A stretch of DNA of 64,000 nucleotides. It comes from Candidatus Eremiobacterota bacterium. Its GTDB lineage: Bacteria; Vulcanimicrobiota; CADAWZ01; Ess09-12. The notes under the pieces were generated by a model. It saw nothing but the letters and a program-made list of their open reading frames with translations. It had not been told where the DNA came from and searched no databases. Positions within the stretch are counted from its first letter, which is position 1. Every line of letters begins with the position of its first letter. The stretch covers positions 62,001 through 126,000 of the forward strand of contig JAVHLM010000003.1 in assembly GCA_031082125.1 (NCBI GenBank), given 5' to 3'. Shown here in pieces: positions 1 through 64,000 of the stretch. The position numbers were made by a program, and so were the translations under genes.

Positions 1-378
1 TTGCCTCTTTTCCGAAGGCTTTGACTGATCGGGAGCGCCTTTTGAAGTTCTTGAGTAATGCTCGGCGATACCGAGCCTCCCTATGATCACTTTTATTCCC
101 TGGCGCTCCGCCACTTTTCTCGTGGCCAGAGACGTGCTGATTATCCCCTGAAGGGCCAGTGAATGTTTCTCAAGGAAGGCGAGAAGGCGCTCAAGGTCTT
201 CCTGTTCCACTTCGCGCCAGCCCAGGTCAAAGCTCACGGGAGAACCATCAAAAAACTGCTTGTTTGAGTGTATTTTTTCCGAAAGGAGCGAGAGCATGTC
301 AGAAAAGAAGCCCTCTTCAGACATGCTCACCATTATTCCCATCCTTGTTCCCTTGAAGGAAATGGGCTCCTTTTTCAT
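1..378 (-). CDS. minC: Septum site-determining protein MinC, N-terminal part (runs off the left edge)
   Basis: An open frame of 126 codons runs from an ATG at 378 to the window edge without a stop. It opens with MKKEPISFKGTRMGIMVSM and continues with an acidic helix, a FFDGSPVSFDLGWRE stretch and LALQGIISTS. This is the layout of the MinC N-terminal domain, which blocks FtsZ polymerisation. The C-terminal beta-helix that binds MinD lies outside the window. The ribosome site AAGGAGC stands just before the ATG on the minus strand. After about residue 105 the visible sequence turns polar (SKGAPDQSKPSEKRQ), like the linker between the two MinC domains. The assignment is by pattern; the missing half would settle it. 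Confidence 0.72.
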   Translation of the reverse strand, partial: MKKEPISFKGTRMGIMVSMSEEGFFSDMLSLLSEKIHSNKQFFDGSPVSFDLGWREVEQEDLERLLAFLEKHSLALQGIISTSLATRKVAERQGIKVIIGRLGIAEHYSRTSKGAPDQSKPSEKRQ

Positions 379-680
379 GGTCCGCTCCTTGTGGAGGGCA
401 GAGAATCATTACCGCGCCTGCGGAAGAAAAACACCATGCCCTTGTTTATATCCATAAAATCTGGAGTCGGGAGAAATGTCTCACAGAATCATATGAATTT
501 TCATACATTTCTTCAGAGCATGGCAAAATCCTCCACTGAGCCCCGCCTTATCCGGCCCCATTGGACCTCCCGGACCATCGCCGGGGAGAGAGGAGCCGGG
601 AAATATCCTCCTCAAGTTGCAGGAAAAGAAGAGGCTCCTGCGAAACTATCAAAGACCTGAGTGAATGAAGGAGGTGCCCT
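379..680. other. Intergenic region between divergent minC and a zinc-ribbon gene
   Basis: About 300 bases with no convincing gene. It carries the ribosome sites of both flanking genes (AAGGAGC for minC, AAGGAGGTG at 667-675 for the rightward gene). No clear sigma-70 promoter or terminator stands out. A 26-codon minus-strand ORF that would overlap the minC start as ATGA is possible but unsupported. Confidence 0.4.
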
Positions 681-1151
681 TTGACCTGTCCTTACTGCAA
701 GGCACAAATCACGGAAAACGACGTGTTCTGCCCGGCCTGCGACTCCCAGCTCTATACCCCGAAGGACCTGCTCACCACGACGAGCATATCGCCCGTGGAC
801 AGTATCCTGAAATGGATTGAAGCATACCGCTCGGGACACTATTCCCTGGGCCAGTTCCAGGTGAAGGTCAACTGGCTGGTCGAGGCAGTGAAACTCCAGA
901 AGGAACAGATTGAAGCGATGAGGATCCCTGAAAATGCCTCAGAGAATGCGAAAGAGAGCAAGGAATCCTTTATAAAAATCCTGGGGCTCATGCTTGAAGC
1001 CCTGGAGAAAACTGACAAGCACCTGAGGGAAGGAAATGTCGAACTCCTCAAAGAGTCTCTTGTCACAATTCATGATGTGCACAACAGGCTCCATGACCTC
1101 AAGGACCGCATGGTGGACTCGTTCAGCAGGGATGAGCTCAAGAGGGAGTAA
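681..1151 (+). CDS. Zinc-ribbon protein with a helical C-terminal domain
   Basis: A 156-residue protein starting with TTG, chosen because a strong AAGGAGGTG site lies a few bases upstream. Residues 2-20 form a zinc ribbon with two CPxC knuckles (CPYC and CPAC). The rest is predicted helical and charged, with no signal peptide or membrane segment. The layout resembles the gene at 41572-42345 in this window: an N-terminal zinc ribbon, a linker and a helical bundle. The function is unknown; a scaffold or regulatory role is a guess. The gene is convergent with miaA. Confidence 0.7.
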   Translation: MTCPYCKAQITENDVFCPACDSQLYTPKDLLTTTSISPVDSILKWIEAYRSGHYSLGQFQVKVNWLVEAVKLQKEQIEAMRIPENASENAKESKESFIKILGLMLEALEKTDKHLREGNVELLKESLVTIHDVHNRLHDLKDRMVDSFSRDELKRE

Positions 1152-1182
1152 AAGCCACCCCCCTCGACAGGGAGCAAGACCC

Positions 1183-2211
1183 TTATCGGGAGCTTTTCTG
1201 GTCAGCCGGAAGCGCTCCTTCCTCCAGGAAGTCAGAAACTATCGCCCCGGCCTCGCTCCAGTCAGAAATCCACCTTACGCTCCCATATTTTCTGAACCAG
1301 GTCATCTGCCGTTTCGCGAAGCGGCAGATCTCGGTATAAAGCTTCTCCTTCATCGCCTCAAAGGAAAGCGCGCCGCTGAGATAACGGGCAACATACCGGT
1401 ATTCAAGCCCGAATGCCTCGAGGCGCTCCCTTGCCACCCCCCCGGCCATGAGGCTCTCCACCTCTTCAATCATGCCGCCGGAGAGCCTTCTTGACAGGCG
1501 CTCAAGAATCCGTGCCCTTACCACCTCCCTTGGGAGTGCTATTCCAATGGTGAGAGCCTCAAAAAACACGGGCCTTGTGCACCGGAGGGATCCGATTGAA
1601 CCGCCGAGCCTCAGCACTTCAAGCGCCCTTATGATGCGCCGCCTGTTCTTCACATCTATGATTGCCGCTGCTTCGGGGTCAAGGGTGAGGAGCCGCTTCT
1701 GGAGATCTTCAAGTGTTGAGCGCCCATAGTCCCCTTCCCCCCCGGGCGTTGCCGGGGGGAATTGAAAACCCTCAAGTACGGCGCGGATATAGAGGCCTGT
1801 CCCTCCCACAAGGAAGGGGACTCTGTCCCTGAAGGCAATCGAACTGATCAGGAAATCTGCCAGATCAAGGTATTCAGCGACGGTAAATAGTTCCGAGGGC
1901 TCGACGATGTCGAGAAGCCAGTGCGCTATCCCCCCTGAAAGCCTGGGCACCACATGAAAGGTCTTCCCCCGGGCTTCAATAGTGACGGCATCATCTCTGC
2001 AGGGGACACCCTCCACCTTGCCGGAGCCTATATCCATCCCCCGGTATACCTGGCGGGAATCGGCCGAGATAATCTCGCCGTGAAATCTCCCGGCAAGGGC
2101 AATGGCTGCCTCTGATTTGCCGCATGCATTGGGGCCGACAATGGCAATCACTCTGGGCCGATCGGGAAGGCAGGCCATGGCTTTTTGGCACCCCCTGTAA
2201 AATTTGCTCAT
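1183..2211 (-). CDS. miaA: tRNA dimethylallyltransferase MiaA
   Basis: MiaA transfers a dimethylallyl group to N6 of A37 in tRNAs that read UNN codons. The sequence has the P-loop GPNACGKS (the family usually has GPTASGKS), the ISADSRQVYRGMDIGSGK segment, the FLVGGTGLY motif and the C-terminal QMTWFRKY substrate signature. At 342 residues it is slightly long for the family, mostly through about 20 residues before the P-loop. The start could be the second Met (MACLPDRP), which has a G-rich site upstream. It is divergent from the large kinase gene, and the two start regions nearly touch. Confidence 0.93.
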   Translation of the reverse strand: MSKFYRGCQKAMACLPDRPRVIAIVGPNACGKSEAAIALAGRFHGEIISADSRQVYRGMDIGSGKVEGVPCRDDAVTIEARGKTFHVVPRLSGGIAHWLLDIVEPSELFTVAEYLDLADFLISSIAFRDRVPFLVGGTGLYIRAVLEGFQFPPATPGGEGDYGRSTLEDLQKRLLTLDPEAAAIIDVKNRRRIIRALEVLRLGGSIGSLRCTRPVFFEALTIGIALPREVVRARILERLSRRLSGGMIEEVESLMAGGVARERLEAFGLEYRYVARYLSGALSFEAMKEKLYTEICRFAKRQMTWFRKYGSVRWISDWSEAGAIVSDFLEEGALPADQKSSR

Positions 2212-2271
2212 TTCTTTCCAAGGGGAGGTGGATTCTCTCCGGGAAGGAAATTATATGGTATCTACTTCTTT

Positions 2272-5200
2272 ATGGTGGGAACAGAATCCTCGACAATGAC
2301 AGATAATGGCACAAATCCCTGGCTCATAAAGGTATCAGAGCTTACCTGCGACGACGAAGGCTGCCAGGTGCTCCATGACAACGGGCTGGCCTCTCTTCAA
2401 TGGGCCGATCTGGGCTGCCTTTTCATCATGAACCCCCGCGGCATGGCATCAACTATCGTGGCGCCCGATCTCTTCATCTATGACACAAAGGGCTCCACTC
2501 TCCTTTTCATAGACGGCAACCGCTTCAACTACAAGAAGTTTCTCCGCAAGGACCTCGCCGCCACCCAGGACAAGAACATGACGCTCCTCATCAAGAAGAT
2601 CCTTCCCCAGCTCAGGGCCACTTACCTTGACGAATCGCTCGAGGCTTACCTTGAAAAAGCCTACCACCTCCTTCCCGTGCACTCTTCCGAGAACGAGGTG
2701 GGGGCTTACCTCCGCCAGGTGATACAGAGGGCGGCCGCCGAAGCCGCCGCTCCTGCCGAGGAAGATGAGGCTCACGATGAAAAAGGCGAGGTGAAAGCCC
2801 GCGAGTGGAAAACCGGCGATTTTATCGACGAGAACCTCCGCGTCAAGGAAGTGCTCAAAGGCGGGATGGGTATTGTTTATATCGTCAATGACCTGAACAG
2901 CTCTGCCCTCTATGCTTTGAAGACCATCCAGCAGCAGTACTTCTGGAACAAGAGGATCTACAGCATGTTTGTCAGGGAAGCCGAGGTCTGGGTGGAGCTT
3001 GAAAAGCATCCGAACATCGTGCAGGCCCATTTCGTGAGAATCCTGGGGGGATGCCCCTTCATTTATCTGGAATATATAAAAGGGACCAATCTGGATGCAG
3101 TGCTCAAGAAAGGACCCCTTCCCCTCTCTGCCACGCTGGATTTTGCCATACAGTTCTGCCGGGGAATGGATTATGCCTTCAAGAAGCTGGGCATTGTGCA
3201 CCGGGACATCAAGCCTTCCAACTGCCTGATCACCGAGGAGGGAGTGCTGAAGATTTCTGACTTCGGTCTTGCCAAGATTTTTTCAGAGCCCGGGAGCATG
3301 GGTCCCGAGGAGGATCAGGCTTCAAGGGGAGAAATGCTCCCCATGCAGCCTCAGGGGATGCGGGTCACTGCCACAGGCGCCTTTCAGGGCACTCTCCCTT
3401 ACATGGCTCCCGAGCGCTTCAAAAATTCCAATATCTCCGATATCACGGCCGACATATACTCCTTCGGCGTGATGCTTTTCGAGATGATCACGGGCACAAA
3501 GCCGGTGAACGCATCGGATCTCTCGGAGTTCATGATATTCCACAGCAAGGGTGAAGTGCCTGACATCAGGAAATACCAGCGGGCCATTCCCGACGAGCTC
3601 GCATCGCTTGTGATGAGATGCCTCGCCAATAAAGCCCAGGATCGCTTTCCCCACTTCGGCGAGCTGGAAAAGCTTCTGCTCAGCCTCTTCCAGTCCGTGA
3701 CAGGGGCACCTTATATCTTCAAAGAGGAGGAACGGGAGCTCTCACCGCTTGACTGGGTGAACAAGGGGCGCTCCCTGGCGGCCCTCAACAGGGAGGAAGA
3801 AGCGCTCTCCTGCTTTGAGCAGGCCCTCAGGCATGACCATCGCAATGAATCAGCATGGCTTGCGAAGGGGAACACTCTCTGCTCCCTCGGCAGGCACAAA
3901 GACGCACTCCTTTGCTACAACAAGGTTCTTGAAACAGACAAGGACAATGAGGAGGCCTGGCTCAAGAAAGGCTCCACCTTCTTTGAGCTTAAAAGGCTCC
4001 AGGACGCACTTTCGTGTTACAACAGAGCACTGGAGATAAACCCGGAAAACCATGAGGCATGGATCAAAAAAGGTCTCTACTATGCCTATTTCGACAAAAC
4101 CGTGGAAAGCCTCAAATGCTATGACGAAGCCCTCAAGGCGAACGGCAACTCGGCCGAGGCTGCCTATTACAAAGGAGCGAAGCTTCTTGAGGGGAAAAAG
4201 CTCAACGAGGCAATACTGCTTTTTGAGAAAGCGCTCGAGATCAATCCGCGGTGGATCGATGCATGGCTCAAAAAAGCCGAAGCCTTTGCCGAGAAAAAAA
4301 ATACAGAGGAAGCGCTCCAGGCATACCTCAAGGTGCTCGAGATCGAGCCGGATAATGTGAGAGCCCTTCTTGCACAGGCCCAGGTGCTGCTGAAAGAGGA
4401 CCACCACGAGAGGGCCCTCCCGCTCCTGCAGAAAATTCTCACTCTTGACGGCAGCCACAGGGAAGCGCTTAATCAGAGCTATGCCATTTCGAGAAGAATG
4501 GGACGGAACGAGGAAGCGCTGAGAATCTGCGAGAGAATTCTTGACCAGGATGGGGAAAACCTCACCTTTCTCCTCATAAAGGGAGAGATTCTTGACGAGC
4601 TCTTCCAGTTTGAGAGAGCCGAAGAGCACTACCAGGAGGCTATAGCGAGGGTGCCCCGCTGGGAAGAGGGCAGGAAGGCGCTGGAAGCCCTGATCAAGAG
4701 ACGCAGGATTTACGAGAAGCATACCGAGGCATTCCTTGCCGAGGATATCGAGTTTCCCCAGGGAGACAAATCCATTCCCTCCATACCCGAAGAGGAAAGG
4801 AAAAAGTTCAAGGACTTCCTTGCAAAAGCGAAGAAAATCACGACAGAGGAGCTCCTCGCCCGCGGTCGTGAAGCCCATGAGAAAGCCTCCCTCTGGCAGG
4901 CTCTTCAGCTGATGCTCCAGGCTCTCCAGTCCAGGCCCGACCACGCCGAAGGCTGGCTCCTTGTGGGAAGGATAATGGGCGGACTTGAACTCCATGACCA
5001 TGCATTCTATGCCTACGGAAGGTACCTCCATATGACTCACGACGCCCCGGTGGCCTTCTATGAAGTGGGCTTTCTCTTTGAAAAGGAGGGGAAAGTATAC
5101 CGGGCCTTGAGGTGCATTCTGAAGGCTCTTAAGGCTGAGAACCGGAACTGGCGCCTCTGGCTCATGGCATTAGCCTATCTTTACCAGCTTGGAGCCTATG

Positions 5201-6747
5201 GCTGGGTAAAGGCCATGGCGCGAAAAGTGCTCACCCTTATGGCAAAGCGCCAGGCCACACCCCTCATGAGGCAATGCCAGGGCATCTGCGAATCAATCCT
5301 GGGTCTGTATGAAAAGGCCAACAGCACCTTTGATGAGCTTATCAGGGAAAACAGCAACGACTTCTTCAGCATCATCCACAAGGGCAACAACCTGAGGAGG
5401 CTCAGCCTCTCCAAAGAGAGCTCAGCGCTTTTCATCAAGGCAAACAGGCACCAGGACAACTCCCCCTACTATCTCTACTACCTTGGAATTCTTCACCAGC
5501 AGCTCTTGAACGAGAGCACGGCCTTAAGCTGCCTCTCGGAAGCCGAGAAAAAGAACAGGCTCCTCAGCGAAGCCACCCTTGCAAGGGCAATGCAGCTCAT
5601 AGGGCAGGATTCCATGCAGGAGGCCGCCGAGATCATCAAAGGCGTGACCGGGCTCCCGAGAGGGAAGGGAAGAGCCTACGAGGCGCTGGGCTATCTCCAC
5701 TGGAGACAGAACCAGTTCAGGGAGGCATTCCTTGCCCTCGAAGAGGGCAGCATGACCGATCCCTGGGATGGCGGCATTCCCATGAACAAGGCCCATGTCA
5801 TGAGGAAAATCAGGACTGATAACAGCGCCATTCACTCGCTGCTGGAGCGCTATGAGGGAAACCACCCTCTCGAGGAGGAGCCTCTGATTATCCAGGCCAT
5901 CCTCTGGCTCGAAGAGGAACACTATGAAAAGGCAGACCAGGCCCTCGCAAAGGCCCTTGCCATCTCGCCGCATTCGGCACGGGCCTGGAACACTGCCGGT
6001 ATGGGAGCATGGCAGCGCCAGGAACGGGAAAAAGCCATGGAATGCTTCAGCCGCGCAATTGAGTGCCGCAAGGCCATTGAAGAAGCTCTCAACAACAGGG
6101 CGGCGCTCTATCTTGTCGAGGGAAAGACTGATGAAGCCGGCCGGGATCTTGATACCCTCCACCGGATGAATCCCAATCTCCCCTCGGGCTGCTATAACAG
6201 GGCTCTTTACCTCTGCCTCAGCGGCGCTAGCAAGGAGGCACTCGGAGAACTTGAGAGGGCCCAGCTCATGCTTGGAGAGACACGGAACCTGCTCACAGAC
6301 CGCGCAATCTTCCACTTTCTCCTGAGGGACAAGAACACCACCGACCTCTGCCTCATCAAATCAGTAAAATCAGGCGACCAGAATGCGAAGACCTGGTTTC
6401 TGAAGGCTCTCCTTCACACCAGCTCCGGCACCCACGGCGCCTCTTTCAAATTCTATGAACAGGCCCTGAACCTCGAGAAGGATATTTACTTCTTCTGGCT
6501 CTGCTTCGGAGTATCCCTCAATGCGAGCGGTTCCCATGACAGGGCAAAAGAGGCAATAAGGAGAGGGGTGGCACTCCATCCCGGCATCTCTTTTGACACC
6601 GCAAGAACTTCGCTGGAAGAGAAGGAAATAGACGAGTTCATCATGCAGTGCGTCGGCAGTCCCATGTTCATCTCTACGGCTTTCTCATATGTCTGCCGCG
6701 ATGACTATCATATCCTCCCGGGAGAGATAGCTTTCTTTCTCACCTAA
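2272..6747 (+). CDS. Large Ser/Thr protein kinase with a long TPR array
   Basis: About 1490 residues. A Hanks-type kinase domain spans residues 190-460: glycine loop GGMGIVY near 196, lysine in YALKTI, catalytic HRDIKPSN near 309, DFGLAK near 329 and the MAPERF motif near 378. All catalytic residues are present. Residues 1-160 form an unrecognised N-terminal domain. From about 490 to the end there are many tetratricopeptide repeats, interrupted by a charged linker near 830-870, suggesting a scaffold for partners. No membrane segment is seen. The longest frame begins at a TTG at 2185 inside the miaA start region. I prefer ATG 2272, and ATG 2296 is also possible because no start has a strong ribosome site. 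The stop overlaps that of the convergent methyltransferase gene by four bases. Confidence 0.9.
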   Translation: MVGTESSTMTDNGTNPWLIKVSELTCDDEGCQVLHDNGLASLQWADLGCLFIMNPRGMASTIVAPDLFIYDTKGSTLLFIDGNRFNYKKFLRKDLAATQDKNMTLLIKKILPQLRATYLDESLEAYLEKAYHLLPVHSSENEVGAYLRQVIQRAAAEAAAPAEEDEAHDEKGEVKAREWKTGDFIDENLRVKEVLKGGMGIVYIVNDLNSSALYALKTIQQQYFWNKRIYSMFVREAEVWVELEKHPNIVQAHFVRILGGCPFIYLEYIKGTNLDAVLKKGPLPLSATLDFAIQFCRGMDYAFKKLGIVHRDIKPSNCLITEEGVLKISDFGLAKIFSEPGSMGPEEDQASRGEMLPMQPQGMRVTATGAFQGTLPYMAPERFKNSNISDITADIYSFGVMLFEMITGTKPVNASDLSEFMIFHSKGEVPDIRKYQRAIPDELASLVMRCLANKAQDRFPHFGELEKLLLSLFQSVTGAPYIFKEEERELSPLDWVNKGRSLAALNREEEALSCFEQALRHDHRNESAWLAKGNTLCSLGRHKDALLCYNKVLETDKDNEEAWLKKGSTFFELKRLQDALSCYNRALEINPENHEAWIKKGLYYAYFDKTVESLKCYDEALKANGNSAEAAYYKGAKLLEGKKLNEAILLFEKALEINPRWIDAWLKKAEAFAEKKNTEEALQAYLKVLEIEPDNVRALLAQAQVLLKEDHHERALPLLQKILTLDGSHREALNQSYAISRRMGRNEEALRICERILDQDGENLTFLLIKGEILDELFQFERAEEHYQEAIARVPRWEEGRKALEALIKRRRIYEKHTEAFLAEDIEFPQGDKSIPSIPEEERKKFKDFLAKAKKITTEELLARGREAHEKASLWQALQLMLQALQSRPDHAEGWLLVGRIMGGLELHDHAFYAYGRYLHMTHDAPVAFYEVGFLFEKEGKVYRALRCILKALKAENRNWRLWLMALAYLYQLGAYGWVKAMARKVLTLMAKRQATPLMRQCQGICESILGLYEKANSTFDELIRENSNDFFSIIHKGNNLRRLSLSKESSALFIKANRHQDNSPYYLYYLGILHQQLLNESTALSCLSEAEKKNRLLSEATLARAMQLIGQDSMQEAAEIIKGVTGLPRGKGRAYEALGYLHWRQNQFREAFLALEEGSMTDPWDGGIPMNKAHVMRKIRTDNSAIHSLLERYEGNHPLEEEPLIIQAILWLEEEHYEKADQALAKALAISPHSARAWNTAGMGAWQRQEREKAMECFSRAIECRKAIEEALNNRAALYLVEGKTDEAGRDLDTLHRMNPNLPSGCYNRALYLCLSGASKEALGELERAQLMLGETRNLLTDRAIFHFLLRDKNTTDLCLIKSVKSGDQNAKTWFLKALLHTSSGTHGASFKFYEQALNLEKDIYFFWLCFGVSLNASGSHDRAKEAIRRGVALHPGISFDTARTSLEEKEIDEFIMQCVGSPMFISTAFSYVCRDDYHILPGEIAFFLT

Positions 6748-7346
6748 AGCCTTTTCATGATCCACCAGGTCATGGCAACGGGAATGGAATCCACAATGCT
6801 CTCGTACTCTACAGGCGCTCTCATGGCAAAGTAAGGTGAGAAAAGCCCCTTCACGTCGTTTCCTGTGAAGCGGTGGCCAGCACCGCCTGAATTGAAGTAC
6901 TTCTCACTGAAGCAGCGCAGAAGGTATATGCCGCCCTTTCTGAGGACGCGGAGGATTTCTGCCACAAAGGGTTCCCTCCGGGAGGGAAGAATATGGTGAA
7001 AACATCCCCTGTCATTTATTACGTCAAAGACATCCTGCCCGAAAGGAAGTGAGAGGGCATCACCCTGTACCAGCATGAATACCGCTCCTTGCTCCTCCCC
7101 GCGTTTACGGGCATGCGTGAGGGCTGCAAGGGAAATGTCAACACCGGTGCAGCAATGGCCCCGCCCTGAGAGAAAGACAAGATCGGTGCCCCACCCGCAT
7201 CCCACATCGAGCACATGGGCCCTTCCCCCGATCTCCCTGCAGGTGAAGGCAACAAAGAGGCTTTCCGGCACGCCGGTCTCCCAGAGGAGGTGGTGATCTC
7301 CTTCAGCCTCATCGTATTCCCTTTCCCAGTCTATCGGATAGTGCAT
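6744..7346 (-). CDS. Class I SAM-dependent methyltransferase
   Basis: A 200-residue Rossmann methyltransferase. Motif I VLDVGCGWGTD lies near residues 46-56, followed by the acidic strand-2 end GVDIS, a GDALSLPFGQDVFD segment and the NDRGCFHHI motif typical of the methyltransferase 11/25 group. The substrate cannot be read from the sequence. The ATG has an AAGG-type site upstream. It is convergent with the kinase-TPR gene. Confidence 0.85.
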   Translation of the reverse strand: MHYPIDWEREYDEAEGDHHLLWETGVPESLFVAFTCREIGGRAHVLDVGCGWGTDLVFLSGRGHCCTGVDISLAALTHARKRGEEQGAVFMLVQGDALSLPFGQDVFDVINDRGCFHHILPSRREPFVAEILRVLRKGGIYLLRCFSEKYFNSGGAGHRFTGNDVKGLFSPYFAMRAPVEYESIVDSIPVAMTWWIMKRL

Positions 7347-7514
7347 GGCACCTTCCCTTTCCCCGGGTCTCGCCGCAAGAGATATTTCATCACCAGGAAA
7401 GGAACCCCTCCTTCGTGGAAGGAGAATACCCAGGGGAGGAGAAATTTCAGATTATGAAGACCGCTGAGGGTGCTCATACCCGCACGGTTTCGGAGAACAT
7501 TCTGGGGGGTTGCC

Positions 7515-8963
7515 ATGGTCGATTCGCTCGATACTGCAGAAAAACTGGAGAAAATCCTTCTTGAAAATCCTGATGATCACAGGACGAGAATTGAGCTTGC
7601 CACCCACTGCATGTATTCAGGTGACTACTACAGCGCTGCCTATGAGCTTCAAAAGGTGGTAAAAAAGTCTCCTCCCTCTCCCATGTATGTGGACGCGTAC
7701 TACCAGCTCGGAATAGTGCTCAGAACCCTTGGAAACTTCCCGGAAGCCCTCAAGTGCATGGGAAAAGTCATTGAGGCCGATGAAACCAACGGGAACGCCT
7801 TCTACTATTCGGGCCTCCTCCAGAGTGAACTCGGCGATCACAAGAAAGCCGCTGAGTCCCTGCAGAGATCCATCAGCCTCCTCCCCCAGCAGTCATATCT
7901 TCACTATGCACTGGGAAACACGCACCTGCAGCTTGGAAATGGAGACGAGGCCATCAAGGAGTTCCAGACAGCCCTCACTCTCTCTCCCAAGGATACACAA
8001 ATCCGCAACAGCCTCGGCCTCTGCTATATTCTGAAGGGAGACTATCCCAGGGCTTCAGCAGAGCTTGGAGAAGCGCTGCTCGTAAACCCCAAGGACCCCA
8101 CTGCCAATTTCCTTTACTCCTGGGTGAAGATCCGCCAGGAAGAGGAGATTGAGGCCATAGAAAAAGTGGAGAAATTTGTCCATAATGATCCCTCCAATCC
8201 TCTGGGCCATCTCACCCTCAGTGCCCTCCACCAGGTCATTGGAGAGTATTCCATGGGCGAAGAGGCTTACCGCAAGGGGGCAAAACTCCTCAAGATCGGA
8301 AAAGATCCCGTGCTCTACTCGGCCATCCAGGTGATCTCCTCCTCACTGAACGAGATCGCCAGGGAGAAAAACATGCTGGAGGAGGATGAGCTTCTTTACA
8401 AAGACGGCACAGTAAAAGCTTTTCAAGAGATTATGGGGTTGAAATCTCCGGCACTCCTGGAAAAGAGTCGGCTCACCGCCAGTCTGTCGCAGAAAATGGC
8501 CCAGGAGAATAAGGATTTTGATGATAGCGAGATAGAGGATATCCGCATCGCCGGGACGCTCTGCAACCTGGGAATGGCCTTTGTCCCCGACACCATCGTC
8601 AACAAGGAGGAGAAACTCACTGACGATGAGAAAAAAGTGCTTGCCACCCACCCCCTCCTGAGCCAGAAGGTCCTTCAGAAAATCGAGAGCTTCGCCGATG
8701 TCGTTCCCCTTATAAGGCACCACCACGAGCGCCATAACGGATCAGGCTTTCCCGACCATCTCAAGGGCGACGACATTCCCCTGGGAGCGGGTATAGTGGG
8801 GCTTGCTGACTTCTACGTGGAGATCACCGTCGGAAGCAAGCGGCAGAGGGCGGCGACAAAGGATGAGGCTCTGAGGACCATCAACACCCTGAAAGGCAAT
8901 TTCTTCTCTCACAAGGCAGTCGAGCTGATAAACAAGGCGCTTTCATCACCGGAGAGCAGCTGA
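7515..8963 (+). CDS. TPR protein with a degenerate HD-GYP-like C-terminal domain
   Basis: About 482 residues, with the start placed at ATG 7515 behind a GGGGGGT ribosome site. Residues 1-270 are TPR units. The C-terminal 180 residues align in pattern with HD-GYP phosphodiesterases: LTDDEKKV, an ATHPLLS histidine, RHHHERHNGSGFP and the IPLGAGIVGLADFY segment. The metal-binding HD dyad of the usual HDIGK motif is replaced by CNLGM, the first HD histidine is absent, and GYP is GFP. Cyclic-di-GMP hydrolysis is therefore unlikely, and a binding or scaffold role is inferred. Confidence 0.8.
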   Translation: MVDSLDTAEKLEKILLENPDDHRTRIELATHCMYSGDYYSAAYELQKVVKKSPPSPMYVDAYYQLGIVLRTLGNFPEALKCMGKVIEADETNGNAFYYSGLLQSELGDHKKAAESLQRSISLLPQQSYLHYALGNTHLQLGNGDEAIKEFQTALTLSPKDTQIRNSLGLCYILKGDYPRASAELGEALLVNPKDPTANFLYSWVKIRQEEEIEAIEKVEKFVHNDPSNPLGHLTLSALHQVIGEYSMGEEAYRKGAKLLKIGKDPVLYSAIQVISSSLNEIAREKNMLEEDELLYKDGTVKAFQEIMGLKSPALLEKSRLTASLSQKMAQENKDFDDSEIEDIRIAGTLCNLGMAFVPDTIVNKEEKLTDDEKKVLATHPLLSQKVLQKIESFADVVPLIRHHHERHNGSGFPDHLKGDDIPLGAGIVGLADFYVEITVGSKRQRAATKDEALRTINTLKGNFFSHKAVELINKALSSPESS

Positions 8964-8981
8964 GAATTTCACCGGCTCACT

Positions 8982-9755
8982 TTACTTTATAGGAAGAGCA
9001 AGTATCTCCTTCACCTCACGGGAGAGATCTTCGCCGTCAAAAAGAATCTCCTTGCCTGCGAGGGCTTCGCCGGTGGGCATTTCATTATCCTTCGAGAGCA
9101 TCATGGTGAGGAACAGGCCCTTTCGTGCCACCGTGTTGGGATAGGCGTCGCTGGCGTTGTAATAGTAATCTTTCGCAATGGTGAGAGCCCTCTCCCTGCC
9201 ACTTTCCTCGTACCATCTGTCACGGGCGAAAAGATGTGCCAGGCTCAGGCGGGCCCCCCTCATAAAGCAGAGGACTGACCGCTTCTCAAGGTCATAGGGG
9301 GAAGGGAAGCACTGATCGGACATGTCGATGAGGCAGAGGGCATAGGCTCCCCAGTGCTCAGGCTCATAAGGCTTCATATGGAGGAGATAGGTAAACTGCT
9401 TGATGCTCCTGATGGGATCCATGAGCTCCTTGTAAAAGGTGACTGCACATTGCTGGAGGCACTTTATAAGCTCAGGCTCATTGTCAATATAGCGCAGGGA
9501 GTCCTCAAGCAGCGAAAGAATCTTTTTCCAGGCCTCTATCTGAAAGGTGGAGGTGAGAAGCTCTATTCCGAAGGTGGTTTCGTCGATATCCTCCTCCATG
9601 GCGGCAAGGGCTACCTTTACTTTGTCAAGCGTGTAAAGCTGCTCCTTCTGGAAGCTCTCCCTGTGAAAGGGAGAGCCGTCAAAAAAATCAAGGGGCTCGT
9701 AAAAGATATCCTCAGGAAGGACCTCCTGGGGGGAATGTTCAGTGAGTTCGTCCAT
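8982..9755 (-). CDS. Hypothetical helical protein
   Basis: A 257-residue acidic, mostly helical protein without signal peptide or membrane segment. Pairs of helices around residues 60-140 look TPR- or Sel1-like but lack a clear consensus. I do not recognise the family. It is convergent with the TPR/HD-GYP gene, and its neighbours on both sides are signalling proteins. Confidence 0.65.
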   Translation of the reverse strand: MDELTEHSPQEVLPEDIFYEPLDFFDGSPFHRESFQKEQLYTLDKVKVALAAMEEDIDETTFGIELLTSTFQIEAWKKILSLLEDSLRYIDNEPELIKCLQQCAVTFYKELMDPIRSIKQFTYLLHMKPYEPEHWGAYALCLIDMSDQCFPSPYDLEKRSVLCFMRGARLSLAHLFARDRWYEESGRERALTIAKDYYYNASDAYPNTVARKGLFLTMMLSKDNEMPTGEALAGKEILFDGEDLSREVKEILALPIK

Positions 9756-9892
9756 GGCCGCTCCTCAAAGGTCGTATTCCCCTCTTTATTTCCCTTCATA
9801 TCGACAGAATCCTCCATTGCCTGGAAAAAGGGAAAGCAGTGATTTCTGCGAATTTTCTTAGAGGTCATACTGAGAGTGCACAGGAATCCTCC

Positions 9893-11077
9893 ATGGGTGA
9901 AGAAAACGTCATCGTAAATCCAGCCTCCTCGAAGAACCGCTTCGATACCCTCGGCTCAATTGTGAACGTCATCAATTCAACGCTGGACATAAGGAAAATC
10001 CTGGAGCTCATCATGGATAATGCCCTTGAGCTGATGGAAGCCGAGCGGGGATTTATCATGATGGTGGACCAGCAAGCCGACATCCTGGAGTTCAAGATAG
10101 CGAGAAACCTTGACAGGAAAAAGCTCGAAAGCGACGAGCTTGCCATAAGCAGAACCATCGTGAAGGAAGTATTTTCCGGGCAGAAGGCCGTGCTTACCCA
10201 CAATGCGGCAAAGGATCCCCGCTATAAGAACAATCCGAGCGTGAAAGCCTTTGGGCTCCGCTCGGTAATCTGCGTGCCGCTTCTCGTCAAAGGGGAATGC
10301 CTTGGCGTCATCTACCTCGATAACCGCTTCAAGAAAGGCATATTTCAAGAAGAAGATCTTGATTTCATGTGCATTTTTGCCCATGAGATCGCTCTTGCCC
10401 TTGAAAATGCGAAGCTTGAACAGGAAAAAGCTTTCATAAGGGAAGTTTTCACCCATTATGTGAGCCCGGAAGTGGCGGAGGAGATAATAAAACGGGGATC
10501 TGAATACGACCTGCAGGGAGAGAAGCGCGAGGTCACCGTATTTTTTGCCGATATACGGGGATTTTCCACGATTTCCGAGGCGGCGGCCCCCCACGACCTT
10601 TTCTCACAGCTCAACGAGTTCTTTGAAGAAATGATTGCCATTACCTTCAGGAAACAGGGGACCTTCCTGAAGTTCCTCGGTGACGGCTTCATGGTTGCCT
10701 TCGGCGCGCCGCTCAGCCACAGCGACGATGCCATAAGGGCAGTGCAGGCGGCCATGGAGATGCGCCAGCACGTAGAGCTCCTCAACAGAAAGTGGGAAAA
10801 GGAGGGCAGACCACCCTTTCTCATGGGAATAGGAATCCACACCGGAGAGGCAATGGTGGGCAACGTGGGATGCCGCCAGAGGAGGGAATACACCGTCATC
10901 GGCGATGTGCCCAATACTGCATCACGCCTCGAAAATATGAACAAGGAGTTCCAGAGCACGATCATCCTGAGCGAGGCAACCTATCGGAAAGTGAGGGATT
11001 TCTGCACCGCTCTCCCCAGAGGCCCCGTCACCCTGAGGGGGAAAACTGAGCCGGTAAGCATCTATGTGGTACCCTGA
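9893..11077 (+). CDS. GAF-domain class III adenylate cyclase
   Basis: A 394-residue protein from ATG 9893, preceded by an AGGA ribosome site. Residues 20-180 form a GAF domain (RGFIMMVD, SVICVPLLVKGECLGVIYLDN), likely a ligand sensor. A class III cyclase domain follows at about 205-390. Metal aspartates are in FFADIRGFS near 216 and FLGDGFMVAFG. The lysine before LGDG and the aspartate in GDVPNTASR fit adenine specificity, and the catalytic Asn and Arg of PNTASR are present. cAMP production is expected. No membrane segment is seen. The 3' end overlaps the next kinase gene by 14 bases, implying coupled expression. Confidence 0.92.
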   Translation: MGEENVIVNPASSKNRFDTLGSIVNVINSTLDIRKILELIMDNALELMEAERGFIMMVDQQADILEFKIARNLDRKKLESDELAISRTIVKEVFSGQKAVLTHNAAKDPRYKNNPSVKAFGLRSVICVPLLVKGECLGVIYLDNRFKKGIFQEEDLDFMCIFAHEIALALENAKLEQEKAFIREVFTHYVSPEVAEEIIKRGSEYDLQGEKREVTVFFADIRGFSTISEAAAPHDLFSQLNEFFEEMIAITFRKQGTFLKFLGDGFMVAFGAPLSHSDDAIRAVQAAMEMRQHVELLNRKWEKEGRPPFLMGIGIHTGEAMVGNVGCRQRREYTVIGDVPNTASRLENMNKEFQSTIILSEATYRKVRDFCTALPRGPVTLRGKTEPVSIYVVP

Positions 11078-12398
11078 AATCAGGAAAGCCTTTGCCTTCC
11101 TCTCCTTCCTTGCCTGCCTTATTCTCCCCTCACATTCCGCCTTTGGCGCAGAGGAGAATCCGGCTATTCATGTCACTTCGGACTTCGTGGGGAACGCCCG
11201 CGTATCCATTCGCCCCAGCGCACAGGGAAGCTTCGTAAAGGCGGCCGGCCAAGTTCCATGCGATATCAGGCCCTTGACCGAAGGCAACCAGGAAATCCGC
11301 ATAGAGAAGCCCGATGGATTCTTCTTTGTTTACCGCGGCGAGAAAAAAGAGGTCTTCGCTCCGGAAAATATCATGATTACCACCACCAGGGAGGTGCTGT
11401 GGGAGAGAATACTTCTCGCCCTTGTCATTCCCCTGGCAGTCGCGGCGGAGCTCGGGAGAAGAGCCAGGAGGAGGCAATCTAAAACACTTGAGCAAAGCCT
11501 TCACCAGGCGGAGATCAAGACCTCGGAAGCGCAGGTCCGGGCCGAGCGCTCCTCCTTTGAGGGAGCCTTACCGGAGACAATTGCAGAGTATTCCATCGAA
11601 GGCGAGCTCGGCGAGGGAGGAATGGCGACGGTGTACAGGGGGCGTGACATGCATGGCGACCTGTTTGCGATAAAAGTGCCTCACAGAAAGCTCTTCAATG
11701 ACCGCGACCTTGTGAAGCGCTTCGAGCACGAAGTGGCAATAAGCCTGTCACTGAAGCACCGCTCGATAGTCCGCACCTTTGACTGCAACCTGGATGACGG
11801 GCAGGGAATCCCCTATATCTGCTTCGAGTATGTCGAAGGGAGAACCCTCGCGAAAATCACCGCCGATGAAGCGCCCCTTGAGCCATCAAGGGCCATCAGG
11901 TATATCAGGGAGATTGCAGAAGCTCTCCGGCATGCCCATGAGCTCTCCATTGTGCACAGGGATCTCAAGCCCGGCAATATCATGATCACCTTTCACGACA
12001 CGGTGAAAGTGATGGATTTCGGCGTGGCAAAGGCCGCCGATCTCTCCAGACTCACGGTTACGGACACGATGCTGGGCACGCCTCTTTACATGGCTCCGGA
12101 ACAGATTGACAGCAAGGATGCCGATCCCCGGTCTGATCTTTACTCGCTTGGCATGATTTTTTACGAGCTGGTAACAGGCCACCTCCCCTTTGAAGAGGAC
12201 GATCCCATCAAGGTGATCATGAAAAAGCATACCCACCAGCCGCCGCCGCCGGGGGTATTCGTGCCCTCCCTTCCCCGCCCCGTGGGGGAGGTCATAATGA
12301 AGCTCATCGAGAGGGAGCCTTCCCGCCGCTATCAATCCGCAGCGGCACTCATTGACGATCTCACGGCAAGGGGTCTTTCTCCATCAGATCATATCTGA
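11064..12398 (+). CDS. Membrane-bound Ser/Thr protein kinase with an extracytoplasmic N-terminal domain
   Basis: A 444-residue protein. A signal peptide or anchor covers residues 1-29 (FAFLSFLACLILPSHSAFGAE). Residues 30-105 form a beta-rich extracytoplasmic domain, a membrane helix lies near 110-130, and a basic stretch (RRARRRQ) marks the cytoplasmic side. The kinase domain occupies about 172-435, with LGEGGMATVY, AIKV, HRDLKPGN, DFGVAK and MAPEQ all intact. This order (sensor, helix, C-terminal kinase) is the reverse of the common PknB layout. It overlaps the adenylate cyclase by 14 bases and is followed by a strong terminator. Confidence 0.9.
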   Translation: MWYPEIRKAFAFLSFLACLILPSHSAFGAEENPAIHVTSDFVGNARVSIRPSAQGSFVKAAGQVPCDIRPLTEGNQEIRIEKPDGFFFVYRGEKKEVFAPENIMITTTREVLWERILLALVIPLAVAAELGRRARRRQSKTLEQSLHQAEIKTSEAQVRAERSSFEGALPETIAEYSIEGELGEGGMATVYRGRDMHGDLFAIKVPHRKLFNDRDLVKRFEHEVAISLSLKHRSIVRTFDCNLDDGQGIPYICFEYVEGRTLAKITADEAPLEPSRAIRYIREIAEALRHAHELSIVHRDLKPGNIMITFHDTVKVMDFGVAKAADLSRLTVTDTMLGTPLYMAPEQIDSKDADPRSDLYSLGMIFYELVTGHLPFEEDDPIKVIMKKHTHQPPPPGVFVPSLPRPVGEVIMKLIEREPSRRYQSAAALIDDLTARGLSPSDHI

Positions 12399-12456
12399 CA
12401 GAATCATGTGCTTGGCTTAAGAGGGATTTCACAGAAAAGGGCGAATACTCCCCATG

Positions 12457-12505
12457 AAACGGCCCAGCACAATGGAACCCATTGTGACGGCCGTTTCTTT
12501 ATTTT
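12457..12505 (+). terminator. Rho-independent terminator after the cyclase-kinase pair
   Basis: A long hairpin: AAACGGCC (12457-12464) pairs with GGCCGTTT (12489-12496), and CACAATGG (12468-12475) pairs with CCATTGTG (12479-12486) across a 3-base loop. A T-rich tail (TTTCTTTATTTT) follows. It separates the signalling genes from the pilus gene at 12518. Confidence 0.85.
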
Positions 12506-12517
12506 CGGGAGGTTGCC

Positions 12518-13636
12518 ATGCTCAGACTAGGAAGGTATCTCATCAGCTTCGAGCACGTGCCCCGCCACGAGCGCCTCAGGTGGGAGCTCGGCTCCACTAC
12601 CGCAGAGGATATCGTGCTCTTTTACGGGCAGCTCGCCGCCCTCTACACTGCCGGCATCTCCTTTGTCCGATCGCTCACCATACTCTCCCGGCAGGCCACC
12701 AACAGAAAATTAGCCCTTATTCTTGATGCCGTGCGGCATGATATCAACGGCGGCTCAACCCTTTCCCACAGTATGAGCCGCCACTCCGGCACATTCAACG
12801 CCCTGGAGATACAGATCATAAAAGTGGGCGAGGCCGTGGGAGACCTTCCTCTTGTCCTTGAAAGGCTGGCTCTTCTTGGGAGGCGCCACCTGGAGCTTAC
12901 TAGAAAGATCAAGTCCATGATGACTTATCCGCTTATTGTATTCTGCGCCTCACTTGCTCTCATAGGCTTTCTTGCGTGTTTCCTTTTCAACACCATCTTC
13001 CCGGCACTGGCGGCTCAGGGAATCGAGCTTCCTGCTGCCACCAGGGTTCTTATGCTCATCGCGGCAGCTCTGAAGAACCCTCTGGCAGGTCTGCTGGTAC
13101 TCGCTGCGTGTTTCATGGCCTTCCGACTCTCCTGCTTTCTCTTCTCTCTTCCCTTTTTCAGGGAGCTGCTTGACCGCTTCATATGGAACCTGCCTCTCCT
13201 GGGAAAGACCCTTCAGAAAATATTCATGGCGAGGTTTTGTTATAACTTTGGCCTTATGTACGAGCACGGGGTAGGAATATTGAAGATCCTCGCCATTGAA
13301 GCCACCTCCTCATCGAACTCCATACTGAGAGCCGCCCTTCTTCGCGCGATTGACTCTCTGAAGGAGGGAGACTCCATTGCCGAAAGCCTCAAAAGGGAAG
13401 GAATATTTCCAAAGTCCCTCATCGATTTTCTGGCTATCGGCGAGTCAAGCGGCACAATTCCTTACTGCATGAAGAAGCTTGCCGAGTATTATGAGACCGA
13501 GGTCTCCTACTCTGTTGAGAATCTCTCATCAGCTCTTGAGCCTCTCATGATAGGGGGAATGGGAGTCTTTGTGGGGCTGGTGATCATGGTGGTGCTCTCC
13601 CCCCTCTACGGTGTCATCGCAAACCTGGGCCTGTAA
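12518..13636 (+). CDS. GspF/PilC-type inner-membrane platform protein
   Basis: A 372-residue protein of the GspF/PilC family, which forms the inner-membrane base of type II secretion systems and type IV pili. Two repeated helical cytoplasmic domains are seen: about residues 25-130 (YGQLAALYTAGISFVRSL, KVGEAVGDLPLVLERL) and 230-340 (FCYNFGLMYEHGVGILKI, AIGESSGTIPYCMKKLAEYY). Membrane segments lie near 140-165, 190-215 and 350-370. GGGAGG precedes the ATG. It ends one base from the convergent pilin-like operon, probably the same machine. Confidence 0.9.
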   Translation: MLRLGRYLISFEHVPRHERLRWELGSTTAEDIVLFYGQLAALYTAGISFVRSLTILSRQATNRKLALILDAVRHDINGGSTLSHSMSRHSGTFNALEIQIIKVGEAVGDLPLVLERLALLGRRHLELTRKIKSMMTYPLIVFCASLALIGFLACFLFNTIFPALAAQGIELPAATRVLMLIAAALKNPLAGLLVLAACFMAFRLSCFLFSLPFFRELLDRFIWNLPLLGKTLQKIFMARFCYNFGLMYEHGVGILKILAIEATSSSNSILRAALLRAIDSLKEGDSIAESLKREGIFPKSLIDFLAIGESSGTIPYCMKKLAEYYETEVSYSVENLSSALEPLMIGGMGVFVGLVIMVVLSPLYGVIANLGL

Positions 13637-15748
13637 TTACTGAATCTCGTTCCAGACCGCTATGCGAGGCCTGCCGAAACGGTGGAGAGACTTGACGTAG
13701 CGGGTGTCAAAGGTGAGGTTGACGCTGTTGAGGGAGAGCCCCTTTAAGGCCAATGAACCTGCAGACGAAGTCGCCTCTTCGCCGTCCTCGTCAAGCACCG
13801 CGCCGCGGCTTGCGATGGCCCCTTTCACGGTGAGCCCGCCGGAAGGCGACCACGTTCCGTCAGCCATGGCCTCAAGAGAGGGATTTATCACTATGGCACC
13901 CTGGCCGATGATGAGGCCCTGATAGGTTCCCTTGGTGGCAAACTCCATATTCTTCGCGTGAATGACCATGCCCCGGTCCCTGGAATCCAGGCTCCCTCCC
14001 GTTATCTTCAGATTCCCCGATACTACGAGAGTGGCATTGGTCCCTACTATTGACGAGGGAGAAGAAGAAAGGCGAAGGAGTTTCTTTCTGAGGGAACAGC
14101 CCATGGACTGCGCCTGGCCGAGGCTGCCGGGCTCATACTCTGAAAGCTCCACATCGCCGTCAACAAAGAGAGTGCAGTCCTTGAGCACAAGGCCGGCACC
14201 GGAGAAACGCTCGCCGATTTTCACGAGCTCCTCCTTTCCGCTGCCCGCTGCCGATGAGGAGGATCCGAGAGAGCCCTGGAACCCCTGGGCGGGCTTCCAC
14301 TTTCTGTCGTATATCACATAATGGTTTGAGAGATCGCCCTTCAGGTAAAACTTGTTGCGATGGGCATCGCCCTCCAGGGTAAGGGTGCTCTTCAGGAAGC
14401 ACGCCGAGCCATACATGATCTTGATGAGATAGCGCTCGATAACCTCTTTCCGGCCGAAATCCGGCACGGCGCTGTGAAGCGCTGAGGAAGACTGGCTGTC
14501 AAGACCCAGCTGCGACATCAGCTCCGGAGGGAGCAGAGAGGGGTTTGACTTTGCAAGCTCGCAATATTCATTGACCTTTTGTTCAAAGGCTTTTGCCTTT
14601 TTCTTTGAGCCCACCCAGGTGAGGTATCCCTGCTGCATGGTAAAGGCATTGTCGCCGGTACCCACCTCTTCAAGCTCTGAGATGCTCTCGGGCCTGAGCT
14701 GCGAGAACCCCGAGAGCTCGGGAAACACAATCTGGGAAAGAGGATCCTTGTTCTCCGTGCAGAGGCCCTGGGCAATACCGTAACATTTCCTTCCGGTAAA
14801 GACATTGCCTGGGCTTACCTGAATGGGATCAAATGCTGAGCTGTCAAATGTCTCATCCGATGAAGCCTCCTTGCTGGCCGAGGTGCATGCGTTTCCCCTC
14901 AGGGAGTTGCCCTCGCTCTCCCTGGTACCGATGGAGACGGAAGCTTTGGGGAGCAGGTTAATTCCAAGGATGCCGTAGAAGTCAGCAATGCCAGATGGAG
15001 AGCGCACTCCCCTCGGAGAGCCTGACTTCAATGCTGCCCCCCTCGCTCCCGGGAAGAAAAGCGATGCCCGCAAGGCGCGGTAGTTATAAAGGGAGAGCAC
15101 ATCTCCTTTGACCACTGTTGGAGGCCATTTCCAGTCGGGCTGGCCGGGGCTCACCGCCTGCTGGATGAAGATGGGCGCCCTTGAGCAGAATGCGGCATAA
15201 GGCCATTTCCTGTTGATAATGGCCTCAAAGTACCGTGTGCTTCCCCCCACCGATACCCCTATTATGAGATCGATGGAACAGGCCGGTACGGAGCAGCCGC
15301 CGGCCTCTCTGTCCTTCCATCCTCTGCAGGGATATTCTCCCTGTGAGTTGTCGGTGGAATAATACTTCCTGGATGGATCAAAGGTAATGGTGACGGCCCC
15401 CGCAGGAACAGCAGGGCCCTCAGGGAAAGGGGGCTTTTCGTCATAGCGTTTTCTGAGATCGAGGGTGGAAAAGGTTGTGGAAGCGAGATCGACAGCATTG
15501 CTGTGCTCCGTCTCATACTGGTCAAGCTCGTAGATAAGCTGCGCCGCCGCGGCCTGGGCCGTGAAGAGGGCCTGGCGGTACTCCACCTGGGCGCGGACAA
15601 GATTAAGGTTGATGCTGCTGAGAGTCCCCAGTGCGAGGATCACCACGAGGAGGAGCGATGAAACAAGCAGTACAAGCAGGATGCTCCCTGCCGAGAGCCT
15701 CCTGGCAGGAAAGGATTTCTTTCCGTGAGGCCTGTGTGGTAAACTCAT
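13637..15748 (-). CDS. Large PilX-like pilus-assembly / pseudopilin-associated protein
   Basis: A 703-residue protein with a basic N-terminus, one membrane helix at about residues 20-45 (a Leu/Val-rich stretch ending LALGTLSS) and a long extracytoplasmic region with many Ser, Gly and Asn. The head resembles PilX/GspK proteins that sit with minor pilins. It has no classical GFTLIE cleavage site. The C-terminal 200 residues contain regularly spaced Gly-Asn-Leu strands (SGNLKITGGSLDSRDRG) that suggest a beta-helix or polymer-forming fold. The start overlaps the previous stop as ATGA. It is last in the minus-strand operon, and its exact family is uncertain. Confidence 0.7.
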   Translation of the reverse strand: MSLPHRPHGKKSFPARRLSAGSILLVLLVSSLLLVVILALGTLSSINLNLVRAQVEYRQALFTAQAAAAQLIYELDQYETEHSNAVDLASTTFSTLDLRKRYDEKPPFPEGPAVPAGAVTITFDPSRKYYSTDNSQGEYPCRGWKDREAGGCSVPACSIDLIIGVSVGGSTRYFEAIINRKWPYAAFCSRAPIFIQQAVSPGQPDWKWPPTVVKGDVLSLYNYRALRASLFFPGARGAALKSGSPRGVRSPSGIADFYGILGINLLPKASVSIGTRESEGNSLRGNACTSASKEASSDETFDSSAFDPIQVSPGNVFTGRKCYGIAQGLCTENKDPLSQIVFPELSGFSQLRPESISELEEVGTGDNAFTMQQGYLTWVGSKKKAKAFEQKVNEYCELAKSNPSLLPPELMSQLGLDSQSSSALHSAVPDFGRKEVIERYLIKIMYGSACFLKSTLTLEGDAHRNKFYLKGDLSNHYVIYDRKWKPAQGFQGSLGSSSSAAGSGKEELVKIGERFSGAGLVLKDCTLFVDGDVELSEYEPGSLGQAQSMGCSLRKKLLRLSSSPSSIVGTNATLVVSGNLKITGGSLDSRDRGMVIHAKNMEFATKGTYQGLIIGQGAIVINPSLEAMADGTWSPSGGLTVKGAIASRGAVLDEDGEEATSSAGSLALKGLSLNSVNLTFDTRYVKSLHRFGRPRIAVWNEIQ

Positions 15749-16386
15749 TCCTGATCCCCGTTGTGCATCGCTGAAACGGCAGAGATAAAGGTGGCGTCCT
15801 GGTGCTCGATACCGATCAGCAGCTCGTAAGTGACTGGATTTGCAAGGGCAGTATCCCCGCTTTCCCCGTCCTGCCGGGCGGAGAAAGAGAGAGATTTCAC
15901 ATTCCGCGCAACAACCCTGTCAGCCGAAGGCCGGGGAGTAAAACTCCCTGCCTGGTAAGGGGAAGGGGCATCACTGGGGGCGAAAAAATCCTCCTGGATA
16001 TGGAGGGTCCCTGTCTCGCCTTGAAGGTAGAAGACCCCATGCTTCTGCCAGAGTATTGAGCCGGAGAGCGTATCATACTGCAGCCCGCCCGTCCTGCCGA
16101 AGGGGGAGAGAAAAGTGATGGCATCGCAGGCAAGGGTCCTGCCTGTGGTCTTCTCCTGGTAATTCTGCTTCAGAATAACCAGCGAGGAGCGGTCGGAAGC
16201 CCTCAATTCTGTTTCAATCTTCTTCATGGCGACAAGGGCTGTCTTCTGGATGTCGGCCCTTGTGTCGCTCCTTCTCCAGGCCCTGATCCCGGGAAGGAGG
16301 GCCCAGTAAAGACATGTGGCTATGAGTGCCATGAGCACGCCCACTACAAGTATTTCATGGAGAGTGATACCCCGGCGCCCTTTCAT
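15745..16386 (-). CDS. PilW/GspJ-like minor pseudopilin
   Basis: A 213-residue type IV pilin-like protein. A short basic leader MKGRRG precedes ITLHEILVV, a prepilin-peptidase site with Gly at -1 and Glu at +5, then a hydrophobic helix to about residue 28. The remainder is a beta-rich head, as in GspJ/PilW. It is expected to be cleaved by PilD and to prime a pilus or pseudopilus. It overlaps the next gene as ATGA. Confidence 0.8.
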   Translation of the reverse strand: MKGRRGITLHEILVVGVLMALIATCLYWALLPGIRAWRRSDTRADIQKTALVAMKKIETELRASDRSSLVILKQNYQEKTTGRTLACDAITFLSPFGRTGGLQYDTLSGSILWQKHGVFYLQGETGTLHIQEDFFAPSDAPSPYQAGSFTPRPSADRVVARNVKSLSFSARQDGESGDTALANPVTYELLIGIEHQDATFISAVSAMHNGDQE

Positions 16387-16476
16387 TGCCTCTTGTTCCT
16401 CTTCCCGCTCACGTGCCTGAATGCTTCTCCATGAGCCGTTGTTTTCCTTCAGAACGGATTCCCGTGAGAGCCTGAA

Positions 16477-16920
16477 TTACTTGTCCTGGAAATAGACCCG
16501 TGTCGAGAGCGTGAGAGGCCGGGGAGTCCTCACCCAGCGCACGGTGACTATAATATCGAAGACCCGGTGGGGTTCCTGTCGATCCACGGCATAGATGTCC
16601 CTTTGAAAGGTAAAAACCGTTCTATTGATGGCTTTTTCTCCAACCCAGTCGGTGAGGGGATAAGAGGCGGACGGGGGCCTCTGCTGCCTCGCCTCTTCAA
16701 CAAGGTACGCGGCGTAAGCGCTTGCGCTCTGGTAATCTTCTGCCTTCTTGAGGGACATGACACCGGTGGGAATTACGCTTATGATAAGGATAAGCGATGC
16801 CGCCAGTATCGCAAGGGCTACCACTATCTCTATGAGGGTAAAGGCCCTCTCTTCATTGACGATTGCTCCGTCCTTATCATGTAATGCGCATTGTACAGTT
16901 TTTACGGTGTGCCCAGTCAT
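16477..16920 (-). CDS. PilV/GspI-like minor pseudopilin
   Basis: A 147-residue pilin-like protein. The leader is about 26 residues, long for the class, ending ERA before FTLIEIVVALAILAASL. Ala rather than Gly is at -1, which some minor pilins tolerate, and Glu +5 is present. A helix and a small beta head with a FDIIVTVRW strand follow. The annotated ATG overlaps the upstream RfbH-like stop as ATGA; an internal start nearer the cleavage site would shorten the leader. Confidence 0.78.
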   Translation of the reverse strand: MTGHTVKTVQCALHDKDGAIVNEERAFTLIEIVVALAILAASLILIISVIPTGVMSLKKAEDYQSASAYAAYLVEEARQQRPPSASYPLTDWVGEKAINRTVFTFQRDIYAVDRQEPHRVFDIIVTVRWVRTPRPLTLSTRVYFQDK

Positions 16921-18464
16921 TGAAATGCCCCGGTAAAACGGTAAAGCTCTTCTGTGATGAAATCCCTCATTGCGGCAGTCAGGCCGGGATAGACACCGAA
17001 CCAGAAGGTATCCCTCATCACTCTGTCAGTCTCATCAAGCCCTGACGCCACGCGGAAGCCTTCCCGGCTCTTCCTCATCTCGTCAAAACAGGGATGCCTG
17101 ATAATATTCCCGGCGAAAAGCATTCTGGTCTGGATGCCTTTCATCTCGAGATGCCTTACGATCTCATCTCTTGAGAAAGGTGCCTCCTCTTTTATGGTGA
17201 GGAGAAATCCGAACCATGAAGGCTCTGAGTATTCCGTGGCCTCCGGGAGGACAAAGAACGGTGAAAGCTCCGAAAGTCCCTCACGAAACTTCTGCCAGTT
17301 CTCCCTCCGTGCCGCGATGAAACGGGGGAGCTTTTCAAGCTGGGCGCATCCGATAGCGGCCTGAAGGTCCGTTGCCTTCAGATTGTAGCCAAGATGGGAA
17401 TAGACATACTTGTGGTCGTACCCCATGGGAAGGGTACCGAACTGCTGTGAAAAGCGCTTTTTACAGGTATTATCGCGGCCTGGCGGGCACCAGCAGTCTC
17501 TTCCCCAGTCTCTCAGGGAGATGACAATGTCTCTGAGCAGAGGATCGGAAGTATAGACTGCACCGCCCTCACCCATGGTGATATGGTGGGGCGGATAAAA
17601 GCTCGAGGTGCCGACATGGCCGAACGAGCCTGTGGAGCGCCAGGCTCCCTCCAGGCAATAGCGCGATCCAAGGGCGTCACAGTTATCCTCGATGAGCCAT
17701 AGCTTGTTAGCCCTGCAGAACTCTCCCACTGCCTGAATGTCAAAGGGGTTGCCAAGCGTGTGGGCGATGAATACAGCCCTGGTCCTCTCTGAAAGGGCAT
17801 CATTGAGAAGGCCGGGGTCAATATTGTAGCCAGGAAGCCTGATGTCCACAAAAACAGGGACGGCGCCATACTGGATCACAGGAGCTACGGTAGTGGGAAA
17901 AGCAGCCGCCACCGTGATAATCTCATCACCCCTCTGTATTCTCCTTTCACCCAGGAGGGGGGACGTGAGAGCCATGAAGGCGAGAAGGTTGGCCGATGAG
18001 CCGGAATTGACCAGGACGCAGAAAGGGATATCAAGGAACCTGGCAAGTCCCTCCTCAAAGGAGCGGGCGAACCTGCCTGCCGTAAGAAAAAACTCAAGAG
18101 AGGCATCGAGAAGGCCTGCTATCTCCCGGTCATCATAGACCCTCGCCGCATAGGGAACAGGCATCCCCGGGGAAAAAGGCTTGATTCGCGAGGTCTCACG
18201 GTATGAGCGGACTCCCGCCTCAATGGCAAGAGTCCGAAAAAGGGATGCCAGAGCATCTTCACTTATACGGCCTTCTTCCACGCCGAGCCAAGCAACGGGA
18301 ATGACGTACCGCTGAGGAGCCTGCTGCGGCTCCATGCCCTGCGGGTCGGGCAGCACTTCCACCATGCCTGCTTCATCGGGCTCGCTTATGGCGATGCAGG
18401 AGCCTGAGGGGAACTTGAATTCCCCCGGCACCTTGAGGACAAAAAGTCTTCCCTTGCATTCCAT
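16917..18464 (-). CDS. RfbH-like CDP-4-keto-6-deoxyglucose-3-dehydrase (DegT/DnrJ fold)
   Basis: A 515-residue member of the sugar aminotransferase fold, closest in pattern to RfbH/E1, which removes the C3 hydroxyl to make 3,6-dideoxyhexoses. The PLP lysine is replaced by His in SFYPPHHITMGEGGA (His293/294), as in E1. Four cysteines match the E1 [2Fe-2S] ligands: Cys262 in EDNCDALG, then Cys324, Cys326 and Cys334 (C-x-C-x7-C); the first spacing is 61 residues, four longer than I recall for Salmonella RfbH. LPMGYDHKYVYSHLGYN is typical of RfbH. An N-terminal extension of about 75 residues is unusual. The partner reductase is not in this window. The gene heads an operon with pilin-like genes. 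Confidence 0.82.
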   Translation of the reverse strand: MECKGRLFVLKVPGEFKFPSGSCIAISEPDEAGMVEVLPDPQGMEPQQAPQRYVIPVAWLGVEEGRISEDALASLFRTLAIEAGVRSYRETSRIKPFSPGMPVPYAARVYDDREIAGLLDASLEFFLTAGRFARSFEEGLARFLDIPFCVLVNSGSSANLLAFMALTSPLLGERRIQRGDEIITVAAAFPTTVAPVIQYGAVPVFVDIRLPGYNIDPGLLNDALSERTRAVFIAHTLGNPFDIQAVGEFCRANKLWLIEDNCDALGSRYCLEGAWRSTGSFGHVGTSSFYPPHHITMGEGGAVYTSDPLLRDIVISLRDWGRDCWCPPGRDNTCKKRFSQQFGTLPMGYDHKYVYSHLGYNLKATDLQAAIGCAQLEKLPRFIAARRENWQKFREGLSELSPFFVLPEATEYSEPSWFGFLLTIKEEAPFSRDEIVRHLEMKGIQTRMLFAGNIIRHPCFDEMRKSREGFRVASGLDETDRVMRDTFWFGVYPGLTAAMRDFITEELYRFTGAFQ

Positions 18465-18782
18465 TGGCGTTCCTGCTCACTTCCAGGGGAGTGCCCCCGC
18501 ATGGTTTCTCCTTTAATTTCGCTGATGCCCTCCACTTTTCCTCGGAAAAGAGCGGGGGAGACGTAAAATTCGGAGATCCCGGCGATGAGGGCGTATTGAA
18601 TTTTATTCTGTACTCCATTTGGAGTACAGATTACCTCTCGCCGGGCAGGAACTAGTCCAAAAGTCGTAGGGAGGCAAAAAACTTCATCGCAAAGTTAGGT
18701 CTGCCGATCGATGGTGCATGGGAGGGAAGGTCGGGTATAATAGGCACATAAAAAGAGATAAAAAGTTCTGGAGGTGCCGCCT
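18465..18782. other. Divergent intergenic region with a perfect hairpin
   Basis: About 320 bases without a gene, between the RfbH-like operon and the small rightward gene. It holds the hairpin at 18608-18629 and a TATAAT hexamer at 18736-18741. That hexamer could be the -10 of the rightward gene, but no good -35 element is seen. GGAGG at 18770-18774 is the ribosome site for the GTG at 18783. Confidence 0.45.
18608..18629. promoter_or_regulatory. Perfect 9-bp inverted repeat (operator or hairpin)
   Basis: CTGTACTCC, a 4-base loop ATTT, then GGAGTACAG. There is no T-tract after it on the plus strand. It sits about 145 bases upstream of the RfbH-like start and about 155 upstream of the rightward gene, so it could be an operator for either. 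The function is inferred only from position. Confidence 0.4.
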
Positions 18783-19232
18783 GTGGTTACAAAGTACAAA
18801 GCCCTCACCATGCTCTTCATCATCGCCCTCACGACACTCCCCCTCCATGCCCAGGAGATCGGGCGCACAATCGCCGATATCTCCGGCGCCACCACGCTTT
18901 CAAGCATCATTGAGAAAGCTTCCACCGCCTTGAAGCCCGTACTTGAAATGAACAAGATCACCATCAGCATCACCGCTAACTCGACGCTCAAGACTGATGC
19001 GTCCAACGTGGAGGAACGCTTTATGAATCTTATGACCAATGCCATTGTCCATGCACCGGCAGGGACTGAGCTGAAGGTAAGCTACGACAGCGCTTCAAGC
19101 CAGCTCTCCGTATGGGTTGAAAACAACACCGTGAGCAGCACGGTAAAAAGAGAAGTGACAGACTCGATGGGCAATACTTTTACCCTGGAGACCACGAGTG
19201 GCAAAGGCACTCTTTACGCAATAAATCTCTAA
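18783..19232 (+). CDS. Secreted protein with a histidine-kinase-type ATPase-like fold
   Basis: About 149 residues. I chose the GTG at 18783 because GGAGG lies eight bases upstream. A signal peptide covers about residues 1-23 (ALTMLFIIALTTLPLHA|QE). The mature part resembles the start of a GHKL/HATPase_c domain: ERFMNLMTNAIVHAPAGTELKV looks like the N-box, and TLETTSGKGTLYAINL looks like the final G2-box strands. There is no DHp domain and the central nucleotide lid is very short. Since export would place it away from ATP, ATP use is doubtful. A short, independently terminated gene. Confidence 0.65.
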   Translation: MVTKYKALTMLFIIALTTLPLHAQEIGRTIADISGATTLSSIIEKASTALKPVLEMNKITISITANSTLKTDASNVEERFMNLMTNAIVHAPAGTELKVSYDSASSQLSVWVENNTVSSTVKREVTDSMGNTFTLETTSGKGTLYAINL

Positions 19233-19269
19233 GCTCTCGAAGCCTCTCAAGGCTTAAACCACAGGCAGC

Positions 19270-19298
19270 GGGTTAGGTACACTAACCCTTTTTTTTTA
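19270..19298 (+). terminator. Rho-independent terminator
   Basis: GGGTTAG, loop GTACA, CTAACCC, followed by a run of ten T. It ends the transcript of the small secreted protein just before the gcv operon. Confidence 0.88.
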
Positions 19299-19393
19299 TC
19301 AGAGGTATCACTGCATCATACGTAGAATAACTACTTCGCTTTCCCCGTGTCTTATCAACAATCGGCTATTTGCCATAGAGAAAGGAGTATCTT

Positions 19394-19807
19394 ATGAACA
19401 GGGAAGAACTGAAATATTCCAAGGAGCATGAATGGGTCCATGCCAAGGGTGATGTGGCGACGGTGGGAATTACTCATTATGCCCAGGACCAGCTCGGCGA
19501 GATAGTCTATATTGAGCTCCCTGAGACGGGCCAGACGTTCTCCAAAATGGACAAGGTGGGCACCATCGAGTCGGTAAAAACCGTCTCCGATCTCTTCACT
19601 CCCATTGCCGGCGAGATCATAGAGCTGAATCCCTCACTCCTGGACCGCATCGGCGGCGAGGAAAACCCCGACTTTCACCCTGAATTTGTCAACCAGGAGC
19701 CTTATGACAAGGGATGGATTTTCAAGATCAGGATGCCGGCAGCCGCCGACTTGGAAGAGCTCATGGCTTTCAATGACTACAAGGCCCTGATAGGAGAGGA
19801 TGCATAA
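19394..19807 (+). CDS. gcvH: Glycine cleavage system H protein
   Basis: A 137-residue lipoyl carrier. The lipoyl lysine is Lys62 in IESVKTVSDL. KEHEWVH at the N-terminus and PYDKGWIFKI near the end are family hallmarks. It shuttles the aminomethyl group between the P, T and L proteins. AAAGGAG precedes the ATG. Its TAA overlaps the gcvPA start by one base. First gene of a seven-gene cluster; no glycine riboswitch is apparent upstream. Confidence 0.97.
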   Translation: MNREELKYSKEHEWVHAKGDVATVGITHYAQDQLGEIVYIELPETGQTFSKMDKVGTIESVKTVSDLFTPIAGEIIELNPSLLDRIGGEENPDFHPEFVNQEPYDKGWIFKIRMPAAADLEELMAFNDYKALIGEDA

Positions 19808-21168
19808 TGAATTACATTCCCCACTCGACGAAAGAGGTCCGGGAGATGCTTGACACCCTCGGCCTTGATCGCATAGAAAGGCTTTTCAGCCATATCCCGG
19901 AGGAAGCGCTCTGCAGGAAGGAGCTGGACCTTCACAGAGCCATGACCGAGCCTGAACTCAAGCGTCACTGCGAAGAGCTCTCGCTGAAAAACAGGCATTT
20001 TTCAAGGTCATTCCTCGGGGGCGGTGCCTACCGCCATTATATCCCAAGCGCTGTCAACGCCATCATCTCCAGGCCGGAGTTCTTCACCGCCTATACGCCG
20101 TACCAGGCAGAGGCAAGCCAGGGAACCCTCCAGGCCATTTACGAGTTCCAGAGCTTCATGTGCCTGCTGCTCGGCATGGATGTCTCCAATGCCTCGCTCT
20201 ACGACGGCTCCACCGCCGTAGCCGAGGCATCGATTCTTGCCCTCAACGAGACCCGGCGGAAAAAACTCCTGATTTCCGAGGCCCTTCACCCTGAATACCG
20301 GGAGGTAGTGAAGACCTACCTCGGGCACAGCACGGAAATAGAGGAGATTCCACACTCAGACGGCATCACCGGCATTGAAGCACTCAAGGGCATGGTTGAC
20401 AAAAACGTGGCTGCCGTGATCATCCAGAACCCCAACTTCTTCGGTGCCATTGAAACAATGAACGAGATCTCTCTGGCAGTAAAAGCCGTCGGCGCCCTGC
20501 TGGTCACCGTGATAAATGAGCCCTATTCACTGGGCGTCCTGAAGAGCCCCGGCTCTTATGGAACAGACATTGCCGCAGGGGAATGCCAGGCCTTCGGGCT
20601 TCCCCCCTCATTCGGCGGGCCTTATCTGGGCTTCATGGCGACAAAAGCGCAGTTCATGAGAAAGATACCGGGACGCCTCTCAGGAAAAACAGTGGACACC
20701 GAGGGCAACAGGGGATTCGTCCTCACCCTTCAGGCCCGCGAGCAGCATATACGCAGGGAAAAAGCCGCCTCAAACATCTGCACAAACGAGGCCCTCTGCG
20801 CTCTCGCCGCCACGGTGCATCTCTCGCTGCTGGGAAAGGGGGGCCTGAGGGAAGCGGCGCTGCAGAATGTGCAGAAAGCTCACTATGCCGAAGGGCAGAT
20901 CACTGCCATCGAAGGCTTCAGGAAAAAATTCTCCCCGCCCTTCTTCAATGAGTTCGTGATCCAGTGCGACGGCAGTGCCCCGGGCGAAGTGAACAGGAAA
21001 CTGAGTGATGCAGGAATCGCCGGGGGACTGGAACTGGGCCGCTTCTACCCCTCTCTCGCTGACTGCCTCCTTTTTTCAGTGACAGAGATGAACTCAAGAG
21101 AAGACATAGAGGCACTTGCTGCAGCGATGAAAACCTCATCGCCGGTACTTGAAAGGAGGCAGGCCTGA
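19807..21168 (+). CDS. gcvPA: Glycine dehydrogenase (decarboxylating) subunit 1
   Basis: A 453-residue N-terminal-type half of P protein. The sequence shows [29 protein letters not shown] and [10 protein letters not shown], typical of the non-catalytic half in split systems. Together with GcvPB it decarboxylates glycine using PLP and loads aminomethyl on GcvH. It overlaps gcvPB by one base. Confidence 0.96.
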
Positions 21169-22631
21169 TGAAGACCGACATTCTATTTGACGTGAGCTCC
21201 CCGGGGAGAAAAGGTTATTCCCTCCCCCCTCTCGATGTGCCGGAAAGGGATCTGAGAGATCTTATCCCCCCGGACATGCTTAACGAGGCAGACAATCACC
21301 TTCCCGAGCTGTCAGAGCTTGATGTCATGAGACATTTCGTTTTGCTCTCCAATAAAAACTTCAGCGTTGACTCCCATTTTTATCCGCTGGGCTCCTGCAC
21401 CATGAAGTACAATCCCAAGGTGAATGAAGAGATAGCCCGCCTGCGTGGCTTCGCTGAGATCCATCCCTATACCCCGCAGGAGCATGTGCAGGGAGCCCTT
21501 GAGCTGCTGTGGATGCTGGAAAAAATCTTCGTCGAGATCACAGGAATGGACCGTTTCACCCTCCAGCCCGCTGCAGGCGCCCATGGGGAGCTTACCGCCC
21601 TGCTCATGACCAGGGCATATTTTGCTCACAAAGGCGAGAAAAGAACCACGATCCTGGTCCCGGACTCGGCCCATGGCACCAATCCCGCCAGCGCCTCCAT
21701 GAGCGGCTTCAAGGTGGTGCAGGTGGCATCAAATGAAAAGGGCCACGTAGACTGTGCCGACCTGGAAAAGCACCTCTCAGGCGATGTGGCCTGCCTGATG
21801 ATGACCAACCCTAACACCCTCGGCCTCTTTGAGCCCGATATCCTTAAGATTGCCGCGATGATCCACCAGTGCGGAGGCATCCTTTATTACGACGGCGCCA
21901 ACCTGAACGCCACCCTCGGCATAGTGCGCCCCGGCGACGTGGGATTCGACCTCGTGCACCTGAATCCCCACAAGACCTTTTCCACGCCCCATGGCGGCGG
22001 TGGTCCCGGGGCAGGCCCCGTGGGGGCGAAGGGCGAGCTCATGAAGTTTCTGCCCCTGCCTCAGGTAAGGAAAAATGAGGCCGGAGGCACTTATTTCCTC
22101 TCGTATGACGAGCCCCTCTCCATAGGGAGGGTAAGGGCCTTTTACGGGAACTTCCTTGTCCTGGTGAGGGCCTTTGCCTATCTGATGTCCGTGGGGAAAG
22201 AAGGACTCAGGGAGATCTCCGAGGTGGCAGTCCTGAACGCCAGGTACCTCATGAAAGCCCTTGCCCCTTACTTTCACTTCCCCTACCCCGGTCCCTGCAT
22301 GCATGAATTCGTGGCTTCAGCAAAGGATTACAAAACCAGGGGCGTGAAGGCTCTCGACATCGCGAAGCGCCTCCTGGATTTCGGCTTCCATGCCCCCACA
22401 GTCTATTTCCCGCTCATCGTCGAGGAGGCGCTCATGGTGGAGCCCACGGAGACCGAAAGCAAAAAGACCCTTGACGGCTTTGTCGAGGCGCTGAAAAAGA
22501 TCCATGGGGAATCCCGGGAAAATCCTGAGATCCTCCTCAAGGCGCCCCATGCCATGCCGGTAAGAAGGCTTGATGATGTCACTGCGGCGAGAAAGCCTGA
22601 TCTCAGATGGAATCCCGATGAGCACCATTAG
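21168..22631 (+). CDS. gcvPB: Glycine dehydrogenase (decarboxylating) subunit 2
   Basis: A 487-residue catalytic half of P protein. The PLP lysine is in [16 protein letters not shown] near residue 268. [12 protein letters not shown] and [11 protein letters not shown] are family signatures. The 3' end overlaps the following radical SAM gene by 14 bases. No gcvT or lpd lies in this window. Confidence 0.96.
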
Positions 22632-23430
22632 CCTTGTGCACCCGAGGAAAACAAGGACTGTAAGCCTTACCGCCACAGTGTGCGACCTCAAGTGCGCCCA
22701 CTGTGGCGGTCATTATCTCAAAGGCATGGAGACGCCGCAGGAGGTGGCAAACCGGGGCCCCCGGCACTACACAAGCGCCCTCATAAGCGGAGGGATGGAC
22801 AGATCCGGCCGCCTCCCCCTGGAAGACCATGCTGATTTCTACATGCTCCTGAAAAGCTGGGGATGGAAGCTCAATTTTCACGGGGGGCTTCTTTCCCCCG
22901 GGGGAGCCTCTTTTCTTGACGGTTACGCGGACGCCCTCTCATTCGATTTCATCACCGACAGCGCAACCATTCGAGAAGTCTATGGCCTCGCCATCCCGGG
23001 CTCTACCTATGTAAGCACCTACCGCGCCCTGAAAAAAAAGTTCCATGTAATCCCTCACCTCACCGCGGGGGTGAAAGCGGGGCACCTCCGGGGCGAATCG
23101 GAGGCCCTGGCCGCCCTGGCAGGGGAGGAGGCGACGGAAGTGGTCTTTCTCGTATTCATCCCCACGAGGGGAACACGCTATCAAGATTCGGCACCCCCTC
23201 CCCTTGACGAGGTAAAACGGCTTTTTGCGCGGGGACGCGATCTGCTCCCCCGCGCCACCTTTACCCTGGGCTGCATGCATCCCCGCGGCGCTTACGGGAC
23301 AATGCTTGAAAGGTGCGCTCTCGACTGCGGCTTTGAGCGCTTCGTGATGCCGTCACAGGATTTCAGAAAATCTCTCCTCGCTGATGACCGATACAGAGTA
23401 GTTGAAAAAGAGGAGTGCTGCGTGATATGA
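22618..23430 (+). CDS. Radical SAM protein, likely one subunit of the two-protein lipoyl synthase LipS1/LipS2
   Basis: A 270-residue radical SAM protein. The cluster cysteines are Cys22, Cys26 and Cys29 (CDLKCAHC). A TIM-barrel-like region follows and a [13 protein letters not shown] segment lies near the end. The start is an ATG overlapping gcvPB. Its adjacency to gcvH, a second radical SAM gene and a lipoyl/octanoyl transferase matches the lipS1-lipS2 arrangement, where two radical SAM proteins insert the two sulfurs of lipoate in place of LipA. I cannot say from sequence alone which of the two is S1 or S2. No LipA-type CxxxxxC cluster is present. The assignment rests on context and motif. 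Confidence 0.75.
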
Positions 23431-24401
23431 TAGGCGTTTCGTCGGGCACGGCGTCGCTTCTTGGCCTTCACCGGGCCCGCTGCGAGACCTATCCCTCCAT
23501 TGCCTACCTTATGGCGGGGAGCCATTGCAGGGGAACATGCTCGTTCTGTGCCCAGGCATCGGGAAGCATGTCCCGCGCAAGAACCCTTTCAAGAGTGAGC
23601 TGGCCCCTCTTCAGGGCCGGGGAAGTGCAAAGAGAAGTGGCAAGGGCCTTTGAAGAAGGCTCAATAAAAAAGGTCTGCATCCAGGTGGTAAACAGTGCCG
23701 ATGGACTCGCGCAGGCACTGAGCTTCATTGCATGCCTCAGGAAGGTCTCGCCGGTCCCTGCCGGGATCTCCTGTACCGGCATCACCGGCCCGATGCTCAG
23801 CGAACTCATGGAGGCAGGCATCCAGACAGTTGCGCTTCCGCTTGATGCGGCAACGCCCCAACTGTATAGGACAATAAAAGGCAGAGACTGGGAGGGGGCC
23901 CTCCTCTTTCTCATTGAGAGTGCCGGGCGATACCCGGGAAGGGTTGCCACCCACCTCATCGCAGGGCTGGGAGAGACAGAAGAGGAAATGGCACGGCTCC
24001 TTGAGCTTCTTCATGAAAAGCATGTGGCCGTGGGCCTCTTTGCCTTCACCCCTCTTCCCGGAACCCCTCTGGGGAAGCTCGGAAGGCCCGATCTTGCAAG
24101 CTACCGGCGGATCCAGCTTGCCCACTATCTCATCAGATCGGGTATAGGCGCCATGTGTACCGTAAGAGAAGGAAATTTGCATTTTAACACAAAGTTACAT
24201 GATATTGCACCGCAGGTAGTGGAGGGAGAGGCCTTCGAGACGTCGGGGTGCCCATGGTGCAACAGGCCGCTCTACAACGAAAAACCCGGGTCAACTCCCT
24301 ACAACTACCCGAGAAATCTTTCAAGAGAAGAAACCCGTGAGGCCCTCTCCCTCGCCATGGCGGCCGGGGAGCCTCACCCTGAGAGACACCATGAACAGTG
24401 A
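23427..24401 (+). CDS. BioB-like radical SAM protein, likely second subunit of LipS1/LipS2 lipoyl synthase
   Basis: A 324-residue radical SAM enzyme starting at the ATG that overlaps the previous stop as ATGA. The SAM cluster cysteines are Cys34, Cys38 and Cys41 (CRGTCSFCAQ). The barrel resembles biotin synthase (THLIAGLGETEEE, FAFTPLPGTPL). Near the C-terminus a CPWCNRPLYNE motif supplies two more cysteines that could hold an auxiliary iron-sulfur cluster, the expected sulfur source in a sulfur-inserting enzyme. No biotin genes are near, so context favours lipoate. It overlaps the following ATPase gene by 11 bases. Confidence 0.77.
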   Translation: MIGVSSGTASLLGLHRARCETYPSIAYLMAGSHCRGTCSFCAQASGSMSRARTLSRVSWPLFRAGEVQREVARAFEEGSIKKVCIQVVNSADGLAQALSFIACLRKVSPVPAGISCTGITGPMLSELMEAGIQTVALPLDAATPQLYRTIKGRDWEGALLFLIESAGRYPGRVATHLIAGLGETEEEMARLLELLHEKHVAVGLFAFTPLPGTPLGKLGRPDLASYRRIQLAHYLIRSGIGAMCTVREGNLHFNTKLHDIAPQVVEGEAFETSGCPWCNRPLYNEKPGSTPYNYPRNLSREETREALSLAMAAGEPHPERHHEQ

Positions 24402-25323
24402 TTTTTTTGGTCGAGTTGCCGATTTCCTTGAAGTCAACAGAGAGAAAATTGCCCATGAGGCAAACGAGAGGACCTATGCAGAGATTCAAGGCTACCTGAA
24501 GGGAGGTATCCCCCGGGAAGAGTCACAGGCTGCCATTCTGAGGCTCCTGAACTTTATCATATCAAATCTCCGCAAGCATGACGATGCCCCGCTTCAGGAC
24601 GATCCTCAGGGAGACGAGTTCCTCAGAGACCTTATCAACTTTGAGGAGGGCATCGCGAGCCGCAGGGTGGAATTCCGGATTGACCTCATAGACCTGCTCC
24701 ACGGCATCAGGATCTGCAGGAACAAGATATGGGATTACCTCCGCCGCTGCTTCATCGACGAAAGCATAGAGAGCTGCTTTTTTTTCCGTCTTGAAAAGAG
24801 AATAAACACCCTCATCGTCTATTTCTTCATTTACGTGGCGAAGCTGTATCTTGAGATGAGGGATCAGGTCATCGAGTCGCAGAGCTCCTCTCTGAAAAAA
24901 TGGGAGGAAGTGGTAAAGAGCACTTCCCACCTCGATCTCAAGATACCCTGCAAGGAGGAGTTCGCCGCCATTGTGAGAGCCCAGGCCGAAGCCATCGCCA
25001 GGCGCCTGAACTATAACGAGGAGGAAGTGCAGGATATTGTCATGACCGTCGGAGAAGCCTGCGACAATTCCATTGAGCACGGATGCTCCGAAAAAGGGAT
25101 TGACCTCCATTACATGATTTCCAAAGAGAACTTAGAGATAGAAGTCATCGACTATGGCAAAGGCTTCGATCCGGAAGGCATGGGCCTGGAAGTGCCTGAT
25201 CTCTTTTCAGAGAGGGGCCGGGGAATCTTTATCATGAAAAACCTGATGGATTCCGTGGCCATCACGAGCAGGCCCGGCGAGGGCACCTACATCAAAATCT
25301 CCAAGAAACGGGTTTTCCGATGA
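24391..25323 (+). CDS. RsbW/SpoIIAB-like anti-sigma-type ATPase with helical N-terminal domain
   Basis: A 310-residue protein. Residues 1-170 are helical and resemble RsbR/RsbU-type N-terminal sensor bundles. Residues 185-305 are a GHKL ATPase: N-box GEACDNSIEHG, G1 DYGKGFDPEG, G2 RGRGIFIMKNLMDSV, and closing GEGTYIKI. Proteins of this type bind or phosphorylate anti-anti-sigma factors in partner-switch signalling. It is embedded by overlaps between lipoyl synthase and lipoyl transferase genes (11 bases before, ATGA after), so it is co-translated with cofactor genes. No partner STAS protein is seen in the window. Confidence 0.83.
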   Translation: MNSDFFGRVADFLEVNREKIAHEANERTYAEIQGYLKGGIPREESQAAILRLLNFIISNLRKHDDAPLQDDPQGDEFLRDLINFEEGIASRRVEFRIDLIDLLHGIRICRNKIWDYLRRCFIDESIESCFFFRLEKRINTLIVYFFIYVAKLYLEMRDQVIESQSSSLKKWEEVVKSTSHLDLKIPCKEEFAAIVRAQAEAIARRLNYNEEEVQDIVMTVGEACDNSIEHGCSEKGIDLHYMISKENLEIEVIDYGKGFDPEGMGLEVPDLFSERGRGIFIMKNLMDSVAITSRPGEGTYIKISKKRVFR

Positions 25324-26111
25324 GAGCCTCCCTCAGGATAATCAGGGACGGGGCCCGGAGCGGTGAGGAGAACATGGCCATCGATGAAGCCATACTCGAG
25401 TCGGTATCACGGAACTCCTCACCTCCTACTGCAAGGTTCTACTCCTGGTCAAGGCCATGTGTGTCGCTTGGCTATTTCCAGTCCTGTGCCTCTCTTGACT
25501 TTACACGGATAAGAGCGCTCGGCCTTGAGATCGTGCGGCGGCCCACAGGGGGCAGGGCAGTCCTCCACCTGGACGAGATAACCTACTCCCTCACGCTGCC
25601 TTTACCGGGCGGAAAAGCAGGCACCATCAGGGAGTCCTTCAAAGTCCTGAACGAGGGTGTCCTGAGAGGCCTCTCACGCCTTGGGGTAGAGGTTTTTTTT
25701 CATGCCCTGCAAGGAAGGGCACAGAAAAGGTCTTCACCGCTTTGCTTTGCCGCCCCGGCGCAGTATGAGATCCTCGCTGGAGGGGAAAAGATTCTCGGGA
25801 GCGCCCAGGTGCGAAGGAATGGGACCCTTCTGCAGCAATGTTCGCTGCCTCTCACCGTTGATGATGCTCTCACAAAAGAGCTGCTTGGGGGAGAAGCGCC
25901 TGCCTATGAAGACGGGCTTCCCCGGGGCCTCCGGGGGATCGTCAAATCCCTGCCCGGGAAGGATGTCATTATCGACAGCATCATAGACGGCATAAGGGAA
26001 TCGCTTGCCATGGACGCTTCCCTGGGGGCTGTCAGCGACGGGGAGCGCGCAATGGCTGACGAATTGGCCAGGAGCCAGTATGGCCTGGATTCATGGACCT
26101 GCAGGAGATAA
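25320..26111 (+). CDS. LipM/LplA-family octanoyl or lipoyl transferase
   Basis: A 263-residue member of the cofactor transferase family. RRPTGGRAVLH, EITYS and GGEKILGSAQVRRNG are present. Cys142 in LCFAAPAQYE lies where LipM octanoyltransferases have their catalytic cysteine; LplA ligases lack it there. This favours octanoyl-ACP:GcvH transfer, which would feed the two radical SAM proteins upstream. A lipoate ligase role remains possible. It is the last gene of the gcv operon, overlapping the ATPase gene as ATGA. Confidence 0.85.
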   Translation: MRASLRIIRDGARSGEENMAIDEAILESVSRNSSPPTARFYSWSRPCVSLGYFQSCASLDFTRIRALGLEIVRRPTGGRAVLHLDEITYSLTLPLPGGKAGTIRESFKVLNEGVLRGLSRLGVEVFFHALQGRAQKRSSPLCFAAPAQYEILAGGEKILGSAQVRRNGTLLQQCSLPLTVDDALTKELLGGEAPAYEDGLPRGLRGIVKSLPGKDVIIDSIIDGIRESLAMDASLGAVSDGERAMADELARSQYGLDSWTCRR

Positions 26112-26204
26112 GAGGAATCTTTTATAATGTTCTGAAATCCATAGGTGCAAGGATGCACTTCCAGGGTGTGACCTGAACATTCCTGGCTGAGGAGGAGAAA
26201 AGCC

Positions 26205-26444
26205 ATGCCTATCTATGAATTCTGCTGCACACAGTGCGAGAGCACCTTTGAAAAAATCGTGAGAAGCACCACTACGGAAATCGTCTGCCCTGGCTGCGGA
26301 AGTGACAAGGTGGAAAAGAAATTTTCCACTTTTGCAGTGTCCTCGGGTTCGCGGGGAAGCGATCTTTCCTCTGCCCATGGCGCCTCTTCGTCAAGGAGCG
26401 GCTGCTCGAGCTGCTCGTCCCACCGGTGCTCCACATGCCATTAA
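26205..26444 (+). CDS. FmdB-family zinc-ribbon protein
   Basis: A 79-residue protein beginning MPIYEFCCTQCESTFE with a second knuckle CPGCGS, the FmdB/CxxC-CxxC putative regulatory family. The tail is Ser-rich and ends with four more cysteines (CSSC...CSTC). AGGAGG stands upstream. The role of the family is poorly defined, and regulation or metal binding is inferred. Confidence 0.85.
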   Translation: MPIYEFCCTQCESTFEKIVRSTTTEIVCPGCGSDKVEKKFSTFAVSSGSRGSDLSSAHGASSSRSGCSSCSSHRCSTCH

Positions 26445-26518
26445 TCCACCTGTCGGAGGAACCACGAGGGGCGCGGGGAGAATCTCTGAAGAGAAAGACT
26501 CGGTGAGGGAGGCAAACC

Positions 26519-26998
26519 ATGGACTATACGGTGAGAAAGGCAAAGGAAGAGGATATCGATGCTGTCATAGATCTTGCAGCAGAGATGGTGGTAAGAAGCC
26601 TGTCGCCCTTCAGAGACATTCCTGCTGAACAGGTCAAGCAGTTCCGCAAAAATGATCTTGCCGTGCTGAAGAATTCGGCAGGCTACAGCAACGTGGGCAT
26701 ATTTATCGCCGAAGATGAAAAAGGCCAGTTAATGGGCCACGTGATCGTAGTGAGCGGTGACATAGAGACATCGACAGGCGAGCGGCAGGGCTGGGTTTTT
26801 GACCTCTCGGTGAAAGACCAGTTCCAGAAAAAGGGAGTGGGCACAAGGCTCATGGACGAAGCGGAGAGATTTGTAAGGGCCCAGGGCCTGCGCTATCTTG
26901 GCATGGGCGTCACCACCTCCAATAAAAATGCCGTACTGTTCTATGAGCATCTTGGCTATGCCGAAGAGAGAAAAAGAATGATAAAAAAGTTAACATAG
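26519..26998 (+). CDS. GNAT-family N-acetyltransferase
   Basis: A 159-residue GNAT protein. DLSVKDQFQKKGVGTRLMDEA contains the acetyl-CoA motif A (Q/R-x-x-G-x-G), and NKNAVLFYEHLGYAEE is motif B. The acceptor could be a small molecule or a protein N-terminus; the sequence does not say. Confidence 0.87.
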   Translation: MDYTVRKAKEEDIDAVIDLAAEMVVRSLSPFRDIPAEQVKQFRKNDLAVLKNSAGYSNVGIFIAEDEKGQLMGHVIVVSGDIETSTGERQGWVFDLSVKDQFQKKGVGTRLMDEAERFVRAQGLRYLGMGVTTSNKNAVLFYEHLGYAEERKRMIKKLT

Positions 26999-27142
26999 AA
27001 GGGTTTTCTCCCTCTCTGGAAGAATTTTTCCCTGTAAGAGTGATCGTCACCTTCATACCCAACGAAACATATCCTCGGTCGCTCTCCCGCTATGGGACTT
27101 TATACTTTGTTTCATCATATTTTCTAAAGGAGGCGGCATTCC

Positions 27143-29545
27143 ATGTCAAGGAGAAAGAGAAGACAAGAAGAGGGCGCTGCAGAGGAAGTCGAACATGAAG
27201 AGTACGCCGATGATGAGGGCGGTGAAGGAGGAGATTCCCCCGACAAGGCCATGAAAAAGCTTGCCGAACTGGAGAAGAAAATAGAAGATGTGACCTCCAA
27301 GATGGGCCTCGTCATGATGGAGGCGCGCGACGCCGAGAGCAAGGTGAAAAAGCTTGAAGACTCGGTGAAAGACATGGAGGACCTCGCTGACGAAGTCGAT
27401 GAGAAGCTTGAAAAGCTCACTGAAACAGAAGTAAAAATCGACAAAATCATCGAGGAAAGTGAAGATACCATAGCCCGCATAAAGAAGCTCGAAGAATCCG
27501 GAGCAGGCGGCGCCGAGCTGGAGCAGCGGCTTAAGCAGGAAGGCGAGGCAGTCGATGAAAAGCTCACCAAGGCCTTCAATGAAGCGAGCCGTGCCCTGGA
27601 AAAGATAGGGACCATTGATGAGCAGATGGGCTCAATAAAGTCCCACATGGATGAGATAACGGCCCATATTGAAGAGACTTCGGCAAGGCTTGAAGCCTAT
27701 GCCATGCTCAAGGACGGCCTTGCCAACCACACCGAGGAGATCCAGGACATCCGCAAGCTGATTGATGACGTAAGGGCGGGCGGCGGCGGCGTGGCAGCCG
27801 ACATGGAATCCAGGCTCGAAAAGATAGCCCACGAAGCACAGGAATCAGCAAAAGCCCTCAAAGAGAGGATTGAAAAGGATCTCGCCGAGATAACGCCCCT
27901 CATGGACAAAATGAAGGGCGACTCCGATTCCGGCATCTCAGCGGCTCTCGAGAAAATGACAAAGATCGAGCAGGAACAGAAGACTTTTCAGGAGATGATA
28001 GGCACCATCACCTCCCATGTCAATGAGATCACCGAGGAGCTCAACCAGATTGACGAGCGTTACGACGAGCTGACTTCAAAGTCTGATGAAACCGTTGAGA
28101 AAATAAAAGGGGAGCTTAAGCAACCCCTTGAGGAGCAGGAACAGAGGATCTTCACCAAGATCCAGGAAGAGCTCGGCAACTTCCATGACGTGACGAAAAC
28201 CATCGAGGAAGCCTCAAAGAAGGTGGAGGAGCTTCAGCAGAAGACCTCCCAGTATGAGGATACTATCAAGCAGCTCAGCGACACTATCGCTAAGGCCGAA
28301 GTGAGCTCGGAAAAGGTCTCGGTAGCCTTCCGGCTCGTGGAGGACATGGAGAAAAAGATATCCCGCGTCGTGTCGCCCGTGGACGAGCTCATCTCAAGAC
28401 TTGAGGACTTTGAAGAACTCCCCGCCGTCGGTGAGCTGGGCTTTGATCTCAACGACCTGCTCCAGGTGATGATCAAGCATGGTGCTTCCGATCTCCATCT
28501 CAAGGAGGGAGCGCCGCCTACCGTGAGACTGGAAGGTGATCTCGTCCCCGTGGGAAACCAGGTGCTTTCCGACAAGGAATGCAAGTACCTTGTTCTCTCA
28601 AGCATGTCAAAGTCACTGCGCCGCCAGCTCCTTGAGAAGAAGGAGATCGACTTCGCCTATGCCATTCCTGAGGCGCGCTTCAGAGTAAACGCCTTCCTGC
28701 AGAAAAGCACCGTGAGCGGCTCTTACAGGATGCTCAGGACAGAGATTCCTTCAATTGAAGAGCTTGGCCTGCCGCCATTCCTGAAGAGATTCGCCTCGAT
28801 AAACCATGGCCTCATCCTGGTCACGGGCCCCGCGGGCTGCGGCAAGTCCACGACTCTGGCCTCCATCGTTGATTACATCAATACCAACAGGAAGCTCCAC
28901 GTGGTCACCGTTGAGGACCCCATCGAATTCGTGCACAAGGACAAGATGAGCATTGTGACACAGAGGGAGGTGGGAATTGATACCCCCTCGTTCCTCGACG
29001 CCCTCAAGGCCTCTCTGAGGCAGGATCCCAACGTGATACTGATAGGAGAGATGAGGGATTCCGAAACCATACTCACGGCCGCCATCGCCGCAGAGACAGG
29101 CCATCTTGTCTTCAGCACCCTTCATACGCCGAACACCACCCAGGCCATCCAGAGAATTGTAGATGTGTTCTCAGGCGACCAGCAGAAACAGTTCAGGCTC
29201 CTCCTCTCGACAACCCTCAGGGGTGTCATCTCGCAGCGCCTCCTCAACAAGAAAGACAATGAGGGGCGCATTCCCGCTGTGGAAATCATGGTGGTCACCC
29301 CTACCATCTCAAGCCTTATCATGGAGAATAAGGTGAATGAGATCTATCAATACATGGTGCAGGGCCAGACAGAAGGGATGCAGACCTTCACCGCGGCCCT
29401 TACCAAGCTCTATGAGGCCGGCCTTATCTCGAAGGAAGACGCCATGTACCATGCGGATCAGCCCACGGAATTCCGGCTCGGTGTGGAGGGTCATACCACA
29501 GGCTCCACATCAATTCCCGAGGACTCCCTGATGAGCTGGCTCTAG
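27143..29545 (+). CDS. PilT-like twitching ATPase fused to a long coiled-coil N-terminal region
   Basis: An 800-residue protein. Residues 440-790 are a complete PilT-type secretion ATPase: DLHLKEG entry motif, Walker A GPAGCGKST near 560, GEMRDSETI (Walker B region), and TGHLVFSTLHT. PilT normally has about 340-370 residues. Here about 430 residues of acidic, heptad-rich coiled coil precede it, with a charged start (RRKRRQEEGAAEEVEHEE). The ATPase powers pilus retraction; the extension could anchor or regulate it. AAAGGAGG stands before the ATG and a strong terminator follows. Other pilus genes lie at 12.5-17 kb. Confidence 0.9.
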   Translation: MSRRKRRQEEGAAEEVEHEEYADDEGGEGGDSPDKAMKKLAELEKKIEDVTSKMGLVMMEARDAESKVKKLEDSVKDMEDLADEVDEKLEKLTETEVKIDKIIEESEDTIARIKKLEESGAGGAELEQRLKQEGEAVDEKLTKAFNEASRALEKIGTIDEQMGSIKSHMDEITAHIEETSARLEAYAMLKDGLANHTEEIQDIRKLIDDVRAGGGGVAADMESRLEKIAHEAQESAKALKERIEKDLAEITPLMDKMKGDSDSGISAALEKMTKIEQEQKTFQEMIGTITSHVNEITEELNQIDERYDELTSKSDETVEKIKGELKQPLEEQEQRIFTKIQEELGNFHDVTKTIEEASKKVEELQQKTSQYEDTIKQLSDTIAKAEVSSEKVSVAFRLVEDMEKKISRVVSPVDELISRLEDFEELPAVGELGFDLNDLLQVMIKHGASDLHLKEGAPPTVRLEGDLVPVGNQVLSDKECKYLVLSSMSKSLRRQLLEKKEIDFAYAIPEARFRVNAFLQKSTVSGSYRMLRTEIPSIEELGLPPFLKRFASINHGLILVTGPAGCGKSTTLASIVDYINTNRKLHVVTVEDPIEFVHKDKMSIVTQREVGIDTPSFLDALKASLRQDPNVILIGEMRDSETILTAAIAAETGHLVFSTLHTPNTTQAIQRIVDVFSGDQQKQFRLLLSTTLRGVISQRLLNKKDNEGRIPAVEIMVVTPTISSLIMENKVNEIYQYMVQGQTEGMQTFTAALTKLYEAGLISKEDAMYHADQPTEFRLGVEGHTTGSTSIPEDSLMSWL

Positions 29546-29566
29546 ACAACAACCGGCAGGAAACAG

Positions 29567-29601
29567 GGTGCTGGCAGGCTTTTACCTGCCAGCACCTTTT
29601 T
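29567..29601 (+). terminator. Rho-independent terminator after pilT-like gene
   Basis: GGTGCTGGCAGG pairs perfectly with CCTGCCAGCACC across a short loop, followed by TTTTT. Confidence 0.92.
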
Positions 29602-29625
29602 ACTGACCATGAGGGAGAGCGCACT

Positions 29626-30324
29626 ATGGAAGATCATTACCACAGTGACATGAAGGCCCGCTATGACGATCTCTGTGCACGTATGGAGAAAGCGGCAGCA
29701 AAAAGGGGAAGGCGCTTTCAGGATATCCGCTTTGTGGCCGTGTCAAAAAAAGTGCATGCCCAAAGGATTATTGAGGCTGCGGGGCTCGGTATCACTGACT
29801 TCGGGGAAAACTATTTCCAGGAAGCCCGCGAGAAGATTACGACCCTCGAAGGCAAACTCACCTGGCATTTCATAGGTCATCTCCAGAAAAACAAGGCCCA
29901 TCAGGTCCTGGAGCTTTTTAACCTCATTCAGAGCGTTGACTCGGTGGACCTTGCGGAAAGACTGGCAAAGCGGGCCCAGGAAAGAGGGAAAGCTGCGGAA
30001 GTGCTCCTCCAGGTCCATTACGGTGATGAAGCCACCAAGCACGGCTTTCTGACCGATGAGGTCATGCCTTCCATGGAGAGGATCTCATGCCTCACCCACC
30101 TTAAGGTGAAAGGGCTGATGACTATCCCTCCCTTCCTGGAAGATCCTGAAGAAAACCGGCGCTATTTCAGGGATATGGCTCTGCTCTCAGAGAAGCTCAG
30201 AGGCTTTCCCGGCTATGAAGCCGTTCATCTCTCGATGGGTATGACCGATGATTTTGAGATCGCCATCGAGGAGGGCTCCACCATGGTAAGAATCGGAAGG
30301 GCCCTTTTTGGAGAGAGGATCTGA
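29626..30324 (+). CDS. YggS/PROSC-family PLP-binding protein
   Basis: A 232-residue single-domain PLP protein. The PLP lysine is in FVAVSKK near residue 41, with DFGENYFQEA, WHFIGHLQKNK and LSMGMTDDFEIAIEEGSTMVRIGRALFG. The family maintains PLP homeostasis and has no known catalytic reaction. A stand-alone gene between two regulatory signals. Confidence 0.94.
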   Translation: MEDHYHSDMKARYDDLCARMEKAAAKRGRRFQDIRFVAVSKKVHAQRIIEAAGLGITDFGENYFQEAREKITTLEGKLTWHFIGHLQKNKAHQVLELFNLIQSVDSVDLAERLAKRAQERGKAAEVLLQVHYGDEATKHGFLTDEVMPSMERISCLTHLKVKGLMTIPPFLEDPEENRRYFRDMALLSEKLRGFPGYEAVHLSMGMTDDFEIAIEEGSTMVRIGRALFGERI

Positions 30325-30358
30325 GGCACTACCCTCCCTTGATAATTCTCGCCTTGCC

Positions 30359-30387
30359 TTGACAGAGCAGGAATTCCGTGGTATTAA
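30359..30387 (+). promoter_or_regulatory. Sigma-70-type promoter of the heat-shock operon
   Basis: TTGACA (30359-30364), a 17-base spacer and TATTAA (30382-30387), about 50 bases before the hrcA start. I searched the leader for the CIRCE operator (TTAGCACTC-N9-GAGTGCTAA) and do not see one, although hrcA is the first gene. Confidence 0.7.
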
Positions 30388-30438
30388 TTGAGTGGAATAT
30401 TTTGCCTGACACCGGCTTTGAAGAGGGAGGAGAGAAGA

Positions 30439-31488
30439 GTGAAAGCAGGCTCTTCGGCGCTTAATTCTCGGCAAAAGGCCATCCTTGAGATCATCGTGCA
30501 GGAATTTGTAAAATCAGGCGAGCCTGTCGGATCATTGATCATTACCGAAAATTATGATATCGGCTGCTGTTCCGCCACGGTAAGGAACGAGATGGCAAGG
30601 CTTGAAGAGATGGGCTATCTCGAGCAGCCCCATGCCGCATCGGGAAGGATTCCCAAAGACAAGGCATACCGCCTTTTCGTCAATGAGATAATCAGCAGGA
30701 AGATCGCCCCTCCCCCTGAGAATGCCGTGAGCACCATCGAGCGGGAATACCAGATTATCCAGTCCCACCTGGAGATTCTTATCAAGAAAACTGCGCGGCT
30801 TCTCGCCGAGCTCACCAATTACACCTCCCTCCTTCTTGCTCCGCAGCTGAGAAAAAGCCTTTTCAAATACCTCAGGCTTGTTTCCCTTTCGCCGACCCGC
30901 ATACTCCTTTTCATGATGAACAATACGGGCTCCATAATCCACAGAACCATCGAGCTTTCTTCGCCCATCAGCCCCGAAGTGCTGGAGCGCCTCACCAATC
31001 TGCTCAACGACAGGCTCCAGGGCCGGGCGCTTGACCATGTATCGGAATTTCTCAAGGAAATTCCCGGCCTTGAGACCGACAGGGAGCTCATCAGGAATAT
31101 CGGCGACGCATCGCAGCACCTGGTGGAAGAACAGCAAAGAGAGGTATTCTACGGAGGGAAAACCCGCCTCTTCGACTTTTCGGAGTTCCGTGATCTCGAC
31201 AAGATAAAAGTGCTGATGGAAGTTATGGAAGAAGAGAAAGTGGTGGCAGAGATCCTCACCGAAACCCTCAATGCCGACGGCGTACAGGTGCTGATAGGTG
31301 AAGAGAACCCCGTTGACGAGATGAAGGAGTGCTCGATGGTGACGGCCGCTTACAACCTGAACGGCGAACCGGTGGGCACGCTTGGGATCATAGGCCCCAA
31401 GAGAATGCCCTATGAGCAGATCATTTCCATCATTAACTACACTGCAGAGAACTTCAGCCACAAGCTCCGGCACCTTGATCGTCTTTAA
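30439..31488 (+). CDS. hrcA: Heat-inducible transcription repressor HrcA
   Basis: About 349 residues from a GTG at 30439 behind GGAGGAGA. The N-terminal winged helix is typical: SRQKAILEIIVQEF, GEPVGS, SATVRNEMARLEEMGYLEQPHAASGRIPKDKAYRLFV. The C-terminal region has the GAF-like fold with IGEENP and a closing LGIIGPKRMPYEQIISIINY. It represses chaperone genes until titrated by unfolded protein. First gene of the operon that continues with the chaperonin. Confidence 0.95.
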   Translation: MKAGSSALNSRQKAILEIIVQEFVKSGEPVGSLIITENYDIGCCSATVRNEMARLEEMGYLEQPHAASGRIPKDKAYRLFVNEIISRKIAPPPENAVSTIEREYQIIQSHLEILIKKTARLLAELTNYTSLLLAPQLRKSLFKYLRLVSLSPTRILLFMMNNTGSIIHRTIELSSPISPEVLERLTNLLNDRLQGRALDHVSEFLKEIPGLETDRELIRNIGDASQHLVEEQQREVFYGGKTRLFDFSEFRDLDKIKVLMEVMEEEKVVAEILTETLNADGVQVLIGEENPVDEMKECSMVTAAYNLNGEPVGTLGIIGPKRMPYEQIISIINYTAENFSHKLRHLDRL

Positions 31489-31517
31489 ATCCCGCTTTGT
31501 CCCCACAAGGAGGTTCC

Positions 31518-33059
31518 ATGTCCGGCATTCCCCACCACAACGATAAGAGCGATATTGATGAGAGACTCTCGGCGCTCCTTACAAATGCTGCAGCGGTGAG
31601 AGCCATTGCCGGGGCCGTGGAAAATACCCTTGGCCCCAAAGGGCTTGATACCATGCTCGTTGACGGAAACGGCGACATCATTGTCACCAATGCCGGCGTG
31701 ACCATCCTTGGCAGGATGGAGGTCTCCCATCCTGCAGCCCGGATGCTTATCAACATCGCAAGGAACCAGCACGAACAGGTGGGAGACGGGACCACCACGG
31801 CGACGATAATGGCGGGAACTCTTGTCAGTGAAGGCCTCAATTACATAATACGGGGAGTGCCTGTCTCCAAAATCATAGAAGGCATAAGGATTGGGATTCA
31901 TGAGTGCCTCGAGCTGCTTGACAAAGGCGCAATTACTATAAAGGACATGGACGATCCTCTCCTGGGCCAGGTCACCACTGTCGCCGGCAGGAATGATAGC
32001 GCCATCGCCGGGGGTGTAGTGGCACTCGCAAGGAATATTGGCTCCGAAAAACTGCTTGACAGCACCTTCAGGCTCTCGGAGCGGATAGTGGCCGAGGTGG
32101 GGGCGTCCCACGAGGTATTTCCCGGTCTTCTCTTCAAAAAAAAGCGCCTCAATGAGCAGATGCCCCACAAGGTGACTGCCGCAAAAGTGCTGGCCCTTGA
32201 AGACAGCCTGCTGCCGGAGGAGTTGAGCGAAGCGGCCCTCAGGACCGAGGCGGGATTCGCCGCATACCTTAACTACCAGGAGGAGTTCAGAAAAAACATA
32301 CGGCGCCTTCCCGGCCTGGGAATCAAACTGGTGGTGCTTGAAAAGGGAATCGATGACTTTGCGGAAGAACTGCTCACCAGGGAGGGAATACTGGTCATCT
32401 CAAGGCTCAGGAGCTCCGATTTCAGGAACGTGCTGGAGTACACTGGGGCAAAAGCGCTCAAGAGAACGTGCATTGGGCGCAGCGATGAAGAATTGAGAGC
32501 ATCTCTTGGCCAGGCGAAGGAAGTAATGGAGGATGGGCGGCTTGGGCATATGAGAATATCGGGGGGAGAGGGGAAAAAGACCGCGACCTTTCTTGTGGGG
32601 GCAACGACGGAAGAAGTGGTGGGAGAAAGGGAGAGAATCGCACAGGATGCCGCCTCATCGCTCCAGGCAGCCCTCAAGGGCGGCGTCGTCGCCGGTGGAG
32701 GGGCCTTTGAGCTGAGCCTCATTCCCCCGGTGAGGAAGGCAAGGACAAAAGCCAGGGGCATCGCCGCATACGGTATTGACTGCGTGGTAGAGTCATTGAA
32801 GCGCCCGATGGCCCAGATCATAGCGAATGCGGGGTTCAACTCCCTTGAAAAGATAGAAGAAGCTCTCAAATCCCTCGAGGAGACAGGCCGCACCCCTGGA
32901 GTAGACTGCGATTCCGGTAACCTCATTGACATGGTGGAGGCTGGGATCATCGATCCGGTCCCTGTAAAGCGCCAGGTTTTCCTCGCCGCAATGGAGGTGG
33001 CTGAAGCGATTCTCCGGATCAATACCATCATCAAAATGAGCGGGACCGGTATGGCATGA
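31518..33059 (+). CDS. Group III (archaeal/CCT-like) bacterial chaperonin
   Basis: A 513-residue group II-like chaperonin, not GroEL. Motifs: NTLGPKGLDTMLVDGNGDIIVTNAG at 30-55, GDGTTT nucleotide site near residues 90-95, KGGVVAGGGAFE near 390, and IIANAGFNSLEKIE. GroEL-specific sequence is absent. Such thermosome-like proteins in bacteria are called group III chaperonins and typically sit in the dnaK operon, as here between hrcA and grpE. It should form a double-ring ATP-driven cage with a built-in lid. The ATG at 31518 has AAGGAGG five bases upstream. No groES or groEL gene is in the window. Confidence 0.93.
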   Translation: MSGIPHHNDKSDIDERLSALLTNAAAVRAIAGAVENTLGPKGLDTMLVDGNGDIIVTNAGVTILGRMEVSHPAARMLINIARNQHEQVGDGTTTATIMAGTLVSEGLNYIIRGVPVSKIIEGIRIGIHECLELLDKGAITIKDMDDPLLGQVTTVAGRNDSAIAGGVVALARNIGSEKLLDSTFRLSERIVAEVGASHEVFPGLLFKKKRLNEQMPHKVTAAKVLALEDSLLPEELSEAALRTEAGFAAYLNYQEEFRKNIRRLPGLGIKLVVLEKGIDDFAEELLTREGILVISRLRSSDFRNVLEYTGAKALKRTCIGRSDEELRASLGQAKEVMEDGRLGHMRISGGEGKKTATFLVGATTEEVVGERERIAQDAASSLQAALKGGVVAGGGAFELSLIPPVRKARTKARGIAAYGIDCVVESLKRPMAQIIANAGFNSLEKIEEALKSLEETGRTPGVDCDSGNLIDMVEAGIIDPVPVKRQVFLAAMEVAEAILRINTIIKMSGTGMA

Positions 33060-33071
33060 AAATATAAATCA

Positions 33072-33089
33072 TCCTCCTCTAGAGGAGGA
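33072..33089. repeat. Perfect 18-bp palindrome
   Basis: TCCTCCTCTAGAGGAGGA, self-complementary over its full length, in the 100-base gap between the chaperonin and grpE. It contains an anti-Shine-Dalgarno-like half and could pair with a ribosome site or mark an RNA processing point. The role is unknown. Confidence 0.5.
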
Positions 33090-33162
33090 AGAAGGTTGAT
33101 GGTGATGAATACTTTCATGGTGGCCACTACCGGCGGCATCCAGAATGAAAGGGGTATATCGC

Positions 33163-34362
33163 ATGGAAGAGAGCACGCTCAATTCCTCCCTGGCTCAACA
33201 GCAGGGAGACTCTTCCACCCTCTCACAGGAAGCCCTTTCACGGATGGAAAGGGAAAAGAAGCTGAAACGCGTGAAAAACAGGAAAGCGCTCCGGGCAAAA
33301 TCCATGGTGCTGGAAGAAGGAGAATATGGTGATATGACAGACGAATCTTCCGAACAGTGCTCCGATACAGAGCCTGAGGCAGAGCAGACTGCCGCTGCCG
33401 CCCCCGCAGAGGAGCCGTCCTCCCCCCAGTCCCCGCCGTCGCCTGGAGCCAAGAGTACCCTGCCGCGCCCTGAGCTCACCTCAGAGGAAAAGGAAAAAAT
33501 CGCCATAGGCGTAGAAGAGCTGGACAAGGTGATAAGCGGGGTCCCTATTCTTGATTTCCTGAGGGCAAGGCTCGCAAGCTCGGTCGATAAAGGCATTGAT
33601 TTCCTCACCCTCATCGGGTTCTATCGTATTGCCTCGCGGATGCTCAAGGAGGAATTCGAGAAGAAGCGCGATCTGCACCGAAAGGTGGAGCTTGAGTACG
33701 AGGAGCAGAAAAAGGAAATCGAAAGCCTCCGGAATCAGCAGGCAATCGATCCTTTCAAGCCACAGCCGGCAATGCAGCAAAAGCCGCCTGAGCGGCCGCC
33801 TGAGCGGCCTCAGGAACGGCCACCTGACCGGAACCTTGTAGACCTGCAGGAGGCTCATAACCAGGAAATCTTTCTCCTCAGGGAGACCATAAAGAAGAAA
33901 GAGCAGAAAATCAACGAGTTCAATGATCTTTACGAGCGGCTGAAGACGGATTTCAATAATTTCAGAAACCGTTCCGTCAAGGAAGTGGATTTTCAGGTTG
34001 ACAGGTCCTTTGAGGATCTTGTGAGCAAGTTTCTCCCTGTGGTGGACAATTTCGAGAGGGCCGTCAAGGCCTCCAAGACCACTCAGGATACTGCATCGCT
34101 GATGCAGGGCGTGGCAATGATCCTGTCGCAGTTCGAGGAGATCCTCAAGGGTATCGGCGTGGATCCCATCAAGGCCGAGGGCCAGCCCTTCGACCCCAAG
34201 ATTCATGAGGCGATAGCCGTCGTGGAGAATAGTGAATATCCCGAAGATACTGTCATTGAGGAAGTATACCGCGGATACACGATAAAAAAGAAGATTTTGC
34301 GGCCGGCAATGGTAAAGGTCTCGAAGAGAGGCGCCGCGCCTCCTCCGGGCCCCTCAGCGTGA
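33163..34362 (+). CDS. grpE: GrpE nucleotide-exchange factor with a large N-terminal extension
   Basis: 399 residues from ATG 33163, chosen for the AAAGGGG site nine bases upstream. The GrpE core is the C-terminal 165 residues: a long coiled-coil helix (LYERLKTDFNNFRNR), LPVVDNFERA and the beta-wing HEAIAVVENSEYPEDTV-EEVYRGYTI. The first 230 residues are extra. They hold an Ala/Glu/Ser/Pro-rich low-complexity stretch, a helical domain (about 100-200) and a Pro-Glu-Arg-rich linker. GrpE is usually near 200 residues. It exchanges ADP for ATP on DnaK, encoded next. Confidence 0.92.
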   Translation: MEESTLNSSLAQQQGDSSTLSQEALSRMEREKKLKRVKNRKALRAKSMVLEEGEYGDMTDESSEQCSDTEPEAEQTAAAAPAEEPSSPQSPPSPGAKSTLPRPELTSEEKEKIAIGVEELDKVISGVPILDFLRARLASSVDKGIDFLTLIGFYRIASRMLKEEFEKKRDLHRKVELEYEEQKKEIESLRNQQAIDPFKPQPAMQQKPPERPPERPQERPPDRNLVDLQEAHNQEIFLLRETIKKKEQKINEFNDLYERLKTDFNNFRNRSVKEVDFQVDRSFEDLVSKFLPVVDNFERAVKASKTTQDTASLMQGVAMILSQFEEILKGIGVDPIKAEGQPFDPKIHEAIAVVENSEYPEDTVIEEVYRGYTIKKKILRPAMVKVSKRGAAPPPGPSA

Positions 34363-34413
34363 AGATCGGAGTCCTCTTGAAAAATTACTGTTCCTGAAGA
34401 AGGAGTGGATAGT

Positions 34414-36273
34414 ATGAGCAAGATTGTGGGGATTGATCTAGGAACCACCAATTCAGTCTGTTCAATCATGGAGGGAGGGCAGCCAATCGCCATCCCGAGT
34501 GCCGAGGGCGATGCTCTTGTTCCCTCTGTCGTGGGTTTTTCAAAAACCGGCGAGCGCCTCGTAGGGGCCGTGGCCAAGCGCCAGGCCATCAGCAACCCTG
34601 AGCGCACCATCATCTCAATCAAGCGCCACATGGGCACGGAATTCAAAGTGCAGATCGACGACAAGAGTTATACACCCCAGGAGATATCGGCAATGATCCT
34701 TCAGAAAATAAAGGCCGATGCCGAGGCATACCTGGGATTCCCCATAGAAAGAAGCATCATCACTGTCCCCGCATATTTCAACGACAGCGAGCGGCAGGCC
34801 ACCAAGGACGCCGGCACCATTGCAGGCATGGAGGTGGTGCGCATCATCAACGAGCCGACCGCTTCGGCTATGGCCTACGGCCTTGACAAGCTCGACCACT
34901 CGGAAAAGATCCTTGTATGGGACCTCGGGGGCGGTACCTTTGATGTGTCAATCCTGGAGATCGGTGGCGGCATTTTTGAAGTGAAAGCCACGGCGGGAAA
35001 CATGCGGTTGGGCGGCGACGACTGGGACCAGCGGGTCATGGACTGGCTCGTCGATGAGTTCAAGAAAATGCACGGCATTGACCTGAGGACTGACCGCGTG
35101 GCCATGCAGCGCCTCAAGGAAGCAGGAGAGAACGCCAAGATTCAGCTCTCGAGCGATACCACCACGAGGATCAACCTGCCCTTCATCGCTGCCGACGCCC
35201 AGGGGCCGAAACACCTGGATATAGAGCTTACGAGACAGAAATTCCAGGAGATGTCAGCCGATCTCGTGGAAAAATGCGTGGAGCCGGCAATGAGAGCCAT
35301 GGAGGATTCGGGCCTCACGATGGGACAGATAAACAAGGTGCTCCTTGTGGGAGGCTCGACGAGAATGCCCGCGGTGCAGGACAAGGTAAGGAAGCTTTTC
35401 GGCAAGGAGCCCTGCAAGGAAATTGATCCGGACAGGGTTGTCGCAATGGGCGCTGCCATCCAGGGCGGAGTTCTCTCAGGCGAAGTGAAGGACATGGTCC
35501 TGCTGGACGTGACTTCCCTCTCGCTGGGCATCGAGACCGTCGGCGGCGTGTTCACCAAACTCATTGAGAGAAACACCCAGATACCCTGCTCCAAGTCCAG
35601 AATATTCACCACGGCAGCCGACGGGCAGACCATTGTGGAGGTCCACGTGCTCCAGGGCGAACGCGAGCTCGCGGCCCACAACAAATCCCTCGGCAGGTTC
35701 GAGCTCCGCAACATCCCGCCGGCACCGCGCGGCGTTCCGCAGATCGAGGTGGTCTTTGAGATTGATGCCAACGGCATAGTGAACGTATCAGCCAAGGACC
35801 TTGCCACGGGCAACAAGCAGAAGATCACCATCCAGTCGCCGACGAACCTCACCGGTGAAGAGATAAACAAGATGGTGAAGGAAGCGGCTATTTATGCCGA
35901 AGAGGACGGGAAGCGCAGGGACGAGTCACAGACCCGCAACAAGGCCAACATAGAGCTTGATACCGCCGAGAGAACCATAAGGGAGCTCTCGGACAAGATG
36001 TCCATTGATTACCAGCGGCAGCTCCGAGAGGCTATTGACAGGCTGCGCATGTCACTGCAGACTTACGATATCCCGAAAATCAAGGAAGACACCAAGGCCC
36101 TCCAGGACGTGATGTACATGGTCTCGACAGAGGCATACCTCTCCATCGAGGGCGCAAAGATACCAAGTGCCTTCGCGGGAGGAGGCGGCGCCGCTGCCGC
36201 CAAGAAGGCAAAAGAAACAATTACCATGGATGAGCCGACAGAGGAGGATCTCTTCGGATGGTTCCAGAAATAG
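34414..36273 (+). CDS. dnaK: Chaperone DnaK (Hsp70)
   Basis: 619 residues from ATG 34414 behind AAGGAG. Hsp70 signatures are intact: [40 protein letters not shown] and [13 protein letters not shown]. The substrate-binding domain includes [15 protein letters not shown]-like sequence (SLGIETVGG). The lid is followed by a tail ending LFGWFQK rather than the usual EEVKDK. ATP-driven chaperone, partnered by GrpE and DnaJ in the same operon. Confidence 0.97.
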
Positions 36274-36365
36274 CAGGATCCTCCACCGGGCATTTCATTT
36301 CATAGAAAGATGCACTGACCTCAGGGCTTCTTTTTTTCCCCCTGGCGGAGAAGGAGGTGATAACC

Positions 36366-37517
36366 TTGGCAAAACGCGATTATTACGAGGTGCTTGAACT
36401 GTCGAGGAGTGCCACTGCTGAAGAAATCAAATCTTCATACCGGCGCCTTGCAAGGAAATATCATCCCGACGTGGCTGAGAACAAATCCGAGGCTGAAGTG
36501 AAGTTTAAAGAGATTAACGAAGCCTATGCGGTGCTCTCTGACGATCAGCGGCGCGGTCAGTATGACCGTTTCGGCCATGAAGGGCTGAATCTGGGAAGCG
36601 GCGATGCAGGTTTCGGAGGGTTTGGCTTCGGAGGATTCGGCGATCTCTTCCAGATGTTCGATATCTTCTCTGATTTCGGGGATATGAGGGGAGGCGCACG
36701 TGCCCAGGCCTCAAGCCGCCCCCAGAAGGGAAGGGATCTCCGCTACGACATCCCCGTCACGCTTGAAGAGGCCTTCAAAGGCGTGGAAAAGGAGATTGCC
36801 ATAACGAGCCCTGTTACCTGCTACCATTGCAAAGGCACAAGAGGCCGGGACGGGGCGAAGCCTGAGCAATGCGCCACCTGCCATGGCACGGGCCAGGTCA
36901 CCCAGGTGAGCCGGAGCGCCTTCGGGCAGATCATGAGAACCTTTCCCTGTAACCGCTGCAGCGGTGAAGGCTCAATAGTCACCGATCCCTGCCCTGAATG
37001 CAGGGGGATGGGAAAGGTGGAGAAGGAGAGAAAGCTGGAGGTGCAGATTCCTCCAGGCGTGGACACAGGCTCCCGGATAAGAATCCCCGGCGAGGGCGAG
37101 GCAGGCTTCATGGGAGGCGTAAGCGGCGATCTCTACGTGGTAATCCATATCATGGAGCATTCCGATTTTCAGCGCTCAGGAGACGATCTTTACTATTTCA
37201 AGCAGATAGCCTTGACCCTGGCGGCCCTGGGAGGAGAAGTGGCGGTGCCCACCATTGACGGGGAGACAAAATTGAAGATCCCCCCGGGCACCCAGTGTGA
37301 CACCCTCTTCAAGATCAAGGGCAAGGGGATGATGAGCCTCAGGGGGCACGGGAGAGGCGATCTTTACGTGAAGGTATGGGTCATGGTGCCCACCAGGCTC
37401 GACGAAAAGCAGAAAAGCCTGCTCCAGGAGTTTCAGAAGCTTTCCGGAGAAGAGCCTGAGCCCGACAAGAGCTTCCTGGGGAAGCTGAAAAATGCCTTTT
37501 CCGGGGCAAAAAAATAG
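36366..37517 (+). CDS. dnaJ: Chaperone DnaJ (Hsp40)
   Basis: 383 residues from a TTG at 36366, chosen because AAGGAGGTGA (36351-36360) is perfectly placed. J-domain with the HPD triad (KYHPDV), a Gly/Phe-rich segment ([12 protein letters not shown]), four CxxCxGxG zinc repeats (CYHC, CATC, CNRC, CPEC) and the C-terminal substrate domain. It stimulates DnaK ATPase. The gene is followed 10 bases later by prmA. Confidence 0.97.
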
Positions 37518-37526
37518 GGGTGCCCG

Positions 37527-38375
37527 GTGGAATACTACAAGATGAGGCTCTGTACCTCACCAGAGCTGATTCCTTACGCGGAATACCTCCTCCAGGCCCA
37601 TCATATCTCGGCATGGAGCGAAGAGACTTACAGGACAAGGCAATGCCTTGTCTTCTACCTTCCCGCTGACGGGGCGGCAGAAGACATCCTTGAGAGACTC
37701 AGCCTCAAGCTGAAGGGTCTTGAAGAGACAAAGCTCTCCAAAAGGAAAATAAGGGCCCTCCGGTGGGAAAAATCCTGGAAGAGAAGCTTCAAGACAATTT
37801 CCATCGGCACCATCGTGATAAAGCCACCCTGGAGAGCCTACAAAGCCTCACCCGGCGAGGCCGTCATTGAAATTGAGCCGGGGATGGCTTTCGGAACAGG
37901 CGATCATCACACCACAAGCCTCTGCATAAGGCTTCTGCAGTCTTACGTAAAGCCCGGCATGAAGGTAATCGACCTGGGAACCGGTTCGGCTCTCCTCGCG
38001 ATGGCAGCAATCGCCCTGGGTGCCTCATCGGTGACTGCAGTGGATCACGACCCGGTAGCCCTCACAGAAGCCCAGACCAATGTGATCCGTATGGGAATGG
38101 GAAACAGAATCGCCCTGGTAAGGGATGAGGTCACCGACGTGCCCCCTGGCTCATACGACCTCGCTGTGGGGAATCTCTTTTTAAGAGAGATTGCCATGCT
38201 GCTTGAAAAGCGGTGCCCCCCCCTCAGGCAGGGAGGAGTCTTTATCGGATCAGGCATTACGACAGACCAGCGCCCCCAGGTGGAAAAAGCGCTTCTCGGC
38301 CCGCATTTTGCGCTCCTTTCCTGGCAGACCGGGGGGATCTGGGATGCCTTCGCCGTGAGGAAAGAAGGTCCCTGA
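37527..38375 (+). CDS. prmA: Ribosomal protein L11 methyltransferase PrmA
   Basis: 282 residues starting with GTG. IEPGMAFGTGDHHTTSLCI is the family signature and IDLGTGSALLA is motif I. The NPPY-like motif is replaced by VGNLF. PrmA trimethylates L11. The dnaJ-prmA-rsmE order is common in bacteria and supports the call. Confidence 0.92.
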   Translation: MEYYKMRLCTSPELIPYAEYLLQAHHISAWSEETYRTRQCLVFYLPADGAAEDILERLSLKLKGLEETKLSKRKIRALRWEKSWKRSFKTISIGTIVIKPPWRAYKASPGEAVIEIEPGMAFGTGDHHTTSLCIRLLQSYVKPGMKVIDLGTGSALLAMAAIALGASSVTAVDHDPVALTEAQTNVIRMGMGNRIALVRDEVTDVPPGSYDLAVGNLFLREIAMLLEKRCPPLRQGGVFIGSGITTDQRPQVEKALLGPHFALLSWQTGGIWDAFAVRKEGP

Positions 38376-38380
38376 AAGCC

Positions 38381-39097
38381 ATGCCGAGATTTTACGTGCC
38401 GCCGGACCGGGTATCAGGTGGATCTCTTTCCCTCGAGGGCGCCGAATGGAAACATGCCAGGCAGGTGCTGCGGCTTCGGAGGGGAGACCGCTTTACGGCA
38501 ATTGACGGGACTTCCCGTGAATACCTCGCAGAACTTCATACTGTCGAGGTTTCGCGGGGTACCGCGAGAATCCTCGAGGTGAGAGAGGTTTCCCGCGAGC
38601 CTTCGATCCGCGTCACGCTCTACCAGGCTCTCATCAAGGCGCCACGTTTAGAGTATGTCGTTGAGAAAGCGACAGAGATCGGCGTGGCGGCAATTATCCC
38701 CCTTATTACTGCAAGAAGTGCGCCTCTCCAGTGGGGTCATGCACGGGAAACCCGCTGGAACTCCATTGTGAGGAGCGCCAGCTGCCAGTCGGGGCGCACC
38801 ATCTTTCCCGGGCTTTCAGCTCCCGTAAGTCTCGGCGATGCCCTCTCCAGAGCTGCAGGGGGCACCATGCTCTTTTTCTCCCCCGATGAAGGGACAGGGG
38901 CCGCAATGAGATCCATGGACTCCATTCCCGAGGGGAGCGATTACCACGTCTTCATCGGTCCCGAAGGGGGCTTTTCGGGAACCGAATGGCGTGCTGCCTT
39001 AGAGAGAGGGGCCCTGGAAATCACCCTGGGAAGCCGTGTACTGCGGGCGGAGACGGCAGCACTTGTCTGCTGCTCCCTTCTTATCTACCGCCGCTGA
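38381..39097 (+). CDS. rsmE: 16S rRNA m3U1498 methyltransferase RsmE
   Basis: 238 residues. MPRFYVPPDRV start, GAEWKHARQVLRLRRGD PUA-like part, QALIKAPRLEYVVEKATEIGVAAIIPL, and the SPOUT knot IGPEGGFSGTEW with LGSRVLRAETAAL. Methylates U1498 in 16S rRNA. Last gene of the heat-shock operon, six bases after prmA. Confidence 0.95.
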   Translation: MPRFYVPPDRVSGGSLSLEGAEWKHARQVLRLRRGDRFTAIDGTSREYLAELHTVEVSRGTARILEVREVSREPSIRVTLYQALIKAPRLEYVVEKATEIGVAAIIPLITARSAPLQWGHARETRWNSIVRSASCQSGRTIFPGLSAPVSLGDALSRAAGGTMLFFSPDEGTGAAMRSMDSIPEGSDYHVFIGPEGGFSGTEWRAALERGALEITLGSRVLRAETAALVCCSLLIYRR

Positions 39098-39250
39098 GCG
39101 TACCGGTCCTCCTGTTCTTTCCTTCTCCCCGCAGCAGCCTTGCCAGTTTACATTTATTTAACATGGAAGAGGGGAATAAAGCACTTTACTCGAGGAGCCC
39201 ATGTAGTGATATAGTTGATAAGGATAAATATAAGCGAGGGGGTAGAGGAG

Positions 39251-41419
39251 ATGTCATTTGATATGCCTACTGACTTTCCCACTATTGACGCGGGAATGCC
39301 CAACCAGGTGGGGAAAACCTTCGATACTGCGGAAGCCAAGCTCAGAAAGGCCAGAAAAAACAAGAAAGCAAAGAAAAAGATAAAAGAAGAGCACTTCCAG
39401 CAGATACAATCGGGGAAAACCCAATCCGTGCCGGCCACGCAGTCGGGTATCAACTCGGCGACGGAAGGGCGCGACACCTTTCAGAGAACGCAGCCTACCA
39501 TGGGACAGGCCAATGATGCTCTTGCAATGAACCAGATGCTCAATGTCTCGGCAAGCACGAACATGATGAGCGCCATGATGATGTCCGGCGCCTACAGGGC
39601 TCCCAATGTCGGCTACAGCGACACCGGGATGGCAAATTATAATTCCATCAACGACATTGAAGAGCTGATGGGTATCCTGGGCCAGAAGCAATCAGGCCAG
39701 GGGCAGATCATGCAGGCCCTCGGCCAGATGAACCAGGACTCCCAGCAACAGATGACCCAGAACAACACCTTCCAGCAGGGGGTCCAGCACTTCGGAAAGC
39801 TCGAGCAGGAATTCGGCGCGAAAGAGATGACGGCCAAGATGAAGGAGATGACCTTCAACGGCATCTCCAAGACTCTCAGCGGCGTCTCACAGACCATCAG
39901 CATGGCGGGAAAAGCCCTTGAAGCGGCCGCACAGGGCATCGAGGCCGTGGCCTCGGCGGTGGCTGCCATTCCCTATGTAGGGGCAGCCCTTTCTGCAATG
40001 CTCCGCGCCGTGGCGCAGATGCTCCGGTCCATGGCCAAGATGCTCGAGCAAATCGCCCAGAAGCTCAAGCAGCTCGCCCAGAAGATGCAGCAGCAGGCCA
40101 ACCAGATGAAGATGCAGGGCGAGCAGATGAAGGTCCAGAAGCTCGCCAACCAGGCCAAGAAGATGCAGGAGATGAACAAGCTCCAGCAGGGCATGCAGCG
40201 CCTCAACCAGATCATGGAAGAACGGAACAAGGTGATGGGAGTCCTCAACAACAACCTGGGGCAGCAGATGCAGCTCATGCAGCGCCTCCAGGAGCTCGGC
40301 CAGAACATGAACATGATGAACCAGATGGGCGCCATGCAGGGCCAGAATCCCATGGCAAACATGATGAACATGATGGGCATGCTGGGGAATTCCATGAAAA
40401 ACGCCGCGAACATGCAGGCAATCAACCAGATGCTCCAGCCCAGCCCGAACATCCAGATGGCCATGCTCACCTCAATGCCTTCGCCTGCGGCAATGGGCGG
40501 CGGCGCCGTCATGCCGATGGGTGGAGGCGCCTCGATGGGCGGAGGAATGTCAAGAGGCGGCGGTGGGCCGATGGGCGGAGGCATGCCTGCCATGCCTTCA
40601 ATGCCCTCCATGCCTTCAATGCCCTCCATGCCTTCAATGCCCTCCATGCCTTCAATGCCCTCCATGCCCTCAATGCCCTCCATGCCGTCAATACCAATGG
40701 TGGGTCCCGGCGGGCAGCTCATGGCCCAGGGGCCTCAGCAGGGACACCATGGACCGCAGCAGGGCCAGCAAGGTCCCCAGCAGGCTCAGCAGGGCAAGCA
40801 GCAGGGACTTCCTCTCCAGGGCGGCCAGAAACCCCAGGGAGGCCAGGCAATGGCGCGGGGAGGCGCCCATGGAGATCAGGGTATTGCAGGTGCCGGAGGC
40901 GGAGGCACTTCAAAGAAAGAGGAGTACGAAAAGCAGCTTTCTGACCTTGCGGGCAGCGTGCTGAGCGCCCAGGGCCAGGGCCCCACCCAGGGTGCGGACC
41001 AGAAAAATCAGAACAAGCAGGCACTTTCCGAGCTCTGGAACCAGGTCATCCAGGAAAAGATCCCCATAGACCAGGCTGTACAGCAGCAGGTGTTCCAGGC
41101 TCTCGGCGATGAAGCGGCAAAAGCCGATACACAACAGGGTGGAAAACCTCAGGGAGGCCAGGCGATGGCGCGGGGCGGGGCCCAGGGCTTACCGGGAGCA
41201 GGCAGAGGTGCCCAGGGGATGCCTCAGGGAATGCCACCGGGAATGCAGCTGGGAATCAAGCCCCAGGCTGCCAACACGCCGGCAGCACCGGCAGCACCGG
41301 CAGCACCGGCAGCACCGGCGGCACCGGCAGCACCGGCAGCACCGGCGGCACCGGCAGCACCGGCAGCACCGGCAGCGCCTCCACCCGCAGCGGGTGGGGG
41401 AAACGTGCATCAGGCCTGA
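39251..41419 (+). CDS. Met/Gln/Gly-rich low-complexity protein with tandem repeats
   Basis: About 722 residues from ATG 39251 (GAGGGGG upstream). Residues 1-130 are polar. A long amphipathic helical region of roughly residues 190-330 includes a hydrophobic stretch (GIEAVASAVAAIPYVGAALS) followed by heptads rich in Met, Gln, Lys and Leu. Next come a Met/Asn/Gln region, a Gly-Met stretch, eleven Met-Pro-Ser triplets, Gln-rich and Gly-rich segments, a short conserved-looking helical segment (KKEEYEKQLSDLAGSV, ELWNQVIQEKIPIDQAV) and a Pro-Ala-Ala tail. No signal peptide. I do not recognise a family. The hydrophobic patch plus coiled coil could insert in membranes or drive assembly, but this is conjecture. 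A zinc-ribbon helical protein follows it. Confidence 0.75.
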   Translation: MSFDMPTDFPTIDAGMPNQVGKTFDTAEAKLRKARKNKKAKKKIKEEHFQQIQSGKTQSVPATQSGINSATEGRDTFQRTQPTMGQANDALAMNQMLNVSASTNMMSAMMMSGAYRAPNVGYSDTGMANYNSINDIEELMGILGQKQSGQGQIMQALGQMNQDSQQQMTQNNTFQQGVQHFGKLEQEFGAKEMTAKMKEMTFNGISKTLSGVSQTISMAGKALEAAAQGIEAVASAVAAIPYVGAALSAMLRAVAQMLRSMAKMLEQIAQKLKQLAQKMQQQANQMKMQGEQMKVQKLANQAKKMQEMNKLQQGMQRLNQIMEERNKVMGVLNNNLGQQMQLMQRLQELGQNMNMMNQMGAMQGQNPMANMMNMMGMLGNSMKNAANMQAINQMLQPSPNIQMAMLTSMPSPAAMGGGAVMPMGGGASMGGGMSRGGGGPMGGGMPAMPSMPSMPSMPSMPSMPSMPSMPSMPSMPSMPSIPMVGPGGQLMAQGPQQGHHGPQQGQQGPQQAQQGKQQGLPLQGGQKPQGGQAMARGGAHGDQGIAGAGGGGTSKKEEYEKQLSDLAGSVLSAQGQGPTQGADQKNQNKQALSELWNQVIQEKIPIDQAVQQQVFQALGDEAAKADTQQGGKPQGGQAMARGGAQGLPGAGRGAQGMPQGMPPGMQLGIKPQAANTPAAPAAPAAPAAPAAPAAPAAPAAPAAPAAPAAPPPAAGGGNVHQA
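40592..40690 (+). repeat. Eleven tandem 9-bp units coding Met-Pro-Ser
   Basis: Units alternate ATGCCTTCA and ATGCCCTCC, giving an 18-base super-repeat, so expansion probably occurred in pairs. It lies inside the Met-rich protein gene and stays in frame. Confidence 0.95.
41279..41377 (+). repeat. Eleven tandem 9-bp units coding Pro-Ala-Ala
   Basis: The unit is CCGGCAGCA with a few CCGGCGGCA or CCGGCAGCG variants, at the 3' end of the same gene. This is a length-variable type of tract. Confidence 0.95.
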
Positions 41420-41457
41420 CGATCAAAAGGTATATCACAGTATCTGGAGAATATGGA

Positions 41458-41478
41458 GTGGGAGGGAGATCCTCCCAC
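41458..41478. repeat. 8-bp perfect hairpin between two genes
   Basis: GTGGGAGG, loop GAGAT, CCTCCCAC, followed by TTCCC. It lies in the 150-base gap after the low-complexity gene. Without a T-run it may be a weak terminator or an RNA-stability hairpin. Confidence 0.45.
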
Positions 41479-41571
41479 TTCCCTATGTACGACTGCCGGA
41501 TACAAGCAGCGGGACAGCCTGGTGCAGGATCTTTCACGGGGAGACACACAAAATGAGAGCGGGGTGCAACG

Positions 41572-42345
41572 ATGGCTATTATCTGTCCGGTATGCAGGCA
41601 TGAGCTTGCTCAGGATGATGCGACAGTTTGTGAAAAATGCGGCAACAACCTTGTAGAGGTCCGCTATGAGAAGCCCCTCAAGATGCTCAAGGAACTGGGC
41701 CTGAAAGTCACGGGATCGCCTGGTGCCTTCTCAAAGGAAAAGCTCGAGGGTCTCTATTCCCACATAGTGGAGCTCCTGGGCGACATTATGGCTCACAGCA
41801 AGGCGGAAATTGACAAAAACCTGGATAAGCTCCGCAGAGAGTTTGCAAAAACGTCCCAGATAGCAGAGGATGACGTGGATATGCGGGCCTTTACCGAGGG
41901 CTTCCAGATGGCCCAGTCATTCGTCAACGAAGGCATCGGCATGGCCCTCAGCGCTCTCACCGGCATGAAGAACTTCAAGGACATCAAGCAGGGCCAGAAC
42001 ATGCTCGAGCTTGCCACGACCAGGATCCAGGAGGGGCTTGAGCATCTCGAACAAATCACCGTGGCATCGACAGGGATGCCTCTTCCCGATGAAACCGTGC
42101 AGGAAACGCCGGCACAGGTCACTCTTGCCATGGACTCCATAGAAAAAGCCCTTGAGAGCCTCAGCGCCTACCTGGAAACCCGTCAGGTGGACTACCTGAA
42201 GACTACCCTCAAAAGGCTCGATGCGGCGAGCTTCTCACTTGCAGAGTGCCTTGAAGCCATGGGGGCCTCGAGGACCTCCGGGCCTGCCCCGCAGGAGGAG
42301 CAGTCCCCTGCCTCATCGATCCAGAATATTGATTCCAAGGCATAA
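41572..42345 (+). CDS. Zinc-ribbon protein with a helical bundle
   Basis: 257 residues. Zinc ribbon at residues 5-26 (CPVC and CEKC). Residues 60-235 are helical with regularly spaced Leu and Ala, and the tail is Ser/Pro/Gln-rich. No membrane segment. The same plan (ribbon plus helices) is seen at 681-1151. It lies downstream of the Met-rich protein, so the two may act together. Family not recognised. Confidence 0.75.
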
Positions 42346-42380
42346 GGCCTGGAATTTCTCGAATTGAAAGGAGTCATCCA

Positions 42381-42593
42381 GTGAAAGAGTGCACTGCTGA
42401 GAAAAACAAGGCTCGATGCAACTGCTCTTACGAGCCATGCGGGAAAAAAGGGGTATGCTGCGAATGCCTTCGCTTTCATTTCGGTATGGGAGAGTTTCCC
42501 GCCTGCCTCTTTCCCGATGAGGTGGAAAGAACCTACGATCGCACCATAGAGACTTTCATTGAAACCTATAAAAAGAGGGGACGATGGTGGTAG
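42381..42593 (+). CDS. Small Cys-rich protein (DUF6485-like)
   Basis: 70 residues with a GTG start behind AAAGGAG. Cysteines are clustered ([25 protein letters not shown]) and the tail is [15 protein letters not shown]. This matches the small conserved family I know as DUF6485, whose function is unknown; metal binding is likely. It abuts the convergent adenine deaminase gene. Confidence 0.75.
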
Positions 42594-44330
42594 TCACGGC
42601 ACGGGCACCTCGTCAAAGAGCCCCTGGTACCTTAATGCTTTCTCATCGACAAGCCCCTTGTCGGTGATCCTGAGCGCGGGAATCACGGGCAGAGCCATAA
42701 AGCTCAGTATCATGAAAGGCTGATTCTTTTCCATTCCGCATTCCACGGCAGCACGATTGAGCGCTGCTTTCTTTTCAGCGACATCAGCAAAGGAGCCGTC
42801 ACTCATAAGCCCCCCGAGAGGCAGAGGGAGGGCAGCCTTCACCAAGCCTCCCTCCACTATGGCGATACCGCCCTCATAGCCAATCACCGTATCGACGGCT
42901 CTTTTCATGTCGTGATCGTTCATTCCTGCAACGATAATATTATGGGAATCGTGGGCAATAGTCGAGGCGCAGGCACCCTTCCTGAGGCCCAGACCTTTTA
43001 TGAAGCCGACAGCCATACCACCTGTGGCATGGTGGCGCTCAATCACCGCTATCTTTGCAATGTCATTTCCGGGGTCTGCCACGATATGGCCATCATTCAC
43101 CTTTGCATCAATCACCAGGTCCTCTGTCACGATCTCATGAGGAACTATGCCTATGCAGTGGATCCTCAAGGAGCGGGCCGGCACCCGAAAGAGGGCCTCA
43201 TCAAAGGGAAGGGCCGAAACAGTCCTTCTCACCGGAGAGAGATCAAGAGGGGGAGCAGAAAAGAGAGGAAGACCATCTTCCGCCACAAGGACGCCCTTTT
43301 TGAATACCTTGCGGGCATGCCAGAGGTCGTCAATAACGACCATATCGGCCTGGTAGCCCGGTGCGATGGCTCCATGGGAGGGAAGATGAAAATGGCGGGC
43401 CGCGTTCAGTGTCGCCATTGAAAAGGCTATCAGGGGGTCTACCCCGAGGGAGATCACCTTCCTTACAAGATGATCAATGTGGCCTTGCTCCCTGATATCA
43501 AGGGGATCGATATCGTCAGTGACCAGCACAAACTGCCGGTAGTTAAGGGGAGTCACAAGAGGGAGAAGGGATTCGAGGTTCTTGGCATAGGTCCCCTCGC
43601 GAAGCATAACAGTCATGCCTTTTTCAAGCTTTTCCCCGGCTTCCTCCATGGTTACGCACTCATGATCGCTTGACGGTCCCGCGATAATATAGGCAGAAAG
43701 CTCTTTGCCTGAGAGTCCCGGTGCATGGCCATCAACAAGCCTGCCCACAGCAAGTGCCAGTTTCTCCATTATAAGGGGATCGGCCGAAAGAGTCCCGGGC
43801 ACGTTCATAAGCTCCCCGAGGCCCAGGACTCTTTTATGCTCCATGAACTCCCGGAGGTCCCCGGCAAGAAGCACTGCTCCGCTGGTCTCAAAGGTCGATG
43901 AAGGTACGCAGGAAGGGAGCATTACATAAATGTCCAGGGGAAGGTCCTCGCCGGCGTCAAGCATGAATCGGATCCCCGCCTTCCCGCATACGTTGGCGAT
44001 TTCGTGGGGATCAGTCACGACGGCGGTCACTCCCCTGGGTATCACGGCCCTGGCAAATTCTGAAGGGCTCACCATGGAGCTCTCAAGATGGCAGTGGCCA
44101 TCGAAAAAACCAGGGGCAACAAAGCTTCCTTTCACATCAACGACACTGGAGGCTTCATATCGACCGAAGCCTACCACATAGCCTTTATGGACTGCGATAT
44201 GGGTGCCGGGCATCATCGAGGCTGAAAGCACGTTCACCAGGGTTCCGTTCTTCACGAGAAGATCAACGGGGATCTTTCCCTGGGCCGCCGCAATAAGCTC
44301 ACTCCGAAAGGCTGTTTTCCTCTCATCCAT
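42594..44330 (-). CDS. ade: Adenine deaminase
   Basis: About 578 residues of the amidohydrolase superfamily. VAPGFFDGHCHLESSMVSP supplies metal ligands, with VTDPHEIANVCG, LGLGELMNVPG, VTDDIDP and a C-terminal domain with HDSHNIIVAGMND. It deaminates adenine to hypoxanthine in purine salvage. I chose the ATG at 44330 because AGAGGA lies about nine bases before it; two earlier in-frame ATGs would add up to 11 residues. Confidence 0.95.
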   Translation of the reverse strand: MDERKTAFRSELIAAAQGKIPVDLLVKNGTLVNVLSASMMPGTHIAVHKGYVVGFGRYEASSVVDVKGSFVAPGFFDGHCHLESSMVSPSEFARAVIPRGVTAVVTDPHEIANVCGKAGIRFMLDAGEDLPLDIYVMLPSCVPSSTFETSGAVLLAGDLREFMEHKRVLGLGELMNVPGTLSADPLIMEKLALAVGRLVDGHAPGLSGKELSAYIIAGPSSDHECVTMEEAGEKLEKGMTVMLREGTYAKNLESLLPLVTPLNYRQFVLVTDDIDPLDIREQGHIDHLVRKVISLGVDPLIAFSMATLNAARHFHLPSHGAIAPGYQADMVVIDDLWHARKVFKKGVLVAEDGLPLFSAPPLDLSPVRRTVSALPFDEALFRVPARSLRIHCIGIVPHEIVTEDLVIDAKVNDGHIVADPGNDIAKIAVIERHHATGGMAVGFIKGLGLRKGACASTIAHDSHNIIVAGMNDHDMKRAVDTVIGYEGGIAIVEGGLVKAALPLPLGGLMSDGSFADVAEKKAALNRAAVECGMEKNQPFMILSFMALPVIPALRITDKGLVDEKALRYQGLFDEVPVP

Positions 44331-44393
44331 GCCGTGCATTCCTCTTTTCTCGATTATCTGCAAAAGCTTCCCTGGGGAGCCGGGCCCCTCCCG

Positions 44394-44498
44394 CTATTTC
44401 TTTTCCATGGTGCCTTTCTCTCCGCACTTGGGACATTTCTGGGGCTTGCATCTGCCATCCTTTTTTGCACCGCACTTGCTGCAGGTATATGTAGCCAT
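44394..44498 (-). CDS. 34-residue RCKP-type rubredoxin-like zinc protein
   Basis: A short gene: MATYTCSKCGAKKDGRC, then KPQKCPKCGEKGTMEKK. Two CxxC knuckles flank an RCKP motif, the hallmark of tiny RCKP-type rubredoxin-like proteins. AAGGAGA lies just upstream of the ATG on the minus strand. It lies upstream of the adenine deaminase gene and may be co-transcribed. Metal binding is expected; the function is unknown. Confidence 0.75.
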   Translation of the reverse strand: MATYTCSKCGAKKDGRCKPQKCPKCGEKGTMEKK

Positions 44499-44562
44499 TG
44501 CAGGTTCTCCTTTCCTTATGATCCTCACCTTCCATCATTCGAGAACAAAGGGAGCCCTCCTT

Positions 44563-44590
44563 TAAAAAATGGGGACAGGGGGGTGTCCCA
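44563..44590 (-). terminator. Minus-strand terminator, probably the original end of the tRNA-Phe transcript
   Basis: Read on the minus strand: GGGACA, loop CCCCCC, TGTCCC, then CATTTTTT. Nothing else on the minus strand lies between it and the tRNA fragment at 44639-44685. It most likely terminated the tRNA operon before the island inserted. Confidence 0.62.
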
Positions 44591-44598
44591 TTGCTGGC

Positions 44599-44685
44599 AA
44601 AATGCCCTGGAGGTTTATTAAAGAGGGAAAAGAAATATGCCGAGGGACAGAATCGAACTGTCGACACCATGATTTTCAGTCATGT
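44599..44685. repeat. attL direct repeat with tRNA-Phe 3' fragment
   Basis: Identical to 63583-63669 except for two bases near its left end. It includes the tRNA-Phe 3' half from the anticodon arm to the discriminator (44639-44685, minus strand) plus about 40 bases beyond the gene. After 44685 the tRNA sequence stops matching. Confidence 0.93.
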
Positions 44686-45043
44686 CCCCCACCTTTTCAA
44701 TCCATTGTGGCCCAGTGGTTTGAATGGGGTGCCTGGAAATGTGTGCCATTTTTGTGCCAGGTTTTTTCATAGTGTCTTGAATTTTCCCCCTATGATGCAC
44801 TTGAAGGAACATCATGCCCTCGCGGCGTTGAGTTCCCTCAGGTCTGTTCATTCCATCCCCTCAGACTCCCTGCAGAGAGAGGAGGTGATGGCCTTCCCCA
44901 TGCCCGGCAGGAGTGACCCTCCCGGCGGGGACTTTGCTGATTCGATTATAGCACAGAATGACCAGAACATGAATAGTAGGTAGAATCTTTATGGCAACGG
45001 TGAGCCCGTGCCGGTGCTGTCATAATAGAAAGGAGAGATTCAA
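44686..45043. other. Left end of the island, non-coding
   Basis: About 360 bases with no supported gene. It contains a 20-base repeat at 44740-44759 also found beyond the integrase gene. A 31-codon ORF at about 44887-44983 has a G-rich stretch directly in front of its ATG, but the spacing is too short to be convincing. Confidence 0.5.
44740..44759. repeat. Putative integrase arm-binding repeat, left copy
   Basis: A 20-base sequence identical to 63495-63514, containing GTGTGCCA and GTGCCA. One copy lies just inside each attachment repeat, in the same orientation, as expected for arm-type integrase sites. Confidence 0.6.
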
Positions 45044-45400
45044 ATGATAGTAAGTGAGAACCTAGACAAAACAGAGAACCCCTCCCATGGCAATGATACC
45101 ATGAGTGAGGCGGAAGAAACAAGAGCAGAAAAGATAAGAAGGTCTTTGGAGTTCAATAAATTGATAGAACAATCCTTTCAGGATTTCTATGAAAGTGGCT
45201 CTGATAATGGCCGAAGGCATTATGATCCTGGGGATCGTGATAGGGAATACAGTATAGCGAGTAAGATCGAGGCCATTGAGAGCTTGCTGGAAGAGAAACG
45301 CTGTGAAATGAGAGACTTGGAGGACTATGCCTGGTTCAGGGGCGGCTTCCTGGCTGGCATTGAATACGCCAAAGCAGGGGGTGACATATGCCAGAAGTAG
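45044..45400 (+). CDS. Hypothetical island protein A1
   Basis: 118 residues, strongly charged and helical, with AAAGGAG upstream. The pattern FNKLIEQSFQDF ... YAWFRGGFLAGIEYA recurs in the next gene as FDALIKKQYQAF ... FTYRAGWLDAMSYA. The two look like diverged tandem duplicates. No known family. Confidence 0.7.
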   Translation: MIVSENLDKTENPSHGNDTMSEAEETRAEKIRRSLEFNKLIEQSFQDFYESGSDNGRRHYDPGDRDREYSIASKIEAIESLLEEKRCEMRDLEDYAWFRGGFLAGIEYAKAGGDICQK

Positions 45401-45702
45401 CAGAGAACACAAGGCGCCCGAAGGCGCCTTGCAGCAGACAACGGTTTGACGCTCTCATCAAGAAGCAATACCAAGCCTTTTTGAAGCACGACGGCAGCGG
45501 CAATCAGGACTTCTCTTATTATCGTGAGGGCGACGAGGAGACATGGATGAAAGCCACCCACAAGGCGAATGTGGCAGCCGAAGCTTACGAGAAGGCACAA
45601 GAGCGCCTTGAGGAGCTAGATCGCTGGTTCACCTATCGGGCGGGCTGGTTGGATGCCATGTCCTACGCCGACAGAGTAGGCGTTATAGTGGGCACAGAAT
45701 GA
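45388..45702 (+). CDS. Hypothetical island protein A2, paralogue of A1
   Basis: 104 residues, overlapping A1 by 13 bases. It shares the order of aromatic and charged positions with A1. The early coding sequence contains a perfect 9-bp hairpin (45410-45431) similar to one at 57470-57488. Function unknown. Confidence 0.68.
   Translation: MPEVAENTRRPKAPCSRQRFDALIKKQYQAFLKHDGSGNQDFSYYREGDEETWMKATHKANVAAEAYEKAQERLEELDRWFTYRAGWLDAMSYADRVGVIVGTE
45410..45431 (+). repeat. Hairpin element, copy 1
   Basis: CAAGGCGCC, loop CGAA, GGCGCCTTG, preceded by AGAACA. A second copy at 57470-57488 has the same AGAACA flank and the outer stem CAAGG/CCTTG but paired changes inside the stem. That suggests selection on structure. 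Confidence 0.55.
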
Positions 45703-45783
45703 AAGATGCGGCTTCGATTGATTAAAGCGATACCCGGGCGGGGAGAGTGGGGCTCCCTCCCCTGGCCATAGTCCTGCCATAAA

Positions 45784-45792
45784 TGTTATAAT
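45784..45792 (+). promoter_or_regulatory. Extended -10 promoter
   Basis: TG-T-TATAAT about 39 bases before the ATG at 45831. No good -35 box, as allowed for extended -10 promoters. The following CAAGG is shared with the promoter at 47028. Confidence 0.5.
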
Positions 45793-45830
45793 CAAGGGGC
45801 AATACCGCCCCTTGTGATGGAGCTTGAAGC

Positions 45831-46193
45831 ATGAGATATGAGATAGAAGGCTGCCCTAAAAGTCTAAAAGGCATTACCGAGAAGGTTAAAATCTCCTGGA
45901 ATAAAGGCAAAATAACCGTTAAATATGATGATGCAAAGGCGCACCGCTTATTTTCCAGCGGTGTAAGGCTTGAGATGGATATGATAGATACTAAATATTA
46001 TGGCAAAACATTATGGCTGGAAGAGGGAGCGAGATGCCACATGAATGTCAGTCATCTCCAAGAGCCCCTCTGTTTTTTGTTCATAATGAGAGAGCTTTTG
46101 GAAGATGATTATGCCATTAAAACCGTTTTGGACGACGGCACAGAACTTGACAGATGGCCGACGACAACTGAAATTTACGGCCCAATAGAATGA
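45831..46193 (+). CDS. Hypothetical island protein
   Basis: 120 residues, a mixed alpha/beta pattern with no membrane segment. I do not recognise it. It has its own likely promoter. The gene is AT-richer than the chromosomal genes around the island. Confidence 0.55.
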   Translation: MRYEIEGCPKSLKGITEKVKISWNKGKITVKYDDAKAHRLFSSGVRLEMDMIDTKYYGKTLWLEEGARCHMNVSHLQEPLCFLFIMRELLEDDYAIKTVLDDGTELDRWPTTTEIYGPIE

Positions 46194-46232
46194 CCTGAAT
46201 AGTAGTAAGGCCATTCCTGGCTATCCAATCAC

Positions 46233-46395
46233 TCACGTAAGCGCCTGGGCGATCCTGCCCGCGATCTGCAGGACCCCCCGGCAGGTGGTGACGGTGAGCC
46301 GCATCCACGAGAGGGTGACGCGGCGATCCTGGAGACTGTCAAGGAGCAGCGCTCCTTGTTCGTTGGTTGAAGAGTTTGTAGCGCCCCGGAGCCCT
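46233..46395 (-). pseudogene. Possible remnant of a transposase C-terminus
   Basis: A minus-strand frame ends at 46233 with protein-like sequence (GALLLDSLQDRRVTLSW followed by MRLTVTTCRGVLQIAG), but it has no start codon or ribosome site and is closed upstream by a stop. The basic, Leu/Val-rich pattern suggests the tail of a DDE transposase. Weak. Confidence 0.22.
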
Positions 46396-47027
46396 TGTCA
46401 TCGGGATGGCCGGACTACTATTCCGATCCTGCAGGATTATCGACTTGCGATAACCCTCTTAAAAGATGTGGCATGTTGCCATACCCTTTCACCCCGGCAG
46501 GTATGGAATGACCCGGCCAGGGCTCCCCTCTCTTATTTGGAAGATTCTGTATGCACCAGAGCAGGCAGGCCCCGGAATACTGTTCCTCCCCCTGCGGAAT
46601 CCTCTGCCAAGGAAGCCCTTTTTACGTTCATCCTTTGCAGAGGAGGGGTGCTTTACGTCCATCCTTGTGCTTTGATACCCTCAGTCTGAACGGCTTCACC
46701 ACGGGCACCGCTGGCAAAATAGACATGTCAGTAAAAAAAAGAGGTGCTCTGAGGCGCATGGTTACGGGCTTCTGATCTCGGAGCTCAAATTTTAAATGGC
46801 TTAATAGAGCCGTTTTCATAACATCTTTTGACCTGGTTCATGCTGATGGCGCTGTCATTGGCTTCCAGGGTAATAGTGAAAATGTTCAAAAATTACCCCG
46901 CATTACAGAGCCAATTCAGAGCCTCCAGACCAGGTTATTTCCAAAAGTATGATCCTGGTCCTGCCAGAGATGGCCCACGAGCCCGACGGCAGGGAGAAAA
47001 ACAGAAGGCCCGCTCCCTTTTCTTTTG

Positions 47028-47036
47028 TGGTATAAT
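47028..47036 (+). promoter_or_regulatory. Extended -10 promoter of the toxin-antitoxin genes
   Basis: TG-G-TATAAT followed by CAAGG, about 110 bases before the HicB-like start. Similar to the element at 45784. Confidence 0.5.
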
Positions 47037-47145
47037 CAAGGCAGGACTGTGCAGGCCCCTCATGGAAGTGATCGGGCACTCGGCAGAGCTTGCCGGGGGA
47101 GCCAGGCGGGGAGAATGATTGAAAGAAGCCGGGAGGGGGCAAATC

Positions 47146-47328
47146 ATGCTAAAGCATTTCAATGTTTTGCTTGAATGGGATGAAGAGGACAAAGTTTTCA
47201 TCTCCTATGTTCCAGCACTCAATAACATCTCCACCTATGGGGACACCAGGGAAGAGGCTCTGTCAAATACCAGGGAGGCAATATTGGGTTACCTTGAAGC
47301 CGCAAGGAAAGATGTGATAGCAGTATGA
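47146..47328 (+). CDS. HicB-like antitoxin (short)
   Basis: 60 residues from ATG 47146 behind GGGAGGGGG. The fold pattern is HicB: LLEWDEEDKVFISYVPALNNISTYGDTREEALSNTREAI. The C-terminal DNA-binding part of larger HicB proteins is missing and no HicA toxin gene is adjacent. It overlaps the next gene as ATGA. Confidence 0.75.
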   Translation: MLKHFNVLLEWDEEDKVFISYVPALNNISTYGDTREEALSNTREAILGYLEAARKDVIAV

Positions 47329-47552
47329 AGAAAACGGATATGAGAAAAGAGTTCCATCTTATGATTGATTCGCTCAATGATAAGGAATTGCTGGAGGCCC
47401 GGAAATTCTTCATCGAAAAGGTGATCCCTTATGACGAGGAACCTTTGACAGCAGAGGAAGAGAGGGCCTTTATTGAAGGGGAGAAAGCAATTCGAGAGGG
47501 TAAGGGGAAGCCACTTTCAGAGGTAATAAAGAAATATGGTGTGGCGCGGTGA
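47325..47552 (+). CDS. Small antitoxin-like protein
   Basis: 75 residues, acidic, helical. The plan (helical start, then EERAFIEGEKAIREGKGKPLSEVIKKYG) resembles short antitoxins of type II systems that end in a toxin-wrapping helix. Coupled to the HicB-like gene by overlap. The partner is unclear. Confidence 0.55.
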   Translation: MKKTDMRKEFHLMIDSLNDKELLEARKFFIEKVIPYDEEPLTAEEERAFIEGEKAIREGKGKPLSEVIKKYGVAR

Positions 47553-47576
47553 TATAGGAAGTCGGAGGTGTTAACT

Positions 47577-47825
47577 ATGGATAAAATTGAAGCCATTGAG
47601 AGATTCGTCTTTCTGGTGAAGCAGATTCCTGATGAAAGGGTAGAGAAACTCATTGCACTGCTTGAAGATTACATGCAGGAACAGGGAATGGTTATTATTG
47701 AGCCTTTCGACAGGAGCAAGGCAAGGCCTGAATTTTTAGAGAGGCTTGACGCAGCGAAGGAAGGCGCCAGGCGGGGGGAGCTTGTGTCCCATGATGAAGT
47801 TCGCAAGGAGATATTCGGGGCATGA
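47577..47825 (+). CDS. Antitoxin of the RelE/ParE-type pair
   Basis: 82 residues from ATG 47577 behind GGAGGTG. It ends LDAAKEGARRGELVSHDEVRKEIF, a common antitoxin tail. It overlaps the RelE-like toxin gene as ATGA, the standard order of an antitoxin-toxin operon. Confidence 0.72.
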   Translation: MDKIEAIERFVFLVKQIPDERVEKLIALLEDYMQEQGMVIIEPFDRSKARPEFLERLDAAKEGARRGELVSHDEVRKEIFGA

Positions 47826-48067
47826 GCTTTGAGGTGCAATGGCAAAAGCAAGCCAGAAAAGCCCTGAGGAAACTCCACCCTTCAATTCAGGAGCAGGTAT
47901 GGCGGGAAGTTGACAAGCTGAAGAATGAGACTGCCAGAGTAAAGAAGATGGCACGGCCTGGTGAGGAATACTGTGCCCGTGCCGGAGATTACAGAATCCT
48001 CTTTGAGGTAGAGGGCGAAACCATAGTGATTCAGGAAATAGGGCACAGGAAAGAGATTTACCGTTAA
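47822..48067 (+). CDS. RelE/ParE-family toxin
   Basis: 81 residues. FEVQWQKQARKALRKLHPSIQEQV and the closing RAGDYRILFEVEGETIVIQEIGHRKEIY are typical of RelE, a ribosome-dependent mRNA endonuclease. The conserved Arg and Tyr in GDYRILF and HRKEIY are present. The partner is the preceding gene. Confidence 0.9.
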   Translation: MSFEVQWQKQARKALRKLHPSIQEQVWREVDKLKNETARVKKMARPGEEYCARAGDYRILFEVEGETIVIQEIGHRKEIYR

Positions 48068-48084
48068 AACAGAAGGAGTAAGCA

Positions 48085-48159
48085 ATGGCACGCAACAGGA
48101 AGCCGGGAGGGACTGGGAAGGAGTTGCCTATTTCTGGATCTTTCCCAAAGATGTTATAA
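48085..48159 (+). CDS. Possible 24-residue peptide
   Basis: ATG 48085 preceded by AGAAGGAGTAAGC, a good ribosome site, then 24 codons (MARNRKPGGTGKELPIS...) to TAA. It may be a true small peptide or the start of a truncated gene after the toxin operon. Confidence 0.3.
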   Translation: MARNRKPGGTGKELPISGSFPKML

Positions 48160-48179
48160 GTCAAGAGGATTTGGTTACC

Positions 48180-48788
48180 ATGAATATGTGGGACTTTGAC
48201 CGATATAAGGACATATTTACACAGATATATGGACATGCTGCTCTTATGAAGCTTGAAGATGAAAGGGAAGCCAAGCAACACCAACTGATGAATGTTATGG
48301 GTGATGAGGAAAAAGTAATTTTTAGGAAAAAATATATCGAAATTATGGAAGAATATAACCAGAAGGTAGAGATATGGGATACCTTCTCGGAAGCTGAATC
48401 GGAAGCTGAACATGATCGAATACATGATAAATTGAAGCTCGATGAAGAGCTCCTCGGCTGGAACTTTGTCGAATATGTGAGGGGTGAGTATCCCCAGATA
48501 ACCAAATCTCTGCCCGATGAGTATTTATTCTCAACATGCCATCTTATTACCCGCGTAGCCGAACAGGACATAAAAATGGTCAGGCGGGCCTATGGATATG
48601 AGCCCCTCAGAAAAAAACCACCGGAGAAACTTTTTACCACAGAAGAAGCTGCCAAAGTATTAAGATTACAAGTTCCCACTCTCAGAAAATATATAAGGGA
48701 GGGGAAAGTAAATGCTATTAAAATAGGACAGCACTGGAAAATCAAGCAGAGAGAGATAACAAAAATAAAGAGAAGTGGTATTAAATAG
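48180..48788 (+). CDS. Protein with C-terminal excisionase-type helix-turn-helix
   Basis: About 202 residues from ATG 48180 (AAGAGGA upstream). The first 145 residues are charged and helical. Residues 150-200 form a MerR/excisionase-like winged helix: LFTTEEAAKVLRLQVPTLRKYIREGKVNAIKIGQHWKI. DNA binding is expected; the N-terminal part is unrecognised. The gene is AT-rich compared with its neighbours. Confidence 0.75.
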   Translation: MNMWDFDRYKDIFTQIYGHAALMKLEDEREAKQHQLMNVMGDEEKVIFRKKYIEIMEEYNQKVEIWDTFSEAESEAEHDRIHDKLKLDEELLGWNFVEYVRGEYPQITKSLPDEYLFSTCHLITRVAEQDIKMVRRAYGYEPLRKKPPEKLFTTEEAAKVLRLQVPTLRKYIREGKVNAIKIGQHWKIKQREITKIKRSGIK

Positions 48789-48870
48789 GCATTATTTATA
48801 TTTTCTATTACGCGTATAGATGCGAATGTTACAGATTTATCAATAGGTATAAGCATTTTAAATTCTTATA

Positions 48871-48899
48871 TTGACATCTCTCTTAAAATATGGTAGAAT
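48871..48899 (+). promoter_or_regulatory. Strong sigma-70 promoter of the replication module
   Basis: TTGACA (48871-48876), a 17-base spacer, TAGAAT (48894-48899). It begins a leader of roughly 260 bases before the first helix-turn-helix gene. The 14 bases just before it (TTTAAATTCTTATA) recur before the recombinase promoter at 60694. Confidence 0.75.
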
Positions 48900-48906
48900 C
48901 ATCTTA

Positions 48907-49164
48907 AGAAAAAACATACTAAGAAAACTTCCAGGACCGACACTTGACAAAGAGAGGGGTGATGGATATAGAGGCAAAAAAATAAGAAAGGTTTCGCACC
49001 TGTGTAAGGTGGAAACCCGGTTCCGAAATGAAACCTTCAGCAAGTTCATTATATCAAGCCTTACAAAAAAGTCAAGCGTGACTTGACACTATACAAAGGC
49101 TGATCGGGACCGGCAACCTCCTACCAGGTAAAGCTCAAGACTTACTATCGTAGGAGGTTTTATT
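48907..49164 (+). promoter_or_regulatory. Structured leader with sequestered ribosome site
   Basis: No gene in about 260 bases. Structures seen: AAGGTTTC (48988-48995) can pair with GAAACCTT (49030-49037), enclosing CACC/GGTG; the dyad GTCAAG-CGTGA-CTTGAC (49071-49087); and AACCTCCTAC (49115-49124) pairs perfectly with GTAGGAGGTT (49150-49159), which contains the ribosome site of the gene at 49165. The last stem would block translation unless opened, so leader-based control of the replication genes is inferred. A small RNA may also arise from this leader. Confidence 0.6.
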
Positions 49165-49431
49165 ATGCCTATTCTCTCAAACCCCGTGATTCAGGCTGTC
49201 TCAGGGATGAAGATCAATACCGCTGATCTCTGTGCACAAGCTGGAATCTCAATGCACACTCTCTACACCCTGAAAAAAGGTGTTCCCCATAAGATTCCAA
49301 GCAAGCTGTTAGATTATTTTCAAGCCTCAGGCTATTCCCCGGAAGCTCTGGTGGCTCTCCAGCAGGACTATGAAGCCTGGCGAGGCTCCCTTCAAAAAAA
49401 GACCTCTATTGCTGGAGGTGACGCAGCATGA
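49165..49431 (+). CDS. Small helix-turn-helix protein
   Basis: 88 residues. NTADLCAQAGISMHTLYTLKKGVPHKIPSKLLDYF reads as an XRE-like helix-turn-helix. First gene after the structured leader, with its ribosome site inside the stem. Likely a regulator of the island. Coupled to the next gene as ATGA. Confidence 0.7.
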   Translation: MPILSNPVIQAVSGMKINTADLCAQAGISMHTLYTLKKGVPHKIPSKLLDYFQASGYSPEALVALQQDYEAWRGSLQKKTSIAGGDAA

Positions 49432-49709
49432 GTAAAAGCGGCTGTACACCAGCGCCATTTGAAATGGATAAGAAATTAGGCTGTCATTGGGAAACAGAAA
49501 ACCGCTCTCCTCTATTCTCCCCAGATATGATAACGGACTTCAGGGAGGCAGTGAGGGCTAAGAGGCTTTCCCCCAAACAGGCAGCAGAAGCCATAGGAAT
49601 ACCTGTCAATACCGCTCTCCTGGTATTCAGCGGCGGCACACCCAAGGGCGCCAGAAAAATCAAAGCAAAAGTTAGGGCATGGCTTGTCTCAGAGAGGGGG
49701 CAGGCATGA
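49428..49709 (+). CDS. Second small helix-turn-helix protein
   Basis: 93 residues. The C-terminal half (LSPKQAAEAIGIPVNTALLVF) has a similar helix-turn-helix plan to the gene before. The N-terminal half is polar with two Cys. Overlaps both neighbours as ATGA. Confidence 0.62.
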   Translation: MSKSGCTPAPFEMDKKLGCHWETENRSPLFSPDMITDFREAVRAKRLSPKQAAEAIGIPVNTALLVFSGGTPKGARKIKAKVRAWLVSERGQA

Positions 49710-50026
49710 AAAACGAAGCCATCTCAACAGCACTGGACTCAATCCAGGAGGCCATGAAGAAGGCGGAGAGCAGCAATGAACTTCAGGCACTCACCGACAG
49801 AATGATCGCCCTGCTTGATCGGATGTCAGAGGAGCAGGGCAGACTCATCACCCTTGATGAGGCGGCGGAATTCCTTGGCTGCCAGAGGGCAACGGTGGCA
49901 CGCTGGTGCAACGAGGGCAGGATTCCCTTCATCCCGGTGGGCGCCAAGAAGATGTTTGACGCGGCAGCCCTCAGGAAATATGCCATCTCCCTCACCATGA
50001 AGGCTCACAAGGCATGGAGGAGGTAA
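49706..50026 (+). CDS. Excisionase-like helix-turn-helix protein
   Basis: 106 residues from ATG 49706. A helical start and an excisionase/MerR-like module at 45-95: LITLDEAAEFLGCQRATVARWCNEGRIPFIPVG. It could be a directionality factor or a repressor; the gene is far from the integrase, so regulation is as likely. Confidence 0.78.
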   Translation: MKNEAISTALDSIQEAMKKAESSNELQALTDRMIALLDRMSEEQGRLITLDEAAEFLGCQRATVARWCNEGRIPFIPVGAKKMFDAAALRKYAISLTMKAHKAWRR

Positions 50027-50030
50027 CGCA

Positions 50031-50252
50031 ATGACGCACAGTGACCCCCTCAATGCAGCGCTCCTCCGCCTTTTCGGCACACTTCACCAGGCAGTCCCCA
50101 CGTGCCGGGGCGAGGGAATCCCTTTTACCCCGGAGCTCAAGGAGGACCTGCTGGAGAAGCTGGAGGAGGCCCGGGATCTCCTGCGGCATGACCTCGGGCT
50201 CCCCATCACTGCTGATGACCATGACATCTCCGAAAAACTCAGATTGAGATGA
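50031..50252 (+). CDS. Hypothetical small protein
   Basis: 73 residues, acidic, helical, behind GGAGGTAAC. No recognisable domain. In the same run of closely spaced genes as the primase. Confidence 0.55.
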   Translation: MTHSDPLNAALLRLFGTLHQAVPTCRGEGIPFTPELKEDLLEKLEEARDLLRHDLGLPITADDHDISEKLRLR

Positions 50253-50266
50253 AAGGAGCAATGACA

Positions 50267-50500
50267 ATGAAGGTAAGTGAACAGACACAGAACAATGAGA
50301 GGAATCTCGGCGATTTAATCGAGCAGATACAGGGAATGGGGAGGAGCGAGTCGCTAGAGGACACCAAAAAAAAGTCCCCGCTTCTTGCTAAAGTATTACG
50401 CCTTCTTGCTGATCAACTGGAAGCCTTTGGTGATGGAAATCAAGACATTGAAACCGTTGCCTCTTGCAAGGATACCACGGTGGGCAATTCATTAGACTGA
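50267..50500 (+). CDS. Hypothetical small protein
   Basis: 77 residues from ATG 50267, chosen because AAAGGAG lies eight bases upstream; an ATG at 50249 would overlap the previous stop. Helical, polar, ending with a Cys-Lys-Asp motif. Function unknown. Confidence 0.5.
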   Translation: MKVSEQTQNNERNLGDLIEQIQGMGRSESLEDTKKKSPLLAKVLRLLADQLEAFGDGNQDIETVASCKDTTVGNSLD

Positions 50501-50520
50501 CAGCAGAAAGGAGTTTCGGT

Positions 50521-52875
50521 ATGCTGGATCTCGGTGACATCTTCAAACAGAAGCCGAAAGAAGCAGCCCTAATTATGCTCAGAATGGGGATTCAACCCGT
50601 GCCCATCCCTCCGGGGATGAAAGGCCCCATCCTGAAAGACTGGCCTAATTTCCGGTGTACCCCCGATGAAGCGGAGAAGTATTTCCCTGATGAAGGAAAT
50701 ATCGGCGCCCTTTGTGGGGAGCCATCACGAGGCCTTCTCTGCATTGACCTGGACTGCCTCGAAGCTATCACAGTAGCAGCGAAGGTACTGCCGGAAACCG
50801 GCATGAAGGATGGCAGGAAAAGCCGTCCCTGCGCCCACTGGTTTTACCGCGTTGAGGAAGGGGTATATGAAGCTTATAATGACCCTGAAGAGGGAGGGCG
50901 CTTCATTGAAGTGCTTTGGAACGGCCACCAGGCAGTGATCCCTCCCTCAGTGCAGGGCGGGAGTGGCGAGACCCGGGAATGGGTTTGTGATCGTGGGGAT
51001 TTCAGCCCTGCTGCGGCTGAATTTGAAGAACTGAGAAAAAAGGTCTCCTACATTGCAGCGGTGTGCCTCATCGCCAGAAGATGGAAGCAGGGAACGCGGC
51101 AGGAGCTTGCCTTGCTGCTTGCTGGTGCTTTTGCTCACGGTGGCATAGAGGAAAAAGAGGCGGTGAAATTTATTCGCCTGGTGTGTCAGGCTTCCGAGGA
51201 TGAGGAACGGGAAAAACGGATTGATACTATTGAGACTACTTACGGAAAATTAGGCAACGGGGAAATAACCACGGGCATTCCCAAGCTCAAGGAGTTCCTC
51301 GGAGAGAGAGTTTTCGCCAAGCTGGAGACCTGGCTGAAGCTGAAAAAGCCTATTGAGAAAGCGAAAGAATATAACCGCTCAGACAAGGGCAATGCTGAGA
51401 GGCTTGCCGATAAAGAGAAAGGCAACGTGCACTGGGTTGACAACCTCGGCGGCTTCTTTGTGTGGAATGGCACCTATTGGGAGTGTGATACCACAAAAGT
51501 TATATACCATAAAGCCCTTGAAACTATTGAGGACATGCAGCGGGAAGGCCATGAGCAGAAAAACCAGGAACTTCAAAAGCACGCCCTGCAATGTGAAGCA
51601 CTTTACAAGGTGCTGAATATGGTGGATTTCCTGAAGATACTCCCCGGAATTGCCATAAAACCTGAAATATTTGACCAGCAGCCCTGGCTTCTGAACTGCG
51701 ACAATGGCACCATTGACCTGCGGACCGCCGAATTTTACACCCACCGGCGCGAGGATTACTTCACCAGGCGAATATACATTCCCTATATCCCATCGGCACA
51801 GTGCCCCCGATGGCTCAAGTTCCTTGACCAGATAATGAATGGCAACAGGAATCTCATCAGCTTCCTGCAGAGAATGGCGGGTTACACCCTCACTGGAATC
51901 ACCAGGGAAGAGGTTTTCGTTTTTCTCTATGGAACCGGAGCCAATGGCAAGAGCACCTTCCTCTCCACAGTCTCGGATATACTCGGGCCTTATACCATGA
52001 ACGTGTTAACCACCATGTTCATTTCAGACTGGCAGTCAAAAAGGGATGACTCTTCCCTTGAAAAGGCAAGTCTCAAAGGTGTCCGTATGGTTATCACTGA
52101 GGAAATCCCTGAAGGGAGAATGAATGCCACTGCCATTAAACAGCTTACCGGCTCTGAAAAAGTGAAGGGACGTTTCCACCGTAAAGATTTTCTAGTATTC
52201 ATGCCTGAATTCAAGGTCTGGATGCACGGAAACACAAAGCCTACTATAAGAACTGTTGATGAAGGTATAAGACGCCGTTACCTCATGGTTCCTTTCGATG
52301 TCACCATACCTTTACCGGAGCGTGATAAATGCCTCTCCGAGAAGCTCCGGGCAGAATCGTCAGGGATTTTAAACTGGCTGATCGAAGGGTGCATGATATG
52401 GCAGCGGGATGGCCTCAATCCCCCTGAGGAAGTGATCTCCAGAACCAATGAGCACTTATACGATGAGGATTCCTTCAGGAGATTTTTCGAGGACTGCTGC
52501 CAGATAGGAAATCCTGATAACTTTATTTCTAACAAAGCTATTCAGGTTTGTCATAGAGAGTGGTCACAGACACAGGGAGAACTGGAATTAAGCCCCAAAG
52601 GCCTTGCAAATAAGTTGAAGAGTAAGGGGTGCATAAAAGCAAAGTTCGGGGGGGTAAGAGGCTTTTCAAAGCTTATTCTGATAAAGAAAATTGCCGATTT
52701 TGATATACCCTCTGGACACATAGTAGATTTAGACTGTCCTTCCGGTATATCCTCTTCTGATATATATATAAAGGATATACGGGGAGGAATGGAGATGTCT
52801 CCTAAGTGTCCTGATCCCCCTTTGCCCTACCCTGAAGAATCCGATGGCTATGAGGAATGGGAGGAGCGAGTATAG
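50521..52875 (+). CDS. Primase-polymerase / D5-like SF3 helicase
   Basis: 784 residues from ATG 50521 behind AAAGGAG. The N-terminal bifunctional primase-polymerase domain has GNIGALCGEPSRGLLCIDLDC with the catalytic acidic pair near residue 74. Then a D5 N-terminal-type region (residues 300-440) and a superfamily 3 helicase: Walker A GTGANGKST near 471, IEEIPEG-type Walker B (VITEEIPEG), and VWMHGNTKP sensor. The winged-helix tail follows. It should start and unwind replication of the excised island, as in P4-like and other satellites. Confidence 0.9.
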   Translation: MLDLGDIFKQKPKEAALIMLRMGIQPVPIPPGMKGPILKDWPNFRCTPDEAEKYFPDEGNIGALCGEPSRGLLCIDLDCLEAITVAAKVLPETGMKDGRKSRPCAHWFYRVEEGVYEAYNDPEEGGRFIEVLWNGHQAVIPPSVQGGSGETREWVCDRGDFSPAAAEFEELRKKVSYIAAVCLIARRWKQGTRQELALLLAGAFAHGGIEEKEAVKFIRLVCQASEDEEREKRIDTIETTYGKLGNGEITTGIPKLKEFLGERVFAKLETWLKLKKPIEKAKEYNRSDKGNAERLADKEKGNVHWVDNLGGFFVWNGTYWECDTTKVIYHKALETIEDMQREGHEQKNQELQKHALQCEALYKVLNMVDFLKILPGIAIKPEIFDQQPWLLNCDNGTIDLRTAEFYTHRREDYFTRRIYIPYIPSAQCPRWLKFLDQIMNGNRNLISFLQRMAGYTLTGITREEVFVFLYGTGANGKSTFLSTVSDILGPYTMNVLTTMFISDWQSKRDDSSLEKASLKGVRMVITEEIPEGRMNATAIKQLTGSEKVKGRFHRKDFLVFMPEFKVWMHGNTKPTIRTVDEGIRRRYLMVPFDVTIPLPERDKCLSEKLRAESSGILNWLIEGCMIWQRDGLNPPEEVISRTNEHLYDEDSFRRFFEDCCQIGNPDNFISNKAIQVCHREWSQTQGELELSPKGLANKLKSKGCIKAKFGGVRGFSKLILIKKIADFDIPSGHIVDLDCPSGISSSDIYIKDIRGGMEMSPKCPDPPLPYPEESDGYEEWEERV

Positions 52876-52948
52876 TGAGGACACATGCTGAAAAATATTG
52901 GACACATGTGATAAAAGCAAGTAAAGCCTTATACCAAGAGGAAAAACA

Positions 52949-54844
52949 ATGACCTTCACACCAGAACTCTTGAAGCGAATAGAAAGCCACGGCCTGAAGC
53001 TCTCACTTGAAGGGCAGGAGATTGTAATTTCAGGCAACAAGGCTGCCTTTACCCAGGAGCGCCGGGCTTTCATCACACAGAACAAGGCAGAACTCATCTC
53101 CCTCCTTCAGGAGAGAGACTCAGCGCAACAGGTTTCACAGGACAATTCTTTGAAAGCGGGAGATGGGGACGGGGCTTCCTCGGGCGCTCCCTCCATACAA
53201 CCCCCGGAGGCTCCCTCCCCGCTTTTTTACCCTTGTGCCGGACCTGGTGATCGTCAACAGGTCCTTGCTGTGGACCTGGAGACCACAGGCCTTGATCCCC
53301 GCGTGCACCATTTACGCCTCGTGAGCTTTGCAGGTGACCAGGGCGCCGGGGTGCACGAGACCCCAGAGCCTCTCCGGGATGTCCTTGCAAACCCGGCCAT
53401 CACGAAGGTGTTCCACAATGCCCCTTTTGATGTTCCCTGGCTTCTTCACCATGGCTACCAGGTGAACACCTATGAGGACACCATGCTCATGGAGCAGGTC
53501 CTCTGCAACGGAGAGCGGCGCCCTAAAGGGGGATATGGCCTGCAGGCCCTCGTGAAAAAGTATTTTGACCTGGACATTGACAAGTCACTTCAGGGGGCAA
53601 ATAACTGGGACGGCTTTCTCTTCCCGGAGCATTATACTTATGCTCAGAAGGATTCAGAAGTTACCCTGCTGCTTTACCGGCACCTCAGGGAGCTTCTCGC
53701 GGCAAAAGGCTATCAAGCGGTGTACTCGAGGGAAGCCCGGGCGCTCCCGGCCATCATTCGCCTGCAGCGGGACGGTATGCCTTTTGATGCACCGGCCTGG
53801 CGTGAGGACCTCGCAGGGCATAGGAGGAAGCTGATGGCACTTGACGCCGAGATCAAAGAGGTGCTCCCCTGCGGGAACCTCGCCTCCCCGGCACAGCTTC
53901 TCTCAGCCCTCAACGGGATGGGCTTGCACCTGGAGGATACGTCTGATGAATCCCTTGCCCTGAGTGAGACACTGCACCCCGTTCTTCCCCTCATTCGCTC
54001 CTGGCGTGCCGCTCAGAAGCTCTGCACTGGATTCGGTGAGAAGCTCCTTGAGAAGGTCCGGGATGGCAGGATTTACTCTTCCTGGAGACTCATTGGCGCT
54101 ACCACCGGCAGAATGTCATGCTCCGGCCCGAACCTGCAGCAGGTCCCTCGGGATCTCCGTCGCTTCTTCAATGCGGCGCCTGGTCACAAGCTGGTAGTGG
54201 CAGACTATTCCCAGATTGAGCTCAGGATCGCAGCAGAGGTAGCAGGGGAACAGAACATGCTGGAAGCCTTCAGGAAGGGCGAGGACCTGCACCGGCTCAC
54301 GGCTCAAATGATAACCGGCAGGCGTGATGTCACCAAGGAAGCCCGCCAGATTGCAAAAGCCTGCAATTTTGGCTTACTCTATGGGATGTCCGCCGAGGGC
54401 TTCAGGAACTATGCTGAGATTGACTATGGTGTACAGCTCACCCCTGAGGAAGCCGAGGATTTCAAGAGGCGCTTCTTTGAGGCATACCCCGGCCTGAGGT
54501 CCTGGCACCAGAAGCAGAGCCGGTCCAGGGTGATCACCACTCTGGGAGGGCGCTCCTGGGATGAAACAACCCTGAGCTCACCTCTCAACAAATTTAATTA
54601 CCCAGTACAGGGAACGGCAGCAGAGGGGCTCAAGGAAGCCCTCGGGCTCCTCGTGGCAGGTCTTCCCGAAGAGTGGAAACTCTGCGGGGTGATCCATGAT
54701 GAGGTTGTACTCGAGACACCAGAGCATGACGCCGAGAGGGCAGTGGCCCTCCTTGAGAAGGCAATGGTGGAGGGTATGTCCACCCTGGTCAAAGAGGTTC
54801 CTATTGTGGCTGAGGCCACTGTGAAAGATACATGGGAAAAGTAG
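52949..54844 (+). CDS. Family A DNA polymerase with 3'-5' exonuclease and a TubC-like N-terminal domain
   Basis: 631 residues. Residues 1-55 (LLKRIESHGLKLSLEGQEIV, NKAELISLL) resemble the TubC N-terminal docking fold. The DEDD exonuclease is at 100-260 (AVDLETTGLD, FHNAPFDVPWLL, YAQKDSEVTLLLY). The polymerase part has motif A VVADYSQIELRIAAE near 416, motif B RQIAKACNFGLLYG and motif C IHDEVVLE near 583. There is no 5'-3' exonuclease domain. All catalytic aspartates are present. Replicative polymerase of the island. Confidence 0.94.
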   Translation: MTFTPELLKRIESHGLKLSLEGQEIVISGNKAAFTQERRAFITQNKAELISLLQERDSAQQVSQDNSLKAGDGDGASSGAPSIQPPEAPSPLFYPCAGPGDRQQVLAVDLETTGLDPRVHHLRLVSFAGDQGAGVHETPEPLRDVLANPAITKVFHNAPFDVPWLLHHGYQVNTYEDTMLMEQVLCNGERRPKGGYGLQALVKKYFDLDIDKSLQGANNWDGFLFPEHYTYAQKDSEVTLLLYRHLRELLAAKGYQAVYSREARALPAIIRLQRDGMPFDAPAWREDLAGHRRKLMALDAEIKEVLPCGNLASPAQLLSALNGMGLHLEDTSDESLALSETLHPVLPLIRSWRAAQKLCTGFGEKLLEKVRDGRIYSSWRLIGATTGRMSCSGPNLQQVPRDLRRFFNAAPGHKLVVADYSQIELRIAAEVAGEQNMLEAFRKGEDLHRLTAQMITGRRDVTKEARQIAKACNFGLLYGMSAEGFRNYAEIDYGVQLTPEEAEDFKRRFFEAYPGLRSWHQKQSRSRVITTLGGRSWDETTLSSPLNKFNYPVQGTAAEGLKEALGLLVAGLPEEWKLCGVIHDEVVLETPEHDAERAVALLEKAMVEGMSTLVKEVPIVAEATVKDTWEK

Positions 54845-54927
54845 CAGTGAAAAAAGGAGGTGATATATAGAATAAAGGCCCATGGGTTAATAGAAACGGC
54901 ATGATAGAGATGAAAGGAGACAGAATC

Positions 54928-55302
54928 ATGATAAAGGAACCAACGGCGAAAAGCAGCGTGATAACGATGGAAACGGCAAGAACCCCGAGGATTGAAGATG
55001 GATCTTATCAGGCAACGGTTGCGGAGGTAAGGATCGAACGTGACGCAGAGAGCCCCTTGGGCATGCGTGATCAGGTGTCCATTTTCTTCCTCGTCGGCCC
55101 CTCGCAGGTGAAACTCAGGACCGTGAAGCCCCTCTCCCTGGACCCCACAAGCCCATTATACCAGACTATCCTGGGTATCACTGGTGAGAGGGCCTGCAAT
55201 GAGTATGACCTTGAAAAAATGGTGGGTCATACCGTTGAGGTGCTGGTCAGGCATCGGGATGGTTGGGAATTCATTGAGAACATAAGGTTCAAGCGGCACT
55301 AA
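54928..55302 (+). CDS. Hypothetical protein, possible OB-fold
   Basis: About 124 residues from ATG 54928 (GGAG eight bases upstream). Predominantly beta: IEDGSYQATVAEVRIER, QVSIFFLVGP, MVGHTVEVLVRHRDGWEFIENI. This pattern resembles phage single-strand-binding or recombination accessory proteins (DUF669-like), which I cannot confirm. Located between polymerase and small genes. Confidence 0.6.
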   Translation: MIKEPTAKSSVITMETARTPRIEDGSYQATVAEVRIERDAESPLGMRDQVSIFFLVGPSQVKLRTVKPLSLDPTSPLYQTILGITGERACNEYDLEKMVGHTVEVLVRHRDGWEFIENIRFKRH

Positions 55303-55368
55303 AATCACCCCGGGGAGGTGTGTCAGCAGGCGCATCTCCCCTCCCCTGATACAGAAAGGAGATAAAGG

Positions 55369-55599
55369 ATGAAGCCTGAGGGTATGTTTATGCTTGACAG
55401 GATAAAACAAAGCTTCATGACTCACCCAGGAAGCCTTATAAAGCTCTTGTCTGAATCCATTATAAAACGATACGACGGAGATTTAGATGCCATAACGAAC
55501 GATATTTTAAATGATAAACCTTGGGCATCACGACAACAAGACGTTATTCTTACAAGAGAGTTCCTTAGGGACCTGTGTTTAGAATATCTGAGAAGATAA
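55369..55599 (+). CDS. Hypothetical small helical protein
   Basis: 76 residues with AAAGGAG upstream. All-helical, no Cys pair, no known motif. AT-rich relative to flanking genes. Confidence 0.55.
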   Translation: MKPEGMFMLDRIKQSFMTHPGSLIKLLSESIIKRYDGDLDAITNDILNDKPWASRQQDVILTREFLRDLCLEYLRR

Positions 55600-55653
55600 G
55601 ATTGAGCCTCCCTGTAAGGTGGAGGAATTTGCCATAAAAGAAAGGAGCAAGAG

Positions 55654-56166
55654 ATGGGGTTTGAAACACCAGTAGAAGTTGAACGATGGGTTAACGATTG
55701 TTTCAGGATACAGCGAAAGGCTGCCTATGAATTATTTGTCAATGTCTCGCCAAGCCTGAGAAATGAAAAATCCTTTGATGCTTACACCGATGCTACTAAT
55801 GAGCTTCTTGCCTATTACTCTTACTGGATCAAATACAAGACGCGATTCGAGGTCATTGAGGACCTTTTGAAAGAGCCGGAATTGCAGGACCATAAGGCAA
55901 TACTCATGAAGCATCAGCCGCCAATAGTCGCCAAGGTGGCAAAAGGCAGGGAAGTTTGGCCTGAATTTCCCAAAGCAGTGCAGCATCTCGAAGAAATCCA
56001 GAAGGTTTTGAAAGAGGTTGATGATGATCTAAGGGAGGAATGTCAGAGGAATTACAAGCAGGGATTTGAGATGCTGAAGGCACGGAACGCCAAGAAGAAC
56101 GGCCCATATGCTTCCATGGAGGTTGTGAGCAAGCATAAGGAAGAAGCTGCCAACGGCATCCAATAG
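55654..56166 (+). CDS. Hypothetical helical island protein B1
   Basis: 170 residues, helical and charged. A segment YWIKYKTRFEVIEDLLKEPELQDHKAILMKH resembles one in the protein at 56714-57109 (YKGHVDTIERLLKDPQLTIKRDRIKKH), suggesting diverged relatives. AAAGGAGC upstream. Function unknown. Confidence 0.65.
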   Translation: MGFETPVEVERWVNDCFRIQRKAAYELFVNVSPSLRNEKSFDAYTDATNELLAYYSYWIKYKTRFEVIEDLLKEPELQDHKAILMKHQPPIVAKVAKGREVWPEFPKAVQHLEEIQKVLKEVDDDLREECQRNYKQGFEMLKARNAKKNGPYASMEVVSKHKEEAANGIQ

Positions 56167-56234
56167 GGCACGCGGGAATGACTGTGAGGGCTGCAAGCAG
56201 ACAGTGACAAAAGAAGAAAGCGAGGTAAAGCATA

Positions 56235-56468
56235 ATGAGTGAGCTTGTGAAACTGACGGGACTCTGGAAGAACACAACAAAGAACGGGGACCCGATTCTC
56301 TCGGGATACCTTGGCGCGGCAAAGGTGCTGATTCTGAAAAACAGGGACAAGCAGGGGGAGAAGGATCACGACTATATTCTTTTCATAACCCCGGCACCAC
56401 CGAAGAAGCCCAAGGAGAGCACGGCACCGACAGCAACAGAGGAAAGCTCAGAGGACGTTCCCTTCTGA
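56235..56468 (+). CDS. Small protein with an SSB-like C-terminal tip
   Basis: 77 residues. The first 50 residues are beta-rich (LVKLTGLWKNTTKNGDPILSG, KVLILKN, YILFITP). A Pro/Ala/Thr linker leads to an acidic end ESSEDVPF, very like the DDIPF tip of single-stranded DNA-binding proteins that recruits replication partners. Role as an accessory ssDNA-binding protein is inferred. Confidence 0.65.
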   Translation: MSELVKLTGLWKNTTKNGDPILSGYLGAAKVLILKNRDKQGEKDHDYILFITPAPPKKPKESTAPTATEESSEDVPF

Positions 56469-56486
56469 GAGAAAGGAGTGAATACC

Positions 56487-56690
56487 ATGCCACAATGCCC
56501 GGTATGCAATCATCGGTTCATAACCGCTTCACAGCAGAGTGCCCAGAAGAAGCAGCGCTCAAGGGCTTCCAGGTTTGCTCAGAAAATACTTGAGCTCTTG
56601 TCCCTGGATGTGCCCGCCGAGGATCTGCAGGAAGCCCTGGATGCTCTCCAGGAGGAAGGCTTTATCGTCAAGAAGCGGCAGATTTCATAA
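56487..56690 (+). CDS. Small zinc-finger-like protein
   Basis: 67 residues from ATG 56487 (AAAGGAG upstream). MPQCPVCNHRF gives one CxxC knuckle; the rest is basic then acidic helices. No second cysteine pair, so dimeric metal binding or none. Confidence 0.55.
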   Translation: MPQCPVCNHRFITASQQSAQKKQRSRASRFAQKILELLSLDVPAEDLQEALDALQEEGFIVKKRQIS

Positions 56691-56713
56691 GACACAAGAG
56701 AAAGGAGGCTATT

Positions 56714-57109
56714 ATGCCTAAAATAGAATGCAATGGAGAGGTTTCTGAGTTCCGGGAAGGGGAGAGAGTGACCCTGGAGGAGCTTGAAACCCGCTGCAAG
56801 AGGGCTTTTGATGAGGCTAAGGAGGCACTTATCACGACAGCAACACTCATGGAAGAATCATCTGATGAGGCAAGAGCAGCACTGGAAGCCTTCAGTGAGG
56901 CTTCCCTCAAAGTGGTGCAGGCAACGGTGGATTATCACAGCTACAAGGGGCATGTGGACACCATAGAGCGCTTGCTGAAGGACCCTCAATTAACAATCAA
57001 GAGAGACAGAATCAAGAAGCACCGGCGTTTAATGCACTGGATTTACCTTGAAGGCAATGCCATCCCGCTCCCCGCGAACATGGGAAAACAGATGGAATGG
57101 GAGGGCTGA
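56714..57109 (+). CDS. Hypothetical helical island protein B2
   Basis: 131 residues, helical. Shares a 30-residue pattern with the protein at 55654-56166. AAAGGAGG upstream. Unknown function. Confidence 0.65.
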   Translation: MPKIECNGEVSEFREGERVTLEELETRCKRAFDEAKEALITTATLMEESSDEARAALEAFSEASLKVVQATVDYHSYKGHVDTIERLLKDPQLTIKRDRIKKHRRLMHWIYLEGNAIPLPANMGKQMEWEG

Positions 57110-57110
57110 G

Positions 57111-57413
57111 ATGAAGAATCAGCAGCACCACCTGATCTCTATTGAGCAGCTTGCAGAGCACTTCAGGCAGGAGGGTGTTGATATTACCCCCGAGATTATT
57201 CTGGATAGAATCTGCAGGATCATGCTCTCAATAGGCTGCCCTCACTGTGGAAAGGAAATATCATTCCCTGTGCCCGATGACATGCAAAGGGCGGTGGCTT
57301 TCTATGAGCGCCACCAGCAGGAGCAGAGCACGGCGGCCCCGATGGGAGGCAGACTGGCAAGCCTGGCTGATAAAAGGGCGGCAAAGAGCAAGCCCCCGAG
57401 AGTGGGAGCCTGA
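57111..57413 (+). CDS. Hypothetical protein with a CPHC knuckle
   Basis: 100 residues from ATG 57111. Helical N-terminal half (ISIEQLAEHFRQEGVDITPEII), IGCPHCGKEISFPVP zinc-like knuckle, basic tail (DKRAAKSKPPR). Near the terminase genes; nucleic acid binding is possible. Confidence 0.55.
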   Translation: MKNQQHHLISIEQLAEHFRQEGVDITPEIILDRICRIMLSIGCPHCGKEISFPVPDDMQRAVAFYERHQQEQSTAAPMGGRLASLADKRAAKSKPPRVGA

Positions 57414-57469
57414 AGCAATGGGAGAGGGGGCTCTGCCGCAGGGCGGGCTTCCCTTCCAGACACAGAACA

Positions 57470-57488
57470 CAAGGAGCCCTGCTCCTTG
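57470..57488 (+). repeat. Hairpin element, copy 2
   Basis: CAAGGAGC, loop CCT, GCTCCTTG, preceded by AGAACA as in the copy at 45410. It lies in the gap just before the small-terminase-like gene. Confidence 0.55.
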
Positions 57489-57515
57489 GCAGGCGGCAAC
57501 AGAAAGGAAAAGCTG

Positions 57516-58046
57516 ATGGCTAAAAGATGTCCAGTTTGTGATCACACTGAAAGTGAGGCTATCAATAAGGCCCTTATCAATAACACACCTTTACACACCA
57601 TAACACACCTTTACACACTGGCCCTTGATTCATTGAAGTGGCATAAAAGGAAGCACCTCCCCGAGCTTCTTTCAAAGGCAGAGGAAGCAAAAGCGGCTTC
57701 TGCCCTTGCCATGGCTGAAGTGGTACAGGAGAAAGAGGCAATGGAGACCGGGCAGGCGGACAGTCTCATGGGACAGTTGAAGGAAATCATTTCCAGGACT
57801 GAGCGTATATATGGGAAAGCAGAGGAAGCAGGGGACCTGAGGACTGCTTTACAGGCCATCAAGGAGAGCCGGGAAAACCTCACCCTCCTGGGCAAGCTGA
57901 TAGGGCAGATTCAGGACGGTCTTACTATTAACCTGTATAATCATCCGGTATGGATTGACCTGAGAGCGGTTATTCTCACGGCACTTGAGCCTTATCCTGA
58001 AGCAAAGGAGGCCCTCTCTGATGCACTTAGCAGAGCTTGCAAGTGA
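57516..58046 (+). CDS. Terminase small-subunit-like protein
   Basis: 176 residues from ATG 57516. CPVCDHTESEAINKALINN, then a helix-turn-helix-like stretch (ITHLYTLALDSLKWHKRKHLPELL), and a helical coiled region. This resembles proteins found just before large terminase genes. It overlaps the ATPase gene by 26 bases. TerS would recognise the packaging site. The call rests on context plus pattern. Confidence 0.65.
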   Translation: MAKRCPVCDHTESEAINKALINNTPLHTITHLYTLALDSLKWHKRKHLPELLSKAEEAKAASALAMAEVVQEKEAMETGQADSLMGQLKEIISRTERIYGKAEEAGDLRTALQAIKESRENLTLLGKLIGQIQDGLTINLYNHPVWIDLRAVILTALEPYPEAKEALSDALSRACK

Positions 58047-58782
58047 TCTCAGGCTTGCCCTTGACCCGGTGACCTTTGCGGCGGAGAAACTGGACATCAC
58101 CCTTGACCAGTGGCAGGCGGAGGTGCTCACTCATCCCTCAAAGAGAATCATCCTGAACTGTTCCCGCCAGGCGGGCAAGAGCACAGTCACCAGCATAATG
58201 GCCCTAATCCGGGCGCTCTATTATCCCAAAAGCCTGATTCTGCTTCTTTCCCCTTCCCTGAGGCAGAGCACGGAGCTTTTCAGGAAGGTGATGGATGCTC
58301 TCAAGAAACTGCATGCCCGGCCAAAGCTCACAGAGGACAATAAACTCTCAACCCAGTTTGACAATGGCAGCAGGATTATATCACTCCCCGGCAAGGAAGG
58401 CACCATAAGAGGTTTCTCGGGTGCCTCCCTGCTGGTGATTGACGAGGCCTCAAGGGTTGATGACAGTACCTACAAGGCGGTGAGACCTATGCTGGCCACT
58501 TCAGGTGGCAGACTGGTGATTCTCTCAACCCCATGGGGCAAGCGGGGCTTCTTCCATGATGAGTGGGTCAACGGGGGCGAGACCTGGCAGAGGTTCAAGA
58601 TAACGGCCCATGATGTCCCGAGAATACCGGCGCCCTTCCTTGAGGAGGAGCAGCGGGCTCTGGGAGAGTTCTTCTTCGCTCAGGAGTATCTCTGTGAGTT
58701 CCGTGAGACTGTTGACCAGGTTTTCAGCTATGAAATGATAATGGGCGCTATAGATCCGAATGTGAAACCGCTTGAATTCTGA
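58021..58782 (+). CDS. Terminase large subunit, ATPase half
   Basis: 253 residues from ATG 58021. TerL ATPase: Walker A CSRQAGKST near residue 48, ILLLSPSLRQS, Walker B LLVIDEAS near 138, and ILSTPWGKRGFFHDEW (coupling motif). The frame stops at 58782 just after the ATPase fold (FAQEYLCEF, the normal bridge to the nuclease). The nuclease is a separate gene 12 bases later with its own ribosome site. A complete TerL is usually 450-600 residues. Confidence 0.9.
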   Translation: MHLAELASDLRLALDPVTFAAEKLDITLDQWQAEVLTHPSKRIILNCSRQAGKSTVTSIMALIRALYYPKSLILLLSPSLRQSTELFRKVMDALKKLHARPKLTEDNKLSTQFDNGSRIISLPGKEGTIRGFSGASLLVIDEASRVDDSTYKAVRPMLATSGGRLVILSTPWGKRGFFHDEWVNGGETWQRFKITAHDVPRIPAPFLEEEQRALGEFFFAQEYLCEFRETVDQVFSYEMIMGAIDPNVKPLEF

Positions 58783-58794
58783 GGAGGAAAAGCC

Positions 58795-59355
58795 TTGTTT
58801 ATCATCGCCTGTGATCTCGGCAAGTCAAAAGACTTCTCTGCCGTCAGTGTGCTGGAGACTCAGCGGGGGGTGAAGCCTGGCACCTATTCCCTCCGGTCCC
58901 TGCAGCGGCTCCCCCTCGGGACGGCATATACCAACGTGACGGAGCACCTCAGAACACTGACTGCCTCCCCCGCCCTGCAAGCCGATGGCAGGCCCCCAGT
59001 GCTTGTGATCGATGGCACAGGAGTAGGGGCAGCAGTAGAGGACATTCTGAGAGCCTGGCGCCTCCCTCTCATCTCCGTGAAGATTCACGGCGGGAACAAT
59101 GTGATCAGGAAGCGGGGGGAGATTCACGTGCCGAAGAAGGACCTGGTGCTCTCCCTGCAGGCAGCATTCTCAGGCGGCAGGCTTCTGGTTTCCAGGGAGC
59201 ACCTTGAGCACCAGGCCTTCCTTCAGGAGCTCCAGTCTTTCAAAGTCAAGATAAACCCGAGAACCCGCAGAGCCACCTTCAATGGCGAGGGCGCTCATGA
59301 TGACCTGGTGCTCTCAGTGGCTCTGGCGGTGTATATCGGGGAGCATGTATTGTAA
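58795..59355 (+). CDS. Terminase large subunit, nuclease half
   Basis: 186 residues, TTG start behind GAGGAGG. RNase H-fold terminase nuclease with all three acidic positions: ACDLGKSKDFS (Asp7), VLVIDGTGVG (near 72) and GAHDDLVLSVALA (near 169). It cuts concatemeric DNA in a packaging reaction if it pairs with the ATPase encoded upstream. Either an intentional split or an old nonsense mutation; the separate ribosome site favours a stable split. Confidence 0.88.
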   Translation: MFIIACDLGKSKDFSAVSVLETQRGVKPGTYSLRSLQRLPLGTAYTNVTEHLRTLTASPALQADGRPPVLVIDGTGVGAAVEDILRAWRLPLISVKIHGGNNVIRKRGEIHVPKKDLVLSLQAAFSGGRLLVSREHLEHQAFLQELQSFKVKINPRTRRATFNGEGAHDDLVLSVALAVYIGEHVL

Positions 59356-59366
59356 AGGAGGAAACA

Positions 59367-60104
59367 ATGGGAAATGCAAGAGAGTTTTACGTGGGGGCCA
59401 GTCTAGGCGGGGGTAGCATTCCCACTGCCTTGATCGTTATAGAGCGAATCATCAGGGACATAAAGGAGATGGTGTCACGCCCCGACGGCATGAAGAAAGA
59501 GCGGGTAAGGCATGAGTTCCATTATGAGGTAAAGAAGGCAGAGAGGATTTCTGGCATGTCCTCCCCTGCCCTGGCTGAAAAGTTCAGTGAGATAAAAGAA
59601 AAGCTCCATTCCCTGGACGGTGGCAGTCATAAAGTGCGTTTTGTGGCCGATGTCTCAGGACCTCTTGCCAGCGAGGCCTTGATACAAATGTTTAAAAACA
59701 AAAGAATTGACTTTGAAAGCTTGGTGATTATCACCACTATGGAGGAGCAGCATAGAGAAGAGAAGTCCCATAAATGGAAAGTGCCCAGGAAGAACCTTGT
59801 GGGGGTTATTCTGACACTTTTTGAGGAGAAGAAACTGGTGATAGCACAAGGCTTGAAAGATATTGAGGCACTGGCGCGGGAATTCACGGACTTTGACCAG
59901 CAGAAAATAAAGCAGCAGAAGAACCAGACTGATGAGGAACCTTGGCGGGAGAAGATAAATGATGATTACCTCTTTGCTCTTGCCGTGGCCTTGTGGGAGA
60001 GTGAACGGCAGGGAATGCCTTGTGTGATAAAGCCACCCCGAATGAGAAAGCCCCACTGGACAGAGAGAATGTTTAGGGACGGAGGAGGACGGAGGATAAG
60101 GTGA
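59367..60104 (+). CDS. Degenerate terminase-nuclease paralogue
   Basis: 245 residues. Parallel to the preceding gene: FYVGASLGGGSIPTALIVIE matches IIACDLGKSKDFSAVSVLE, KVRFVADVSGP matches VLVIDGTGVG, KVPRKNLVGVILTLFEEKKLVI matches the VPKKDLVLSLQ region, and NDDYLFALAVALW matches HDDLVLSVALA. The first catalytic Asp position is Ala/Ser. It looks like a tandem duplicate with a partly lost active site. It may form a regulatory partner of the nuclease. AAGGAGG upstream. Confidence 0.72.
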   Translation: MGNAREFYVGASLGGGSIPTALIVIERIIRDIKEMVSRPDGMKKERVRHEFHYEVKKAERISGMSSPALAEKFSEIKEKLHSLDGGSHKVRFVADVSGPLASEALIQMFKNKRIDFESLVIITTMEEQHREEKSHKWKVPRKNLVGVILTLFEEKKLVIAQGLKDIEALAREFTDFDQQKIKQQKNQTDEEPWREKINDDYLFALAVALWESERQGMPCVIKPPRMRKPHWTERMFRDGGGRRIR

Positions 60105-60436
60105 TGGCTGAAGCAACAGCACCAAAGAAGAGGGGACGGCCCAAGAAGCGAGGCAGGAAGAGGAAGAAGGGGGCACTGGGACCTGGTGAGCTTCCCCCGG
60201 TGAAATCTTCGAGGAGTATTGATTATCACCGGGAAGGATGTCCTTGTGTGGTATGCACACAGAAGCGCCAGACGGGGGAGCGGGTTTACAAGAGACCTGT
60301 TGCATTTCGGCTCCCCGATGAGGTGATTGATCACCTGAAGGTCATGGCCGAGGAGCAAAACATGCTCCCGAGCCACCTGCTGGAAAAAATCATCCTGGAA
60401 TACCTCGGGACCCCCGAGGCAGGAATAGCGATTTGA
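60104..60436 (+). CDS. Basic DNA-binding-like protein
   Basis: 110 residues from ATG 60104 (GGAGG upstream). An AT-hook-like basic start (KKRGRPKKRGRKRKK), a CPCVVC knuckle and a ribbon-helix-helix-like end (VAFRLPDEVIDHLKVMAEEQNM). Probably binds DNA. It is last of the terminase-linked run and overlaps the previous stop by one base. Confidence 0.65.
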   Translation: MAEATAPKKRGRPKKRGRKRKKGALGPGELPPVKSSRSIDYHREGCPCVVCTQKRQTGERVYKRPVAFRLPDEVIDHLKVMAEEQNMLPSHLLEKIILEYLGTPEAGIAI

Positions 60437-60755
60437 CGCTGTAAACACCGCTGAAATTTTAATTCAGGGGGGGGGTAGGTATTCTGCTACTTCGTGAGGG
60501 GAGCCCCGGCCCTGTGCGTGGAAATCGTACCCTATCTCCGAGGATGGGCAAAAAAGGCATGAAAATGGCGTGGTAATAGGGATACACAATGATGAAAGAA
60601 AATGTAAAAATATTCAAGAAAAATCACGTTTAGTTTATTCACAAGGGACCCCTCACGTATAAAATAAAAGCCATATAAAATACCATAAAACACTTTAAAT
60701 TCTTATAAAGTTATGGTATAATGAGATCAGAGCTCAGGTTACAGGAGGGACGAAC
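60437..60755. other. Intergenic region with G-run and recombinase promoter
   Basis: About 320 bases without a gene. It starts with an AT-rich step into a run of nine G (around 60468-60476), then a GC-rich patch (GAGGGGAGCCCCGGCCC near 60496-60512), then 150 AT-rich bases. A G-rich segment beside terminase genes could be a packaging (cos) site; no further evidence. Confidence 0.4.
60681..60722 (+). promoter_or_regulatory. Promoter with overlapping operator dyad for the serine recombinase
   Basis: Extended -10 TG-G-TATAAT (60714-60722). An inverted repeat TACCATAA (60681-60688) / TTATGGTA (60711-60718) overlaps the -10, a layout expected for a repressor operator. TTTAAATTCTTATA (60694-60707) is shared with the promoter at 48871. 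Confidence 0.6.
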
Positions 60756-61460
60756 ATGAAGAAAGCCGTGGTGTATCTCAGAGTATCCACCTCCGATCAG
60801 GTCAATGACGGGGTTTCTCTCTCTAATCAAGAGGAGAAGATAAGTGCCTATTGCAAGATGGTGGGGCTTGAAGTGGTGAAGGTGATCAGGGAAGAGGGTG
60901 TCTCCGGCAGCATCAGGCTCTCCACGAGACCCGGCGGGCAGGAGCTTCACCACCTGGTCACCAAGAAGATGGTGGGGCATGTTATTGCCCTGAAGCTGGA
61001 TCGCCTGTTTCGTGACGCTGAGGACGCTCTGCACCAGACAAAGGAATGGGACAAGCTGGGGGTGGCCCTCCATCTGGTGGATATGGGAGGGCAGACTATT
61101 AACACTGCCACGGCCATGGGGAGATTCTTCCTGAATATGATGGCAGGATTCGCGGAGCTTGAAAGAAATCTCATCGCAGAGAGGACTGCCACAGCCATGA
61201 GCTTTAAGAAAAGCCACCTTCAGGTGTATAGCCCGGTGCCTTACGGATATGACCGGCGAGGAGATGAGCTTGTGAGGAACGAAGAAGAGCAGGCGGTCAT
61301 CACCACGATAAAGAACATGAGAGCAAGCGGCATGAGTTACTGCAAGATGGCTGAGATTCTCAACAGGGACCACGTGCCTACAAAAGGGGGCGGAAAGTGG
61401 CATACCTCAACCCTTTACGGTATAGTGAAGAACAGTCTCCACAAGGAGGGCGCAGCATAA
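60756..61460 (+). CDS. Serine recombinase (resolvase/invertase family)
   Basis: 234 residues. Catalytic YLRVSTSDQ (Ser11), LKLDRLFRDAEDAL and FAELERNLIAERT are the resolvase core. A short recombinase-type DNA-binding region with YGYDRRGDELV follows. ACAGGAGGG precedes the ATG. Shorter than large serine integrases (usually over 450 residues). Possibly a dimer-resolving or inverting enzyme. Its TAA overlaps the next ATG. Confidence 0.9.
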   Translation: MKKAVVYLRVSTSDQVNDGVSLSNQEEKISAYCKMVGLEVVKVIREEGVSGSIRLSTRPGGQELHHLVTKKMVGHVIALKLDRLFRDAEDALHQTKEWDKLGVALHLVDMGGQTINTATAMGRFFLNMMAGFAELERNLIAERTATAMSFKKSHLQVYSPVPYGYDRRGDELVRNEEEQAVITTIKNMRASGMSYCKMAEILNRDHVPTKGGGKWHTSTLYGIVKNSLHKEGAA

Positions 61461-61684
61461 TGGAAAGGGCTTTTTCTGTCAAACAGGTGGCGGAGAAACT
61501 CTCCGTGCATATTAAGACCGTGCAGAAGTGGATAAAAGAGGGCAAGCTGAAAGCCCGGCTATTAGGCGGGGAAGCGGGTAAAGATAAGAAGCATGGGGAT
61601 TGGAGAGTATCGGACACTGATCTCCAAGAGTTCTGGGACAGCTTGCCGGGGAACTATGGGGAGCAGCAGGACCGAGCGCAATAG
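61460..61684 (+). CDS. Excisionase-like helix-turn-helix protein
   Basis: 74 residues. FSVKQVAEKLSVHIKTVQKWIKEGKLKARLLGG is a MerR/excisionase module. It starts at 61460, overlapping the recombinase stop by one base. Position between two recombinases suggests a directionality factor. Confidence 0.83.
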   Translation: MERAFSVKQVAEKLSVHIKTVQKWIKEGKLKARLLGGEAGKDKKHGDWRVSDTDLQEFWDSLPGNYGEQQDRAQ

Positions 61685-61696
61685 AAGGAGGCATGG

Positions 61697-62428
61697 ATGA
61701 AAACCCTTTATGAGAAGATTGACCTCCAGCAGCAGGAAATAAACAAGCTCCGGCCACTGGACGCTCATTTGAGGAAGCAGGTGAAGGAATACTTCAGGAT
61801 CGGGCTCACCTATTCCAGCAACGCCCTTGAGGGAAACTCTCTCACCGAGAGTGAAACAAAGGTAATCCTGGAGGATGGAATTACAATAGGCGGGAAGCCC
61901 CTGAGGGATCACCTGGAAGCAGTGGGGCACAGTGATGCCTATGATTATATGCACAGGCTTGCCAGTGGGAAGGCCATCAAGGAAGCTGATATAAAGAAAC
62001 TGCACCGGCTTTTCTTCCAGAAGATTGATGAGGGCGTTGCAGGGCACTATAGGAAGGTGAAGGTATTCATCACTGGCTCAAAGTATCCTATGCCTGCACC
62101 TGAGGCAGTGCCGATGCTGATGAAGGGATTCATGGAGAACCTTACCAAGGAGCGGGAGCTCCTCCACCCTGTCCAGTTCGCTGCTAAGATGCACAAGGAC
62201 TTTGTAATGATTCACCCCTTTGTTGACGGGAACGGGAGGGTGGCAAGGCTTCTGATGAATCTCATCCTTCTGCGGGAGGGGTATTGTATAGCCATCATTC
62301 CCCCTGTCCTCAGGGCTGATTATATCAGGACGATAGAGAAGGCCCGGGAAGATGACAAGGACTTCCTGCAGTTCATTGCAGAAGTGGTGAGTGAGACACA
62401 GAAGGATTACCTGAGATTGTTCTCATAA
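61697..62428 (+). CDS. Fic-family AMPylase-like protein
   Basis: 243 residues. Active-site HPFVDGNGRVARLL near residue 173 is a perfect HxFx(D/E)GNGR motif. An inhibitory SxxxEG motif is at about residues 41-46 (SNALEG), so it looks like a class II (N-terminally inhibited) Fic. It modifies a target with AMP or a related group. Directly before the integrase gene; may act on the host or as a toxin. Confidence 0.92.
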   Translation: MKTLYEKIDLQQQEINKLRPLDAHLRKQVKEYFRIGLTYSSNALEGNSLTESETKVILEDGITIGGKPLRDHLEAVGHSDAYDYMHRLASGKAIKEADIKKLHRLFFQKIDEGVAGHYRKVKVFITGSKYPMPAPEAVPMLMKGFMENLTKERELLHPVQFAAKMHKDFVMIHPFVDGNGRVARLLMNLILLREGYCIAIIPPVLRADYIRTIEKAREDDKDFLQFIAEVVSETQKDYLRLFS

Positions 62429-62437
62429 GGAGCAACA

Positions 62438-63487
62438 ATGACCAGGCTCTACAAGCGAGGAGATATCTTTTATATTGACTATACCGACAGGCAGGGCAAC
62501 CGGCACAGGAAGAGCACCGGCACCACGAACAAGCGCCTGGCTGAAGAGCAGCTTGCCAAGGAGAAAGCGGCAGCACTGGACAGGAAGGCAGGCATTGAGA
62601 CCCCGGAGAAGGTTACACTCAGTGAGTTTGCCACTGAATTCCTGTCCTTCTGCAAGGCGAACAAGAAGCCAAATACCGTGGTATTCTATGACGTTACCCT
62701 GAAGGCCCTGGTCAGAACCTTTGGTGATTACCTGCTTGATGAGATAAAACCTTATTTCATAGAGCAGTATAAGCTGAAGCGGGCGCGGGATGTCTCGAAA
62801 ACCACGGTGAAGCGGGAGATGACAACACTGCACCGGGTTTTCAACCTCGCGATTCTTTGGAAGAAAGCGGTCGATAATCCTGTTAAGTTGGTGGATAAGA
62901 TAAAGGAGCCGGAGGCGAGGACCCGCTCTCTCTCCGAGGAAGAGCTCCGGCGCCTGGTGGCAGAGTGCGGCCCCCCTTACCTGAGGATGGCCGTGCTCAT
63001 CGCTCTTAACACTGGGTTGAGAAAGGGGGAGATTCTCGCCCTGGGAAAAGATGACGTTGACCTTGAAGCAGGGATCATTTCAGTCTCATCGACAATGTGT
63101 GCCACTGGACTTGGCACACCTAAAAGTGGCAAGGGGAGGCAGGTGCCAATAAATAGCACTCTACTCCCTGAGCTTGCAAAGTGGGTTGAAGGCCTGAAAG
63201 AGGAGCACCTCTTCCCCCATGGGGACTTCAAGAAAGCCTTCAACGCAGCAGTGAGGCGGGCAGGCATTAAGGATTTCCACTTCCATGACCTGAGGCACAC
63301 CTTCGCCTCCCGCCTTATCATGGCAGGGGCGGACATCGCCACCCTCAAAGAGCTCCTGGGGCATGCCACCCTTTCGATGGCCATGAAGTATGCCCACCCC
63401 TCAAAAGAGCATAAGCGCATGGCGCTTGATAAAATTGGTGAATTGTTTTCAACAGAAAAAAATGCCCTTATGGGCAATGGGTTTTAA
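62438..63487 (+). CDS. int: Tyrosine recombinase / integrase
   Basis: 349 residues. SAM-like core-binding region then a catalytic domain: Arg in NTGLRKGE near 193, HDLRHTFASRL near 284, GHATLSMAMKYAH with the Tyr near 318. The N-terminal arm-type DNA-binding domain is present (YKRGDIFYIDYTDRQGNRHRKSTGT). It reads toward attR. Recombines the tRNA-Phe attachment site. Confidence 0.95.
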   Translation: MTRLYKRGDIFYIDYTDRQGNRHRKSTGTTNKRLAEEQLAKEKAAALDRKAGIETPEKVTLSEFATEFLSFCKANKKPNTVVFYDVTLKALVRTFGDYLLDEIKPYFIEQYKLKRARDVSKTTVKREMTTLHRVFNLAILWKKAVDNPVKLVDKIKEPEARTRSLSEEELRRLVAECGPPYLRMAVLIALNTGLRKGEILALGKDDVDLEAGIISVSSTMCATGLGTPKSGKGRQVPINSTLLPELAKWVEGLKEEHLFPHGDFKKAFNAAVRRAGIKDFHFHDLRHTFASRLIMAGADIATLKELLGHATLSMAMKYAHPSKEHKRMALDKIGELFSTEKNALMGNGF

Positions 63488-63494
63488 GGAGGTT

Positions 63495-63514
63495 TGTGTG
63501 CCATTTTTGTGCCA
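63495..63514. repeat. Putative integrase arm-binding repeat, right copy
   Basis: Identical to 44740-44759. Lies seven bases after the integrase stop. Confidence 0.6.
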
Positions 63515-63568
63515 AGTTATCCTGAAAAGAGGCCCGTTTTTGTGTCTAAAGGCTATTTAATTGAAAAT

Positions 63569-63586
63569 TTTTACCTATTGGTAAAA
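63569..63586. terminator. Possible bidirectional terminator inside attR
   Basis: TTTTACC, loop TATT, GGTAAAA, flanked by AT-rich sequence on both sides. It could end the integrase transcript and, read from the other strand, the tRNA operon, replacing the native terminator at 44563-44590. Confidence 0.4.
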
Positions 63587-63669
63587 TGCCCTGGAAGCTT
63601 ATTAAAGAGGGAAAAGAAATATGCCGAGGGACAGAATCGAACTGTCGACACCATGATTTTCAGTCATGT
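63583..63669. repeat. attR direct repeat
   Basis: Right copy of the 87-base repeat, containing the tRNA-Phe 3' half; the complete tRNA continues to 63694. Confidence 0.93.
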
Positions 63670-63694
63670 GCTCTACCAACTGAGCTACCTCGGC
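63622..63694 (-). tRNA. tRNA-Phe (GAA)
   Basis: 73 bases. Acceptor GCCGAGG/CCTCGGC, T-arm with GTTCGATTC, anticodon stem CATGA/TCATG with loop CTGAAAA (anticodon GAA). Discriminator A; the CCA is not encoded. Last in the Val-Asp-Phe operon and the target of the island. Confidence 0.96.
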
Positions 63695-63700
63695 ATAAAA

Positions 63701-63777
63701 TGGCGAGGACGATGGGATTTGAACCCACGATCTCCGGCGTGACAGGCCGGCGCGTTAAACCGCTACGCTACGCCCTC
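63701..63777 (-). tRNA. tRNA-Asp (GTC)
   Basis: 77 bases with encoded CCA. Acceptor GAGGGCG/CGTCCTC, discriminator G, anticodon stem CCGGC/GCCGG with loop CTGTCAC (anticodon GTC). Confidence 0.95.
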
Positions 63778-63811
63778 GTAAACTTTATGTGGCACGTTCC
63801 GTGTCTTTAAA

Positions 63812-63883
63812 TGGGCGAAACAGGATTTGAACCTGTGACCCCCTACATGTGAAGCAGGTGCTCTACCGCTGAGCCATTCGCCC
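63812..63883 (-). tRNA. tRNA-Val (CAC)
   Basis: 72 bases. Acceptor GGGCGAA/TTCGCCC, anticodon stem CCTGC/GTAGG with loop TTCACAT (anticodon CAC). CCA not encoded. First gene of the tRNA operon. Confidence 0.93.
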
Positions 63884-63896
63884 TTAACGTAACCAT

Positions 63897-63924
63897 ATTA
63901 TAGCAAATATTGTAAATCTGTCAA
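63897..63924 (-). promoter_or_regulatory. Promoter of the tRNA Val-Asp-Phe operon
   Basis: On the minus strand TTGACA, a 16-base spacer, TATAAT: perfect consensus hexamers 14 bases before the tRNA-Val 5' end. Confidence 0.88.
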
Positions 63925-63934
63925 GACGATTTTC

Positions 63935-64000
63935 CTAGGTTCCCGCAGAATAATCTGAGGCGTAGTGGACCTGCTCGTCGGTGAGCCTGTCAATGGCACG
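63935..64000 (-). CDS. C-terminal end of an unknown protein (cut by the right edge)
   Basis: The last 21 codons and TAG of a minus-strand frame: RAIDRLTDEQVHYASDYSAG then Thr and stop. The residue mix is protein-like, but there is too little for any identity. Confidence 0.4.
   Translation of the reverse strand, partial: RAIDRLTDEQVHYASDYSAGT

Follow-up and report, generated by a model that had tools for sequence, protein, structure and literature searches.

The window analysed here, a stretch of 64,000 nucleotides from a Candidatus Eremiobacterota bacterium, contains an integrated element of about 19 kb (44595-63677) in which the terminase is split between a stand-alone ATPase and a separate nuclease, Nuc1, and is accompanied by a second nuclease, Nuc2, that has lost the first catalytic aspartate. 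The best explanation, whose probability we put at roughly 55%, is that these genes form the packaging module of a satellite-like element, which would possess its own split terminase and a non-catalytic Nuc2 that tunes or blocks cutting.

An integrated element devoid of recognised structural genes

The element is delimited by a 99-nt direct repeat whose two copies are 94% identical, an attL-like repeat (44595-44693) and an attR-like repeat (63579-63677) that overlaps a tRNA-Phe gene (63621-63695, minus strand). Just inside these ends lie the two copies of a 24-nt repeat (44740-44763 and 63495-63518), which may be arm sites for the integrase. The right end carries the gene of a tyrosine integrase (62438-63487, plus strand, as are all the genes of the element given with coordinates below; phrog_1, 3.8e-82) that is 55% identical to the integrase of the closest relative of the element, the IMG/VR contig L005. 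Replication genes encode a Prim-Pol/D5_N primase-helicase (50464-52875; Pfam D5_N 2.3e-30, Prim-Pol 1.4e-10; phrog_1156, 1.8e-122) and a family-A DNA polymerase (52949-54844; phrog_17, 4.4e-113). The element also encodes a serine recombinase of the resolvase/invertase type (60756-61460; phrog_95, 3.1e-55) that has an orthologue in L005, an excisionase-like protein whose start is uncertain (61397-61684; Pfam HTH_17, 8.8e-11), a Fic-domain protein that may be cargo (61697-62428; Pfam Fic 1.5e-22; PADLOC PDC-S04 3.7e-32) and a ParE-type toxin. It therefore displays the features expected of a satellite, i.e. integration, an integrase with att sites and its own replication gene.

No capsid, portal or tail gene was recognised by PHROG structural matches among the element proteins scanned, a search that very divergent proteins may escape and that left several small ORFs searched against Pfam only or not at all; within this scope, the element lacks structural genes. 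PHROG scans of the element likewise gave no match to genes of the sid/psu type, which control capsid size and derepression in P4-like elements. The location of the packaging genes in an integrated element without structural genes had escaped the first-pass annotation. No other Terminase_6N gene that could point to a helper prophage was found in the host genome, and no relative of the window ATPase was found among the 149 genomes searched in its own phylum. Therefore, the element was probably acquired horizontally.

Organization of the packaging genes

The interval 57516-60104 consists of four co-directional genes (57516-58046, 58021-58782, 58795-59355 and 59367-60104), each preceded by a ribosome-binding site. 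The first-pass annotation had rightly read it as an ATPase, a nuclease and a degenerate copy of this nuclease, but did not mention the first of the four genes. This gene (57516-58046) encodes a putative small terminase subunit (TerS-like protein) with a CxxC...H..H N-terminus and a conserved (Y/F)P(E/D)A motif at its C-terminus. In dozens of loci, among them loci of Thermus and Meiothermus phages, a homologue of this protein is encoded immediately 5' of TerL. A C-terminal motif of the (Y/F)P(E/D)A type, with which the window protein ends, is found in 37 of the 191 genes located directly upstream of the ATPase, compared with 47 of 10,282 ORFs overall, which supports its interpretation, predicted from sequence, as a conserved docking tail of the small terminase subunit.

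The second gene (58021-58782) starts with the ATG at 58021, with AAAGGAGG upstream, and its ORF runs to 58782. It encodes a stand-alone TerL ATPase of 253 aa that matches Terminase_6N (2.3e-16) and phrog_7579 (1.8e-62), an ATPase-only family, and whose profile matches T4 gp17 and PDB 4zni. It carries the Walker A (SRQAGKST), Walker B (LLVIDE) and coupling (STP) motifs of a TerL ATPase. However, the usual TerL arrangement of both domains on one chain is not found, as the ATPase and Nuc1 genes are separate. Indeed, Nuc1 (58795-59355) starts with the TTG at 58795, 12 nt past the ATPase stop, and has its own GAGGAGG site; the ORFs and this site thus bear out the earlier description of an ATPase that ends after its fold and of a nuclease with its own ribosome site 12 bases further on. 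Nuc2 (59367-60104) starts with an ATG at 59367, also with AAAGGAGG. The next gene of the operon (60101-60436) encodes a small basic protein with a weakly Arc/CopG-like C-terminus (best family E 0.025), which has an orthologue at the same place in L005.

The split is ordinary in this clade of TerL

A single chain combines the packaging ATPase and the nuclease in ordinary tailed phages, so that each motor has a fixed number of nucleases. The TerL clade of the window element was sampled through 199 loci, drawn from 80 genome loci and more than 100 viral ones and biased towards relatives of the split query. At least 119 of these 199 loci carry separate adjacent ATPase and nuclease genes, often with stop and start codons overlapping by a few bases, and 15 have a detected fused nuclease; the ATPase was scored as 'alone' in 58 cases, most of which (400-500 aa ORFs) probably carry a nuclease missed by the search model. 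Split terminases occur in bacteria, archaea and plasmids, with hosts that include Methanomicrobiales, Magnetococcales, Chloroflexi, Acidobacteria, Planctomycetes and Actinobacteria, among others; Thermus phage Riverbug and Meiothermus phage MMP17 have single-chain relatives. No description of split terminases was found in the open-access literature, and tblastn searches with Nuc1 and Nuc2 gave no match in cultured phage records. The split as such is not new but ordinary for this clade. Thus, only part of the first-pass proposal of a new arrangement stands, namely that the active/inactive nuclease pair beside the ATPase is real, conserved and recurrent.

The single-chain relatives in Riverbug and MMP17 could suggest that the split arose in an ordinary TerL gene by a local nonsense mutation or by an assembly error. 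The probability of this is negligible: L005 shares the gene order and is split at this place as well, instead of carrying an unbroken TerL; a split is likewise seen in at least 119 loci of the sample, where stop and start codons often overlap; and the ATPase and nuclease genes each have a ribosome-binding site. L005 and the wider sample rule out a nonsense mutation or a frameshift as the cause of the split.

Nuc1 and Nuc2 share a fold but not an active site

Nuc1 matches phrog_27743 (6e-34) and, under Pfam's cut-off, Terminase_6C (0.003), and its family profile matches the TerL nuclease of G20c/P74-26 (PDB 5m1f; 1.6-1.8e-16). This structure is also the top PDB match found by Foldseek (3.8e-9) for the AlphaFold2 model of Nuc1, which has a pLDDT of 95. 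Nuc2 matches the same family, phrog_27743, along its length (residues 2-216, 1.8e-13), and its AlphaFold2 model (pLDDT 86) has the HCMV UL89 nuclease 3n4q as best Foldseek match (2.6e-5), i.e. a terminase-nuclease fold. The single-protein predictions thus give an RNase H/terminase-nuclease fold for both proteins, and the earlier view of the third gene as a repeat of the nuclease without its first catalytic aspartate holds. A relationship of Nuc2 with Shedu (SduA), proposed by a Pfam match below the cut-off (E 0.001), was rejected, as the fold is that of a terminase nuclease.

The aligned motifs are ACDLGKSKD, VIDGTG and HDD in Nuc1 and GASLGGGSI, VADVSG and NDD in Nuc2. Nuc1 therefore has the three catalytic aspartates (D/D/D) of an RNase H/RuvC-type nuclease, whereas Nuc2 has the fold but not the aspartate of motif I, which is replaced by Ser; furthermore, the aspartate located six residues on is replaced by Ile and the His of motif III by Asn. 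The aspartates of motifs II and III are retained. According to the PDB alignment, the first aspartate of Nuc1 corresponds to D294 of G20c and the later motifs to D347 and H427-D428-D429; the equivalents of D294, D300 and H427 are all absent from Nuc2. The nuclease activity of G20c is lowest in the D294N, D347N and D429N mutants, whereas D300N is close to wild type and H427N is reduced yet active (PMC5389553). The models also differ: the strand pair 149-164 that immediately precedes the last helix of Nuc1 is replaced in Nuc2 by a helix and a loop, and Nuc2 has longer second and third strands. From its residues and its model, Nuc2 is predicted to be catalytically disabled.

Nuc2 is conserved in the closest relative but diverges rapidly

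L005 displays the same succession of genes as the window, encoding the TerS-like protein, the ATPase, Nuc1, Nuc2, the small basic protein, the serine recombinase and the integrase, and in its Nuc2, too, the motif-I aspartate is replaced by Ser. The identity between the two elements is 83% for the ATPase, about 64% for Nuc1 and about 35% for Nuc2, which thus changes far faster than its neighbours and is the fastest member of the packaging module. The dN/dS of the Nuc2 pair is 0.33, with dS near saturation, and its fast divergence would also be compatible with a weaker constraint.

In phylogenetic trees, the two Nuc1 proteins, from the window and from L005, group together (100/100), as do the two Nuc2 proteins (100/96), indicating that the duplication predates the split between the two elements. 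The nucleases from the arrays of related elements (see below) form a separate, well-supported clade. A single old Nuc2 lineage including the window, L005 and the second copies of L242-L245 has an SH-aLRT of 95 in a quick tree but only 60/81 in a careful one, and we therefore do not propose it. Neither an origin of Nuc2 within the element (AU p 0.38) nor an origin from the arrays (AU p 0.43) is rejected.

Degenerate nucleases recur in multi-nuclease loci

Substitutions in motif I or II affect none of the 133 single-nuclease loci versus five of the seven multi-nuclease loci (Fisher 5e-8), an indicative value, as the copy-number tests count related loci as independent. Each of the five multi-nuclease loci that have lost a catalytic aspartate also keeps an intact copy. 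This restriction of catalytic loss to loci with extra nuclease copies was overlooked by the first-pass annotation. The aspartate is not replaced by the same residue everywhere: the window and L005 have Ser at motif I, and the arrays have Asn at motif II or Glu or Arg at motif I. This diversity suggests more than one loss. Targeted searches added further sets of intact and degenerate copies (L235, L236 and L241) and a copy with Glu at motif I (L242). A supposed further duplicate, in L052 from Zavarzinella, was dropped, as an in-frame TAG breaks its extra copy. Duplication does not always mean inactivation: the second copies of L243-L245 keep all three catalytic aspartates and have changes only at the His and at the +6 Asp, and both nuclease copies of the Salinibacter plasmid pSR31 retain all three catalytic aspartates.

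The intact triads of L243-L245, the Glu of L242, the aspartates of motifs II and III retained by Nuc2 and the almost wild-type or merely reduced activities of G20c D300N and H427N would fit a Nuc2 that is still an active nuclease, with an altered use of metal or an altered specificity. This is quite improbable, as the motif-I aspartate, indispensable in G20c, is Ser in both the window and L005 and as the Nuc2 model has helix or loop where that of Nuc1 has the strand pair 149-164.

Related elements and plasmids

In L057, L068 and L241, an integrase gene, a primase-type gene and a terminase module with nuclease arrays are followed by unrelated genes, and no portal or capsid gene was recognised. 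L059/L240 and L236 have the same layout, also without recognised portal or capsid gene, but with no integrase in view. L031 and L129 carry genes for a primase, a TerS-like protein, an ATPase, a nuclease and an integrase, followed by host genes. More globally, among the loci that offer at least 4 kb of downstream sequence, 39 of the 82 split loci with a single nuclease have a recognised portal or capsid gene, versus none of the eight with several nucleases (p about 0.01; 0.017 when L052 is left out), a difference to be read as a trend since portal detection is incomplete and the loci are related.

The lack of structural genes is not merely due to truncated contigs, as it is also seen in complete circles. 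Salinibacter ruber pSR11 (11,229 bp) and pSR14 are complete circular plasmids carrying a primase gene, a split terminase and a tape-measure-like gene, and the annotation of pSR11, pSR14 and pSR31 includes no capsid or portal gene. The Rhodococcus plasmid pDJL3 also carries terminase and tape-measure genes without annotated capsid gene. The presence of terminase genes on Salinibacter plasmids has been described (PMC6060240). Like the window element, the three Salinibacter plasmids have a primase-type gene, a TerS-like gene and separate ATPase and nuclease genes. Unlike it, they are autonomous ParA plasmids whose nucleases keep the aspartate triad, and they carry the tape-measure-like gene, which is clear in pSR11 and pSR14 and weak in pSR31.

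The lack of structural genes in the element, the rapid divergence of Nuc2 and the existence of one broken duplicate (in Zavarzinella) could also betray a decayed prophage in which Nuc2 is a duplicate in the course of being lost. However, the four packaging genes are all open and have ribosome-binding sites, both ends of the element are intact, the degenerate orthologues found elsewhere evolve at a dN/dS of 0.10-0.18 (0.175 for L057/L235 and 0.105 for L236/L240) and the same layout is shared by closed plasmids and by several groups of bacteria and archaea. Decay is therefore an improbable explanation.

A putative role for a dead nuclease on a packaging motor

In the satellite-like reading that we prefer, the element would replicate with its own primase-helicase and polymerase, and the TerS-like protein would recognise its DNA. 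Since capsid, portal and tail genes are not recognisable in the element, procapsids are presumed to be made by a helper phage, on which encapsidation of the element would thus depend. The stand-alone TerL ATPase would pump element DNA into these procapsids, and Nuc1, the separate active nuclease, would cut it. Because nuclease and ATPase are separate proteins, subunits could be exchanged and a dead nuclease could hold a place without cutting. Nuc2 would be such a subunit, maintained although presumably inactive, which would bind to the ATPase or to Nuc1, occupy the nuclease place on the motor and limit or time cutting. It may act on the element's own motor, for example within an active/inactive pair guarding against premature cleavage, or it may poison the motor of the helper. 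What speaks against the satellite-like reading is that neither a helper phage nor a packaging site nor encapsidated DNA came into view, that the host genome harbours no second Terminase_6N gene and that some second nuclease copies of other loci retain the whole aspartate triad.

If Nuc2 acted only in the latter way, it would be a dominant-negative weapon that replaces the nuclease on the helper's motor, blocks the cutting of the helper genome and favours the element. Such a function would be consistent with the lack of detected structural genes in multi-nuclease loci, with the position of Nuc2 as the fastest-diverging member of its module and with the ability of satellites to redirect or block helper packaging, as do SaPIs that inactivate the TerS of their helper (PMC10690885). 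However, in the array clade (L057/L235 and L236/L240), degenerate copies diverge not much faster than intact ones, so that this function is conceivable but rather unlikely. We favour for Nuc2 the role of a regulatory subunit without catalysis, be it in the motor of the element or in that of the helper.

Comparison with known terminases and satellites

The window terminase resembles the TerL of the G20c/P74-26 type (PDB 5m1f and 5tge) and the Terminase_6N/T4 gp17-like ATPases in its modules, their order, the Walker motifs and the aspartate triad of Nuc1, but differs from TerL of the G20c/P74-26 type by having two polypeptides instead of one and a third protein, the degenerate nuclease. The window ATPase matches phrog_7579 (239 positions, terminase large subunit) over most of its length, and so do both nucleases with phrog_27743 (233 positions, unknown function). 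Separate ATPase and nuclease proteins are therefore already present in phage databases; phrog_27743 is unannotated, with no description of a degenerate duplicate.

With its integrase, primase, accessory genes and att sites and without a tail gene set, the window element is similar to P4-like, SaPI/PICI, PICMI and cf-PICI satellites. The cf-PICIs encode TerL and TerS as well as capsid and portal proteins, some SaPIs encode TerS, and descriptions of the satellites other than cf-PICIs mention TerS or packaging signals, not a TerL (PMC10690885, PMC11389934). Tycheposons, elements of picocyanobacteria with a defined architecture, are also named in a review (PMC11389934). PHROG scans of the window element detected none of the capsid, portal and head-tail connector genes that characterize cf-PICIs, and neither split TerL nor nuclease paralogues were found for known satellites in the open-access literature. 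Within this literature, a maintained and recurrent pseudo-nuclease in elements devoid of structural genes is apparently new.

We propose only tentatively, as a hypothesis with somewhat less than even odds, that such elements belong to a widespread, undescribed class of 'packaging-only' satellites found in bacteria as well as archaea, either integrated or in plasmid form, which would encode TerS and a split TerL but no capsid and would have repeatedly evolved dead nuclease subunits of the motor, tuning their own cutting or sabotaging that of the helper. If these elements are satellites, they would add a packaging-only type to the P4-like elements, PICIs and cf-PICIs, and the terminase subunits themselves may serve as tools in the conflict between satellite and helper. 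Furthermore, with ATPase and nuclease on separate proteins and disabled nucleases at hand, the number of active nucleases needed per packaging motor becomes directly testable, as does the way in which cutting is restrained during translocation.

Element ends and accessory genes

Each end of the integrated element contains, on its inner side, one copy of a 24-nt repeat (window positions 44740-44763 and 63495-63518), and these two copies are possibly arm sites of the integrase. The left part of the element carries small genes (47119-48067) matching a ParE-type toxin and, under the Pfam cut-off, a HicB-like antitoxin. Between the terminase and the integrase, a position like that of satellite cargo, lies a gene encoding a Fic protein (61697-62428) similar to the PDC-S04/SoFic candidates of PADLOC. 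Outside the element, a host ORF of 734 aa (39215-41419) displays extended low-complexity repeats of MPS and AAP units and is adjoined by RsmE- and PrmA-like genes.

Gene neighbourhoods in related loci

In two nuclease-array loci, L059 (4708-6007) and L236 (7275-8625), a ParB-like gene, identified by a PHROG match in the former and by sequence similarity in the latter, and a Mom-like gene, judged by eye, are located directly 5' of the split terminase. In one genome, G150, the nuclease-array module occurs several times, as distinct copies or as fragments (contigs C177, C363, C391, C471 and C519). In L243, where the second nuclease copy keeps all three catalytic aspartates, the region 3' of the terminase module (7248-12000) encodes a large protein that resembles no known type, together with a second protein that combines a SIR2-like start, recognized by eye, with a PD-T4-6-like kinase region detected by PADLOC; these genes look like defence cargo.

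Tape-measure-like genes are carried by the closest relative, the IMG/VR contig L005 (3384-5801), by another locus, L023 (9742-12468), by the Salinibacter ruber plasmids pSR11 and pSR14 and by the Rhodococcus plasmid pDJL3. All five encode a terminase, whereas neither a capsid gene nor a portal gene is annotated or visible in what is available of them. An element with such a gene content might determine the length of a borrowed tail.
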